This document shows positions 1 to 64,000 of a stretch of 64,000 nt of DNA, piece by piece. Where the stretch lies: positions 97,400,135 to 97,464,134 of the forward strand of contig CM054180.1 in assembly GCA_028829895.1 (NCBI GenBank), given 5' to 3'. Below the pieces are notes generated by a model, which was given only the letters and a program-made list of their open reading frames with translations, did not search any database and was not told where the DNA came from. The position numbers were made by a program, and so were the translations under genes. Position 1 is the first letter of the stretch; every line of letters begins with the position of its first letter. This DNA comes from Sinotaia quadrata (taxonomy: Eukaryota > Mollusca > Gastropoda > Architaenioglossa > Viviparidae).

Positions 1-176
1 AAAGAAATTTATTTCTAGTTTCCCTATGTCTAGAATGGGAGTAGAATGGGCGGCTTAAATCTGAAGCAATATACATCTTTTGATAGCTGTTCTTGTTTCA
101 ACTTGAGATATTTATAACTATGTGCCCGATAGCATGTATGGTAGCCATGGATTTGAGCAATATCTGTTTGTTTCAG

Positions 177-1617
177 TGGCAGTGCAATCAGCTTTGGCTA
201 TATATCGCCGCTTTAATCCCGGCTTTCCTCAGTACAAAGTGGGCGTGGCTGCATACGGTGGCGGCATTGTAGCCGGTACGTCACAAGTAATGATAAAATA
301 ATAATGGTTCCTTATAACCGCTATGTACACAGTAATGATAAAATAATAATGGTTCCTTATAACCGTTATGTACACAGTAATGATAAAATAATAATGGTTC
401 CTTATAACCGTTATGTACACAGTAATGATAAAATAATAATGGTTCCTTATAACCGCTACGTACACAATAATGATAATAATGTTTCCTTATAACCGCTTTG
501 TACACAGTAATGATAAAATAATAATGTTTCCTTATAACCGCTACGTACACAATAATGATAATAATGTTTCCTTATAACCGCTTTGTACACAGTAATGATA
601 AAATAATAATGTTTCCTTAAAACCGCTACGTACACAATAATGATAATAATGTTTTCTTAAAACCGCTACGTACACAGTAATGATAATAATGTTTACTTAA
701 AACCGCTACGTACATTGATAATAATGTTTCCTTAAAACCGCTAGCACAAAAAGCCACTTTCTGATGAGTGTAAATTTTTTTCAACAGATTTGCAATTCCT
801 AGTGTGTTTAAAATATTTATTACTGAACGTGATGGTTCTGAAGTAATACAGTCTGTATTGAATAAGTATCTTTTACCTGTTAATTCTAAAATCAAACTTC
901 AAATAATTGTAATCTCTCCTTAAGATGAAAAGAATTTCTAACCGAGTGTCTCTTCAGATTCATGCACAGGCTTTTACTGATTATTTTAATTCCATTATGC
1001 AAAATACACTGATTATAATTCCAATGATTATAATTCCACAAATAAAGACACTTTGCTACTAGCCATGATATCGACTGAGACAAATAAAGATACTTTGCTA
1101 CTAGCCATGATATAGACTGAGACAAATAAAGATACTTTGCTACTAGCCATGATATCGACTGAGATCAGCAACACCCCACATAACAAAATTGTAATTTAAG
1201 ATACAAACTCATTTCTAACGATTTTAATTTTTATGCAGTGCATAACAGACTTTTCATGGTTATAATTTCTGAAAAGATGCAAACACATTTCTAATGGTTA
1301 TAAATGTGTTTTTTTAAATGCAAAACACGTTTGTGATGGTCATAAGTTATCTTAAATGTAAAGCATGCCATTAATGTTAATTGCAAAACATGCCATTATT
1401 GATGACAAATTCTCTAAAGATTTACACTGTTCTAATGTTTATATATCTGACCTCCTACCCAGGATTACTTCTAGGTACAGCCTTCATGACAGACAACCTC
1501 CGGTACCCATGGAAAGAATACACAGGCTGGTTTGGTATTTTTACCCTCATCGCCTTTTTTGGCGGATGTGTCATCTTCAACATCGTGTACAGCGGCTACC
1601 CTGAACCGATTTACTAA
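177..1617 (+). CDS. 3' end of an unrecognised small multi-pass membrane protein gene (two exons)
   Basis: Two exons fit together. The first, 177-275, follows a good acceptor (tgtttgtttcag) and ends in phase 1 before the donor GTACGT. The second, 1463-1617, follows the acceptor cctcctacccag and ends at TAA. Joined, they give about 83 residues. A basic/aromatic stretch (IYRRFNPGFPQYK) leads into a glycine-rich hydrophobic segment (VAAYGGGIVAGLLLG). A polar loop (TDNLRYPWKEYTGW) follows, then a second hydrophobic segment (FGIFTLIAFFGGCVIFNIVY) and the tail SGYPEPIY. This suggests two membrane helices with a short tail. The 5' part lies outside the window. I do not recognise the family. A 45-bp minisatellite starts a few bases after the donor of the first exon. 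Confidence 0.6.
282..750. repeat. 45-bp minisatellite in an intron
   Basis: About ten tandem copies of a unit close to 45 bp (core: taatgataaaataataatgg). Later units are shortened or diverged. The array begins directly after the 5' splice site at 275/276. Open frames across it on either strand come from the periodicity and are not genes. Confidence 0.9.
1040..1162. repeat. 42-bp minisatellite, three copies
   Basis: Three near-identical units containing ctttgctactagccatgata start near 1048, 1090 and 1132. They lie in the same intron as the 45-bp array. Confidence 0.85.
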
Positions 1618-2688
1618 ACGTACCTGAGAGAACTGTTGAAGAAATAATGCATTTAAGTAAACAAGAACGACACGTCTTTGGTCCATGCCTCTGTATCTCC
1701 TCAGTGAACCATAGTGGGTGTGCATTGGTTGCTAAACTTGCTAACTGTAATCTTTGCCCGCGCTATGCAACAAAAGGGCAAATACATTATCAGTACTGTA
1801 AGAGTTTCAGGGGAAGCCACTCTTTGAAAAAGACTGATTTGTTTCAAATCTTAAGACAAATGTTAAGTATATTTTTATATTCGAGTAGAAATTATACTTT
1901 TCTCGACAAATTACATTTCACTTAAGATGTTTTAAATATCTACGACTGCTAACTCCATTTTATTACTTTGCGGTCTAATGCATTTTATACTTAATTGAAA
2001 GACAAACAAAGCATTTCTAAACAATAATTTATTCTCTTACAAATTGATTTTATAAAGTGATATCATCTTCTAATTATATTAATTGAAAGCCGGTAAAAAC
2101 TTACGTTTGCATCTGAGATACGATACTTAGAAGTATAATATGTCGATTTATAAAGAAATTCACAATTGCAATAGTATATTCATTCAAATGATACATACTT
2201 AGAAGTATGTTTCAACCACAATTGCAATAGTATATTCATTTATCGGAATAGTAAAATATAACCATTCCTTATGAGCAAATACAGCAGACTGAATAAATAC
2301 AGACATAGAGATTTATTTTGAATATACATCAAAATACAGCAGACTGAATAAATAATGACATAGACATTTATTTTGAATATACAAGAAAATATGTATTCTT
2401 AGGGTGTCTTGTACAAAGAGTAGTTTATATCCACCGTTTTATCCACAGAACACTTAATTCACCAAAGCACTGTACCCACACTTTCATCACCCTGTATATA
2501 CTTCCATACGTTAGAACAGTACATGAAGAATGGTATTCGTATTCGGATGTCCCGGTGCCTTCAAAGCAATTCCAAGTCCCCACAATATGGATCCGGCTAT
2601 AGAAACATTCATGCCTTATTATGCTGCATATCGATAGAATTCTCTGGAACAACTTAAAGGAGACTGTGAGTCCAATACATCTATGGAA
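1618..2688. other. 3' flank without a recognisable gene
   Basis: AT-rich DNA after the stop codon of the membrane-protein gene, probably including its 3' untranslated region. It contains an imperfect doublet around 2125-2240 (attgcaatagtatattcatt) and a two-copy 55-bp repeat at 2278-2388 (acagcagactgaataaat). I see no coding signal. Confidence 0.5.
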
Positions 2689-2965
2689 GGCGGCCGTCAT
2701 TGTATGGTGGTGAATACAGCAATAGAAAAGGCGGCCGTCATTGTATGGTGGTGAATACAGCAATAGAAAGGCGGCCGTCATTGTATGGTGGTGAATACAG
2801 CAATAGAAAGGCGGCCGTCATTGTATGGTGGTGAATACAGCAATAGAAAGGCGGCCGTCATTGTATGGTGGTGAATACAGCAATAGAAAGGCGACCTTCA
2901 TTGTATGGTGGTGAATACAAAAGGAAGGGCTGTCATTGTATGGTGTTGAATATAGCAATAGGAAC
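2689..2965. repeat. 40-bp minisatellite with a GGCGGCCG core
   Basis: Six to seven units of 40 bp start with ggcggccgtcattgtatggt at 2689, 2730, 2770, 2810 and 2850, with decayed units after 2890. The GC-rich palindromic core is unusual in this AT-rich window. Confidence 0.9.
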
Positions 2966-3852
2966 TTCAACAAAAGCTTCAAGAAGCACTTCCGGTAGTC
3001 GATAATTTGATCCCAAACCACGCCACCATCCGCCTTATATCTCATGTGCTTTCATTTTATTCACAGACAGCATTGACGTATGAAGTACCTTATACTGTCA
3101 AACTTTCAAGTCAAGCATATAAAGGCAAGCTATTGAAACAAAGTTTACTTTCACATTAGTGTAACGTTTAAAGCTTTCTTATTTCGTTCTGCGTGTCAAT
3201 CGATCGCTTTGGTGCGAACTGGGACAAGTACCTTGGTACTCAATAAAATTCAGACCGGTAGGTAAGCTATTCTCATTTCTGGGTTTAAAAATAGTAAGAT
3301 TTTAATGTAAAGTGTGTCACGGCAAGGGATGGGTTGTGTGGGAACAATGTCACATGATGTGGCAGCGGATAGGTTGGTGTAGTGATGGTGTTGGTCCTTC
3401 AATAAGTGAGGTCATGCTTCAATTTTAGACACTCTTTTGTAGTTTGTCTTGTGACCAAAGTATCATACAGTTAAAATAAACAAACAAACAAATATAAGAG
3501 TAAGTAAAAATAATATAACATATTGGCGATAACAAGTGGCTGGAAGAACCGGCAAAAACATTTATGACGTAATTGAGTAGCGGTGCGGAAAGGGGACTGG
3601 AAGTTATTGAGGGTTTGGAGACGCTGCAGCTGAATTTGTGTGTGTGCTTTGCTGGGTGATTGGAGGGAGGAACACCGCATGGAAAATTTTCTCTTTTGCA
3701 TTAAACACTTCGTTTTATCTTTACGTTTAGCGGGGATACACGTTACTTGAAAGTCAAAGGGTCGAGATCCAGGAACAACGCGACACAAACCTAAATCATA
3801 AGAGGGTTCAAGTTGTCGCTCATTTAATTTTGTGCTTATTGCTACGTAGAAA
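2966..3852. other. Unannotated intergenic stretch
   Basis: I see no gene, RNA gene or transposon signature here. Short open frames on both strands have no recognisable domains. Confidence 0.4.
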
Positions 3853-3994
3853 GGAAAATATGCGTTCTTATAATATAATTATGTTCTTTGCTAGATGAAT
3901 GGAAAATATGCGTTCTTATAATATAATTATGTTCTTTGCTAGATGAAGGGAAAATATGCGTTCTTATAATATAATTATGTTCTTTGCTAGATGG
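3853..3994. repeat. 48-bp minisatellite, three copies
   Basis: Three near-identical units with atatgcgttcttataatata, beginning near 3858, 3906 and 3954. Confidence 0.85.
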
Positions 3995-4219
3995 ATTCCA
4001 ATGGGCGTTATTTTGGATACTGTCCCCTTCCCTCCCCTATTCCAAACTAGCATCCTTCCCTCCCCGCATCCCACGCCACCATTGCATGTACATACCGTGA
4101 CATATTTTGTAAACTATATTTTTACTTATTATTGTTATTTTATATATAATTTGTTTGATAAATGCAACTTCCAACAGGGTAATCCTTGCAACCATCTGCC
4201 GAGAAACTTTTCTATTGGC

Positions 4220-4383
4220 TCTTTTTTGGCGTACCATTACTTATTTTGTATTTGTTACTGTAGTAGCACCAATCTTTTTTGGCGTACCATTACTTATTTT
4301 GTATTTGTTACTGTAGTAGCACCAATGCTTTTTGGCGTACCATTACTTTTTTTGTATTTGTTACTGTAGTAGCACCAATGCTT
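4220..4383. repeat. 53-bp minisatellite, three copies
   Basis: Units containing ggcgtaccattacttatttt start at 4228, 4281 and 4334, and each ends in a gtagtagcaccaat block. Confidence 0.85.
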
Positions 4384-5937
4384 TTATCGTCTCTTCTGTA
4401 TGATTTCGAGAGCTGCACGGTTAGGGGTTAAAATAATTTGACAAGTTACATATGTACATATATATATAATGGACACATACTTTCTGCAAGGAAAAAATTT
4501 ATTAAAAAGATGAAATTTATTCAATGTAAAAATATTTTAAACTAAATTCTTGCATGTCCTGTTTACATCATTTCAAGTTTTAAGTCACACCTCTCCCGTC
4601 CTGTAAACATCTAGTCAATACAACCCCCCTCCCACCCCAGTGTTGAGTCACCTCTCTCCTGTCTGGTTTGTTCAGTGCAGAAGACATTTGTAACGGATTG
4701 AAATTACTCGAAGAGGGGCGCGGGGTGAGACTAAAATCATTGACACTTTCTGAACAGGTACAGGTCAATAGTCAGATTGTACAAAGTTAGGAGCAAGACA
4801 TATTATATATCGTCAGTAGTTTGGGGAGTGGCTATTTTTATTTATTAAATTTGTGAAATGCGCCTCGCTACGTGAACTAGAACTTAGTTAAAGACGGTTG
4901 TGTTATTCGCACGAATTTTATTTACTTCACACCAATATATTGTAGACTAATATGTTCTTATTTCATGTGATAATATTTATTTACTTCAAACCAATATATT
5001 GTAGACTAATATGTTCTTTTTTCATGTGATAATATTTATTGCTGTGAAAAGGTGTTTGCTTGTATTGTAGAATTCTCTAGAAAAATGCACGTCTGTGCAT
5101 GTGTATAAGTGCGTGCGTACGAGAGTGTGTACACAATGCGTTTGCTATGCTGTGCGAAAGTGCGTATGTGTGTATGGACGAACGCAAGTTTGAATATTAG
5201 GAAATATGGCTGCTTGAGTCTTGAAATTGTATGAATTTGTATATGTGTGTGTTCGCGTGCGCGCGTGCGTGCGTTACCTATTTTTTTATGGCACTGGTTA
5301 AATAACTTTCCCAACATTGCCTTTCTAAATATCGATTTTACCATTTTAATATGAACTAATAGAATAATTGAGTTATTTAATTGCTCGCTGTACTTTTAAG
5401 TAATACTTGTTGTTGTTGTGGTGGTGGTGGTGGTTTTATGCATTTTGTTGTTACCAAGAAAATATAATAAAGAGGGAATTTGTGTAAAATGGAACATCTG
5501 TGCTTTTGCATTTGATTAATTGGGCTTAGAGCTTTGATTTATTTTATTTCATGGGGCAAATGAAGATAACTTCCCATTCTTATACATTTGTACCAGGAGA
5601 TAGCGGGTGTGAGGTGGGGCTTACAACGTATCTATACACACTCCCTCGCGTTCATTTGTGAATAGAACTGGATGCAGGCTGCAAGTTGATGGAAAATATG
5701 CACAGACAACGAACAGGTTCTTGCAAGATCTCTGACTATTGCAGATAAAGAGGATACACTCTTCCATGTTCGCCTGTTAAAGTGGGTTAGGGTTAGGTTC
5801 GGTAGTAGTAGCTAAGCACAATCACACGACAGTCAGACTCCTTCAGATTCGTTCACTTCATGAGTATGAATGAGTAAATAAAAGTAAAGTAGTGTACTCG
5901 GTATAAATGAGTAAACAAAAATAAAATGTTGTGCTCG
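4384..5937. other. Intergenic stretch with a 59-bp doublet and a GT-rich tract
   Basis: I see no gene. A two-copy 59-bp repeat (ccaatatattgtagactaat) spans about 4918-5040. An irregular GT/GC-alternating tract runs from about 5090 to 5275. From about 5865 the sequence contains degenerate versions of the 38-bp unit that forms the next array. Confidence 0.5.
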
Positions 5938-6390
5938 GTATGAATCAGTCAACAAAATGTCAAGTGTTTTATTCGGTATGAATCAGTCAACAAAATGTCA
6001 AGTGTTTTATTCGGTATGAATCAGTCAACAAAATGTCAAGTGTTTTATTCGGTATGAATCAGTCAACAAAATGTCAAGTGTTTTATTCGGTATGAATCAG
6101 TCAACAAATGTCAAGTGTTTTATTCGGTATGAATCAGTCAACAAAATGTCAAGTGTTTTATTCGGTATGAATCAGTTAACAAAATGTCAAGTGTTTTATT
6201 CGGTATGAATCAGTCAACAAATGTCAAGTGTTTTATTCGGTATGAATCAGTCAACAAAATGTCAAGTGTTTTATTCGGTATGAATCAGTCAACAAAATGT
6301 CAAGTGTTTTATTCGGTATGAATCAGTTAACAAATGTCAAGTGTTTTATTCGGTATGAATCAGTTAACAAATGTCAAGTGTTTCACTCGG
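5938..6390. repeat. 38-bp minisatellite, about twelve copies
   Basis: Regular 38-bp (sometimes 37-bp) units with tgaatcagtcaacaaaatgt and caagtgttttattcgg. Variant units carry single-base differences such as cagttaac. The array fades into diverged copies on its left side. Confidence 0.93.
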
Positions 6391-7156
6391 TACTATAGTC
6401 GTGTTTTGTGTTATATTAGTGGACTTTATTCATCCGTTATAGAAAGTATAATCCAGTTCATAAAGTAATCATTACTAAATAGTATTACTTTAGCATTAAG
6501 TCTTCATCTCAGACATATATGCTTCAGTTGGGTTACCCCAACCTTGTGGGCCATGTTCTTCTAGGTGAAGAAAATAAATAAAAGGGACAATGGTGTTTAG
6601 CGGTAGAAGAAAAGCAAGCATTTTTTTTAGAGCATTTCTCAGAACATTACCGTGTGGCTAAAGTTCCAAACAGCGGTTCAGTCTAGCAGATCTAGAATAA
6701 AATGTCAACCATCAACAATTAATAACTGCCTTCACGTTTACAATGTACTTTGTTTACAGGTGAGTTTGTTTCGTTCCAGATGAGAATTTTTTTTATTCAT
6801 TGCCTTTGTCGATTTGAAGTATTTCTTTTTATATATTTGAACTCTTTTCTAGTTCAGACAACTTAAATGAAATGTTATTAACTCATTCACCTCCTCCTTT
6901 ACACACAGTTTTCATGATTTCTTTGCTGTTACAACGTTGAGAAACATTATACAAGTTTTAGTAAGCATATATTTTACATACGTGTTTGCACACTCTTACA
7001 AAATGAAACATAAAGATATATATATAAACTTAATGAAACATAAAGATACATATGTAAACATATCTAAAGATGGCGATGAAGGACAGGTGATGGTAGTAGT
7101 GTTCTTGTTGGTATTTCAATCCTGTTCAGTATGGGAAATTACTGCGTAATACCATT
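6391..7156. other. Unannotated intergenic stretch
   Basis: AT-rich DNA with no gene, RNA or mobile-element signature that I can support. Confidence 0.4.
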
Positions 7157-7370
7157 GGTCATCACTAATCCTGCCCACAGCGTTACTGGTCATCATTAAT
7201 CCTGCAAAAAGTGCCATTGATCATCACTAATCCTGCCCACAGCGTTACTGATCATCACTAATCCTGCTCACAGTGTTACTGGTCATCCCTAATCCTGCTC
7301 AGAGTGGCATTGGTCATCACCAATCCTGCTCACAGCGCAACTGATCATCATTAATCATGCCCACAGCGCC
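7157..7370. repeat. 31-32-bp degenerate minisatellite
   Basis: About seven imperfect units around ggtcatcactaatcctgc, spaced 29-32 bp apart. They are more diverged from one another than most arrays in the window. Confidence 0.8.
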
Positions 7371-7771
7371 AAAAGTGTAAAGAGGTGAACTGGTGAATGA
7401 TGAATAAGTAAAATGGCACCACAAGACAATCAGCACTGGTCCTTTTTATTAGTGATCTTTTCATTTTTCTATAAAATCCTATCTCTGGCCTAATGGGACT
7501 ATGACAGCAACGGTACAAGTAAAACAGCAAATGACCAACGTAGAGAATAATATACAATCCACACTTCTTAATCCTTCACTATTGCTATTACTTGCTAAAC
7601 TATTTCTTCACCCTATTGTATTCGTATTACTTTATCTTCTACTCTCACTATTATTTAGCCATAACTCTATCCAAACCTAATCTAACCAAAATTGTCCCCC
7701 TTAACTATCAGCTTCAAGACTTCAAGAGTCCTAGGTTTTCCTTGAACGATCGTCATCTACGTGTCATTTTC

Positions 7772-8010
7772 ATCATTTCCCCCTGTCCTCTACACAGCCT
7801 AGCACTAATTATATCTCCAAAGTGTCATTTTCTTCAATTCCCCCTGTCCTCTACACAACCTAGCACTAATTATATCTCCAAAGTGTCATTTTCTTCAATT
7901 CCCCCTGTCCTCTACACAACCTAACACTAATTATATCTCCAAAGTGTCATTTTCATCATTTCCCCCTGTCCTCTACACAACCTAGCACACTAATTATATC
8001 TCCAAAGTGC
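7772..8010. repeat. 60-61-bp minisatellite, four copies
   Basis: Units with ccccctgtcctctacacaac followed by tagcactaattatatctcc start near 7780, 7840, 7900 and 7961. Confidence 0.88.
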
Positions 8011-8369
8011 GGCCATCAAAGGTAGCCCCGCATATTCAGGCAACCACTAATCTTTAAAAATTGACGCCCAAAGTCTTTTCTGTTTTCTTACTTGCTTTCA
8101 AACAGATTTTGCTTAAAAGTGTAGAACGCTATTTTAGTATTTTGGTTTAGTGCTACTTTATAAAAATAGTATTAAGCTTGTTATTTTTATTCATTTTCAG
8201 TTTTTATTAATGGAGTAGAAAGTGTGGAACTGTTAAAGAGAAAAGTGTGACGTACTGTGAAAGTTGGTGGGAAAGAGGTGGTGAGTAATGTCAGATGGGG
8301 AACAGTCGTGTGTGGTAAGAAATGTGCGGGGATGGGGATTGGAGGACTTGGGATACACAAAAGTGGGTA

Positions 8370-9012
8370 CTTAACAGGTAAACAGGTAAAAGGAAAGGAA
8401 AAAAAGAAAAGTAAACGGGTAAACAAATAGACAGGCAAATAGGTAGAGTGGTAAACAGGTAGACAAACAGGTAGACAGCCAGAAAGGTAGACAGGCAAAT
8501 GGGTAGAAAGGTAAACAGATAAAAGGTTAAACAGGTAGACAGTCAAACATGTAGAAAGGTAAACAGGTAGACAGACAAACAGGTAGAAATTTAAACAGTT
8601 AGACAGGCAAACAAGTAGGAAGGTAAATTAGACAGGCAAACAAGTAGAAAGTTAAACATGTAGACAGGCAAATAGGTAGACAGGCAAACAGGTAGAAATT
8701 TAAACAGGTAAACAGGCAAACAGGAAAAATTTAAACAGGTAGACAGACAAACGGGTATAAAGGTAAACTGATAGAAAGTTAATCAGGTAGACAGGCAAAC
8801 AGGTAGACTGGTAAACAGGTAGATAGTCAAACATGTAGAAAGATAAACAGGTAGACAGACAAAAGGTAGAAATTTAAACAGGTAGACAGACAAACAAGTA
8901 GAAAGATAAAGAGGTAGACAGGCAAACAAGTAAAAAGATAAACATGTAGACAGGCAAACAGGTAGAAATTTAAACAGGTAAAAGGCAAACAGACAAACAC
9001 GTAGAAAGGTAA
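8370..9012. repeat. Degenerate short-unit minisatellite (aggtagacaggcaaac family)
   Basis: More than 600 bp of imperfect 16-bp and 32-bp combinations of aggtagacaggcaaac and aggtagaaaggtaaac. No stable higher-order period is obvious. Long open frames read from it on the minus strand are repeat artefacts. Confidence 0.88.
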
Positions 9013-9014
9013 AC

Positions 9015-9960
9015 AGGTAGAGAGGCAGAGGAAAAGAATGAAGGAGAGTTGGGGAAGCTCAGATTGCAGACAAAATAGAAAATTGATGGAGTAATGCTGG
9101 GAGTTCATAATGGTGGCTACAGCAAGAAGACAGAATTGTAAAACGTAAACTCAGGTTTCTAACTGATTGCCAAAATATATGATGGGAGCGTCACTAATAC
9201 TGATTGAGAGAGAAAGGGATTTAGAAACTCTTTTAGAAGTAAACAGCATGATTTCGGTTTACTCTGTAGTCGTTTATAATTTATTACTTATCTTCCAAAA
9301 CTTAGCAAAAGAATCACGGCTCAACAATTTGGTGGAATCATTTTTATTTCAGGGTACGGCTATGCATGATTTAAAAAGGTGGTTCGAGAAGACAGCACTT
9401 CTAGACACCAAACAAAGATTGTCTGGTTTTACCCACACACTTTGTATTCTGTGAGACAGGCATGACTGTTGGCACCAAGGTAACGCAACTCCAATAGCTG
9501 TGGAGGCAGTTCGTATTGTTGGAGGAATACATTAAGGGGAATAGTTCTCAAGAGTGCAGATAAATCAAGAAAAGGTGATAAATGAAAATTTTCCGTCAAA
9601 ACCCAGAGTGCAGATCATTAACACCCCTTATAAGAACAGTTTCAGTACTGTGATAGAGGCAATATGCGACTGAAAAGCACCGAAAATATTATTTGACTTT
9701 AGAGTTTAGATGAATAGTAAGCCAACATAGGACAGCCTTTATCGATTAACGCTGAATGTAGAGACTGTAGATATTTTTTCAAGTCCGAGTTAAAGGTTGG
9801 TTTCTTAAGAAAGAGCGTGACAATAGGTACTTTAATAAATGATGAGAGAAAGGCAGTGAAAGAGAAAATTCAATATCCATTGGAGAAGGTAAGATAGCGT
9901 CTGAACTCTCATGCAGAGGCAATGTTGATAAAGTGTTAAGTTGATATGACTCTCAGTTAT
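9015..9960 (-). mobile_element. Decayed non-LTR retrotransposon (LINE) reverse-transcriptase fragment, copy A
   Basis: Minus-strand reading gives broken pieces of a LINE reverse transcriptase. The clearest is YHSTETVLI near 9636-9656, matching the HSTETALL motif of CR1/L2/Jockey-type elements. Upstream pieces near 9790-9900 resemble the LKKP...NYRPVS region. Stops and frameshifts interrupt the frame, so it is a fossil. The open frame on the plus strand at 9167-9454 is a shadow of this. Copy B holds the same fragment, so it predates the duplication. The clade is not resolved. Confidence 0.6.
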
Positions 9961-11387
9961 ATTCTCTCAGTATCGTTAAAAATTAACAGATAGAATTGTG
10001 TGAACAGTGACTGCAGTAACTCGGTCTTATGAATGTAAGGATATGGTAGAGATAGTAGAGATATGTCATTCTGATCTCACAATATGGCAGATTCACTGAA
10101 GATTATATAAAAACTAAATTAATGTACAAGAATATTTCACTGAAGAAAGTTACTTATGAACTGGCTAGTGATTATTTACAATTTCTGGACGATATTTCTA
10201 TAGGCTTTCATTAACTAGTTCATAGGGAGGGGAACCAAGGGTTATGGTAGAGCTGAAAGCTCTGACGTCACATGCTAAAGGGAGTTCTTTTGTAAATACC
10301 ACTAGTGACGCAAAGTACATCTGAATCTCCTAGTACAGTACTTCCCAAACTTTCTCAGTTCACAGCGACCTTAGAGCATTCGGATATTTTCCATGGCGTC
10401 TTATAGTGTGTGTGTGTGAGAGGGGGGGGGGGGCAGTTTTGTCTCCCTTGAAAATTTAGAATATCCCAGAGTGCCCCTGTGAATTAAAAAAACACTGTCT
10501 ATTTATGACGTTCATTAAAGAGAGGGATGTGACTTTATAATAATGAATTTTACCAAATATTTGCTACATAATTAAGGATGTAACACATCTACCGAGTGCC
10601 GATGTAAGGTATAGACTACTGGTTATAAATAGATTTATACGCAACTGTTACTCCAGTAATCTATGTGACGCTGCCGGTCGATTTGACTCACACACCCCAC
10701 CCAGTAACAGACTGAGAGAAAAATATAAAATAGATGTGTTGAGAGAGGAAGAAGATGTAATAATACTATTCATACAATTTCCGACAAAGAGAAGTTATGC
10801 AACACTAACAGATACGCAAGACGGAAAAGTTTATTCATCTTTAATTCCCACACACAGCATAATAAATACAAAATATAAATTTTATGAGCTAGAAACAATG
10901 TCAAATGTTTAGCATACTATATACTAGCATCTTAGTTCAAAATATGTAGAAATAATAGACTACTCGCATAAAGCATCTCTACGTAAAACACAAGCATAAC
11001 ATATCGATAGCAAAATGCACGAAATATTTCTAAGTCCATTCTCTCTCAATCAATCGGTTAACTCACAATTAAGCAAATGGTTGCCTCTCATGCCGGTCTC
11101 TAAATTCAAGTGACTAAACTGTAGAATTCTCTACAAAATGGAAACTTTTCATCTCAGCCCATTGGTCTCCTTCCCGTAAATTGTAACCATTGGATTAAAA
11201 AAACTACTCTTCCAGTTGGAACTATCTTGGATTCCATCAGTAATTTCTAGCATAAATCTCAACTCGGTTTGTTTACTCCAATTCTGACGCCTACAGAAAT
11301 GTCATCATAAGCAATGCCCAAGGTCGGATCACTTCGATAATTTAACAATTTATATGACAATTAAGTCTAGAAATAAGGATAGGCAAA
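9961..11387. other. Duplicated noncoding DNA upstream of lectin gene A
   Basis: This matches copy B 26816-28000 over most of its length. Copy A has about 260 bp (10405-10668, including a TG tract and a G homopolymer near 10428) that is replaced in B by about 20 bp. The stretch cagtacttcccaaactttct near 10340 resembles the end of a hAT-type DNA transposon, but no matching far end was found. No gene is visible. Confidence 0.45.
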
Positions 11388-11424
11388 TTCTATCTATCTA
11401 TTTATCTCTCTATCTATCTATCTA

Positions 11425-11460
<36 letters not shown>

Positions 11461-11595
11461 CATCCATCCATCCATCTTTCAATTTATCTATCTATCTATC
11501 TATCCATCCATCCATCCTTCAATTTATCTATTTATCTATCTATCTATCTATCCATCCATCCATCCTTCAATTTATCTATCTATCTATCTATCTAT
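11388..11595. repeat. TCTA/TCCA tetranucleotide microsatellite with higher-order structure
   Basis: (TCTA)n runs alternate with (TCCA)3-4 blocks and the spacer ttcaattta, giving a higher-order period of roughly 45-50 bp. Copy B retains only a short TCTA stretch at about 28003-28045. Confidence 0.92.
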
Positions 11596-11850
11596 TATCT
11601 TATTTGTTCTATTATTTAAACCCCTTTATTTACTGTACTGTATATTTCTTTCAGTGAATGATGAGGTGATAAAATATGGTCTTGGATGTATAATTCATGA
11701 CAGAGGAGATCTGGACTATACTTGCTTACCGGAACACAACTATCGTAACTAGAGGACTGTCGTCTGTTCAACCGTTTTTTCCACAAATAGAAGTGGAGCG
11801 TGTTGTTCTTATTCTTATTCTTATTAATGATGTTATTATCTTGATGTGGG

Positions 11851-12048
11851 ATTGTACACAAAACACAGTTTAATCAAAATGCATTACGATTTTGTATTTA
11901 TTGTACACAAAACACAGTTTAATCAAAATGCATTACGATTTTGTATTTATTGTACACAAAACACAGTTTAATCAAAATGCATTACGATTTTGTATTTATT
12001 GTACACAAAACACAGTTTAATCAAAATGCATTACGATTTTGTATTTAT
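11851..12048. repeat. 49-bp minisatellite, four copies (copy A)
   Basis: Units of tgtacacaaaacacagttta plus aatgcattacgattttgt start at 11853, 11902, 11951 and 12000. The homologous array in copy B (30318-30563) has five units. Confidence 0.93.
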
Positions 12049-12402
12049 TATTGTCTGGACTAGTCGTTCTCTAACATCAACAACAATGTTATACGGCGAA
12101 AAAAGAAACACACAGGTTACTGTTTCATGCATATTCAATAACCATCTCTGCCATTTAAATATAAAGGAAATTATGAAAATATTTTCCACTGTACACATAG
12201 ACATTGTCTGTCGTCATAAATAAACATAGATTTGCAATCAACTCAGAAAGCAACCTAGCGTTAGTTAATAAATTGCGTAGATTCAGAGACTGAACAGAAT
12301 CTCATATCTTTAAAGGAATGACTATCTTTTAAACGACACTAGTCAGTCAGCTTCTAATTTCAATTGATTACGCGTGTCCTGTGTGTAGAAACAGTTAATG
12401 AA

Positions 12403-12409
12403 TATATAA
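12403..12409 (+). promoter_or_regulatory. Candidate TATA box of lectin gene A
   Basis: TATATAA lies 101 bp before the predicted start codon at 12510 and is conserved with its surroundings in copy B (30913-30919). Placement is compatible with a short 5' untranslated region. No transcript evidence is available. Confidence 0.3.
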
Positions 12410-12509
12410 TGAAAGATCATTGTAATCCCAAGTAGTTTTAAAAGCAGATAGATAGTTAAAATGTTCATTTTAGCCGGAGCCATCAGAGGCTTACATATAA
12501 GACATAAAC

Positions 12510-15500
12510 ATGCGTGAAATATTGCTAGTAGAGTTTGGAATTTGGTTGTGTTTATTTCCAGTATGGTGCTCCATTTTTGTATGGTTTGTACAACTCATTT
12601 AATCAGTATTTAGGAAGTCAGCTTATCCGTTCATGCAAGCGTTATTTATTGTTGGAATACACGTTTTATTGTTTATTATTTGTTTGTATTAGCTGTTAGT
12701 GTAGTGTGTGTTTTAGTTGTTGAAATGTATGAATGTTATTACATTAGCTGTTAGTGTAGTGTGTGTTTTAGTTGTTCAAATGTATGATTGTTATATACTT
12801 TATGACATTTACATCAATGATATTTACATAAATGATACTTTGACACTCGATTAGATTCATTATCAAAGCATTTAATGTGTTAACCTATGTGTTACGTATG
12901 CTACACAGCTTTACACATACGCAAAACGCATGAATTCACTCAGGTAAACACATAAACACGCACAAACACGCACATATACACATACAATCTCACTCACACA
13001 CGCAAGCACGTACGCAAACATAAATAATATTCATGAGGGCTAATAGGCTGTAGTCAATATAGGAGTATTGTGTGACGTAATGCAAGACATGTAGTCAATA
13101 TAGGAGTATTGTGTGACGTAATGCAAGACATGTAGTCAATATAGGAATATTGTGTGACGTAATGCAAGACATGTAGTCAATATAAGAGTATTGTGTGACG
13201 TAATGCAAGACATGTAGTCAATATAGGAGTATTGTGTGATGGAATGCAAGACATGTAGTCAATATAGGAGTATTGTGTGACGTAATGCACGATATAGCAA
13301 ACTGGCTGTAGTCAATATAGGAGTATTGTGTGACGTAATGCAAGACATGTAACAAAATGAAAAGTAAAGTAACGGTCCGATTTTAATTGTCACTTGAATT
13401 CATTGTAGTGGTGACAGTATCAAATGGAAACGTGATCCTGCGTACGACAACATAATCATCACAGGTGGACACCCGTATGAAGATGTCGTCAGCGTTGTTA
13501 GCAAACCACTCTGTGCTTCGTATTGCTCTCAGCACTCCTGGTGTAGTTCTTTTTTTTTCTCCAAAACATCAAGACGCTGTCTACTGAACTGGCATGTCTT
13601 CTCCACGAATTCCAGTGGGGTGACGTCACCAGGATCTCAATACTATGTTGCTGTCAATGGTTCAATCACCTTTGATATTTATATTGCTTGTTTGTGCTGT
13701 ACAACTCTAATTTAATATTAGATGTTGTTTGGATAATATATATTAATTCATTTTAAATTATATGAAATATATAATTATGTAATAATAATAATTTAAATAT
13801 ATGTGGTGTCAAATTTTAATTTAATGTAGGATGTTGCTTTAATATATAGATTACTTAATTTTACAATATAAAATATAATTATATAATAATATATATGTGG
13901 TGTAAAATTCTAATTTAATATTAGATGTTGCTTTAATATATAGGTTACTTAATTTTAAAATATGAAATATATAATTATATTTTTGTATTACTTTGTAGAT
14001 AATTGTACCATCACGGACGGTTATGTATGGGTTCGCGGAATGAACTTCTGCTTCAAACCATACAACACAAATGCAACATTCTACTCTGCGAAATCCATGT
14101 GTGAGAACAACACTTCACAGCTTGTCACGTTGGAAACAAAAGCCAAGGCTGCAATGGTGACAAGCTACGTGAGAAATATCTGTGAGTGTTGTAATGAAAT
14201 ACAACTTCTACTTGAAAGTTATGCGCGATGTGTTTTTCACTTTTTCTATTATCCATGTACAATAATTTATAAATAGATTATTTAAAACTCATATGCGTTG
14301 AATAAAATATATTTCGATATTTATATATTGTAGAAAATCAAAAGTGACCTTCGTGTTTCTATTGGTTAAGTTTATGTCAAACTACTAAAAGTTGTCAACA
14401 GAGACAGACTAACTGTGACGATGATGTCATTAAATTGTGAAAATAATATTCGTATAAAATGTATAAGATATAATAATTAATTTGTGTATGCTATTGCACA
14501 ACACTATATTGTGAGTTGTTACTAGCATCGAATACTTGTGTTTTTAGACAAGGTATTACCTAAGGTCTGTCAGTAAGAAAGAGAACACTCTAATACTTGT
14601 GTTTTTAGCCAAGGTATTACTGATGTCTGTCAGTAACAAAGAGAACACTCGAATACTTGTGTTTTTAGCCAAGGTATTACTGATGTCTGTCAGTAACAAA
14701 GAGAACACTCTAATACTTGTGTTTTTAGCCAAGGTATTACTGAGGTCTGTCAGTAACAAAGGTAACACTCGAATGCTGTTACGAAATAAATCGCGAATGA
14801 ATATTATGACATCCTTTGTCGAACACTTTTACGCAGGGGGTTTGCATGCATGTATCCTCCCAGACATAGAATACACAAACATACAAACATACAAACACAC
14901 AAACATACAAATACACAAACATTCAATACACAAACATATAAATACATAAACATACAAATACACAAACATACAAACACACATGCCAGTTTAATGATCGTGT
15001 GTCCTGTAAATTAAGTTGTTGTGATTGTCTGACCTTTTTATTAGTTACACTACGACCACTTAAGTAAGATTAAAGTCAGGTGTTTGACTAAGAAGAATGG
15101 TAACTGCTCCGTTGAAGAAAACTGGCCCTAAATTAAATTTGAGTCAAGAGTATGTTTGACGTGTGTGACTGACCACTTGTGACGAAGGGATAAGTGACCG
15201 GAAGCAAATACAGTAATTACTTTCATATGGGTTACAAGCGAACTTTCTTTAGCAGACGATTTGAACAAAAGCCAACGGAAAACCAATGATTATTTAGAGA
15301 AGAAAGCTCCAATATACAACCATATATTAACTCAGTCCATAGATGATAAAGTGTTATCAGAATGTTACATACAAATCAAAATAAATCATACTGTCACAGT
15401 CTGATAAAAATGTCATGACTTTCCGACCCACTTGTTTACTTCAAATATTGAGATTTGAAAACCCTTTGTGTAAGTTCTCTCCTATCGAGAAGCTTCCAGA

Positions 15501-18500
15501 AAGAGGTCATGGACATTATGTAACTCTTAGGCCATTGTCTAGATTCTCGAACCAACCACATACTACGTGACCAGTCACGTGATGCACCTTATGATTTTTA
15601 ATAAATATGCGAGCGCACCCTATTTTACTCACTCCGAAAAACTAGAAGCCAGCCGTAGTACTGATGTTTTCGTGCTGTCGCTATTCGTTGAGTCACATAG
15701 GAAGCCGACGCGATCAATTGAGATAACACCTCGATTTCTCACTAAGGTATTGAATTTATTTAATTGTATTTTGCATTGTTGAATATGGATGTGATTTTTG
15801 TGCTATGCATTGCTATTGTAGCCTAAGCACGGTTCGTTGTTAAATGACTAAAACCTATAAGTTATTGTATATAAATTCATTGTAACTTTTCTCATTGTAA
15901 CTTTAATTTATATAACTACAAATTCACTAGAGCCAGGAGCGCTGTGCTCGACATGAATTTCCTTTGTAATTCGAATTATTGCTTGTAATTTTAATGTAAA
16001 TTGTAAAGCGCTTTGCTTAATTCGAATTGTCCTTTGTATGAACTCTAAAAGTTTAACGTTGTAAATGTTTAGCAATTCATACGTCATGCTTGTTAAACGT
16101 AACATGTGTGAGATTATATTTCTAATCTAATTGTAAACACGCCAGTCGAGATTCTAAACTCAAGCATTTAAAGCTAATCGTGCTTAGGTTAGGCGAATTT
16201 AAACAGAGGACGATTATGGAGACGCTCTTGTTCCAGGTCGGCACCCAGGTTCACGCCTATACCTATGTCTGTGAGTCCTATCTTGGGATCCACGCATTGC
16301 CAGGTTCCAACTCTCGGAGACTGAGTTGATAGTCCTACCACCGTGGGGCATCGTAGACGAGCAGGTCTGCATGTCTAACTTCTACACTCACAAGTCCGTA
16401 CAGTGGGTTGACTTGAAAGACAGTTCCATTGTTATGTGGTGTGCGCATTCTACTGACGGCAAGAAGTGAGGTAGAAAACCGGTCTGGACGGGATCATTGA
16501 ACCTACACGTGGCAACCTTTGCAAGATAAGTTACCTTTGAGGGTGACAAAAATCATTAGAACTCATACACGGCACTATTCTCGTAACTATTAGCACGTTG
16601 CTTATCGAGCTCTTAGAATCAGACTTTCGTGCTCGTATCTTGAGTAATTTGTTAATTGTTAAAGTTATTAAATCTTATTTCATCTTGTTAAGAACCTCTT
16701 TTTGTAGTAATTTGTATGCATATAGACCAAAAGATGTGGATTGGATGGGAGCTGTTTGAGCTAAGCGAATGACGTAATGAATGCATATGAATCTAAGAGA
16801 GTTTTTAACGATTTCCAATCTAGCTAATGTACGCAAATTATCAGTTCGTAAATCTGTGATCTAGACTACAAAGATGCATTTTTAATTTAGTCGAATGATG
16901 ATTTGAGCAACCAGTCTGTTTAGGTTAAACGAGGGGGAATTAATTTAGATAGTAAATTAAAGTTCTATAATTTCCTAAGCAGGGTCTCTAAATAAATACT
17001 GGAAACGTAACACATACCAACACAGACTATATATTTCTTATAATGTGTCCTGTGAAAAATCGAGTAAATCCTATCAAGTGAGTATGTGATCCTCGTAATG
17101 TGACGTAAAAATCGAGTAAATCCTATCAAGTGAGTATGTGATCCTCGTAATGTGACGTAAAAATCGAGTACATCCTATCAAATGAGTAGGTGATCCTCGT
17201 AATGTGACGTAAAAATCGAGTAAATCCTATAGTGAACAAAGCATGTGGTACATTGTCACTCTGAGTGACGAACAAACAAACCAGCCCTTGCATGCATATA
17301 GAAAGTAACAGGAGGCATTTTCAAAGTGTTTAAGTTTGGTCCCTTTTATTCAAAGTCAAACGAATGACTTTTCAACATAGGAAGCTGGAACATATTCTTC
17401 ACAAACCTTATTAAAAATAGCTTTGCTGAGAGATTGTGAAATCATATTTCTTACCTGAAATTGTAAAGTTTATTTCAGGTTATTATTCGATTTGTATTTC
17501 AAGTATTCAAATTGTATGTGTAAGGGAAAAGATTTTTCTTGTAAGTAAAACATTTCTCTCAGCAAACTGAGATTAACAGCAAAAAATAAAGACAATTAAC
17601 ATTATCAGAAATAAGTTTTTCCTTTTGTAGCACTATTTATGTTATCTTCTACTGTGACGTAGTCTGCATTCAAAATAGTTAGGACGAGCAAACTGAAGTG
17701 GTGTGCATTCAAAATAGTCAGGATCAGCAACATGACGTGGTCTGCATTCAAAATAGTCAGGATCAGCAACATGACGTGGTCTGCATTCAAAATAGTCAGG
17801 ATCAGCAACAAGACGTGGTCTGCATTCAAAATAGTCAGGATCAGCAACATGACGTGGTCTGCAATAGATTGTTTACCCTTCATTTAGGACCTATCATAGT
17901 TCGGATGAGATGAAGTCAATATTTAACCCTTTAAAGGGAATTTAATTATAAAATAAGACAATTGATCAAAATAGAAGTAAAGCTATATCGTCCAGATGGA
18001 TACAACTAATTTCCAACTCGTTGGCATGACAACAAGAGAAGGGATTAGTGCGTATAAATAAGCATAAGCAATGTCTTTCTGAGTATTTAGAGCTTATCTT
18101 CCTCTTTAGTTGAAGAAAGAGTTGCCCTTGGGTGTTTGGACGATGGCGTTCCTTGTCAGTTGGCTCAGAAGAAAAGGGTGTGGTTAGGTGTCCTCACGCT
18201 GGGCAGGTAGTCTTTAGATATGGCGATTAAATGGAGGGTCACGGCAGAACTATTCTCAGCTGAGGTCCTCTGCACAAGACGCCAGAGTGAAGATAATAAA
18301 AGTTCTCTTTTAAGACATTACCTATGATTGTACGTCTAAGTGACGTCATGTTTACTCATTCAGACGAATTTACAGAGGAAAGGAAAGTGGGACAAAGCTT
18401 TTACAATCGCTCAGAAATTTAGGGTAACTTTATACCGGTAAAAAAAAAGCATATGGATATATATAAGTGATAAATACATATAAATGCATGAACAAGCTGC

Positions 18501-20507
18501 AACATTAAGAAAGAATTCCTTTTCTAATAAATAACAAGAGAAACCACGAGACTGATCTTTGCCTGTCAGTAACTGAATTGTAACATTCAGATTTCTCACA
18601 AGTCCACAAATTTATAATTTCATACTGTCTGGGAAATGTTGCTACATGTGTTTTGTCACTGTAGAAGATGTAGGTGTGGGTCCAAGGCTGTCTAATTACA
18701 TTTTCTCTAGCTCACACTATTTAAGTTTTTTAACATTAGCTATCCAGATTTTCTCTAGTTCACACTATTTAAGCTTTCTAACATTAGCTATCCAGATTTT
18801 CTGGGTGACAAGCTCAATATCCAGCTCTAATGTCCATCGGCTACGTGTATGACCCAATCTTATGAACACTTATATATATAACGAGTAGCAATGGAAGCCG
18901 TGAAGGATACACTGCAGATGGTATAACTGAGATTGGGAAAGCCAAAGGCTGAGTTAATTAATTGATAGAAGTTAAAATGTTGAGTTTGAAATCACTATTT
19001 TTATAATGATTTAGAATAATAAAGTTAAAATATTATTACTAACTAATTATTATGAAGCTTTAAAATATTATTACCTAAATTATCATTAAAGGTTTAAAAT
19101 GCTATCATGCGGGGAGATAAATCCATTAATAATTTTAATAAAACAATAGAAGGTGGGAGCATAGTCACAAAATAAACAAATGGCAAACTACTACCTAAGA
19201 GACAAAAAACCAACTGCATAAAATAATAAGTTCATAATGTAAGATTTATTAGAAAGTGTGTGATTCAACCAAGTTTACAGCCTACCCGAGTTAAAGTAAG
19301 AAGGACGAGTTGCACCAAAGAAAATAAAAACAATGAATATAAGAATTCTAAAAGAATTGTTTAATACATTTCACAATGGTACTGAACTAAGTTTTCATTG
19401 TGTTGGGGCTTATGTCACTTTTTGTTCTTGTTAATGTCACGCTCACACAGACAGAAGCATCCTGTCAAACTCGTGACGCGGTCATACGCATTACATGATC
19501 ACAACATAAATTTTGTTGTACTCGTGACGCGGTCATACGCATTACATGATCACAACATAAATTTTGTTGTACTCGTGACTCGGTCATACGCATTACATGA
19601 TCACAACATAAATTTTGTTGTGACTCGGTCATACGCATTACAATGATCACAACATAAATTTTGTTGTACTCGTGACTCGGTCATACGCATTACATGATCA
19701 CAACATAAATTTTGTTGTGACTCGGTCATACGCATTACAATGATCACAACATAAATTTTGTTGTACTCGTGACTCGACTGAAGTTGGCGGGCGATGAAAA
19801 TCTAAGTCAACGGTTTTAACGTGTTTGATGAAAGAAACATTTGGTGGAGGATTAAGTATGAAAGAAATGTTTTGCTGACATATTTAGGGTGTGTATACAT
19901 TACTGTTACAATTCTTCCAAAACAATTTTATCTCACAGAGCAAGAATTATTGGGAAGCAGCTTGAATAGTGTCAAAAGATCCATTTTCAGTAATTTTGAT
20001 AATACACGATTGAAACAATAATTAGTGTCCTGTTAAAGTTGACATAAACTTCACCAACCAGATTATTACTGAGAAAAATATGAAAGTTAAGTTTGCAAAA
20101 TTAATTTTAGTATCTGAATTTATTTACAAACTGGTTGATTTAAGACATACGTTTCAAAGTGTTAATATTGCCAGTTATATTGATGTTTCTTGCATCGTTT
20201 GATGAAGGAATATTTCAGTTTAACATTTTCCACATTATCATTAGAAGATAAAAATTAAGAGTGGAGTTTAAAATCTACCAGTTTCGTGCAGATGCCATGC
20301 TTTTAAATAAAGGAACTTTGAGGAGACAATTTGTTTGGTGTTTTTTTTTTTAAATTAGTGTTTCACTACGGTCTCTTACTCCATTTTCTACTTCAGAGTT
20401 GTCTAATCTTACCCAAGCTTTTGCCTGTGTAATATATTTTTATGTTTGATGTTTGAACCACTATTATTCTACTTCGATAATTAAACCTATGTATAAATAT
20501 ATACACA

Positions 20508-20567
<60 letters not shown>

Positions 20568-21058
20568 TACTTACATACATTTAGAGAGAACTGTGACTAT
20601 TTATGCTTTAAGTTCCTTCCAAATCACACATTTTCAAGAATTGCTATACAAGAAAGAAAGTTCTAATCAATTCGTACTGTTTCGGAATAACGATACAACC
20701 CCTCTCCCCCACACGCATTCAATCCAATACATACAATTTCACAATGACTATACTAGAATCAAAGTGTACACAAAGAAATTATCTGCTCTTAGATGGCTCG
20801 AGCTTCAAGATCTATCTCGGTGCAGCACGACCAGGTGTGTTGGACGGCAGTCGTACGTCTTGTAATGCTGCAGAGAAGACTTTCACCTGGTTCCGGGGAA
20901 TGCCTGTTGATGTGAACGGCCCAAATTCCAACTGGAACGCGTATGAACCGAATTGTAGCCTTGGCATTGAATCATGCGTGGAACTGATAATCTCTGGGTT
21001 ATTCAATGATGTACCGTGCGATTTCTTGAAATATTTCATTTGTGAAAAACTTATTTGA
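12510..21058 (+). CDS. Secreted PAN/apple + C-type lectin domain protein, copy A
   Basis: Four exons: 12510-12583, 13409-13659, 13999-14181 and 20793-21058. They join in phases 2, 1 and 1 into 774 nt, 257 residues. Exon 1 encodes a hydrophobic start consistent with a signal peptide (LCLFPVWCSIFVC). Exon 2 encodes an apple/PAN-like module with Cys60, Cys64, Cys70 and Cys82. Exons 3-4 encode a C-type lectin domain: Cys111, Cys126, Cys143, the WFRGMPV strand (202-208), Glu221-Pro222-Asn223, Phe-Asn-Asp (240-242), Cys231, Cys245 and the ending FICEKLI. In this family EPN is usually linked to mannose-type, calcium-dependent sugar binding, so a secreted recognition role is likely; that is inference. 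Residue 193 is an extra cysteine absent from copy B. The exon 2 donor (GTTCAA) is weak, but the shared exon lengths in both copies support the model. Intron 3 (6.6 kb) carries a solo LTR. Confidence 0.82.
12690..12790. repeat. Two-copy repeat in lectin intron 1 (copy A)
   Basis: The segment ttagctgttagtgtagtgtg is repeated once with its flank, about 54 bp apart. Copy B has a diverged doublet at 31198-31300. Confidence 0.7.
13048..13350. repeat. 41-bp minisatellite in lectin intron 1 (copy A)
   Basis: About seven units of tagtcaatataggagtattg followed by tgtgacgtaatgcaagacat, with one interrupted unit near 13290. Copy B (31539-31840) has a similar array, with substitutions such as gacgtgatg shared among neighbouring B units. 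Confidence 0.92.
14540..14790. repeat. 60-bp minisatellite in lectin intron 3 (copy A, four units)
   Basis: Four units with ttttagccaaggtattactg and ggtctgtcagtaacaaagag, period 60. The homologous array in copy B has expanded to about fourteen units. Confidence 0.93.
14865..14985. repeat. ACAAACAT-type simple repeat (copy A)
   Basis: Irregular alternation of acacaaacatacaaa and similar octamers. The copy B counterpart is at 42015-42135. Confidence 0.85.
15392..17012 (+). mobile_element. Solo LTR of a Gmr1-like Ty3/Gypsy relative, with target duplication CATAC
   Basis: The 1621-bp segment begins TGTCACAGTCTGATAAAA and ends CTGGAAACGTAACA. The full-length element at 32769-41043 has the same ends when read on its coding (minus) strand. 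Similarity continues inwards, for example cgaaccaaccacat near 15550 and agtcacgtga near 15573. The 5 bp before it (15387-15391) and after it (17013-17017) are both CATAC. No internal region remains, so it arose by recombination between the two LTRs of a lost element. It is diverged from the complete element and therefore older or from another subfamily. It lies in intron 3 of lectin gene A, in the gene's orientation. Confidence 0.9.
17056..17235. repeat. 52-53-bp minisatellite, three and a half copies
   Basis: Units with aaatcgagtaaatcctatca and tgatcctcgtaatgtgacgt. The array begins about 40 bp after the solo LTR. Confidence 0.88.
17660..17862. repeat. 39-bp minisatellite, five copies
   Basis: The unit tgcattcaaaatagtcagga with tcagcaacatgacgtggtc recurs at 17665, 17704, 17743, 17782 and 17821. 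The period is divisible by three, so it creates open frames on both strands that are not genes. Confidence 0.92.
17863..19474. other. Intron 3 of lectin gene A, no further gene seen
   Basis: AT-rich intronic DNA present only in copy A. It includes a two-copy 48-bp repeat at 18704-18806 (cacactatttaag...acattagctatccag). No coding or transposon signal is evident. Confidence 0.5.
19475..19780. repeat. 51/44-bp minisatellite
   Basis: Units built from gactcggtcatacgcattac and gatcacaacataaattttgt. Some units keep the tactcg junction (51 bp) and some lose it (44 bp); the short type appears twice between long ones. Confidence 0.9.
20505..20562. repeat. (CA)n microsatellite
   Basis: A nearly pure CA run about 230 bp upstream of lectin exon 4 in copy A. 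At the corresponding place copy B has only short CA-rich sequence followed by a 1.1-kb insertion. Confidence 0.93.
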
Positions 21059-21254
21059 AATATTTTAACTGCATATTTAAATTGCAAAACAATGTATAGC
21101 ATAAGAATAGCGTGGACTGCTGTATATTGTCTTCTTGTATTCGCGTTGCATTTATTTATTTATTTTTTATCGTTGAAAAACTAATCTAATTCTCACTTTT
21201 TGTCGCCATAGGACTTACTCACACAATATTTATTTGTCATAGGACTTACTCTCA

Positions 21255-21560
21255 CACAATTTTAAATATGTTAGAATCCCCATCACCAAAAACCCTGTAT
21301 ACCTTAGTTTGCTCAACTGATCTTTCAAAAATCTCACATGTACCGCTTGCTGCCATTGACCGACTAGAAACTTCTTGTGTCAATGTGCAGTCTGCGCCAT
21401 GTGTGTCGGCCCATTTTCTATGCTTTTCAGTGTTGGGATCTTCTTTCTTCCAATAGTCACATGACTTACAGACTTTGCTTTTTTCTTGAGTGTCAAGAAC
21501 CTCTCCAGTTTTCATGCCAATAGTTGTCACAGCACCTATTCAAAAACTTGTCTGAAGTGC
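21255..21560 (-). pseudogene. Mutator-like (MULE) transposase fragment, copy A
   Basis: Minus-strand translation gives a cysteine/histidine-rich stretch: TGEVLD, then C-X2-C-X2-W, EDP, W-X3-H-X3-C, SSRSMAASGTCEIFERS and FGDGDSNIFK. This order matches the transposase domain of metazoan Mutator-like elements, including the GDGDS segment that holds a catalytic aspartate. Only about 95 codons remain, with a stop just upstream, so it is a fossil. It lies about 200 bp after the lectin stop codon on the opposite strand and is shared by copy B, so it was there before the duplication. Confidence 0.65.
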
Positions 21561-22557
21561 ACAAAACTAGGGAGTAGCTTATTATTTTGGATTTCCATTG
21601 CAAGCGGTTATTGTTTATTTGACATATTGCTAGCTGATTGAATGTTGTTTTACGCCATTCTGATCATTCGGATGCCACCCCTACTCTGTTAGATGGCATT
21701 ATCTCAAAAACTACATCATTGTGGCAAATATTATAAACAACAGATGAAAGACAAATGATTTCGAAATGAAATGACACATGTTCTTTTACTCTTTTGAAAA
21801 ATGATTTTTTTTCCCAAAAAATCTGGGTGACTGTCGCCTTAATTGTCTTGACATAGGTCAACAAATAAATATTCATTGTTTGAGGCACTTACTAGATATT
21901 AATGAAGTAAAAACAAACCACAAGCAGATGAATATATCTTTGTGATAATTATGTAACAATTGTATCCCGAATCTTATGGACTATCTTGAATATCCCATAT
22001 TTTGCATAAGTGTATGTTTATTGTTGTTTAATGGAAAATATAATTCATTTAACCAAACTCTGTTTAATGTTTCAATCTGTACAGTATGTTCACATCATCC
22101 GGACATACAGCCTGTCAGTTCGTATTGTCATCTGAACAACATATGTGTTATATGAGATTTGTATTTATTTATAATTAATATTATATTTGTGTGTGCGCAT
22201 GCTTATGTCTGTATGTGTAAGTGTGTATGATATACATGTAAGAACACATTTTAATTGTCTTTCTGATTAAATTGGCACAAAGACATTATTTCCTCACTGT
22301 CTGTATGTACTGTGAAATCTTATTAAGTGTTCGATAGATTTAACTTCTCTAATCAAAGAAATTATTAAAATCACGTGATCGTACACTAACAACTTGAGAG
22401 TAGAAGTTGTTTGCAGACTCTGCTTAATACGAAGCTGGAATTTAAAATAAAGAATTTCTATTAATTATTCTCTTAACTCTCTTAACAACTGATTCTTATT
22501 ACACGTAGTTATATATTTATATATCTACTAAAACACTTAAGTCTTTAAAACATTTCT

Positions 22558-23020
22558 GTCGCTAAGGTATATGTGTCCCTAACACTGATGTCCTTAAAAT
22601 ATATCTGTCCCTGAGGTACATGTGTCCCTAACACTGATGTCCTTAAAATATATCTGTCCCTGAGGTACATGTGACCCTAAACACTTTTCACAAGTTGAAC
22701 ACATGTCGTAGCTATTCGCCACTAACCAAATGATGCCCAGGGATTTTAAAGGAATTAGTGAGAACCAAGAAACGAAGAGCAAAGAAGCTGTTGACTCGTG
22801 AAAAGTTCCTGTATAAGAATCCTGACTGAGCCCATTGTCTCTCTCTCTTTAACAATTCACCAGATTTATCTTAATATTATGGGGTTCCATTATTGTCTCT
22901 CTCACTTTAACAATTCACCAGATTTATCTTAATATTATGTGATTGAATTATTTGTCTCTCTTTAACAATTCTCCAGATTTATCTTAATATTATGGGATTC
23001 AATTATTTGACTCTCTCAGC
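22558..23020. repeat. Short minisatellites at the right edge of copy A
   Basis: A 53-bp doublet (gtccctaacactgatgtcct at 22572 and 22625) lies at the duplication edge. After it comes a three-copy repeat of about 56 bp at 22826-23015 (tttaacaattcaccagattt). Confidence 0.8.
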
Positions 23021-23269
23021 CTTGACTGAGTAGTGCTACATTCTCACTATAAATAAACAATGAAATTGTACTACACTCTTTCTCTATGAATTACGTACAT
23101 ATCTATAAACAATCAAATATAAATAAATACATTTGTATTTTAGTGATCAAATTAAATGAAATATGGAATATCTTTAAGTTCCCAAATAGTAGCTACACAC
23201 GTTAGTTGCAAAAATCAGTTAATATTAAATAACCTGGTGCTTTCTACTGACTTACAAATATTACATAAA

Positions 23270-23826
23270 ATGGTATATCAGAATTATAAAGCATAACAGA
23301 ATTAAAAATATGACATAAAATGGTATAACAGAATTATAAAACATAACAATTAAAAATATGACATAAAAAGGTATATCAGAATTATAAAACATAACACACT
23401 TTTACTCATGAATATAAATGCAATATTACTAGCTGAAAGAAACATGAATGTTACAAGTTAAAAGTTATAACTCTGAATTTGTATTTACAATTTGACTTTC
23501 ATCATGCACATACAATAAGCAGGAATTTTTGAAAAATGACGTCTTTATAGCAGAGTGACGTTTAAGAGAGTAATTAGAACAAGAAATATTTTCTGGCTTG
23601 CAATGAGTAATTAAAACAAGAAATATTTTCTACACGACTGGCTTGCTATGAGTAATTAGAACAAGAAATATATTCTACAAGACTGGCTTACTATGAGTAA
23701 TTAGAACAAGAAATATATTCTACAAGACTGGCTTACTATGAGTAATTAGAACAAGAAATATTTTCTACAAGACTGGCTTACTATTAGTAATTAGAACAAG
23801 AAATATTTTCTACAAGACTGGCTTGC
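23270..23826. repeat. Two minisatellites (about 49 bp and 45 bp)
   Basis: Three units of atgacataaaatggtata with aattataaaacataac occupy 23270-23400. About five units of gagtaattagaacaagaaat with ttttctacaagactggctta occupy 23572-23826, period 45 in the regular part. Confidence 0.85.
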
Positions 23827-23929
23827 TTCCTATACATCTCTAACTCCCATTGGTTAACAGCAATTGACCAGAACTCGACCACTGGTCAGTCGTGATGTGC
23901 ATACCACTCCATGTGTTGACTACAGATAG

Positions 23930-24450
23930 TGTCAAAGTTAATGTGTGTAACAAAAACAATACGTAACAGTTAGTGTCAAAGTTAATGTGTGTAACAATAA
24001 TAATACGTAACAGTTAGTGTCAAAGTCAATGTATGTAACAATAACAATACGTAACAGTTAGTGTCAAAGTTAATGTGTATAACAATAACAATACGTAATA
24101 GTGTCAAGATTAATGTGTGTAACGAAAACAATACGTAACAATTAGTGTCAAAGTTAATGTGTTTAACAATAACAATACGTAACATTTAATGTCAAAGTTA
24201 ATGTGTGTAACAATAGCAATACGTAACAGTTAGTGTCAAAGTTAATGTGTGTAACAATAACAATACGTAACAGTGTCAACGTTAATGTGTGTAACAAAAA
24301 CAATACGTAACAATTAGTGTCAAAGTTAATGTATGTAACAATAACAATACGTAACAGTTAGTGTCAAAGTTAATGTGTGTAACAATAACAATACGTAACA
24401 GTTAGTGTCAAAGTTAATGTGCGTAACAATAACAATACGTAAAAGGTAGG
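23930..24450. repeat. 44-bp minisatellite, eleven to twelve copies
   Basis: Units of gttagtgtcaaagttaatgt and gtgtaacaataacaatacgt. A few units lack the gttag block and are shorter. Confidence 0.93.
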
Positions 24451-24799
24451 TTTAGCTACTTCAGTAGTTGCTGACCATGGAATTTATAAAGATAGTGGGA
24501 AAATTCATTTTAGGTGGAATGTTACTCCAGAAAATCTTTTAGTTACCATTTAGGAAATATATTCGCTATCTTTTACTACATGCTATACATAATGTACAAA
24601 GCACTTTAAGCTTTACGACATGAATGTTAACTAGAATAATAATGCACTACATTTTAGCTTATAGAAAATTAATGTTAACAAATATTATAATGCCTACATT
24701 TTAGCATATAGAAAATTAATATTAACAATGATAATAATGCATTACATTTTAGCATATAAAAAATTAATGCAATGTGTACACGGAAATAGAGGAAAGGGT

Positions 24800-24895
24800 G
24801 AAAATATTTGTCACATACACACACACACACACACTCACACACACATACACACAAATACAAACACATAGACACACACACACACACACATATTCACA
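24800..24895. repeat. CA-rich microsatellite
   Basis: Interrupted (CA)n tract. Irregular ACAC-rich sequence continues to about 25160. Confidence 0.85.
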
Positions 24896-25189
24896 GATTT
24901 ACACACAAGCACACGTGTTTACATGGAGATCTGCTTATCACAGCTTGATACCCGTTACAAACAATTTATGCATTTACCGATATGCACACTTATGCACCGA
25001 CCAGACGCACACCCATTCACTGGAGCTTGATGTCACCACACCAATGATGTATACATGCGCACAAGATACGTAGAGACACAAACATATGCGCATGGAGTCA
25101 CGTGCACACACATACACCACTCGTGGAAACACATGCACGTACACACAGACCTATGTGCGCACGCAGCTGAACAACTGCACATTTGAAAC

Positions 25190-25582
25190 TTTCTCTTTAT
25201 TCCTTCTGTCTTTCACTCTCATTCATTTTTATATCTCAGTCTGTAGTGAGATACCTTGGAGTGACTTTACTTTCTCTTTATTCCTTCTGTCTTTAACTCT
25301 CATTCATTTTTATATCTCAGTCTGTAGTGACATACCTTGGAGTGACTTTACTTTCTCTTTATTCCTTCTGTCTTTAACTCTCATTCATTTTTATATCTCA
25401 GTCTGTAGTGAGATACCTTGGAGTGACTTTACTTTCTCTTTATTCCTTCTGTCTTTAACTCTCATTCATTTTTATATCTCAGTCTGTAGTGAGATACCTT
25501 GGAGTGACTTTACTTTCTCTTTATTCCTTCTGTCTTTAACTCTCATTCATTTGTATGTTTCAGTTTGTAGTGCGGTACCTTG
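25190..25582. repeat. 81-bp minisatellite, five copies
   Basis: Units start with ttctctttattccttctgtc at 25191, 25272, 25353, 25434 and 25515. The period is exactly 81 bp, so one strand carries a 172-codon open frame; no known domain is visible and I treat it as an artefact. The last unit is more diverged. Confidence 0.93.
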
Positions 25583-25784
25583 CAGTGACTTTAAAATAAT
25601 GTAATACCTTATATTCTGCACTTGTTAAGTGCATTACACATGTACAAACTGCCAATGCGAATTATGGACTAATGGTTATAAATCTATGAATCAGAAACTG
25701 TTAAACTGTGTGGTCGATTAATTTGTCTTTCCTTGTTTCGGAACTTAATTGTTATGTGGATTGTAGACAGATAGACAGGCAGAG

Positions 25785-26815
25785 GAGAAGAATGAAGGAG
25801 TGATGGGGAAACACAGATGGCAGACAAAACAGGAAATTGATGGAATAATATGGGAGTTCATAATGGTGGCTACAGTAAAAAGACAGAACTGTAAAACGTA
25901 AACTCAGGTTTCTAACTGATTGCCAAACTATATGATGGAAGCATCACCAATGTTGATTGACAGAGAAAAGGATTTAGAAACTCTTTTAGAAGTAAACAGA
26001 ATGATTTCGGTTTATTCTGTAGTCGTTTATAATTTATTACTTATCTTCCAAAACTTAGCAAAAGAATCACGGCTCAACAATTTGGTGGAATCAATTTCAT
26101 TTCAGGGTACGGCTATGCATGATTTAAAAAGGTGGATCGAGAAGACAGCACTTCTAGACACCAAACAAAGATTGTCTGGTTTTACCCACACACTTTGTAT
26201 TCTGTGAGACAGGCATGACTGTTGGTACCAAGGTTATCATCTCCAATAGCTGTGAATACATTAAGGGGTATAGTTCTCAAGAGTGCAATAGCTGTGAATA
26301 CATTAAGGGGTATAGTTCTCAAGAGTGCAATAGCTGTGAATACATTAAGGGGTATAGTTCTCAAGAGTGCAATAGCTGTGAATACATTAAGGGGTATAGT
26401 TCTCAAGAGTGCAGATAAATCAAGAAAGGGTGTTAAGTGTAAATTTTCTGTTATCAAACCAGAGAGCAGATCATTAACATGCCTTATAAGAACAGTTTCA
26501 GTACTGTGATAGAGGCAGTATGCGACTGAAAAGCACCGAAAATATTATTTTAGATAAATGACTTTAGATAAATAGCAAACCGAAATAGGACAGCCTTTAT
26601 CGATTAACTCTGAATGTAGAGACTGTAGATATTTTTTTCCAAGTCCTTCGGGTTAAAGGTTGGTTTCTTAAGAACGGGCATGATAATAGGTGCTTTAATA
26701 AATGATGAGAAAAAGGCAGTGAACGAGAAAATTCAATATCCATTGGAGATGGTAAGATAGCGTCTGAACTCTCATGCAGAGGCAATGTTGATAAAGTGTT
26801 AAGTTGATATGACTC
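25785..26815 (-). mobile_element. Decayed LINE reverse-transcriptase fragment, copy B
   Basis: On the minus strand, YHSTETV (26491-26511) leads into IRHVNDLL and then PFLDLSALLRTIPLNVF, the equivalent of the LDLSAAFDTIDHNIL segment of CR1/L2/Jockey-type reverse transcriptases. Stops and frame breaks surround it. The segment coding TIPLNVF is amplified fourfold (see the 42-bp array). Most A/B differences in the overlapping plus-strand frame change the amino acid, which argues against that frame being a gene. Confidence 0.62.
26245..26415. repeat. 42-bp minisatellite inside the LINE fragment (copy B)
   Basis: Four units of aatagctgtgaatacattaa and ggggtatagttctcaagagtgc. Copy A has a single, slightly different unit at about 9497-9563, so the array grew after the duplication. 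Confidence 0.93.
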
Positions 26816-28049
26816 TCAGTTATATTCTCTCAGTATCTTTAAAAATTAACAGATAGAATTGGGTGAACAGTGACTGCAGTAACTCTGTATTAAGACTGTA
26901 AGGATATGGCAGATCACGTGGTAGAGATATGTCATTCTGTTCTCACATTTTGGGAGATTCACTGAAGATTATATAATAACTAAATTAATATACAAGAACA
27001 TTTCACTGAAGAAAGTTACTTACGAACTGGCTAGTGATTATTTACAATTTCTATAGGCATTCATTAACTACTTCATAGGGAGGGGAACAAGGGTTACGGT
27101 AGGGCAGAAAGCTCTGACGTCACATGCTAAAGGGAGTTCTTTTGTAAATACCACTAGTGATGCAAAGTACATCTGAATCTCCTAGTTCAGTACTTCCCTA
27201 ACTTTCTCAGTTCACAGCGACCTTAGAGCATTCGGATATTTTCCATGGCGTCTCATAGTGCTTCTCCAATAAACAAGGTGACGCTGCCGGTCGATTTGAC
27301 TCACAAGCCCCACCCAGTAATAGATTGAGGAAAAAATATAAAATAGATGTGTTGACAAATAGAGTGTATTAATACTATCCCTACAATTTCCGACAAAGTT
27401 ATGCAACGCTAACAGATACGCAAGACGGAAATAGCTTATTCATCTTTAATTCACACACACAGCATAATAAATACAAAATATAAATTTTATGAGCTAGAAA
27501 CAATGTCGAGTGTTTAGCATATTATATACTAGCATCTTAGTTCAAAATAAGAAATAATAGACTACTCACATAAAGCATCTCTACGTAAAACACAAGCATA
27601 ACATATCGATAGCAAAATGCACGAAATATTTCTAAGTCCATTCTCTCTCAATCAGTCATTTAACTCACCATTAAGCTAAAGGCTGTCTTTCATGACCGGA
27701 CTTCTTGCCACTCTAAATTCAAGTGATTAGACAGTAGAATTCTTTACATAATGGAAACTTTTGATCTCAGCCCTTTGGCTGTCTCGTTCCCGTAAATTGT
27801 AACCATTGGATAATAAAACCTACTCTTCCAGTTGGAACTGGCTTGGATTCCATCAGCAATTTCTGGCATAAATCTCAACTCGAGTTGTTTACTCCAACTC
27901 CAACTACAGAAATATCATCATAAGGAGTGCCCAAGGTCGGGTCACTTCGATAATTTAAAACTTTATATGACAATTAAGTCTAGAAATATGGATAGACTAA
28001 ATCAATCTATCTATATATCTATTTATCTATCTATCTGTCTATCTGTGGC
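26816..28049. other. Duplicated noncoding DNA upstream of lectin gene B
   Basis: Counterpart of copy A 9961-11400, with indels. It ends in a short TCTA/TCTG microsatellite at about 28003-28045. No gene seen. Confidence 0.45.
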
Positions 28050-30173
28050 ACTTCAAGGTTCCTGATTAATTAATTGTAAATCTCTATCTGGGAAATCATA
28101 TCTTTAATCCATACGCAAATAGGATTCTTCCACTCGATCAATCAATCAGTCACCCGACAGGGTCTTGGTCTTGTGGTCAAGAGTGAGTAAGTCTGGCCTT
28201 GAAAGGTCTACCCACTGGTTAACTCCTCTCTCAAGCGTTTTTTGTCTAGAATAACAGATTCCACAGTACTATCTTGTCCATCAATCTGTCCTTCCTAGCC
28301 CTTCCACAATTCCTCATTCCGAAGACAGGAACTATCCTAAAACTGTGTAACCGGCTTTCTGTGTGTCATTACGTCATTAGCATGCCCCCACCTCTCATCT
28401 ACACATGTACCTCTCTACTACAATAAAAGAGTGGATAGTTTAACAATTCAACAATTTTATTAAAGAAAGAAAAATAATAATATTAACTCATTTACAATTT
28501 GGATAAAACTATAACCACACTAAGGCAATTTCAGATTTCATAACACTTCCCTCATTAACTGAGCAAATTAGAAGAATAAAAATAATCATTAATTTTATCC
28601 CCTAAAACAATTATTAGGAAGATACATACACAAATCAATATTAATACCTTTCCCAGAACAATTACTAGGCTTCACAAAAATCAAGTATCAATATTTCTAG
28701 GCTCTAAATAGTCAGAATAAGAAAAGAATAAGAATTAGAAATTATATTAATCATAGAACAAATACAGGTTACACATGAATATGTCTATGATTCACCTGAT
28801 GGTTTGCATGCATCATTCCCCGGTTTGCGTGGCTGTTGCGTCAGCCACTGGTTATCTGCATTAGCCTTTTCACACTGATGAAATGTTCAAGAGTTCAGTT
28901 CCATAAAGATCACAGTTTCGTTATTAATCACACAGACACTGTCATAAATTAACATACAGTCTGGTGTAATTCCAGTTCCACAACACTTCTTAGTAAACCA
29001 CACTTGGAATACATCAATTCAACGTTCAGTCACTTTACTCCCACTGTTTGGTACATCCGTTCATAGCCTGCCCACTCGATAGTATGCCTAGTCATATGGA
29101 CATTCCCATAGCACTGCTAATTCATCATAGTGTGCCCATTAGGAAACGGCTTACTGTCACAATTACCAATTGTGGTCTGCATAACCCGCTCTGGCGTCCT
29201 TTCTCCTTAGTTCTGGCTTGTAGTACCTTAGTGACTGTAGACTTTGGACCAAGGTGACATATACAGGGCCAATTAAGATGAATTTGCATTATACAAGGTG
29301 TTCTTGCCTGGACCTTGTTTGCTGGAACTCTTGTCTTTCATTGTCATTGTCTTTTTTTGTTGTTCTTTGTCCCTCGAAGCTGCAAAAATATATAAGGGAT
29401 TTTTCACACATCAGCTTTGTGTTACAATACCACAAAAACCTGTAATTTCATTCTTGGTTCTCATATTAAAGTCCTTTTAATTAGTTATTTAATTTCTTTT
29501 CTTATTACCAAGAATAACATTACAGTTTTTCCAAATCATTTTAAAATACAATATTAACAAGAAAAATACAATTTTCAATAAGTATTTCACAAAAATTCAA
29601 TATTTACAAAAATCATGTTTTACCATATCAGACATTTGTACTGGTACTGCTCTTTTCACAGCAGAGGGACATATGGGTCAATAATAAAAATCGAGTAATA
29701 ATTTTCTGCCCAGTTGGGGTATATATAATGTTTGTGGTTCGCGTCTTGATTCTTAACCTCAGGACATAAACTTCCCCTTGTCTTGCCCTTTGTTGAATAG
29801 TCACGGTTGGCTGGCTGTACTCAAAGACTGTTCTGCTAGGGCCAGTCTTGTGCCTTTAGAAGATGACCAACTTTTGTTCAGGTACCATTGCATTCGCTGT
29901 GATGTGCGTGTGATTATGCAATCAGCGCATTTTTTCATTGCATCCATTCTCAAAGCGTCTTGCCACATGACTGCTTCTATTCAACTCAACCGCTTTGAAC
30001 CTTTAATCTTTAGTCAAGATCAAAGTTGACTGTCTGAAATTTCGAACACGGTTTTCTACACAGCAAAATTCAGAATGGCTTTTGCGGTGACTATTATTAA
30101 AGTTACAGCATCAAAGAATTTTGTTCAGTAATTCAACTTTATATTTTGAAAAAATATTTTGTGTATTTGTTCT
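28050..30173. other. 2.1-kb segment specific to copy B, unidentified
   Basis: Present in copy B between the TCTA microsatellite and ctggactta near 30174, where homology with copy A (ctggacta near 11713) resumes. Copy A has only about 120 unrelated bases here. The A-rich stretch with a minus-strand AATAAA near 28455 would suit the interior of an LTR, but I found no TG...CA ends with a target duplication. No protein domain is recognisable. Confidence 0.5.
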
Positions 30174-30317
30174 GGACTTACTACCTGCTTGTCAGAACCT
30201 ACCCCCGTCGTAACTGAAGGACAGTGTGTTCATCAACCTTTTTCTTCCACATGTAGAAATAGAGCATGTTGTTCTTGTCCTTATTCTTATTACTGATGTT
30301 ATTAGCTTGATGTTGGA

Positions 30318-30563
30318 TTGTACACAAAACACAGTTTAATCAAAATGCTTTACGATTTTGTATTTATTGTACACAAAACACAGTTTAATCAAAATGCATT
30401 ACGATTTTGTATTTATTGTACACAAAACACAGTTTAATCAAAATGCATTACGATTTTGTATTTATTGTACACAAAACACAGTTTAATCAAAATGCATTAC
30501 GATTTTGTATTTATTGTACACAAAACACAGTTTAATCAAAATGCATTACGATTTTGTATTTAT
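30318..30563. repeat. 49-bp minisatellite, five copies (copy B)
   Basis: Same unit as 11851-12048, with one extra copy. One unit carries atgctttacg instead of atgcattacg. Confidence 0.93.
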
Positions 30564-30912
30564 TATTGTCTGGACTAGTCGTTCTCTAACATCAACAACA
30601 ATGTCATACGGCGAAAAAAGAAACACACGGGTTACTGTTTCATGCATATTCAATAGCCATCTCTGCCATTTAAATATAAAGCAAATTATGAAAGTATTTT
30701 CACACACATCAACATTGTCTGTCGTCATAAATAAGCATAGATTAGCAATCAACTCAGAAAGCAACCTAGCGTTAGTTAATAAATTGCGTAGATTCAGAGA
30801 CTGAACTGAATCTCATATTTTTAAAGGATTGACTATCTTTTAAACGACACTAGTTAGTCAGCTAATAATTTCAATTGATTACGCGTGTCCTGTGTGTAGA
30901 AACAGTTATGAA

Positions 30913-30919
30913 TATATAA
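30913..30919 (+). promoter_or_regulatory. Candidate TATA box of lectin gene B
   Basis: TATATAA in the same context as in copy A, 101 bp before the start codon at 31020. Confidence 0.3.
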
Positions 30920-31019
30920 TGAAGGACCATTGTTATCCCAAGTAGTTTTAAAGGCAGACAGATAGTTAAAATGTTCATTTTAGCCGGAGACATCAGAGGC
31001 TTACATATAAGACATGAAC

Positions 31020-34000
31020 ATGCGTGAAATGTTGCTAGTAGAGTTTGGAATTTGGTTGTGTTTATTTCCAGTATGGTGCTCCATTTTTGTATGGTTTGTT
31101 CAACTCATTGAATCAGTATTTAGGAAGTCAGCTTATCCGTTCATGCAAGCGTTATTTATAGTTGGAATACACGTTTTATTGTTTATTATTTGTGTGTATT
31201 AGCTGTTAGTGTAGTGTGTGTTTTAGTTGTTGAAATGTATAAATCGTATGTACATTAGGTGTTAGTGTAGTCAGAGTTTTAGTTGTTGAAAGGTATAAAT
31301 GTTATTACATTATTTAAATGACATTTAGATAAATGATACTTTGACACTCGATTAGATTCATTATCAAAGCATTTAGTGTGCTAAAACCTATGTGTTACGT
31401 ACGCTACAGAGCTTTACACATACGCAAACGCATGAATGCACTCATGTAAACACATAAACACGCACAAACACACTCACATACACATACAAGCACACTCACT
31501 CACACGCAATCATGATATTCATGAGAGCAAGCAGGCTGTAGTCAATATAGGAGTATTGTGTGACGGTATGCAGGACATGTAACAAACAGGCTGTAGTCAA
31601 TATAGGAGTATTGTGTGACGTGATGCAAGACATGTAGTCAATATAGGGGTATTGTGTGACGTGATGCAAGACATGTAGTCAATATAGGAGTATTGTGTGA
31701 CGTGATGCAAGACATGTAGTCAATATAGGAGTATTGTGTGACGTGATGCAAGACATGTAGTCAATATAGGAGTATTGTGTGACGTGATGCAAGACATGTA
31801 GTCAATATAGGAGTATTGTGTGACGTAATGCAAGACATGTAACAAAATGAAAAAGTAAAGTAACGGTCCGATTTTAATTGTCACTTGAATTCATTGTAGT
31901 GGTGACAGTATCATATGGAAACGTGATCCTGCGTACGACAACATAATCATCACAGGTGGACACCCGTATGAAGATGTCGTCAGCGTTGTTAGCAAACCAC
32001 TCTGTGCTTCGTATTGCTCTCAGCACTCCTGGTGTAGTTCTTTTTTTTTCTCCAAAACATCAAGACGATGTCTACTGAACTGGCATGTCTTCTCCACGAA
32101 TTCCAGTGGGGTGACGTCACCAGGATCTCAATACTACGTTGCTGTCAATGGTTCAATCACCTTTGATATTTATATTGCTCTTGTGTGCTGTACAACTCTA
32201 AATTTAATATTAGATGTTGCTTGGATAATATGTATTAATTCATTTTAACATATGAAATATATATTTATATAAAAATAATTTAAATATATGTGGTGTGAAA
32301 TTTTAATTTAATATTAGATGTTGCTTTGATATATAGATTATTTAATTTTAAAATATGAAATATATAATTATATTTTTGTATTACTTTGTTTGTCAGATAA
32401 TTGTCCCATCACGGACGGTTATGTATGGGTTCGCGGAATGAACTTCTGCTTCAAACCATACAACACAAATGCAACATTCTACTCTGCGAAATCCATGTGT
32501 GAGAACAACACTTCACAGCTTGTCACATTGGAAACAAAAGCCAAGGCTGCAATGGTGACAAGCTACGTGAGAAATATCTGTGAGTGTTGTATACAACTTC
32601 TACTTGAAAGTTGTGCGCGATGTGTATTTCACTTCTTCTATTATCCATGTACAATAATTTATAAATAGATTATTTAAAACTCGTATGCATTGGATAAAAT
32701 ATATTTCGATATTTACATATTGTAGAAAATGAAAAGTGAGCTTCGTGTTTGTAATTTTTGTTTATGTCTGTTACGTTTCCAGTATTTATTTAAAGACCCT
32801 GCTTAGAATAATTAAAAGACTTTAAATATAATTAATTCTTCCTCTCATATTCTACGCAGACTGGTTGCTCAATTTATTATCTGACTAATTAAAAGTGCGT
32901 CTTGTAGTTCAGACGACAAATTTACAGACTAATAAACTGCGAACTTTTAGCTAGATTTGAAAACAGTTAAATCCCTCTAAATTAATATGCACTCGTCATC
33001 AATCTTTCTGCTCATCCGCCCCCATTCAAATCTAAGAATTAATCTAATTGGTCTATTGTGCATAGAAATCAACTACTAAGAGGTATTAACAAAGAAAATA
33101 AGATTTAATAAAGTTTAACAAATTAACAATAAATCGAATGCAACGCGAATAGTCTTCACTCTGTCTTTACGCGCCTATGCCTGATTTTTGTCAATCTAAA
33201 TTGCCAGAAAAGTGTTCCTTTGAGATCTGTACACTTGATCTTGCACTTAGCTCTATTCTTGTATCCTTGGTCTCAACACTCAGTCATGCTGATTCGTTCC
33301 CTCAGTCCCCCTTTAACGACACACGTGGTGCATAAGGAATGATGTCCCTTTGTTAGTGGCTAGGAACTGGAATTTTTGCAGCATGGCCCTCAGAGTGGAT
33401 TTCGACACGCTTACACCAATAAGCTAATGCAGGTGAGGCATGGGTGAACATGAACCATGAGCCGACCTGTGGATGCAACGTGTTTGGATATAATTCTCAA
33501 CCTAACAGGTCCTACCTAGGCATGGCTCAATTAAATGCGCTGAACAAAGAGTTTCGACCTCGCGTCGCTTACAATTAAATTTTAGAAAAAATATAATCGT
33601 CTCACATGTGTTCCATTTAACAGTCATGACGTATGAAGCAATAAAATAGATACAACGTTAAATTAATGTTCATACAAGAGGTAATTCAAACCGACAGAGC
33701 GCTTCACAATTTACAATTAAAATTACACGCAATAATTGAATTACATGAAGAATTCATATCGAGCGCAGCATTCTGGCTCTTAGTGAATTAAAACAATATA
33801 AATTAAAGTACAGAAATGGAAAAATGGTTACAATAAATTTATATTCCGTAACATATAGGTTTTCAGCTATTTCTCTGAACCATGCTCAAGTGTATATGGA
33901 AATCATATAATACATAGCACAAATACATACTTAAACAATACATAGGCAAATACTATTAAATAAAATGATACCTTTGAGAGAAGTCGAAGGGTACCTTGAT

Positions 34001-37000
34001 TCTCTATGGCGCCGGCTGCCTCTCACGACCCGAGTAAGCTGATGGAATTAGCTAAAATGTGCTCGAAGTGAGGGAGCGGAAGCGTGTGGGTACATATATA
34101 GAAAGGTATATTGCGTATCACGTGACTGTTCGCAAAGCATGTGGTTGGTTCGAGAACTGGACAATGGTCCTAAAGTTACATAACATCTTGACCTGTTCTA
34201 GAAGCACCTAGAAAAAGGAAGCTTTGAACAAAGGGCCAAGGGTTTCAAATATTCGAATTTGAAGTAAACAAGGCAAGTGGGTCACGAAGTCGGACAATTT
34301 TATCAGACTGTGACACCCCCTTGCTTTTGAGGCGTTTATCTTGCCAAAGATAAAATGCCTCCTACAAATTATGTATGATAAAATGTAGAAGTCCACAATG
34401 AAGAAAAATTTACACAAAAAAAAATTTCGACATTCCTAGAAATAAAGTGTGCAACTATATTTCATATTTACAGGAAGGAATCCGTAGGGTTCAGTTAATT
34501 GATTAAACAACATTCTATCAGTACCGGCACTTGATGGCATCAAGCACGACTCATGTAATCTGCGCCAACATTCAAAGACCCTTTGATGTAATGAATATTT
34601 GCGTCATACTGTGTCAGAAACAAAGACCAACGCATTAAACGGCTGTTCGTAAATTGCGCCTGTCCGAGAAAGGCCAACGGCTGGTGATCGCACTCAATGA
34701 CAAAGGTTTTTCCGTACAAATAGTTTTCGAACTTTTTTATGGCCCAAACTATTGCAAGACATTCCTTTTCACTGGTGGAATATTTCTGTTCAGTGGTTGT
34801 GAGTTTACGGCTTGCATATGCAACTGGGTGTTTGGTGTCATTGTGTTCTTGTAATAACACTGCTCCTAATCCTGTGTTGCTAGCATCAGTCCTTAACAAG
34901 AATGGTTTTGTCAGATCTGGCAGTTTAACAACTAAATCTGAAGTCAGTCTAGATTTCAGTGTGTCAAAAGCGTTTTGGCATGCATCAGTCCACACTACTT
35001 TTGTAGGCATATTCTTACGTGTCAAGTCAGTCAGAGGACATGCAATGGCACTAAAATCTGGTACGAATTTTCTGTAGTAATTAGCAAGACCAAGAAAACT
35101 TCTAACTTGTGTTTTTGTTAGCGGTTGTGAAGTGTCCTTAAGTTGTGCTATCTTAGCTTCACTTGGCGACATAGTTCCATGACTCAACTTGTGTCCCAAG
35201 AAGTCTAAGGAGAATTGTGCTATTTCACACTTCGTAGGGCGGGCAGTGAGGTTGGCTTGTTTTAATCTGGCTAGCACATCTCGTAAGAGTGTTAAGTGCT
35301 CCTCCCATGTCTGGGTGCCTAGAATTAAATCATCCATGAAGTTCTCAACTCCACGTCCGTACAGTGGTTCTAACAATGACCGCATCATTTTAGAAAAAAT
35401 GCTTGGAGCGTTTGAAACTCCGAAAGGCATAACTTTCCATGTGTAGTTTCCTACTGGTGTAGTGAAAGCTAGTATGTGTCGATCAGTGTCCTTGACCTTG
35501 ATTTGCCAAAAACCGCGTGACAAATCTATTTTGGTATAGTAATGAGCGTTAGCTAGCTTAGTGAAGATGAGATCCGGATCAGGAAGAGGTTCGGCGCAAA
35601 ACTCTGTCACTTGATTGAGTTTGCGGTAGTCTACGCAAAAACGGAACGAGTTATCACGTTTTTTAATCAACACGATGGGTGATCCGTAGGCACTGTCAGT
35701 CTTCTCTATGACCCCTAGATCTAGCATAGTCTTAATCTCACGTCTAACGTCATCTATCTTAGCGTGTGGCAACGGATACGGCTTCAAACGTATCGGTTTG
35801 TTGTCAGTCAGCTTCAGTGAAAATTCTATTAAGTCTGTCAACCCTGGTTTGTCTGTCAGAGTAGATGAGAACTCATTAAGCAATTCATTCACTTCTTTTT
35901 TCTGTCTTTCTGTCAAGGCTTCATTTACCCTAACGTCTTTGACAGTTTCGTCCGTCTGTAGAGGACAGTTTGGTAAAGTACCAGTGACGCAATCAGTATC
36001 CCCCTCGTCTTCTGTAACTATCGTCGCTACGACAAAATCAGCTTGAGTGGTTTGATCCTCACGGCTTATGTACTTTTTGAGTAGGTTAACATGAAAGATT
36101 TTCTCTCTCTTTCCTGTCTGCACCTTATAGTTCAGTCCCCCTAGCTTGGCGGTAACTACAAAGGGCCCCTTCCATTTCATCTGAAGTTTGTTATGTGCTT
36201 CAGGAAGCAACAGTAACACTTTGTCATTAACTTCAAATTCTCTAGGTTTGGTGTGCTTATTGTAATATTCTGCCTGTCTAGACTGAGCTATCGTCAAGTT
36301 TTCCCGTGCTATCTTGCCTATAGTTTCAAGACGGTTTCTTAAGTCAGTGACGTATGTATAAGTTGTCTTAACTTCGTCATCTGTCTTTTCATCAGTCCAA
36401 AGTGCCTTCAAAATCATCATCGGTCCGCGTACAGTACGTCCGTAAAGTAGCTCAAATGGTGAAAACCCGGTGGAAGATTGTGGCGCCTCCCTATATGCAA
36501 ATAGTAGGGCAGGGATGTATCTGTCCCAGTCTTTCGGTTTATCTGTGGCGAGCTTTTTAAGTGCTGTTTTTAATGTCCCATTGTATTTTTCAATCAGACC
36601 ATTTGCCTGGGGGTGGTATGGTGTGCAAGTAAGATGTTTGATGGAAAGTAAACGATTTACTTCCTTCATTACGTTGCCTATGAATTGACTCCCCTGATCC
36701 GTCAAAATTTCAGTAGGAATTCCAACACGACTCCAAAGACCGAAAAGGGCTTCGGCGACAGTTTCAGTATCAATATTTTTCAATGGTACTGCGTCGGCGA
36801 ATCTTGTTGCGTAATCAATAGTGGTCAGCACGTATCGATTACCTCTCGTTGATGTGGGTATTATAGGCCCAATCAAATCCAATGCTACGCGCTTGTAGGG
36901 TTCACTGATCAGTTCAGGCTCTCCTAACGGTGCGGGTCTGATTGAATTTTTAGACTGTGTTCTCTGGCATGTGTCGCAACTTAACACGAATCTACGGATA

Positions 37001-40000
37001 TCGGCAGTGATGTCCGGCCAATAAAACTCACTTGTAATACGACTAGTTGCTTTTTGTACACCCATGTGTGCACCAAAAAGACTCTCATGACCTAATCGTA
37101 ATACGTCATTTCGTTTGGTTTGTGGAACGACTAATTGTTTCCGAAATTCGTCTCCCACTTTCGAATAGCGGTACAATAAACCCTTTTTCAGAATAATGCA
37201 CGCTTTCTTATTCGAATCGTCAGTGTTGACGTCACTAACAAGTACAGCTTGTCTGCGTAACTTGTCTAGTGTTTCGTCCTCAGCTTGTAATATTTTAATC
37301 TCGCTAACTGTTGCTTTATCTACGGCTGGTGCGGCAGACATCGGTGCAGTTACAGATTTGTCTTTACTACTCGCTGCTCTGGTTACAGCGTTAACCAGTG
37401 GTGGTTCAGTTGAAGTTTGTTTTTTGCACGGCAAAACATACTTGCAACCAAGGATCACGTCATGCGGTGAGTTTTCCATAACTGCCGCTTTGACTGTTCC
37501 TTCTACAAAGTCTGAAACAATCGAGACTTCAGCTACTGGTAAAATGTCTTGTTCGCCGTTTGCAAAGGTGACAGAGATTGTCTCCCCTGTGTAGTCGGTA
37601 CGGTTAACTAATGATGCATTTACAATAGCGTCTAGCTCACACCCTGTATCAAGCAAAGCGATTGTATCGTGACCGTTTGCCTGTACTGGTGTTCGATTCG
37701 ACTTTTCTGTTTTAGGTGTATGACTTTCTACTGCGTAAACTTTAGCTGTTTTCTTTTCAGGACATGTTCGTGAAAAATGGCCACTATCACCACAAGTGTA
37801 ACATGCAAGATTCTTTTTATCTTTCTGTTTGTCGGACTTGTTTTTAGTGTCGGGTTTAGATGTTTTATCATCACGCTCATTAGGTGCCTTCCCGTCATTT
37901 TTCTTATCCTTTCGAGTCTGCGGTTCGTTCGGTCGAGACTTGTTGTTCGCGTGTGCGTTCGAGAATTGAGAATGTGCGTCATCAAAGCGATCGGCGGCGT
38001 TGCCTATCTCCTCTAGCGTAGATTTTTCCCTTATTGCTAAGTGAATCAGTAGATCTGATTTGTATGACCCGAGAATATGGTCTTTTACCATTTCATCCCT
38101 AAGACCTGCGTACGTCTGTGGAGTTTCGGCTAGATCTATCCATCTTTGGAACAAGTCAGCTACGCGTCGTATGTACTGTGCGTGCGTCTCTGAACTGGCT
38201 TTAGTGGCCTGTTTAAACTTACGTCGGTATGTATCTGCTGTGAGTTTGTAACGTTTCAATAATGCGGCCTTGACTGTGTCGTAATTATCTGACTCAGAAT
38301 CGCTAAGCTTATTGAACTCGTTTTTCGCACTGCCCTGCAATAACCCCGATAAATTTATCGCCCAATGTTCCGCTGGAATGTTCGTTGCTCTGGCTAACTT
38401 TTCAAACGTTTTTAAATACGCGTCTATTTGATCTTTGTTCTCATCAAATGGGACCATATTTATCTTTGGAATGATATTTTCAATTCTACTGTGATTATTT
38501 CCATCGCTAGAACGCGAATCACCACTGCTTCTGCGATCACGGTTTGGATTGGTAACTTCTAGTTTCTTTACTTCCCATTCTAACCGTTTTATTTCCGCGT
38601 CTGCGGCGATGCGTTTGGCTTCTGTATCCGCTGCGATGCGTTTTGCTTCTGTGTCCGCTGCGATGCGTTTAGCCTCGGTTTCAGCTAGTCTTTCAGCCTC
38701 TAACTTCTTAGCTTCGCGGGCAGCTAACCGTTCTTCCCTTTCTATCTCTTGCCTTTCTTTGTCCGCTTTTTCCGCTTTCTCTAGCTCAGTTTTAATGTAG
38801 CTAGTCAGTTCGTCACCCTGGTATCCTATCATGATACCGGTTTCTTTCAGGTCTTCGATAACCTGTTTGCGATCCATTTTACTGTCTTAGCGCGCTGGCT
38901 ACAATAAGAATGTATCTCGTGAATTGTGTGTTTTAACCGTCGGCGATAACTCCGCTTATCCCGAAAATAACTTTTAGGCTACAACCTTACAAAAATTATT
39001 TAATTTACTCAGAACACCTTCCGAAATAAATTACGCGTTAACTCTTTACACGTTTCACCTGCTTGTCACAGTGTCCGCTGTTCCAAGACTTCCGTAATGT
39101 CACGGCTCCTACCATACAACATTACACATTATATCTAGCACCCTAAATATAATAGTCCGAAGTCTGTTACTACCGATAACTCTCCTAGCTGGCGGTATAA
39201 CCTTCGACTCCTCACAATGAAGTACTCAGTAACACAATACTAAATAAATCATTCAATAGCTAACATGACATATTTAACTACGCTTAAATATATCAACATT
39301 AACTAACATGCACGCTACTCTGCAAAAGAATACATGCACATGTCACAACAAAAGCAAAGAAAATCAGTGATACAAAAATCAAAAGAACAATTGGCAATTC
39401 TGTTCGTTCGTTCGTTTCTAGGTTATGATGCGCCCTATGTATAAAAATGTTACAATTTACAATTTAATACATATCAATCCCGCGACGACCCACACTTGTT
39501 ACGTTTCCAGTATTTATTTAAAGACCCTGCTTAGAATAATTAAAAGACTTTAAATATAATTAATTCTTCCTCTCATATTCTACGCAGACTGGTTGCTCAA
39601 TTTATTATCTGACTAATTAAAAGTGCGTCTTGTAGTTCAGACGACAAATTTACAGACTAATAAACTGCGAACTTTTAGCTAGATTTGAAAACAGTTAAAT
39701 CCCTCTAAATTAATATGCACTCGTCATCAATCTTTCTGCTCATCCGCCCCCATTCAAATCTAAGAATTAATCTAATTGGTCTATTGTGCATAGAAATCAA
39801 CTACTAAGAGGTATTAACAAAGAAAATAAGATTTAATAAAGTTTAACAAATTAACAATAAATCGAATGCAACGCGAATAGTCTTCACTCTGTCTTTACGC
39901 GCCTATGCCTGATTTTTGTCAATCTAAATTGCCAGAAAAGTGTTCCTTTGAGATCTGTACACTTGATCTTGCACTTAGCTCTATTCTTGTATCCTTGGTC

Positions 40001-43000
40001 TCAACACTCAGTCATGCTGATTCGTTCCCTCAGTCCCCCTTTAACGACACACGTGGTGCATAAGGAATGATGTCCCTTTGTTAGTGGCTAGGAACTGGAA
40101 TTTTTGCAGCATGGCCCTCAGAGTGGATTTCGACACGCTTACACCAATAAGCTAATGCAGGTGAGGCATGGGTGAACATGAACCATGAGCCGACCTGTGG
40201 ATGCAACGTGTTTGGATATAATTCTCAACCTAACAGGTCCTACCTAGGCATGGCTCAATTAAATGCGCTGAACAAAGAGTTTCGACCTCGCGTCGCTTAC
40301 AATTAAATTTTAGAAAAAATATAATCGTCTCACATGTGTTCCATTTAACAGTCATGACGTATGAAGCAATAAAATAGATACAACGTTAAATTAATGTTCA
40401 TACAAGAGGTAATTCAAACCGACAGAGCGCTTCACAATTTACAATTAAAATTACACGCAATAATTGAATTACATGAAGAATTCATATCGAGCGCAGCATT
40501 CTGGCTCTTAGTGAATTAAAACAATATAAATTAAAGTACAGAAATGGAAAAATGGTTACAATAAATTTATATTCCGTAACATATAGGTTTTCAGCTATTT
40601 CTCTGAACCATGCTCAAGTGTATATGGAAATCATATAATACATAGCACAAATACATACTTAAACAATACATAGGCAAATACTATTAAATAAAATGATACC
40701 TTTGAGAGAAGTCGAAGGGTACCTTGATTCTCTATGGCGCCGGCTGCCTCTCACGACCCGAGTAAGCTGATGGAATTAGCTAAAATGTGCTCGAAGTGAG
40801 GGAGCGGAAGCGTGTGGGTACATATATAGAAAGGTATATTGCGTATCACCTGACTGTTCGCAAAGCATGTGGTTGGTTCGAGAACTGGACAATGGTCCTA
40901 AAGTTACATAACATCTTGACCTGTTCTAGAAGCACCTAGAAAAAGGAAGCTTTGAACAAAGGGCCAAGGGTTTCAAATATTCGAATTTGAAGTAAACAAG
41001 GCAAGTGGGTCACGAAGTCGGACAATTTTATCAGACTGTGACAATGTCAAACTACTAAAAGTAGTCAACAGAGACAGACTAACAGACAAATCACGTTACT
41101 GAGGTCTGTCAGTAACAAAGAGAACACTCGAATACTTGTGTTTTTAGCCAAGGTATTACTGAGGTCTGTCAGTAACAAAGAGAACACTCGAATACTTGTG
41201 TTTTTAGCCAAGGTATTACTGAGGTCTGTCAGTAACAAAGAGAACACTCGAATACTTGTGTTTTTAGCCAAGGTATTACTGAGGTCTGTCAGTAACAAAG
41301 AGAACACTCGAATACTTGTGTTTTTAGCCAAGGTATTACTGAGGTCTGTCAGTAACAAAGAGAACACTCTAATACTTGTGAATTTAGCCAAGGTATTACT
41401 GAGGTCTGTCAGTAACAAAGAGAACACTCTAATACTTGTGAATTTAGCCAAGGTATTACTGAGGTCTGTCAGTAACAAAGAGAACACTCTAATACTTGTG
41501 AATTTAGCCAAGGTATTACTGAGGTCTGTCAGTAACAAAGAGAACACTCTAATACTTGTGAATTTAGCCAAGGTATTACTGAGGTCTGTCAGTAACAAAG
41601 AGAACACTCTAATACTTGTGAATTTAGCCAAGGTATTACTGAGGTCTGTCAGTAACAAAGAGAACACTCTAATACTTGTGAATTTAGCCAAGGTATTACT
41701 GAGGTCTGTCAGTAACAAAGAGAACACTCTAATACTTGTGAATTTAGCCAAGGTATTACTGAGGTCTGTCAATAACAAAGAGAACACTCTAATACTTGTG
41801 AATTTAGCCAAGGTATTACTGAGGTCTGTCAGTAACAAAGAGAACACTCTAATACTTATGAATTTAGCCAAGGTATTACTGAGGTCTGTCAGTAACAAAG
41901 AGAACACTCGAATGCTGTTACAAAATAAATCGCGAATGAATATTATAACATCCTTTTCATCCTTTGTCGAACACTTTTACGCAGGAGGTTTGCATGCATG
42001 TATCCTCCCAGTCAAAGAATACACAAACATACAAACACACAAACATACAAACACACAAACATACAAATACACAAACATACAAACACACAAACATACAAAC
42101 ACAAACATACAAATACACAAACATACAAACACACGTGCCAGTTTAATGATCGTTTGTTCTGTAAATAAGTTGTGATTGCCTGACTTTTATTAGTTTACAC
42201 TAAGACCTTTTAAGTAAGATTAAAGCCAGGTGTTTGACTAAGAAGAATGGTATCTGCTCGGTGGAAGAAAACTGGCCCTAAATTAATTTTGAGTCAAGAG
42301 TATGTGTTTGACGTGTGTGACTGACCACTTGTGGCCAAGGGACATGTGACCGGAAGAAAATACAGTAATTACTTTCATATGGGTTACAAGTGAACTTTCT
42401 TTGGCATTGAGGCAGACGATTTGGACACAAGCCAACGGAAAACCAATGATTAGTTAGAGAAGAAAGAAATTAAGAGTGGCGTTTAAAATCTACCAGTTTC
42501 CTGTAGATGCCATGCTTTTAAATAAAGGAACTTTGAGGAGACAATTTGTTTAAAAAAATTTAGTGTTTCTGTATGGGCTCTTACTCCGTTTTCTACTTCA
42601 GAGTTATTTTGTTCTAATCTTACCCAAGCTTCTGCTTGTGTCTTATATTTTTTTGTGTGATGTTTGAACCGCTATTATTCTACTTCGATCATTAAACATA
42701 TGTAAAAACATATTATACACACATACATAACACATACACATCATACACATTTATACCTATATACATTGAGAGAGAGAAAAGTCTAGATTAAAAAATTATT
42801 AATAATGATCGTTTGAGGACATTTTTGTGGGTATCACTGAATGATTAGCTGGGAATCATCAGTCCGAAGACAGAAATTCAAATATTCAACTACAAACCAA
42901 TTTGTGAAGATGAGAAAATAAAATGTGTTAGTTAATTTTAATTATCATTTATGAATATTAATCGCTATAACTGTAGTCGTTTTATGAGATGTAGAAGTTT

Positions 43001-44301
43001 CAACTTTATTTAGATTAGTCCGTTACTGTACAATGGAATACATGTATAAACGTGGATTGAGATAAGGACGACAAAGGACAACGTAGCACAATGGTCCGTT
43101 ACTGTACAATAGAATACATGTATAAATATGTACTTGAGATAAATGACGACAAAGGACAAGGTACCACAATAGTACGTTACTGTACAATGGAATACATGTA
43201 TAAATATGTACTTGAGATAAATGACGACAAAGGACAAGGTACCACAATAGTACGTTACTGTACAATGGAATACATGTATAAATATGTACTTGAGATAAAG
43301 GACGACAAAGGACAACGTACCACAATGGTCCGTTACTGTACAATGGAATACATGTATAAATATGTACTTGAGATAAAGGACGACAAAGGACAACGTACCA
43401 CAACAGTCAGTCTGACCAACGTTCGATCACTCATTATGTAACTGTTCAAGCGAAGGGAGATCACTGACAGAAGTCATGCTAGGCGTCACAGAGAACCGTT
43501 CAAGTCAGACGGGTGTAGAAAACATGAGATAATCGTTGTTAGTCGGAAGCCAGTCAGTTTTCGATTGTCGTGAAACAACTAATTTACGGTAGAGAAAGAA
43601 AGGACAGAGCAAGTGATTGTTCTTCAGGGTGGGTAGACTGAAGAGTTGTAACTAAGTACTCGTGTCATGAGAAAACTCATTTTAACAAGTGAATGCGTTG
43701 GAAATCGCCAGTAGGAAACTTTCTTTATAATCAACTGTAGGTCTGTATCCAGTGTGCTTAGCTTTAAATCAGTAAATTATTTTTAATTGATGTCATTCTG
43801 GATTTCTGTGTATTGTTACATGGATGTGTATGATTGCCAGTGAATTGTGACTATTTGTGCTTGAAGTTCTGTCCAAATCAATTTAAAGAATTACTATACA
43901 AGAAAGTTCTCTTCAATTCGTACTATTTCAGAATAACCATACAAGCCCCTCTCACACACATTCAATCCAATACATACAATTTCACAATGACTATACTAGG
44001 ATCAAAGTGTACACAAATAAATTATCTGCCCTTAGATGGCTCGAGCTTCAGGATCTATCTCGGTGCAGCACGACCAGGTGTGTTGGACGGCAGTCGTACA
44101 TCTTGGAACGCTACAGAGAAGACTTTCACCTGGTTCCGGGGAATGCCCGTTGATGTGAACGGCTCAAATTCCAACTGGGGCACGAATGAACCGAATTGTG
44201 CCGGTGGCTTTGAAGCATGCGTGGAACTGATAATCACTGGGTTATTCAATGATATATCGTGCGATAGGCTGAAATATTTCATTTGTGAAAAACTTATTTG
44301 A
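31020..44301 (+). CDS. Secreted PAN/apple + C-type lectin domain protein, copy B
   Basis: Exons 31020-31093, 31900-32150, 32397-32579 and 44036-44301 have the same lengths and phases as copy A and encode 257 residues without a stop. An in-frame ATG also lies two codons upstream, at 31014. The signal peptide, PAN cysteines (60, 64, 70, 82), lectin cysteines, EPN (221-223) and FND (240-242) are kept. Exons 1-3 differ from copy A by six bases and three residues (I4M, K32I, T112P). Exon 4 differs by 15 residues, including N218G, A219T, Y220N, S225A, L226G, I228F, S230A and F247R. Residue 193 is Trp, as is more usual around this strand, where copy A has Cys. Intron 3 is 11.5 kb and contains the antisense retrotransposon, so efficient splicing is not certain. 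A role in sugar or pathogen recognition is inferred from the family only. Confidence 0.82.
31539..31840. repeat. 41-bp minisatellite in lectin intron 1 (copy B)
   Basis: Seven to eight units of the tagtcaatataggagtattg repeat. Several neighbours share gacgtgatg, a variant not seen in copy A, which shows local homogenisation. Confidence 0.92.
32764..32768. other. Target-site duplication ATGTC, left
   Basis: These five bases precede the left LTR and are repeated at 41044-41048. Copy A has a single ATGTC at 14374-14378 in matching flanks, which is the empty site. Confidence 0.93.
32769..34315 (-). repeat. 3' LTR of the Gmr1-like element (left copy)
   Basis: 1547 bp, TGTTACG...TGTGACA on the plus strand, hence TG...CA ends. 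By eye the only difference from the right LTR is G here (tatcacgtgactg, near 34121) against C there (tatcacctgactg, near 40849). Confidence 0.96.
34316..34328 (-). other. Polypurine tract
   Basis: On the minus strand AAAAGCAAGGGGG directly abuts the 3' LTR, the expected place and composition for the plus-strand DNA primer. Confidence 0.8.
34540..38877 (-). CDS. Gag-Pol polyprotein, Gmr1-like Ty3/Gypsy element (integrase before reverse transcriptase)
   Basis: 1445 residues in one frame. Order: charged coiled coil (about 31-106, with repeated TEAKRIAAD); Gag capsid-like region (about 131-300); zinc knuckle C359-X2-C362-X4-H367-X4-C372; aspartic protease with Asp410-Thr-Gly and VILG at 474-477; integrase zinc finger H597-X6-H604-X29-C634-X2-C637; integrase core D667, D727, E763 with the classical 35-residue spacing; GPY/F-like module (KWKGPF, 901-906); reverse transcriptase (about 1013-1200) with FMDD at 1180-1183; RNase H with D1331, E1372 and D1397. 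All key residues are present and no stop interrupts the frame. Gag and Pol are fused without a frameshift. Ty3/Gypsy elements normally place the integrase last; this Copia-like order within Gypsy-type sequences defines the Gmr1 group. The start at 38875-38877 is the first ATG and gives a plausible Gag N terminus. Confidence 0.96.
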   Translation of the reverse strand: MDRKQVIEDLKETGIMIGYQGDELTSYIKTELEKAEKADKERQEIEREERLAAREAKKLEAERLAETEAKRIAADTEAKRIAADTEAKRIAADAEIKRLEWEVKKLEVTNPNRDRRSSGDSRSSDGNNHSRIENIIPKINMVPFDENKDQIDAYLKTFEKLARATNIPAEHWAINLSGLLQGSAKNEFNKLSDSESDNYDTVKAALLKRYKLTADTYRRKFKQATKASSETHAQYIRRVADLFQRWIDLAETPQTYAGLRDEMVKDHILGSYKSDLLIHLAIREKSTLEEIGNAADRFDDAHSQFSNAHANNKSRPNEPQTRKDKKNDGKAPNERDDKTSKPDTKNKSDKQKDKKNLACYTCGDSGHFSRTCPEKKTAKVYAVESHTPKTEKSNRTPVQANGHDTIALLDTGCELDAIVNASLVNRTDYTGETISVTFANGEQDILPVAEVSIVSDFVEGTVKAAVMENSPHDVILGCKYVLPCKKQTSTEPPLVNAVTRAASSKDKSVTAPMSAAPAVDKATVSEIKILQAEDETLDKLRRQAVLVSDVNTDDSNKKACIILKKGLLYRYSKVGDEFRKQLVVPQTKRNDVLRLGHESLFGAHMGVQKATSRITSEFYWPDITADIRRFVLSCDTCQRTQSKNSIRPAPLGEPELISEPYKRVALDLIGPIIPTSTRGNRYVLTTIDYATRFADAVPLKNIDTETVAEALFGLWSRVGIPTEILTDQGSQFIGNVMKEVNRLLSIKHLTCTPYHPQANGLIEKYNGTLKTALKKLATDKPKDWDRYIPALLFAYREAPQSSTGFSPFELLYGRTVRGPMMILKALWTDEKTDDEVKTTYTYVTDLRNRLETIGKIARENLTIAQSRQAEYYNKHTKPREFEVNDKVLLLLPEAHNKLQMKWKGPFVVTAKLGGLNYKVQTGKREKIFHVNLLKKYISREDQTTQADFVVATIVTEDEGDTDCVTGTLPNCPLQTDETVKDVRVNEALTERQKKEVNELLNEFSSTLTDKPGLTDLIEFSLKLTDNKPIRLKPYPLPHAKIDDVRREIKTMLDLGVIEKTDSAYGSPIVLIKKRDNSFRFCVDYRKLNQVTEFCAEPLPDPDLIFTKLANAHYYTKIDLSRGFWQIKVKDTDRHILAFTTPVGNYTWKVMPFGVSNAPSIFSKMMRSLLEPLYGRGVENFMDDLILGTQTWEEHLTLLRDVLARLKQANLTARPTKCEIAQFSLDFLGHKLSHGTMSPSEAKIAQLKDTSQPLTKTQVRSFLGLANYYRKFVPDFSAIACPLTDLTRKNMPTKVVWTDACQNAFDTLKSRLTSDLVVKLPDLTKPFLLRTDASNTGLGAVLLQEHNDTKHPVAYASRKLTTTEQKYSTSEKECLAIVWAIKKFENYLYGKTFVIECDHQPLAFLGQAQFTNSRLMRWSLFLTQYDANIHYIKGSLNVGADYMSRA
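38878..39496 (-). other. 5' untranslated leader of the Gmr1-like element
   Basis: About 620 bp between the 5' LTR and the Gag start. It contains the primer-binding site at its beginning and presumably the packaging signals. No other frame of note. Confidence 0.7.
39475..39492 (-). other. Candidate primer-binding site
   Basis: On the minus strand TGGGTCGTCGCGGGATTG begins four bases after the 5' LTR. The TGG start fits pairing with a tRNA CCA end. I could not assign the tRNA. Confidence 0.55.
39497..41043 (-). repeat. 5' LTR of the Gmr1-like element (right copy)
   Basis: 1547 bp. On the minus strand it starts TGTCACAG and ends CGTAACA. Possible internal signals on that strand are a TATATA at 40823-40828 and an AATAAA at about 39511-39516, near the LTR end. 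These are guesses by motif and position only. Confidence 0.95.
41044..41048. other. Target-site duplication ATGTC, right
   Basis: Perfect match to 32764-32768. The sequence after it (aaactactaaaagt) continues as in the empty site of copy A. Confidence 0.93.
41094..41915. repeat. 60-bp minisatellite in lectin intron 3 (copy B, about fourteen units)
   Basis: Period 60. The first units carry cttgtgtttttagcc; later units carry cttgtgaatttagcc, so two unit types lie in two blocks. Single-unit variants (gtcaataac, cttatgaat) occur near the right end. Because 60 is divisible by three, uninterrupted frames of 345 and 280 codons appear on the two strands; they are not genes. Confidence 0.95.
42015..42135. 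repeat. ACAAACAT-type simple repeat (copy B)
   Basis: Counterpart of 14865-14985, with different octamer order. Confidence 0.85.
42780..43845. other. 1.1-kb segment specific to copy B, with a 78-bp minisatellite
   Basis: Copy A has only the CA tract at this point. The segment contains five units of 78 bp at about 43020-43400 (cgttactgtacaatggaata with aaggacgacaaaggacaac). Units start near 43091, 43169, 43247 and 43325 after a shortened first unit. Open frames across it on both strands are repeat artefacts. The rest of the segment is unrecognised. Confidence 0.8.
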
Positions 44302-44483
44302 AATATTTTAACTGCATATTTAAATTGCAAACAATGTATAGCATAAGAATAGCGTGGACTGCTGTATATTTTCTTCTTGTATTCGCGTTGCATTTATTTA
44401 ATACATATTTATCGTTGAAAATCTAATCTAATTCTGACTTTTTGTCGCCATAGGACTTACTCTCACACAATTTTTAATATGTG

Positions 44484-44705
44484 TTAGAATCCCCATCATC
44501 AACAAACCCTGTATACCTTAACTTGCTCAACTGATATTTCAAAAATCTCACATGTACCGCTTGCTGCCATTGACCGACTAGAAACCTCTTGTGTCAATGT
44601 GCAGTCTGCGCCATGAGTGTCGGCCCATTTTCTATGCTTTTCAGTGTTGGGATCTTGTTTCTTCCAATAGTCATATGACTTACAGACTTTGCTGTTGTTT
44701 TACGC
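44484..44705 (-). pseudogene. Mutator-like (MULE) transposase fragment, copy B
   Basis: Same minus-strand fragment as at 21255-21560, but the upstream part is lost by a deletion of about 165 bp relative to copy A; the junction gactttgct/gttgttttacg lies near 44692. The histidine/cysteine and SSRSMAASGTCEIF parts remain, with further substitutions. Confidence 0.6.
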
Positions 44706-44716
44706 TATTCTGATCA

Positions 44717-44885
44717 TACTGACAGGCCACCCCTACTCTGTTTAGATGGCTTTATCTCAAAATCTACATCACTCTGACAGGCCACCCCTACTCTGTTTAG
44801 ATGGCATTATCTCAAAAACTACATCATTATGACAGGCCACCCCTACTCTGTTTAGATGGCATTATCTCAAAACCTACATCATTGT
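44717..44885. repeat. 55-bp minisatellite, three copies (copy B only)
   Basis: Units of gacaggccacccctactctg with tttagatggcattatctcaa begin at 44721, 44776 and 44831. Copy A has one unit at about 21670-21720. Confidence 0.9.
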
Positions 44886-45553
44886 GGAAAATATTATAAA
44901 TAACAGATGAAAAGATAAATCATTTCGAAATGAAATGACACATTTTTTTCAAAAATATGGGTGACTGTGCCGCCTTAATTGTCTTGACATATGTCAACAA
45001 ATAAATATTCATTGTTTGAGGCACTTACTAGATATTAATGAAGTAAAAACAAACCACAAGCAGATGAATATATCTTTGTGATAATTATGTAACAATTGTA
45101 TCCCGAATCTGATTGGCTATCTTGAATATCCCATATTTTGCATCAGTGTATATTTATTGTTGTTTTATGGAAAATATAATTCATTTAACCAAACTCTGTT
45201 TAATGTTTCAATCTGTACAGTATGTTCACATCATCTGGACATACAGCCTGTCAGTTCGTATTGTCATCTGAACAACATATGTGTTATATGAGATTTGTAT
45301 TTATGTATAATTAATATTATATATGTGTGTGCACATGCTTATGTCTGTATGTGTAAGTGTGTATGATATACATGTTAGAACACATTTTAATTGTCTTTCT
45401 GATTAAATTGGCACAAAGACATTATTTCCACACTGTCTGTATGTACTGTGAAATCTTATTAAGTGTTGAAAGTTTTAACTTCTGTAATCAAAGCCATTTT
45501 TAAAATCACGTGATCGTACACTAACAACTTGAGGGTAGAAGTTCTTTGCAGAC

Positions 45554-47688
45554 TGTCAAGGAGTCAATGCAAATTATACTGGACCTCCTAACCCGCATTC
45601 AATGAATTCATTATATTTAGTTTTATGGACACGGTCCTTTTCAGTGAATTCATTATATTTAGTTTTATGGACACGGTCCTTTTCAGTGAATTCATTATAT
45701 TTAGTTTTATGGACACAGTCCTTTTCAGTGAATTCATTATATTTAGTTTTATGGACACAGTCCTTTTCAGTGAATTCATTATATTTAGTTTATGGACACG
45801 GTCCTTTTCAGTGAATTCATTATATTTAGTTTTATGGACACAGTCCTTTTCAGTGAATTCATTATATTTAGTTTTATGGACACGGTCCTTTTCAGTGAAT
45901 TCATTATATTTAGTTTTATGGACACAGTCCTTTTCAGTGAATTCATTATATTTAGTTTTATGGACACAGTCCTTTTCAGTTAATTCATTATATTTAGTTT
46001 TATGGACACAGTCCTTTTCAGTGAATTCATTATATTTAGTTTATGGACACAGTCCTTTTCAGTGAATTCATTATATTTAGTTTATGGACACAGTCCTTTT
46101 CATAAAAATTGCATAATCGATACGCTCTAGTGCGCACACTGCATTCAGGAAGAGGAGAGACTGGCTCCAGTTATGTAATATTTTAGACAATGGCCGATTG
46201 TAGGTCATATCCAAGCATGACACGTGACTAATAGATTTCCCGCCACAAATTCTTATGCTTCTTTAAATACCACATACTGCCACAAATCTTTATTCACGAG
46301 GAAGGAGACGGACTTGAAGACACTTGTCTAGTCATTAGCGAGATTCCGTGAATCATCACCAGAATACCCGCTGCTAAGATCGTATTTTCATACTAACAGG
46401 CAACACATTGATTTCTTAAAATATTGCTTTGTATTTCATTAAGATTCATTGTGCAAATTTGTATATCTATTATTGCAGAATTTGTATTTATTGCATTTTC
46501 TCCAATCATGTGGCTTGACAAACTGTGTGGCTAAACTAAAATATTTGCATTTCTAAAATTGATTGTTAAATTGAGAAACAATAATTTTATTAAACTAAAT
46601 TACCTGAATTGTAACTGCAGAACGTCTGTGCACGTTTATTGTAAATTTTCATATGACAATTTTAATTCACTTTGGGTGTATAATTTTTGCTTTAATTGTA
46701 ACACGCATGTGCTTTATTTAAATTGCATTTGATTTTCCTTTCAACAAATTTCTCATTGTAAAATATTAATGTTTTCTTTGAAATGTTTAAAATCTTTTGC
46801 AGGTTTTATTCTGTATTTAATTGTAACATGCATAAATATAATTGACTTGTATCTTTATTGTGTAAATTTAAATATTGATGTAAAGATACTGTGATGGTCA
46901 GTGAAATAGTAAGCTATTGTCTAAACCACGTGTTAGAATTGTGAGACTATAGGATTGTCGCTCATAGGAATTTATTATATTTCCAGAGCGGGTTTCTTGT
47001 TCCTGGTTTTCGTTTCTTCGTTGGGACTCAGGTCTATGTTCAACCTGTTTCCTTGGTGTACTCTTGAGCTTTGGGATGGTTGGAGCTACCCTAAGTGTGT
47101 TGTGTCTACGAGACGCTGATCTTGTGACTAGGAGTCAAGATCGATAACTGACGGCCACCTCTGAACCACTATATCCAACTGCGTACCTGTTGGGGGAACA
47201 AGTGTGCCATTACTTCACAATTGAATGACCAGCTAAGTGCAGAGGGTCTGATCACCTGAACTATAAAGTGACTCTTTTTAGCAATCCAACACAAATCGGA
47301 CAGTAGCATTGATATGACCGAAATCACGTAATCTCTGATTATCTTTTTATTGTTAATTTTGTATTAAATCTTTTAACTGTTTTACAATTACAATAGTTGA
47401 CTAATTCATGCGTGAAAGACCAAAATAGGAACTGGGTGGGGGCTGAGAGTGCTTTGTTTACACAAGTTTGCCTGTCTTTAAATTTATTGGCTTAAACTAT
47501 GAGTGTGGAATTTAACTAGACTGAAGGGTGAATTTGGGAAACCGGTCTGTTGTCAGAATAAGTGGAAAGGAATTTAATTGGACTGAAGGGTGAATTTGGG
47601 AAACCGGTCTGTTGTCAGAATAAGTGGAAGGAATTTAATTAACTAAAATTCTAATTCTTAAACAGGGTCTTTACCGGGGAATGTAACA
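45554..47688 (+). mobile_element. Solo LTR related to the Gmr1-like family, target duplication CAGAC
   Basis: 2135 bp from TGTCAAGG to GGAATGTAACA, flanked by CAGAC at 45549-45553 and 47689-47693. Copy A has the uninterrupted site (cagactctgcttaat, 22424-22438). It shares the TGTCA...GTAACA ends and blocks such as aaccggtctgtt and cagggtct with the LTR at 15392-17012, but is clearly a different subfamily. About 500 bp of its length is a 42-bp minisatellite near the start. No internal coding region remains. Confidence 0.85.
45597..46105. repeat. 42-bp minisatellite inside the solo LTR
   Basis: About twelve units of gtgaattcattatatttagt with tttatggacacagtcctttt. A cggtcc/cagtcc variant alternates among units, and three units have lost one T. 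Divisibility by three gives artefact frames on both strands. Confidence 0.95.
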
Positions 47689-47849
47689 CAGACTCAGCAT
47701 AATGCAAAGCTGGAGAGTAAAATAAAGAATTTTCTATTAATTATTCTCTTAACAACTGATTCTTATTACACGTAGTTATATATTTATGTGTGTCTACTAA
47801 AACACTTATGTCTTTAAAACATGTCTGTCGCTAAGAATATGTGCAATGG

Positions 47850-48305
47850 TATTAATAGCAATTCAGATGGTACTAGTTGGCAAAAGTAATAGTATCAGCA
47901 GTAGTATTAATTCCAATTGAGATAGTACTAGTTGGCAGAAGTAATAGTAATAGGAGTATTAATAGCAACTGAGATAGTACTAGTTGGCAAAAGTAATAGT
48001 ATTAGGAGTATTATTAGCAATTGAGATAGTACTAGTTGGCAGAAGTAATAGTAATAGGAATATTAATAGCAACTGAGATAGTACTAGTTGGCAAAAGTAA
48101 TAGTATTAGGAGTATTAATAGCAATTGAGATAGTACTAGTTGGCAAAAGTAATAGTATCAGGAGTATTAATAGCAACTGAGATAGTACTAGTTGGCAAAA
48201 GTAATAGTATTAGGAGTATTAATAGCAATTGAGATAGTACTAGTTGGCAAAAGTAATAGTATCAAGAGTATTAATAGCAAATGAGATAGTACTAGTTGGC
48301 CAAGT
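47850..48305. repeat. 51-bp minisatellite, about nine copies
   Basis: Units of gagatagtactagttggcaaaag with taatagtattaggagtatta. The array begins at the right edge of copy B. It decays into an irregular GTAGTA-rich stretch up to about 48500. Confidence 0.9.
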
Positions 48306-49669
48306 GGCACTAGAAATGGTAGTAGTAGTTATAGTAGTAGTAGGTCTTGGAATAGAAGCAGTAATGGTAAGAAATCATAACATTTTTAATAACAGCAGTA
48401 TATCAATAGAGGTAACTACAGTAGAAGTAGTGTTGAATAGCAATAGTAGTCGCAGTAGTAGATTTTATATTAGTAATAGCAGAAGCAGTAGTGATCATAA
48501 TTGTATGCGGGTAGAATTTGTAATGGTAAAAGCATCACTGGTAATCAGAGTAATCATAGCAGTAGTAATATTATGTGATCACTCATTTATCAGATTGCAA
48601 TGCCCAAATTAGAAGGACATATTCATGGGAAATATTGATATATTAAGGGCCTTGATAAGACCAGCCAAAAATAATGAATTAGTATATTTTAATTTCTTCT
48701 TTATTAACTTTGTGAATGAACGAGTCATAGATATAAATAATGAGTTAACAGATTGTATAAAGTTAGAAAATTTGAATTTGAGTGTCTACGAATATATATA
48801 TATATGTAATCCACTAGTATATTAATAATTTAGTTATTAATGCACAATAAACGGTATAGTGTGGTTTACCTTCCCGATATTTCAGTCGGGAGCAAGGAAC
48901 TGGGAGATAGATGTAAATAAAAAATAAAATTCTTCCTAAAATATCTTCAAAAAATATAAGAAAATAATAATGTTTTAAAAATCCGGCAATTAAAATTTGT
49001 TTCTTGCTGTCTAGAACTCACATATTATTTCTAGTTCATCTTCAAGAGCACTCATTTGTTCTCTTCTCATTCTACCTGTCTTCATTTTAATGAATTTATT
49101 TTTTCGTATCTAAACAATTCTTGTGATATTTCCCAATTACTTTGGAAAGGGGAACAGCCAGAAGTGAACTACATCTCTGAATCTGCGTTTACTTCCCTTG
49201 GATTATAAAATGCCAACATGGAACGGCACGAGTTTTATCACTAGTGGTTAGAAGGTTCGAGAACATTACATTTCTTTCTACAACTTGCTTAAATTTTATT
49301 AGCTGATTCCTCTTTTCGTGGTTGTTACTCAATTCTTTGTATATTTTTGCGATTAATAGTGTCGTATAGGATTTTAAAGAGTTTCTATTTCTTCGTCGAC
49401 TCTTGGCAATTGATTAATTGTTTGCTCAATATGAGTAGACATCTGTGTGAATTTTCTGTTTCAGAGTTTCCCCCGTTGTTAAACATTTTATGTTTCATTG
49501 TTTATACTTGCATTATTTATTTGTACCGTTTATAAAGGAACATTTGTTCTGTTCATAATACATTAAAGAAAGAAAGAACTTTTCAAAATATTTCTTTTGT
49601 TCTGAGACTGCAAACCCGTCACAAACTTTCTATATGCATTCGTGCTTTCCGACCAGTCTGGCTAGGTTA
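48306..49669. other. Unannotated stretch
   Basis: Low-complexity GTA/ATAGCA-rich DNA at first, then ordinary AT-rich sequence. A short inverted repeat, cttcccgatatttcagtcgggag (6-bp arms TCCCGA/TCGGGA), lies near 48870-48892. No gene seen; short open frames lack domains. Confidence 0.4.
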
Positions 49670-50112
49670 TCTGCCCATAGTCAGTGAATGTAAAGGTTAT
49701 CTGCCCATAGTCAGTGAATGTAAAGGTTATCTGCCCATAGTCAGTAAATATAAAGGTTACCTGCAACCTATAGTCAGTAAATGTAAAGGTTACCTGCAAC
49801 CCATACTCAGTGACTGTAAAGGTTATCTGCCCATAGTCAGTGAATGTAAAACGTTACCTGCAACCCATAGTCAGTGAATGTAAAGGTTATCTGCCCATAG
49901 TCAGTGAATGTAAAGGTTACCTGCAACCTATAGTCAGTAATTGTAAAGGTTACCTGCAACCCATAGTCAGTGAATGTAGAGGTTATCTGCCCATAGTCAG
50001 TGAATGTAAAGGTTATCTGCCCATAGTCAGTGAATGTAAAGGTTATCTGCTATCCATAGTCATTGAATACAAAGGCTACATGCTACCCACAGTTAGTGAA
50101 TGCAAAGGATAT
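49670..50112. repeat. 30/33-bp minisatellite, about fourteen copies
   Basis: Two unit types are mixed: aaggttatctgcccatagtc (30 bp) and aaggttacctgcaacccatagtc (33 bp), both with agtgaatgt. Both lengths keep one frame open over 95 codons, which I regard as artefact. Confidence 0.92.
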
Positions 50113-50569
50113 TTGGGAGGCCTGTGATATTTTGTTAATTTATCATGGCATTGTTCATCCTCGGACATTTTGATAAGCCATTAAAATCTTACCTTCCGTG
50201 ACCAGCCAATCAGAAGCAAAGAAGACACTCGGCCGACACAATTAACAAGTTCGAGTGTGGACAAGGGCATTATCTCAACTTACCAAGTGAAATTAAATTA
50301 AAAGTTAACGATTAGATGACGTTCTGGTAAGCAACAGAGAAAAATGCCAGTGGCTAAGAGCACTTTTAATAAACATTTCTAAAGTCGATTTTCATTGTTC
50401 TGTGATAACTTAGTTTTTATTTATGGACTGTTTGTATAAAAGTGGAAACGCCGAATTCGGCTATTGAAAACTGTTATCACTTTTCCCTGAATCTCTCTGT
50501 GGAAATGAGAGTGTTCCTGAGAATGCGGACATTGAAACAAGACTGTTGTTGAATCTTTCAAAAGCTCTC

Positions 50570-50886
50570 TTTGTCCTCTCTCTTTCTCTCTCTGCCTCTT
50601 CTCTTTTTGCTTGCCTCTTTCGCTCTTTCTGCCTGCCCCTTTCTTTTTCTGTCTTGGTGTCTTATCTTTTTCTCTTTCTGCTTACTTATCATACTCTTTC
50701 TGTCTTCCTCTCTCTACATTCTTTGCTTGCTTCTACTTGCCTCTTTGTTAATCTCTTTTACATGCCTATTTTACTTTTTCATTCTTTCTCTTTTTACCTG
50801 CCTCTCTCTCCCTCTAACTCTTTTCTCGTTTTCTCTCTTTCTGCCTGCAGTGTGTCTTTCTCTCTCTGTCTTTGTCTCTTTTTGTT

Positions 50887-50975
<89 letters not shown>
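50570..50975. repeat. Polypyrimidine tract ending in a pure (TC)n run
   Basis: About 300 bp of irregular CTTT/CTCT-rich sequence followed by uninterrupted (TC)n from about 50889 to 50974. It yields leucine/serine-rich or arginine/glutamate-rich frames that are artefacts. Confidence 0.93.
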
Positions 50976-50977
<2 letters not shown>

Positions 50978-53109
50978 ACGACCCTGTTGGAAGCATCCAG
51001 CCATACTCTGCCTGAGTAGGTGTTATTGTTCCGGCAACGTGACAAATTTAACTGAAAGACAAACCTTTTACTCTTCTTTTTCTTAAAAAAAAAAAAATGG
51101 GGGGAGGAGGTAACTGGGTAAACCGACTACCTGCTCACTTCAGTGCCCACCGCCATCAGCGCGAGAGTTATCCTTGTATGCAGCACTAATTTAGCCTTTC
51201 GCCCACGGGATGCTAAAAATAACTCAGAACATTCAGAGCTGAATTTGTTTTGGCATCTCTGGTACCGACGCAGCCGGTGTAAATCGACCTGCAGGCTAAA
51301 CATTTCTATTTCTGTACGAAATAATTTTCACATTTTTTGAAAAAATAAAAATTATGATTCAAACTTTGATTACGTTGATTACGTATTCCAGATCGTGATT
51401 TTGACATTTTTTATTCTAGAACTAGAAAAATTCGCCGACAGCATGATAGAAATCTCAGTAATTATAAATTTTTTTTGGTGAATTTAATTCATTTTCTTGT
51501 GAAATATTACATCGCTCACTCATGCGTCTTATCTCAAGCATACACACGCACACGTGTTATCACGCGTGCATCCACATACGCATGAGAGAACACACATTTC
51601 GTTGTTGTTTAATCCCAGTAACAATTCAACAGTTTTAAGTCGCCCTTCTCTATATCTGTCTACCAACTTCATTTACAACATCTGAAAGTCGACCTTTGCT
51701 TCAGTGTCCATCAATTTCAACTCTGCATCTCTAAAATCGCCTTTCTCTTCAGTACTAAATGTCGTCTATCATTTTCAGTTGAGCCTTAGCTTGCTCTCTT
51801 CTCCAGTAACATATCAACTACAGTACAGCATCATCCACTTCAGTAACAAATGTCTGCCGATTTCCGTTTAGCCTCAGTAACTTGCCTTTCGCATGACATC
51901 TCATCAGCACCTGCCCTTAGTTTCAGTAATCCAATATCTGTCGTCTGCCGCGTCATTGATTTCGCGGTAACGTGTCACTTGGCGTGGGTGGAAGAGCTGT
52001 CTGCTAATCCTGGCCACGACAGATGTTTGTCACTTCTACTTTCTTCATTTCATCCTGCTACGACTGGCTACAATCTAGGGGACTACAAAAAAAATAATAA
52101 TTTACATGTATAAAATAAGAAACGACTGTGGTTACAGGCTACGGCTACATAAAGGCTCTTTCTACGACTACAGATTTCAGCTAGAATCGTGCCTTCAATC
52201 TAAGGCATAGTCATACATTTCATGTAAGTGTAAGCTATCTCATTACTGTCTGCTATTTAAAGAAGAATGAAAAATTGATTATATAATTCCTCGAAACGTT
52301 GTCAGTGCATAATGAAACTAAATTAGGCCCTATAATTCTTACCACAACTTAGCAATAAGCAAGGATAAAGTAGACAACAAGGTAGCAGAATAAAATCTTA
52401 TTATATATTTTGTTTACAGGCGACACGTAAAAGACTTTTCTGCTAATACATTCCAGCGTTCGGGACTCTGTCGCAATTCAAAGCTGTAAATATTTTTCCC
52501 TATACACAGAGTGGCACAGTCATAATTTCTTCTCAACTCAGCACTGACACTGACAGTTATTGTGGTAAACGTTCCGTGTATACCTACCTCTATTCTGAGT
52601 CGTCTGCTCATTTTGCAGAAATTGACAATTTAAAATACTACACCCTAATCTTATGCCTAACCTTAATCTGCTGTGAGTATATTGTTCTTGTTTTATGAGA
52701 AAGATTAACTCCAACATATCTTGAAAATATCACTTAGATCTAAGAAATGTATAAGTGAACTTGGTGATTTGCTTAGGAATCATGACCCTATGAACCTTCG
52801 CACACATCATTCATGTTATCTGCACATTCGCAAAGTAAATGGAGTACCACATAATTATCTTCTATTCTATTAAGTTCGTGTTGAATAACCTGTGCTGATA
52901 AAATTTTCTTCCGCATTATTTATCGTACTCTATCTGCTACATCGTAACGTTTATTTAGTTTCTTGTTTCATGCGCAGGAGGGTACGGGATAAATTCTTCC
53001 CGTCTGAACATCATAAACCAAGGGTACGTAACTCTCAAAAACCTTATCCATTCGGCAATAAAAGCTCGTTCGAAAATATAATTCAAAAGTTTAATCATCG
53101 TATATACGT
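50976..53109. other. Unannotated stretch
   Basis: It contains a poly(A) run near 51086. An irregular region at 51600-51860, where ttcagtaac-like phrases recur at uneven spacing, may be a very old array. No gene or transposon is supported. Confidence 0.4.
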
Positions 53110-53400
53110 GTTTAATACTGGCAAGTGTTCAGTTACCAGTGAAATTTGAACTGGTTTTGGCAAGTGTTCAGTAACCAGTGAAATTTGACTTTGGTTTGGC
53201 AAGTGTTCAGTTACCAGTGAAATTTGAATTGGGTTTGGCAAGTGTTCAGTTATCAGTGAAATTTGAATTGGGTTTGGTAAGTGTTCAATTACCAGTGAAA
53301 TTTGAATTGGGTTTGGCAAGTGTTCAGTTACCAGTGAAATTTGAATTGGGTTTGCAAGTGTTCAGTTACCAGTGAAATTTGAATTGGGTTTGGCAAGTAA
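53110..53400. repeat. 39-bp minisatellite, seven copies
   Basis: Units of ggcaagtgttcagttaccag with tgaaatttgaattgggttt. Some units differ by one base and one lacks a G. Confidence 0.93.
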
Positions 53401-53789
53401 CTTATTTTAATATAAAAGGTGACTAGTGTGAGTACAGCTTTGCACTTTAAGAGATTGGCAGATTTTAATACAGCATTTACAGTATTCCCCTAGTGTGTCC
53501 TTGCCTTCAGCTTTTTCTTAACCCGCTCAAACGTCTGTATCCTAGTCCTCTAATCATCAGTTAGTATTATCATCTCCAATACTTGGTATGGGAGCGGGGA
53601 GAAGGTGGGGGAAGAGAATATTCACCTGTCACTTGTCATCGAGACAGTCAATCGCACGTCGCGAAAAGTCTTCCAGTCTGTTTACTTTTCTTAAAATAAT
53701 AATTTTAAAAAGTGACGCTTGTGACTCGCTGGCCCCGGCAATACAAATGACGCGAACGAAGCCCAACAACGATTAATTTTAAAGCCACA

Positions 53790-54090
53790 GCTCAGTGCTT
53801 GCTCGAGCTGCACCGAAACCGGAAAATTCTGCGTAGTGGCGTAGTGGGGTTACCGTACTAAAGTTTTAGTCAAATCAGGAAAATCTGCGGGAAGTGTAGG
53901 GCGCGTTTTACTTTGAAGCGACCTTGAACTGGGTTGGGTTTTCTTAATTTGAATTTAATTTTCTTGCTCGAACTGCACTAAAGCCGGAAAATACTGCCTA
54001 GTGGGGTTACCCTACTAAAGTTTTAGTCAAACCAGGAGATCCTGCGGGATATGTAGGGAGCGTTTTACATACTTTGAATCGACCTTGAAC
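53790..54090. repeat. Tandem duplication of an approximately 160-bp segment
   Basis: The segment starting cttgctcgagctgcaccgaa near 53797 recurs near 53962 with about 85-90% identity. Both copies include gtggggttacc, aaagttttagtcaaa and gaccttgaact. Confidence 0.8.
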
Positions 54091-54199
54091 TTTAAAAAAA
54101 ATAAATAAATCACTCTTTTTTTAAAAAATAGTGACGATAAGAGAAATGCCTATTGTTTGGAGTTTTATTATGTTCTAAGAAAGAGAAGTTGTTGTTACG

Positions 54200-54340
54200 C
54201 GTTAATTAGCGCTTTGAGTTCTCCAAAGTTATCTTTGCCTCTCATTGCGTTGATTGCAATATTCTAGTTAGTGCTTTGAGTTCTCCAAAGTTATCTTTGC
54301 CTCTCATTGCGTTGATTGCAATATCACTAGTTAGTGCTTT
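54200..54340. repeat. 66-bp doublet
   Basis: The block gctttgagttctccaaagtt...gcgttgattgcaatat is present twice in tandem, with near-perfect identity. A third partial start (tagtgctttc) follows. Confidence 0.85.
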
Positions 54341-54661
54341 CCGTTTCGATCCAATTGCAGATGAGTGCGGCGATTAGGAAGAGAGGAAAGCCCGGAGGGT
54401 GTGTGAAGAGGTAAAGATTGAAGACGTACTATGTGAAGCCTCGGAGACTTGGTATAAGCAGTTTAATACAACGGGAAAGGAAATATGGAGTCCACTAACG
54501 CCTATGTGTCTCTTTTGGTCGTAACATTGTGTGGATAATAAAAGTATGAAGTCTTTTTCGTGCAGAATCATCAATGAACTGTTGCATGTGTAATATGTGT
54601 GTCTCAGTATATGTGTCTAGGTATATGCGTGTGAATTTATGCCTTATGTCTTTAATTAGTG

Positions 54662-54932
54662 CAGTGGTTCTGAGCCTTTAAACCTCTAAGGACCACTTTT
54701 CCAGCTACATATAAGTTGCGGGCCACAAGATATACAAATTATTTTAGCGCGAAATCGATTTATGCCGGAAGTGCTTCCCCAAATTCAATCAACACAATTT
54801 ATTGGTTACATACATACTAGATAAAACGCTTCCCCAAGTTCAATCAACACACTTTATTGGTTACATACAGAGTGGATAAAGCAGTCTCGGACTACCCGAT
54901 AAAGCGCCGCGGACCACAGGTTGGGACCATTG
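54662..54932. mobile_element. Possible hAT-like MITE
   Basis: The left end cagtggttctgagcctttaa with ggaccactt, and the right end ccgcggaccacaggttgggaccattg, form imperfect inverted repeats of the kind seen in hAT-type elements. The element would be about 271 bp and noncoding. An 8-bp target duplication is not evident, so it would be old. It contains an internal direct repeat (cttccccaaattcaatcaacac, twice). Confidence 0.35.
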
Positions 54933-57411
54933 CCGTTATGTATGGTTTTCATATGTATAGCTCTGAGTGTGTCTAAGAGCAAGCCTCGAAAATCCCACTC
55001 ACAAGCTCGCAATTTGCGAGTGAAAAATATCTTTTGCAATCTCACAAAATAACAAGTATGCTATCATAAGGCGATAATTTTTCACACACAAAAAATCGTG
55101 ATTTTCTATCGGCTTTATAAGAAAATAATTTAATTGTTGGCAATCAATTTCACTTTTGTTTCAGATCAGACACGAGTCGCGATTGCCGAGAGCATAGAGT
55201 TAGAATAACAATAATAATAATTTACTTCTACGTCTTCAACGCGTGCAAAGCGCGGGCGGGAGGCATATTTGGTGCATAGGTACCCTTATCTTTCCGCGTG
55301 TTGTCAGCTGCGGTGTAGGTAAAAATGTCCCGATTCCGATTGCAAATTTTACGAAATTTGAGGTGAAGGCAGATCCGTGTTTGATCCATGAAGGGTAAAA
55401 AAATCTTTGCAAAAATTGAAATAACGCCTCAAGGTAGTCGGAAAATTTTGAATAAGAGAAACTCCATCATATCTAACCAAATTCAAAATAAATTTTTAAC
55501 AAGCACTGAAAGAAGTTTGAAAAATGTGTCCGTACTTTTGAACTGAGCACTAAAAATGCAATACCCGGCTACCCCGAGATTACTGAAGATGCCACTTTGA
55601 CTGTCACAGCGTTACGACTGACACAGCGTTACGACTGACTCAAGTAACTGTGTAACGTTATTTTTCTTTTCCCAGAATTGTCATACTCGACTTGAGAGCA
55701 GTAATGAAGCCGAACCTTTTACAAGCGATCTTTTTAAAGTTGAGATTATCATTACTAAATATATTTTCAGGATTTTTGTATTGTATTATACTACGATTGA
55801 AAATTAGTTTTAAAATGAAATCTATCAAAGCAAGTTCTTCATTTATTTAAAACCTATACCGTTGTGGAGTCAAGGGCAAATGATGCCTGTCTTACTAACA
55901 ATTGTATCTTCAATCATTTATTAAGCTCTTTGATGTTTTCATCTTTTGTATTATACATTTCTTTACGCGATCGCAGCCAGATGACGTAATGGATCGTCTC
56001 TGACATCACTCATCACGGGCGAGAAAAGAGAGAGAAGAACTATGATTGAGGTCATGTTTATGAGATGTGTCATATGAGATGAATGAAGCATATAAAGGAC
56101 GATGACAGACACGTGAACTGTAAAATGACTAAGTATGAACGTGCTCTGGGAGATGACTCAATGTTTACTGAATGAAATCTGAACACTCATGTCAACTGAC
56201 ATTAACATGACGTGTACACTGACATGCGGGTTGACAGTCCAATGGAATAGGTTCACCTTCAACTCAACTGAGGCTAATCTTCTCTTTTGATCAAGAAAGG
56301 GACGCTATTTAAGTTCTGAGCACAGCTGGGTTTTACTGATCAGCAGGCTAGGGAGGACGGAACTTTAAAATTCAACTTGTGCAGTTTCTACTCTTCTGGA
56401 TTGTTACCCTGAAGTAGAGTCACGCACCACGTTGTGAAGTTACTACTCTTTCTGGATTGTGACCCTAAGTAGTGTCACGCTATGCAGTGAGGGCAGCAGT
56501 GTGTAGATCTTTTTTTTAATTTACTTTCCTACTCACAAAGGTACATACATGCATTTGCTCGTCTGTATTTACTCCAGATCTTTAGGGTGCAAACAATTAT
56601 CAAATGACTTTTGTTTGACTGGTTAGTCGGTTGATCGTTTGCTCGACTGGCTGAATGTTGTGGGTGAATGTGGGTGTGAGTGAGCTAACGGTTGGTTGGT
56701 TGCTAGTACTTTGGATTGATTGGCTCTGTTTGAATTGGCAGATCTTTACTTTGGATTGGTTTAGTTTGGTTTGGTTACTTGCTTAAAAACTGTGTAGGTG
56801 TTAGTGAAGTTCTGGAGAAAACATAGTTGTAGGCATTTGTGTTTTTAAAACATCGATTAACTTAAATTATCTCATTATTAGCATTTGAATCAATGGAAAA
56901 ATATAAATGGTGCGTCTCAATTCCTTTGGTGAAAATTTACCTGGAATTTTTTTAACTTCCTTCCTCCGAACTGTCTTTAGTGTCTGTATCTATATGTGAG
57001 TGAGTTTGTGTGTGTGTACGTGTATAAGAATATATATAGATATGCGTATTTGTTCAGGTATGTGTTAGTATGCAGTATAAACTGACGATCAGTACATGTC
57101 TTTAATAATTGCGTGCTTTCTTCTGTAAGTGCTTTGTTTTCAAGAGTACACTTTCTTTTTGTCTAGTTAATTAATTTCCGCTTCCCGGCTTAATGCCGCT
57201 CCCATTGGCTGATCGAAGCGTCTTAGCATCCACACAGCTTGACGAAATGATTATTCCCCCTGGTTATCAATATGACGCTTGGCTGCGTCTCCTGACTGTC
57301 ATAAGGCCATCACATCCCCCACCTTGCGGCACGACGTATTTTGCTTACCAAAATTGTTTGTGTTGCGCACAACGATTGTGTGCGCAATTTTTACGTTATA
57401 TTGTTCGCGCG

Positions 57412-57416
<5 letters not shown>
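54933..57416. other. Unannotated stretch
   Basis: No gene recognised. A small palindrome, ctcgcaatttgcgag, lies near 55007. A doublet of about 65 bp (tactcttctggattgttaccct and tactctttctggattgtgaccct) lies at 56385-56485. The stretch 57180-57380 is less AT-rich and gives an open frame, but it has no domain. Confidence 0.4.
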
Positions 57417-57467
<51 letters not shown>

Positions 57468-57472
57468 TGTGT
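57410..57472. repeat. (GT)n microsatellite
   Basis: Almost pure GT dinucleotides. Confidence 0.95.
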
Positions 57473-57859
57473 TAAGAGTAATAGTGACTGAGATCGGAGA
57501 GGTAAAATAATCAATTATTTTTCAAATATATTTATAAGAGAATCTCAAAATGAAGAAATGTTTAGAAGCTTCTCTTTATCGCCTTTGTAATGTGTGCGTG
57601 TGTGCATTCATGTGTTTAAGTGGACCAGTATGTGTGTTTGAAAGTATGGATATTTAGTCTCTCTTGATTGACAGTTATGTATTTCCTGCAGTTCATCATA
57701 CTGTGTGTTCGTGTGTGTGAATATGTGAAATGGTTTTATCTACCTTTTAAGAAGGCTTGAAAGTAGTCCCCCTTTGTTAAAGAGAAATCATACAGCAAGA
57801 CATTTGTCTTCCATAAACTCCAAAGCTGCCATTCTCTTAATAATTCTTCAGACATCTCC

Positions 57860-58090
<231 letters not shown>

Positions 58091-58759
58091 TCAAAACAGA
58101 AGTCGACATTTCGCGTAGTGAGAGTGGGCTGAAAAGCGACCCAAATTCCGTTTTCTTTCAGAGTTTCATTCACTGTGGCTTGGGGGTGGGGGTGGATTCT
58201 TGACTATTTTTTCTCCATTTCCTTTTGCTTGTGACCTATCCTCATAGAAGGAGACGTTTGACGTCAGAGATGCCACAGATACCATAGCTGACGTCACTGG
58301 TAGGCTGAAAAACGAGCAGGGAGCCGTTACTGCGTGGGTTGGCTGCGGTCATTGTCGCTTTTGTCGATGTTGTCGGTCGGTCGATGGAGTTTTACGGAGG
58401 CGGTGAAGCAGCCTTTTTCTGTCTGCGTGCTGTGCTATTGATTCCCCCCCCCCTTTTTTTTTTTTTTGTTTTTTTTTGTTCATTCTTTCGCTGCGCATAT
58501 AATGGAACATCATGGATTGATTTATTCGAAATTTGAATGTGAGAAAAGTTCAATTGTGACCTGGAGTTGTCTCTGATTAGATGTAATAGACTAATACAGT
58601 TCGTCTAATCAGTCAACTGCCTGAAACGCTTCCATCTGACACAATGGATTGTACAAGGTGTGGTGATAGAAAGGGTTCCCAGAGACTGTGTAGATGAACT
58701 GTGCGTTCCCAGAGACAACTTACAGTATGTCGACAAATCAATAGTTAAGTGTATGTGCG

Positions 58760-59330
58760 GGTTTTTTTTGTTTTGTGTGTGTGTGTGTGTGTGTGGCTTT
58801 GAGTGTATCTACAGATCAAAAGTTAAATGCGTGTGCGAATGTTTGCTAGTACGTATGTATGTGCGTGTTTGTTTGTGTGCGTGTGTGACTTTGAGTATAT
58901 CTACAGATCAATAGTTAAATGGGTGTATGAATATATTTGATAGTTTATGTGTGTGTTTGTGTGACTTTGAGTATATCTACAGATCAGTAGTTAAATGTGT
59001 GTATGAATGTGTTTGATAGTTTATGTGTTTGTGTGTGTGTGTGTGACTTTAAGTATATCTACAGATTGCATGCAAGAATGAATTTGTGCAGGTGTTTGTG
59101 TGTTAGTGATTTTGAGTGAGAATAGATCGATAGTAAAACGTGTACACAAACATATTTTTATGTGTTTGTTTGTGACTTTGAAGGCACTACTACTAGACAA
59201 TAATCAAATGTGTATAGGAATAAGTTTGTTTTTGTTTTGTATGTGTATGTGTGTGAGTGTCCTGTGTATAGGAATAAGTTTGGGTTTTTTTGTTTTGTAT
59301 GTGTGTATGTGTGTGTGTCCTGTGTAAATA
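58760..59330. repeat. Degenerate GT-rich repeat with a long unit (about 80-130 bp)
   Basis: The phrase gactttgagtatatctacag with atcaatagttaaat recurs four to five times, separated by variable GT runs. A separate doublet (tgtataggaataagtttg) is at about 59211-59330. Confidence 0.75.
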
Positions 59331-59569
59331 TGCAAGTCATTGCTTTTTAGGAAGTAAAACAAGAATTGTATATATAAAGATTTTTAGGATCAATAAAACA
59401 TGCAGTCTCTTGCATGAGGATATGAAAGTTTACTCATTCACTTGTTGCAAAAACGATGTGATAAATATTTGTTTCATTCCTTCTCTTTTCTTCCCTTTAG
59501 ATAAGTCGATCATGGACTGCAATTGAAGAATTTTTAGGCGATCTACCAGTATTTTATTTCAGTTATGCA

Positions 59570-59800
59570 CAGACGTGATGTATTTGTGTAGGTGATGAAT
59601 ACACATTGTGTATCATTGTCCCCATGATGTATTTGTGTAGGTGATGAATACACATTGTGTATCATTGTCCCACAGACATGATGTATTTGTGTAGGTGATG
59701 AATACACATTGTGTATCATTGTCGCACAGATAGGATATACTTGTATAGGTGATGAATACACAGTGTGTATCATTGTCTCACAGATAGGATGTACTTGTGC
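59570..59800. repeat. Minisatellite of about 46-56 bp, four to five copies
   Basis: Units of gatgtatttgtgtaggtgat with gaatacacattgtgtatcat. The later units are diverged. Confidence 0.88.
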
Positions 59801-60559
59801 ACGTTGTGATTACAGTTTTGCTTATCACTATCGCACACAAACATGATATACTTATAAAAGATGCCAGTATCTAAATTGCAAGACTAACTGGGTTACCATG
59901 GTTATTGCTCCAAGCTCGTGTAAAACTCGATGTTCGAGGGAAGCGAATGGTTTAAAACTATTGAGTGTGAACAGATCAGTGTGAACAGATCACACTCTAT
60001 TTACCATGGTTGAATTGTCTCTCTTTGACCCATTTTACCAACTGCTTATAGAATTTCAATGCAGAAGGACAACACATAATTGTTTCATGTTCATGGTTGG
60101 TGCCTAGCAGATCCTAGACTCATAAGATTATTTTTAAAGACGTGGAGATTTTATCCTAGATAGGATTGGTCGCCTAGCTCAAGGGTGGTAAAGAACTGTT
60201 CAACTGGATGAAAACCATAAACTTGCTGACCCATACCACAAGTATGAATAATCAGGGATTCAGGAAAAGTAAAAGTAACAGAATAAGTCTGCATTCTGTG
60301 AATGCTAAGCAGAGATATTCGGTTTTGCCAAAATATCTGCTTGCCCATACCTACTTAAGCTATATATATACTCTGTATTCTTAGCCACAAGCACACAAAG
60401 GGAATGTATATATCTTTCTAGTGCTACTATCTATGTGCCTACCGTCATACCAGTCTATCCGTTTATATATTATAAACCATTTATATGCGTTTCTGTTCTT
60501 TGTCTAGTCCAGTCATCCATATGTTATAATTTTAAAAAATAATCTATATACCTATCTGC
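59801..60559. other. Unannotated stretch
   Basis: No gene or transposon signature seen. Confidence 0.4.
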
Positions 60560-60800
60560 TTATGTATGTCTAAATAGATAGATAGAATTATTTTTCCACC
60601 CACCCTTATGTATGTCTAAATAGATAGATAGAATTATTTTTCCACCCACCCTTATGCATGTCCAAATAGATAGATAGAATTATTTTTCCACCCACCCTTA
60701 TGTATGTCTAAATAGATAGATAGAATTATTTTTCCACCCACCCTCATGTATGTCTAAATAGATAGATAGAATTATTTTTCCACCCACCCTCATGTATGGA
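60560..60800. repeat. 46-47-bp minisatellite, five copies
   Basis: Units of tatgtctaaatagatagata with gaattatttttccacccaccc. Confidence 0.92.
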
Positions 60801-60884
60801 TTTCAGTTGGAGGCGAGCGTCTACGAGGTCAGTGACATCTCTGCACTTACAACGATGATGACGTAGCAGACCTTGTCTAGATAT

Positions 60885-60973
60885 TCTCCTTACTTCTCGC
60901 TCCCTCACTTTCTCTCGCCCTTTCTCTCCCTCCCCCTCTTCCCACCTTTTTCTCCCCTTCCCAACAATCTCTC

Positions 60974-61009
<36 letters not shown>

Positions 61010-61172
61010 CCCTTCCCCTCCCTTTCTCTCTCTCCCCCTTCCCTTCCTTTTCTCTCTCTCTTATTCTCTACCCACTCTCTCTTTCTTCTCTCTCCCTTTC
61101 TCTTTCTCTTTCCATTTCTCTCCTTCACTCTCTCTTTCTCTTTCTTTCTCTCTTACTCTCTTTCTCTCTCTG
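60885..61172. repeat. Polypyrimidine tract with an internal (TCTA)n
   Basis: CT-rich DNA of about 290 bp. A clean (TCTA) run lies near 60975-61006. Confidence 0.9.
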
Positions 61173-62110
61173 AAATCTGAAAAATTGTACGACATAAACA
61201 TGTCCAGTTGACAAGTGTTTTGATGTAGTTTTTTCCAACACTACTCGTTACATATGCTGGCAACAGGGATGCTGGGAATTGGTTACGTGAATCTCCATTT
61301 GAGGAAGTTGGGTCTGGCTTTGGTCTGGAGAGATTGCACATAGAATTTATGGAACAGTTCGGGTAGTGCCTAGAGGTGCATGTTAGACCAATTATCCAAT
61401 GCAGGAAAAGTGATTTAAAACCATACCTTGTATAGATCTAAATTATTTATCGATGTCAAAGCCGAAAGCCGATGAACATTTCCACAACTGTCTTTTTCAA
61501 ATGCATTTTAAACCTTGAATAATTTACTTTATTTAACATTTTAACCCATCCAACACACATCATATCTTTACACCTAATACTCCGGAAGAAATCACAAAAT
61601 CACACCTACTTGGGTTTTCTATAAATAGCAATTAATGATGACATGATTCCTTTGTCAGCGCATAGTTTCTATGCACTCGTGTACGTCACTACTGTACCAT
61701 AGAAACAAACTACATAAACCCTACTAGACCGTCCCTTGTGCCTGTCTCTGTTGTATGAAGAACAGTTACACGCGAGACTCTAAAGAAATCCGTTTTGTCA
61801 CCGACTTCCGTGAGAGGGCGTTGATACTGCTTCCGCTCTGACCATACAGCGTTCTTCGAAATCTACATCGTCTTCCGGACTTCGTGCTTACTATACAGAC
61901 TTCCATGGAAAAACACTCTCTTGTGTATAGTGGTGTTTAGAATTTCATGGCTGTATGTGAAAACATATGCTTATGTTGCTGAAACGTAGTGAACTCTGAT
62001 TCCTTGTAACGACAACCAGCAGAAAAGGGAGGGGAGGATGAGGGGCGTAAGGAAAAAGATTATTTATTATGAACGTAAGCGTTTTCTTGTTTTCACTTCC
62101 AGCCATCTTT
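61173..62110. other. Unannotated stretch
   Basis: No gene recognised on either strand. Confidence 0.4.
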
Positions 62111-62139
62111 ACCATAACCTCTTCTTTCTTTCGTGCTTA

Positions 62140-62480
62140 CTTGTGTGCGTGTGAATGTATGTAGAATATATTTTTGAGGGGATATATTCGGTTGTGGAGT
62201 GCTTTATGTGTGTGTGGACTATGTGTGTGAGTGCGTGTGTGTGTGTGGACTGTGCGATTGGGGTGGACTGTATATGTGGACTGTGTGGTGGGGTGGATTG
62301 TGTGTGTTGACTGTAAGTTTTGTGGTGTGTGTGTGGACTGTACACGTGGAATGTTTGTGGTGGGGGGGACTGGACTATGGGCGTGGACTGTACGTGTGTA
62401 CAGATGAGCATATGAATATGTATGTTGTGTGTGTACGTAAACTTTTGTATTATGTACGTGCTGGTGGATACGTGTGAATA
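62140..62480. repeat. GT/GGACTGT-rich low-complexity tract
   Basis: Phrases such as gtgtggactgt recur at irregular spacing. Confidence 0.75.
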
Positions 62481-62879
62481 CGAGTTCTGTTGTGTTTCAG
62501 GTAAGTAACATGCTAAAGTCTAAATGTAACAATCATTTCCCTCGGTGGGTGGTGGTGATGATGGTGAGAGTGGACTGATGGAGGCGGATTTGGAAATATG
62601 TTAAATCAAAAGTCGTTTTAGGTTTTTCTGACTCTCCATATTGCTGTGTACGAAGTTGTCAAAGCCTTCGTTTTGACACGTGTTTATATTTATGTAAAAG
62701 GAACATCTAGATTTGACGGGAAGGGAATCGCCAATTTTAACTTGTCAAATGATCTATGCAACTCTACTTGATGCGTGGAGAAAGAGAGAGAGAAGGGATT
62801 CTTTATACATATTAGCACCATCTTGTTTGGTCCTGCGAGGCCAAATACAACTCGAAATCACTACCTAACAGCAGCATAC

Positions 62880-63170
62880 TACACAACGTCACGTGTTAGA
62901 AAGCAACATTCTGCGTGTTACGTCCTGTCTTAGCAACATTTTGCTGTTAAGTAATATTTTAGACAGCAACATACTGCTAGTTAAGTCATGTCTTAGACAA
63001 TAACATACTGCGTGCTTCCTCATATCTTAGCAACATTCTGCGTGTTTCTTCCCGCTTTAGACAGCAACATTCTGCGTGTTACGTCATGTCTTAGTAACAT
63101 TATGCGTGTTTCTTTATGGCTTAGCAATTTTCTGCATCTTACGCCATGTCTTTGACAGCAACATACTGCG
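62880..63170. repeat. Degenerate minisatellite of about 30-45 bp
   Basis: About nine imperfect units around agcaacattctgcgtgttac and gtcatgtctta, with variable spacing. Confidence 0.75.
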
Positions 63171-63497
63171 TTATGTCAGGTCTTATGATAAATTCGGATG
63201 CACCCTTCAGGGGACATGTGAACCATTCCAGCAAAATGGTGTCTATCAGGCGTAAGTGCGTGAGACTTAGTATACTTCAATCAAACTATTCTTTCTTTAT
63301 CCATAATTTAATGCCGATAACTTGTGACGTAAAGGATGTGAGTGGCCGTGCTAATCTTCTATATTTTATTTATTATTGTTGAGTCGTTCCTATAACTATT
63401 TTTCAAGCAAAGACAAAGTATGTATACGCGGAAGGTAATTTAAAATTCAACTAATATTATATAGTTTAGAGGTAAGTTTTACATTCCCAAATATACA

Positions 63498-63500
63498 CAG

Positions 63501-63540
<40 letters not shown>

Positions 63541-63620
63541 ATACACACATTTTTGCACGCGCGCACACACACACACACACTAAGAGATAGATAAACAAAT
63601 AAAAACACGCACACTTATAC
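63498..63620. repeat. (CA)n microsatellites
   Basis: Two CA runs separated by a short GC-alternating stretch. The remaining sequence to the window end shows no gene. Confidence 0.9.
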
Positions 63621-64000
63621 ACCCAAGCATACACAAATACGCACAGAACGAGAGTTCTCAAATTCACATAAACTCTTAGTTGAAATTTCAGATCCGTGTT
63701 CTGCATATGATTTGAAACATTCCTTACTGCAGAAATTTAAGTGTTCAGCATTGGAAATTGAAACTGGTAATCCCTCATAAAACTTCTGTGTTCACCAATA
63801 GTATTTGAAACAACTAAATTCTAACGCCCATTATTCATGTAATTTTCTACTAAAGACGAGCAAATAGGGCTAGGTACTGGGCAGTCTTCGTAGTGTTTGC
63901 TTGATGAAGGCTAAGCTTGAGATTTTTGAAGCAAATGTTCAATGGATGATATACTGTCAGAGGTTGTGACAATACCTTCTAAAACAGAGAATGGTTGTGG

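What the first reader, a model, noticed from the sequence alone, without database searches (positions are those of the whole stretch)
20793..21058. Exon 4 of the duplicated lectin genes diverges fast and mostly at amino-acid-changing sites
Seen by hand alignment of 20793-21058 with 44036-44301: about 24 base differences in 266 (9%), about 20 of them nonsynonymous, giving 15 replacements. Exons 1-3 (508 nt) differ at only 6 bases. The exon's own noncoding flanks also look more similar than the exon (roughly 3-5% substitutions by eye). Seven of the 13 residues from 218 to 230 differ, while EPN (221-223) and the cysteines of this segment are unchanged. In C-type lectins this is the calcium and sugar-binding loop. 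I infer diversifying selection on ligand specificity; gene conversion keeping exons 1-3 alike is a second, compatible cause.
Basis: partly seen in the sequence, partly recalled or inferred. Interest (0 to 1): 0.78.

Follow-up and report, generated by a model that had tools for sequence, protein, structure and literature searches.

The report
Snail lectin duplicates with diverged loop
Two neighbouring copies of a snail-like sugar-binding (C-type lectin) gene are nearly identical except for about 37 codons around the predicted sugar pocket, which fits ordinary retuning of what the two lectins bind but does not prove it.

Summary
The count is right: exon 4 of the two copies differs at 24 of 266 bases, 20 nonsynonymous, 15 replacements; exons 1-3 differ at 6 of 508. 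Each gene encodes 257 aa (hydrophobic start, PAN domain, C-type lectin domain) inside a tandem duplication. Closest hits: four Pomacea canaliculata paralogues.

The exon-wide reading fails. Noncoding divergence is 6.4%; exon 4 (9.0%) is not significantly above it (P 0.096), and its 5' intron flank is at 10.3%. Exon-wide dN/dS is 1.5-2.0, not above 1 by counting (P 0.15-0.33).

A narrower signal survives. Codons 170-211 look constrained (about 0.35); codons 212-248 hold 18 of 24 differences, 17 nonsynonymous, while five calcium/sugar ligands stay. A site model supports a class above 1 (0 of 400 simulations as extreme), but this vanishes without four multi-hit codons, and a scan-corrected test on changed codons gives 0.11. 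Differing sites are those that vary among the Pomacea paralogues.

Best reading: duplicated lectins diverging at the ligand rim around a fixed calcium core, probably by selection; relaxed constraint and patchwise conversion stay open. A known kind of event; interest modest.

The parts
12510..12583 (+). copy A exon 1 (start, hydrophobic signal-like stretch)
   Evidence: open frame and GT donor, weak match; gene model inferred
13409..13659 (+). copy A exon 2 (PAN domain)
   Evidence: PF00024 match, splice sites inferred
13999..14181 (+). copy A exon 3 (first part of C-type lectin domain)
   Evidence: PF00059 match, splice sites
20793..21058 (+). copy A exon 4 (rest of C-type lectin domain with EPN 221-223, and stop)
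20921..21028 (+). diverged patch in copy A exon 4, residues 213-248: 18 of the exon's 24 differences
31020..31093 (+). copy B exon 1
   Evidence: 1 difference from copy A
31900..32150 (+). copy B exon 2 (PAN domain)
   Evidence: 3 differences from copy A
32397..32579 (+). copy B exon 3
   Evidence: 2 differences from copy A
44036..44301 (+). copy B exon 4
   Evidence: 24 differences from copy A
9009..22575 (+). duplication unit of copy A (outer limits of matching pieces; with insertions)
   Evidence: self-comparison
25763..47843 (+). duplication unit of copy B (outer limits of matching pieces; with insertions)
   Evidence: self-comparison
32769..41043 (-). LTR retrotransposon inside intron 3 of copy B (not part of the gene)
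   Evidence: LTRs, ATGTC target duplication, domains

Best explanation
A tandem duplication in a gastropod-like genome gave two secreted PAN plus C-type lectin genes. Purifying selection holds the PAN domain, the first part of the lectin fold and the calcium site, while residues on the rim of the predicted sugar site (codons 212-248) have diverged faster than neutral DNA, so that the two proteins probably keep calcium-dependent binding but differ in ligand preference. Shown: paired open frames, domains, clustering of differences, kept ligands. Inferred: splice sites, secretion, that selection drove the change, that ligand preference differs.
For: Codons 212-247: 17 nonsynonymous and 0 synonymous differences, P 0.004-0.014; codons 170-211 dN/dS about 0.35. 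Omega for 212-248 at fixed neutral rates of 4.6, 6.7 and 9.0%: 5.5, 3.7, 2.8 (P 1e-7, 2e-5, 6e-4). With one neutral rate shared by all exons, exon 4 omega is 3.1 and omega 1 is rejected at P 0.008. M2a over M1a in exon 4: 2dl 12.8, 0 of 400 simulations as large. Of 94 pseudo-exons cut from the noncoding alignment, 0 have N>=20 with S<=4 and 0 have a 37-triplet window with N>=17 and S<=1 (largest 13). E221, N223, E229, N241 and D242 are the same in both copies, and residue 225 aligns with His189 of MBP-A, which stabilises bound mannose by stacking (figure legend in PMC10377782). Exon 4 sites that differ are more variable among four Pomacea paralogues (3.07 vs 1.93 residue types, P 2e-4), which fits recurrent diversification but also weak constraint.
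Against: The site-model signal falls to 2dl 0.03 without codons 218, 225, 226 and 247. Counting changed codons rather than bases, the best cluster (218-230) has scan-corrected P 0.11 in exon 4 and 0.30 over 257 codons. The largest pseudo-exon value is 2dl 12.65, next to the observed 12.8; 4 of 94 pseudo-exons have as many multi-hit triplets and 20 of 94 as many changed triplets. With the 10.3% of the 5' flank as neutral rate, changed codons in 212-248 are not in excess (P 0.21). Patch bounds were chosen after seeing the data. No DNA of further paralogues.
Confidence: 0.5

Rival explanations
1. Weak constraint: the loop residues other than the calcium ligands are nearly free to change, and they drifted at the neutral rate, which varies locally; the rest of the protein is conserved. 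No change of ligand was selected.
For: Whole-exon dN/dS not above 1 by counting (P 0.15-0.33); exon 4 divergence equals its 5' flank (P 0.79); scan-corrected P 0.11; the differing sites are the variable ones among Pomacea paralogues.
Against: The nonsynonymous rate in 212-248 exceeds the noncoding rate (omega 2.8-5.5); 18/108 against 299/4694 noncoding, P 2e-4; no noncoding 37-triplet window like it among 94 pseudo-exons.
Confidence: 0.28
2. Short-tract gene conversion from an unseen third paralogue replaced part of exon 4 in one copy, importing several changes at once, including the multi-base ones.
For: 18 of 24 differences lie in 108 nt (clustering P 0.008); 6 adjacent pairs of differences in exon 4; 4 multi-hit codons (P 0.034 from the noncoding rate); four paralogues share one contig length in Pomacea, so a gene family is likely.
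Against: 0 synonymous against 17 nonsynonymous differences in codons 212-247, not what a neutrally diverged donor would bring; by Pomacea, changes point to both copies (5 A-like, 4 B-like, 3 both, 3 neither of 15); no third copy in the window.
Confidence: 0.15
3. A few multinucleotide mutation events in exon 4, with ordinary single changes around them, mimic selection.
For: Dropping the four multi-hit codons removes the site-model signal; double changes inflate this test (PMC6332903, abstract and passages).
Against: Adjacent differences are hardly commoner than chance in noncoding DNA of the same copies (22 pairs, 19.0 expected), and all four multi-hit codons fall within 30 codons of the ligand region.
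Confidence: 0.07

Closest known systems
Pomacea canaliculata LOC112575436, LOC112575664, LOC112575868, LOC112575662
   Different: NPD or NPS in place of EPN; no cysteine at 224; W at 193 in all four where copy A has C. Pfam list for LOC112575436 shows PAN only
Mannose-binding protein A and surfactant protein D (collectins)
   Same: EPN loop and five site-2 ligands align without gaps to residues 213-254 (MBP-A); ligand numbering of E193, N205 and D206 is recalled, E185, N187 and His189 are named in PMC10377782
   Different: Here a PAN domain precedes the lectin domain; the collagen stalk of collectins is recalled. The positions that differ between the copies align to MBP-A 177, 182-184, 189, 190, 192, 194, 201, 207, 208 and 211
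Biomphalaria sudanica C-type lectin receptor BSUD.12903
   Same: Snail lectin with nonsynonymous diversity above synonymous in the extracellular lectin and immunoglobulin region (PMC10875847, passages)
   Different: It carries immunoglobulin, FN3 and membrane parts, and the signal is polymorphism within a species; here paralogue divergence and a PAN domain
Haliotis snaclec-like proteins P0007 and P0008
   Same: Related by profile search; C-type lectin Pfam domain listed for both, PAN for P0008
   Different: 24-27% identity and no EPN in the printed sequences

Membership tests
C-type lectin domain (PF00059) | profile match above curated cut-off | tested here: met
   48.5 and 51.2 bits against 22.6, on a rough splice of exons 2-4
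C-type lectin domain (PF00059) | EPN motif and calcium site 2 ligands | tested here: met
   E221, N223, E229, N241, D242 in both copies, aligned to MBP-A
C-type lectin domain (PF00059) | calcium-dependent sugar binding | not testable with these tools
   needs protein
C-type lectin domain (PF00059) | fold | tested here: inconclusive
   model of the relative P0002 has mean pLDDT 52.4 and was not used further
PAN domain (PF00024) | profile match above curated cut-off | tested here: met
   26.2 and 25.9 bits against 21.4
Snail CREP (immunoglobulin-type plus C-type lectin) | immunoglobulin-type domain | tested here: not met
   only PAN and lectin families matched at E up to 1; CREP definition from passages of PMC10875847
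Exon under positive selection | dN/dS above 1 for exon 4 | tested here: inconclusive
   counting P 0.15-0.33; codon model P 0.0006 to 0.35 by neutral yardstick; site model significant but dependent on four codons
Gmr1-like Gypsy element (insert in copy B) | integrase upstream of reverse transcriptase in a Gypsy-type element | tested here: inconclusive
   order CCHC, protease, integrase, RT, RNase H shown; definition from passages of PMC6238403 and PMC8220671; no tree made to show that the RT is Gypsy

The most novel reading that the evidence does not exclude
The genome holds a larger bank of PAN lectin genes whose exon 4 is repeatedly overwritten in short patches from sister genes, so that the ligand loop is diversified like a cassette while the calcium core and the first three exons stay fixed.
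Probability: 0.06. Interest if true: 0.6.

Novelty: new member of a known kind. Interest (0 to 1): 0.3.

Why it matters
If the rim of the pocket is really under selection, this pair is a compact natural test of how a lectin changes its ligand while the calcium chemistry is kept: 15 replacements in one exon of an otherwise nearly identical protein. Two searches of the open library for PAN-domain C-type lectins in gastropods or molluscs gave no papers, so the family seems little studied; roles in recognising microbes, parasites or gametes are guesses. In kind it is ordinary: loop divergence among duplicated C-type lectins is a familiar event (recalled; one snail precedent seen).

Tried and rejected
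Exon-wide positive selection: not supported by counting or against noncoding divergence. Gene conversion as the cause of similar exons 1-3: not needed (dN/dS about 0.3; silent divergence 3 in about 119 sites, P 0.05 against 6.4%), though not excluded. A third copy in the window: none by tblastn with the two window proteins and four Pomacea proteins. Structure: the model of P0002 on a six-row alignment was too poor (mean pLDDT 52.4), so no fold search was run and positions were mapped by sequence alignment to MBP-A only. Pomacea loci by name in the literature: no papers. Three protein searches gave nine related proteins in all and no DNA of further paralogues.

Rows and columns left out: P0005 to P0009 were not in the site-variability and polarity counts (P0005 and P0006 partial, P0007 distant, P0008 and P0009 found later). 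The divergence counts leave out tandem-repeat columns, columns within 3 of a gap and columns of local identity under 0.70, which lowers noncoding divergence; 4694 columns stayed. The pseudo-exons leave out triplets that read as stops and reuse the same columns in three frames and two strands, so the 94 are not independent.

Label to note: the line called 212-248 covers 20921-21028, that is residues 213-248; residue 212 does not differ.

Full report
What is there. Self-comparison of the window shows a tandem duplication, matching pieces running from 9009 to 22575 in copy A and from 25763 to 47843 in copy B, with insertions in both. Each copy holds a four-exon gene on the + strand: A 12510-12583, 13409-13659, 13999-14181, 20793-21058; B 31020-31093, 31900-32150, 32397-32579, 44036-44301. 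Both read as 257 aa without an internal stop, with AG and GT at the inferred splice sites; the donors of introns 1 and 2 are weak matches, so the model is inferred, not shown by RNA. The protein has a hydrophobic start, a PAN domain (PF00024, 26 bits) and a C-type lectin domain (PF00059, 48-51 bits), the latter split between exons 3 and 4.

Relatives. The window is therefore likely from a gastropod (inference); the species is not known to me. Among solved structures 32 sequences match, mostly collectins, over about residues 196-254 at the best.

The observation. Exon 4 differs at 24 of 266 bases, 20 nonsynonymous and 4 synonymous, 15 replacements; exons 1-3 at 6 of 508. That part of the finding is exact. 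The comparison with the flanks is not. After masking tandem repeats and gap edges, noncoding DNA of the two copies differs at 299 of 4694 columns (6.4%), with 10.3% just 5' of exon 4 (18/175) and 4.1% 3' of it (40/978). Exon 4 at 9.0% is not significantly above these noncoding columns (P 0.096) or its 5' flank (38/388 taken together, P 0.79), but is above its 3' flank (P 0.0026). Of overlapping 266-column noncoding windows 11% hold at least 24 differences.

Where the differences lie. Codons 170-211 carry 3 synonymous and 3 nonsynonymous differences (dN/dS 0.31-0.39). Codons 212-247 carry 17 nonsynonymous and none synonymous; the next codon, 248, has a synonymous one. In 108 nt (20921-21028) lie 18 of the 24 differences; clustering P is 0.008 for a 108-nt window, 0.14 for 60 nt and 0.03 for 40 nt, and the run of 17 nonsynonymous differences has P 0.016. 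No 106-column noncoding window holds more than 17. These bounds were set after seeing the data.

Tests of selection. Counting gives exon 4 dN/dS 1.5-2.0 with P 0.15-0.33; 15% of codon bootstraps have dN at or below dS. Codon likelihood depends on the neutral yardstick. With exons 1-3 and 4 sharing one neutral rate, omega is 0.23 and 3.1, equality is rejected (P 8e-8) and omega 1 for exon 4 is rejected (P 0.008). For exon 4 with a fixed neutral rate of 4.6, 6.7 or 9.0%, omega is 2.5, 1.7 or 1.25 (P 0.0006, 0.035, 0.35); for codons 212-248 it is 5.5, 3.7 or 2.8 (P 1e-7, 2e-5, 6e-4). M2a beats M1a in exon 4 by 2dl 12.8, and 0 of 400 simulations under the M1a fit do so; but dropping the four codons with two or three changes (218, 225, 226, 247) leaves 0.03, and dropping codon 247 alone leaves 7.3. 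Double and triple changes are a known source of false positives in this test (PMC6332903, abstract and passages; PMC9500374, outline and abstract only, argues that doubles in primates and yeasts mostly reflect mutation bias). In this duplication noncoding differences are close to independent (22 adjacent pairs, 19.0 expected); 4 or more multi-hit codons in 88 has P 0.034 at the noncoding rate.

Two further controls. Scoring each codon only as changed or not, against the noncoding triplet rate, the best cluster is 218-230 (7 of 13), but its scan-corrected P is 0.11 within exon 4 and 0.30 over 257 codons. Cutting 94 pseudo-exons of 88 sense triplets from the noncoding alignment (three frames, two strands, so not independent), 0 reach 2dl 12.8 (largest 12.65; 4 reach 5.99), 0 have N of 20 or more with S of 4 or less, and 0 have a 37-triplet window with N of 17 or more and S of at most 1 (largest 13); but 20 have as many changed triplets as exon 4 and 4 as many multi-hit triplets. 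The pattern is at the edge of what neutral DNA here gives: suggestive, not decisive.

Function by position. Both copies keep E221, N223, E229, N241 and D242, which align without gaps to the site-2 ligands of MBP-A; the residues that differ within 213-254 align to MBP-A 177, 182-184, 189, 190, 192, 194, 201, 207, 208 and 211 (numbering set by E185 of the EPN motif). His189 of MBP-A stabilises bound mannose by stacking and EPN is tied to mannose preference, though CEL-IV with EPN binds galactose (PMC10377782, passages and legend). So calcium binding is likely kept in both copies while the pocket rim differs; EPN alone does not settle the ligand. Copy A has cysteine at 193 where copy B and the four Pomacea paralogues have tryptophan; with C224, present in both copies and not in those four, copy A could form an extra disulphide (inference).

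Family pattern. Exon 4 positions that differ between A and B hold on average 3.07 residue types among the four Pomacea paralogues, the others 1.93 (15 and 70 columns, P 2e-4). This fits recurrent diversification or free drift at the same sites and cannot separate them. By Pomacea, of the 15 exon-4 replacements 5 are A-like, 4 B-like, 3 both and 3 neither, so change is not confined to one copy, but the outgroup is distant.

Verdict. The best reading is divergence of the ligand rim around a fixed calcium core after tandem duplication, probably selected. A snail C-type lectin with replacement diversity above silent diversity is on record (BSUD.12903, PMC10875847, passages), and most gastropods examined have more than 100 C-type lectin-like proteins (PMC10140915, passages). 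Searches for PAN with C-type lectin in gastropods or molluscs gave no papers; the library lacks most subscription journals.

Noticed in passing
window 32769-41043: Young LTR retrotransposon in intron 3 of copy B: 1547-bp LTRs with one mismatch, 5-bp target duplication ATGTC, one open frame on the minus strand (34540-38886) with domain order CCHC, protease, integrase, reverse transcriptase, RNase H; integrase before RT is the order reported for the unusual Gmr1 clade of Gypsy elements.
   Followed up: partly
window 15392-17012: Stretches 75-77% similar to the same LTR in the opposite orientation lie in intron 3 of copy A, probably a decayed relative, in a part of the intron without a counterpart in copy B.
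   Followed up: no
window 21059-22419 against 44302-45554: The 3' flank of exon 4 is less diverged (40/978) than the other noncoding columns (259/3716), P 7e-4; conversion or constraint, not resolved.
   Followed up: partly
window 13362-13408 and 13660-13688: The 47 bases before and 29 after exon 2 are identical in both copies, so the conserved block runs past the exon.
   Followed up: no
window 41096-41913 and 14528-14774: A 60-bp tandem repeat in intron 3, about 14 units in copy B and 4 in copy A; the window has 113 tandem arrays covering 13.8 kb.
   Followed up: no
residues 193 and 224 of copy A (exon 4, 20793-21058): Cysteine 193 (W in copy B and four Pomacea paralogues) together with C224 gives copy A a possible extra disulphide.
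   Followed up: partly
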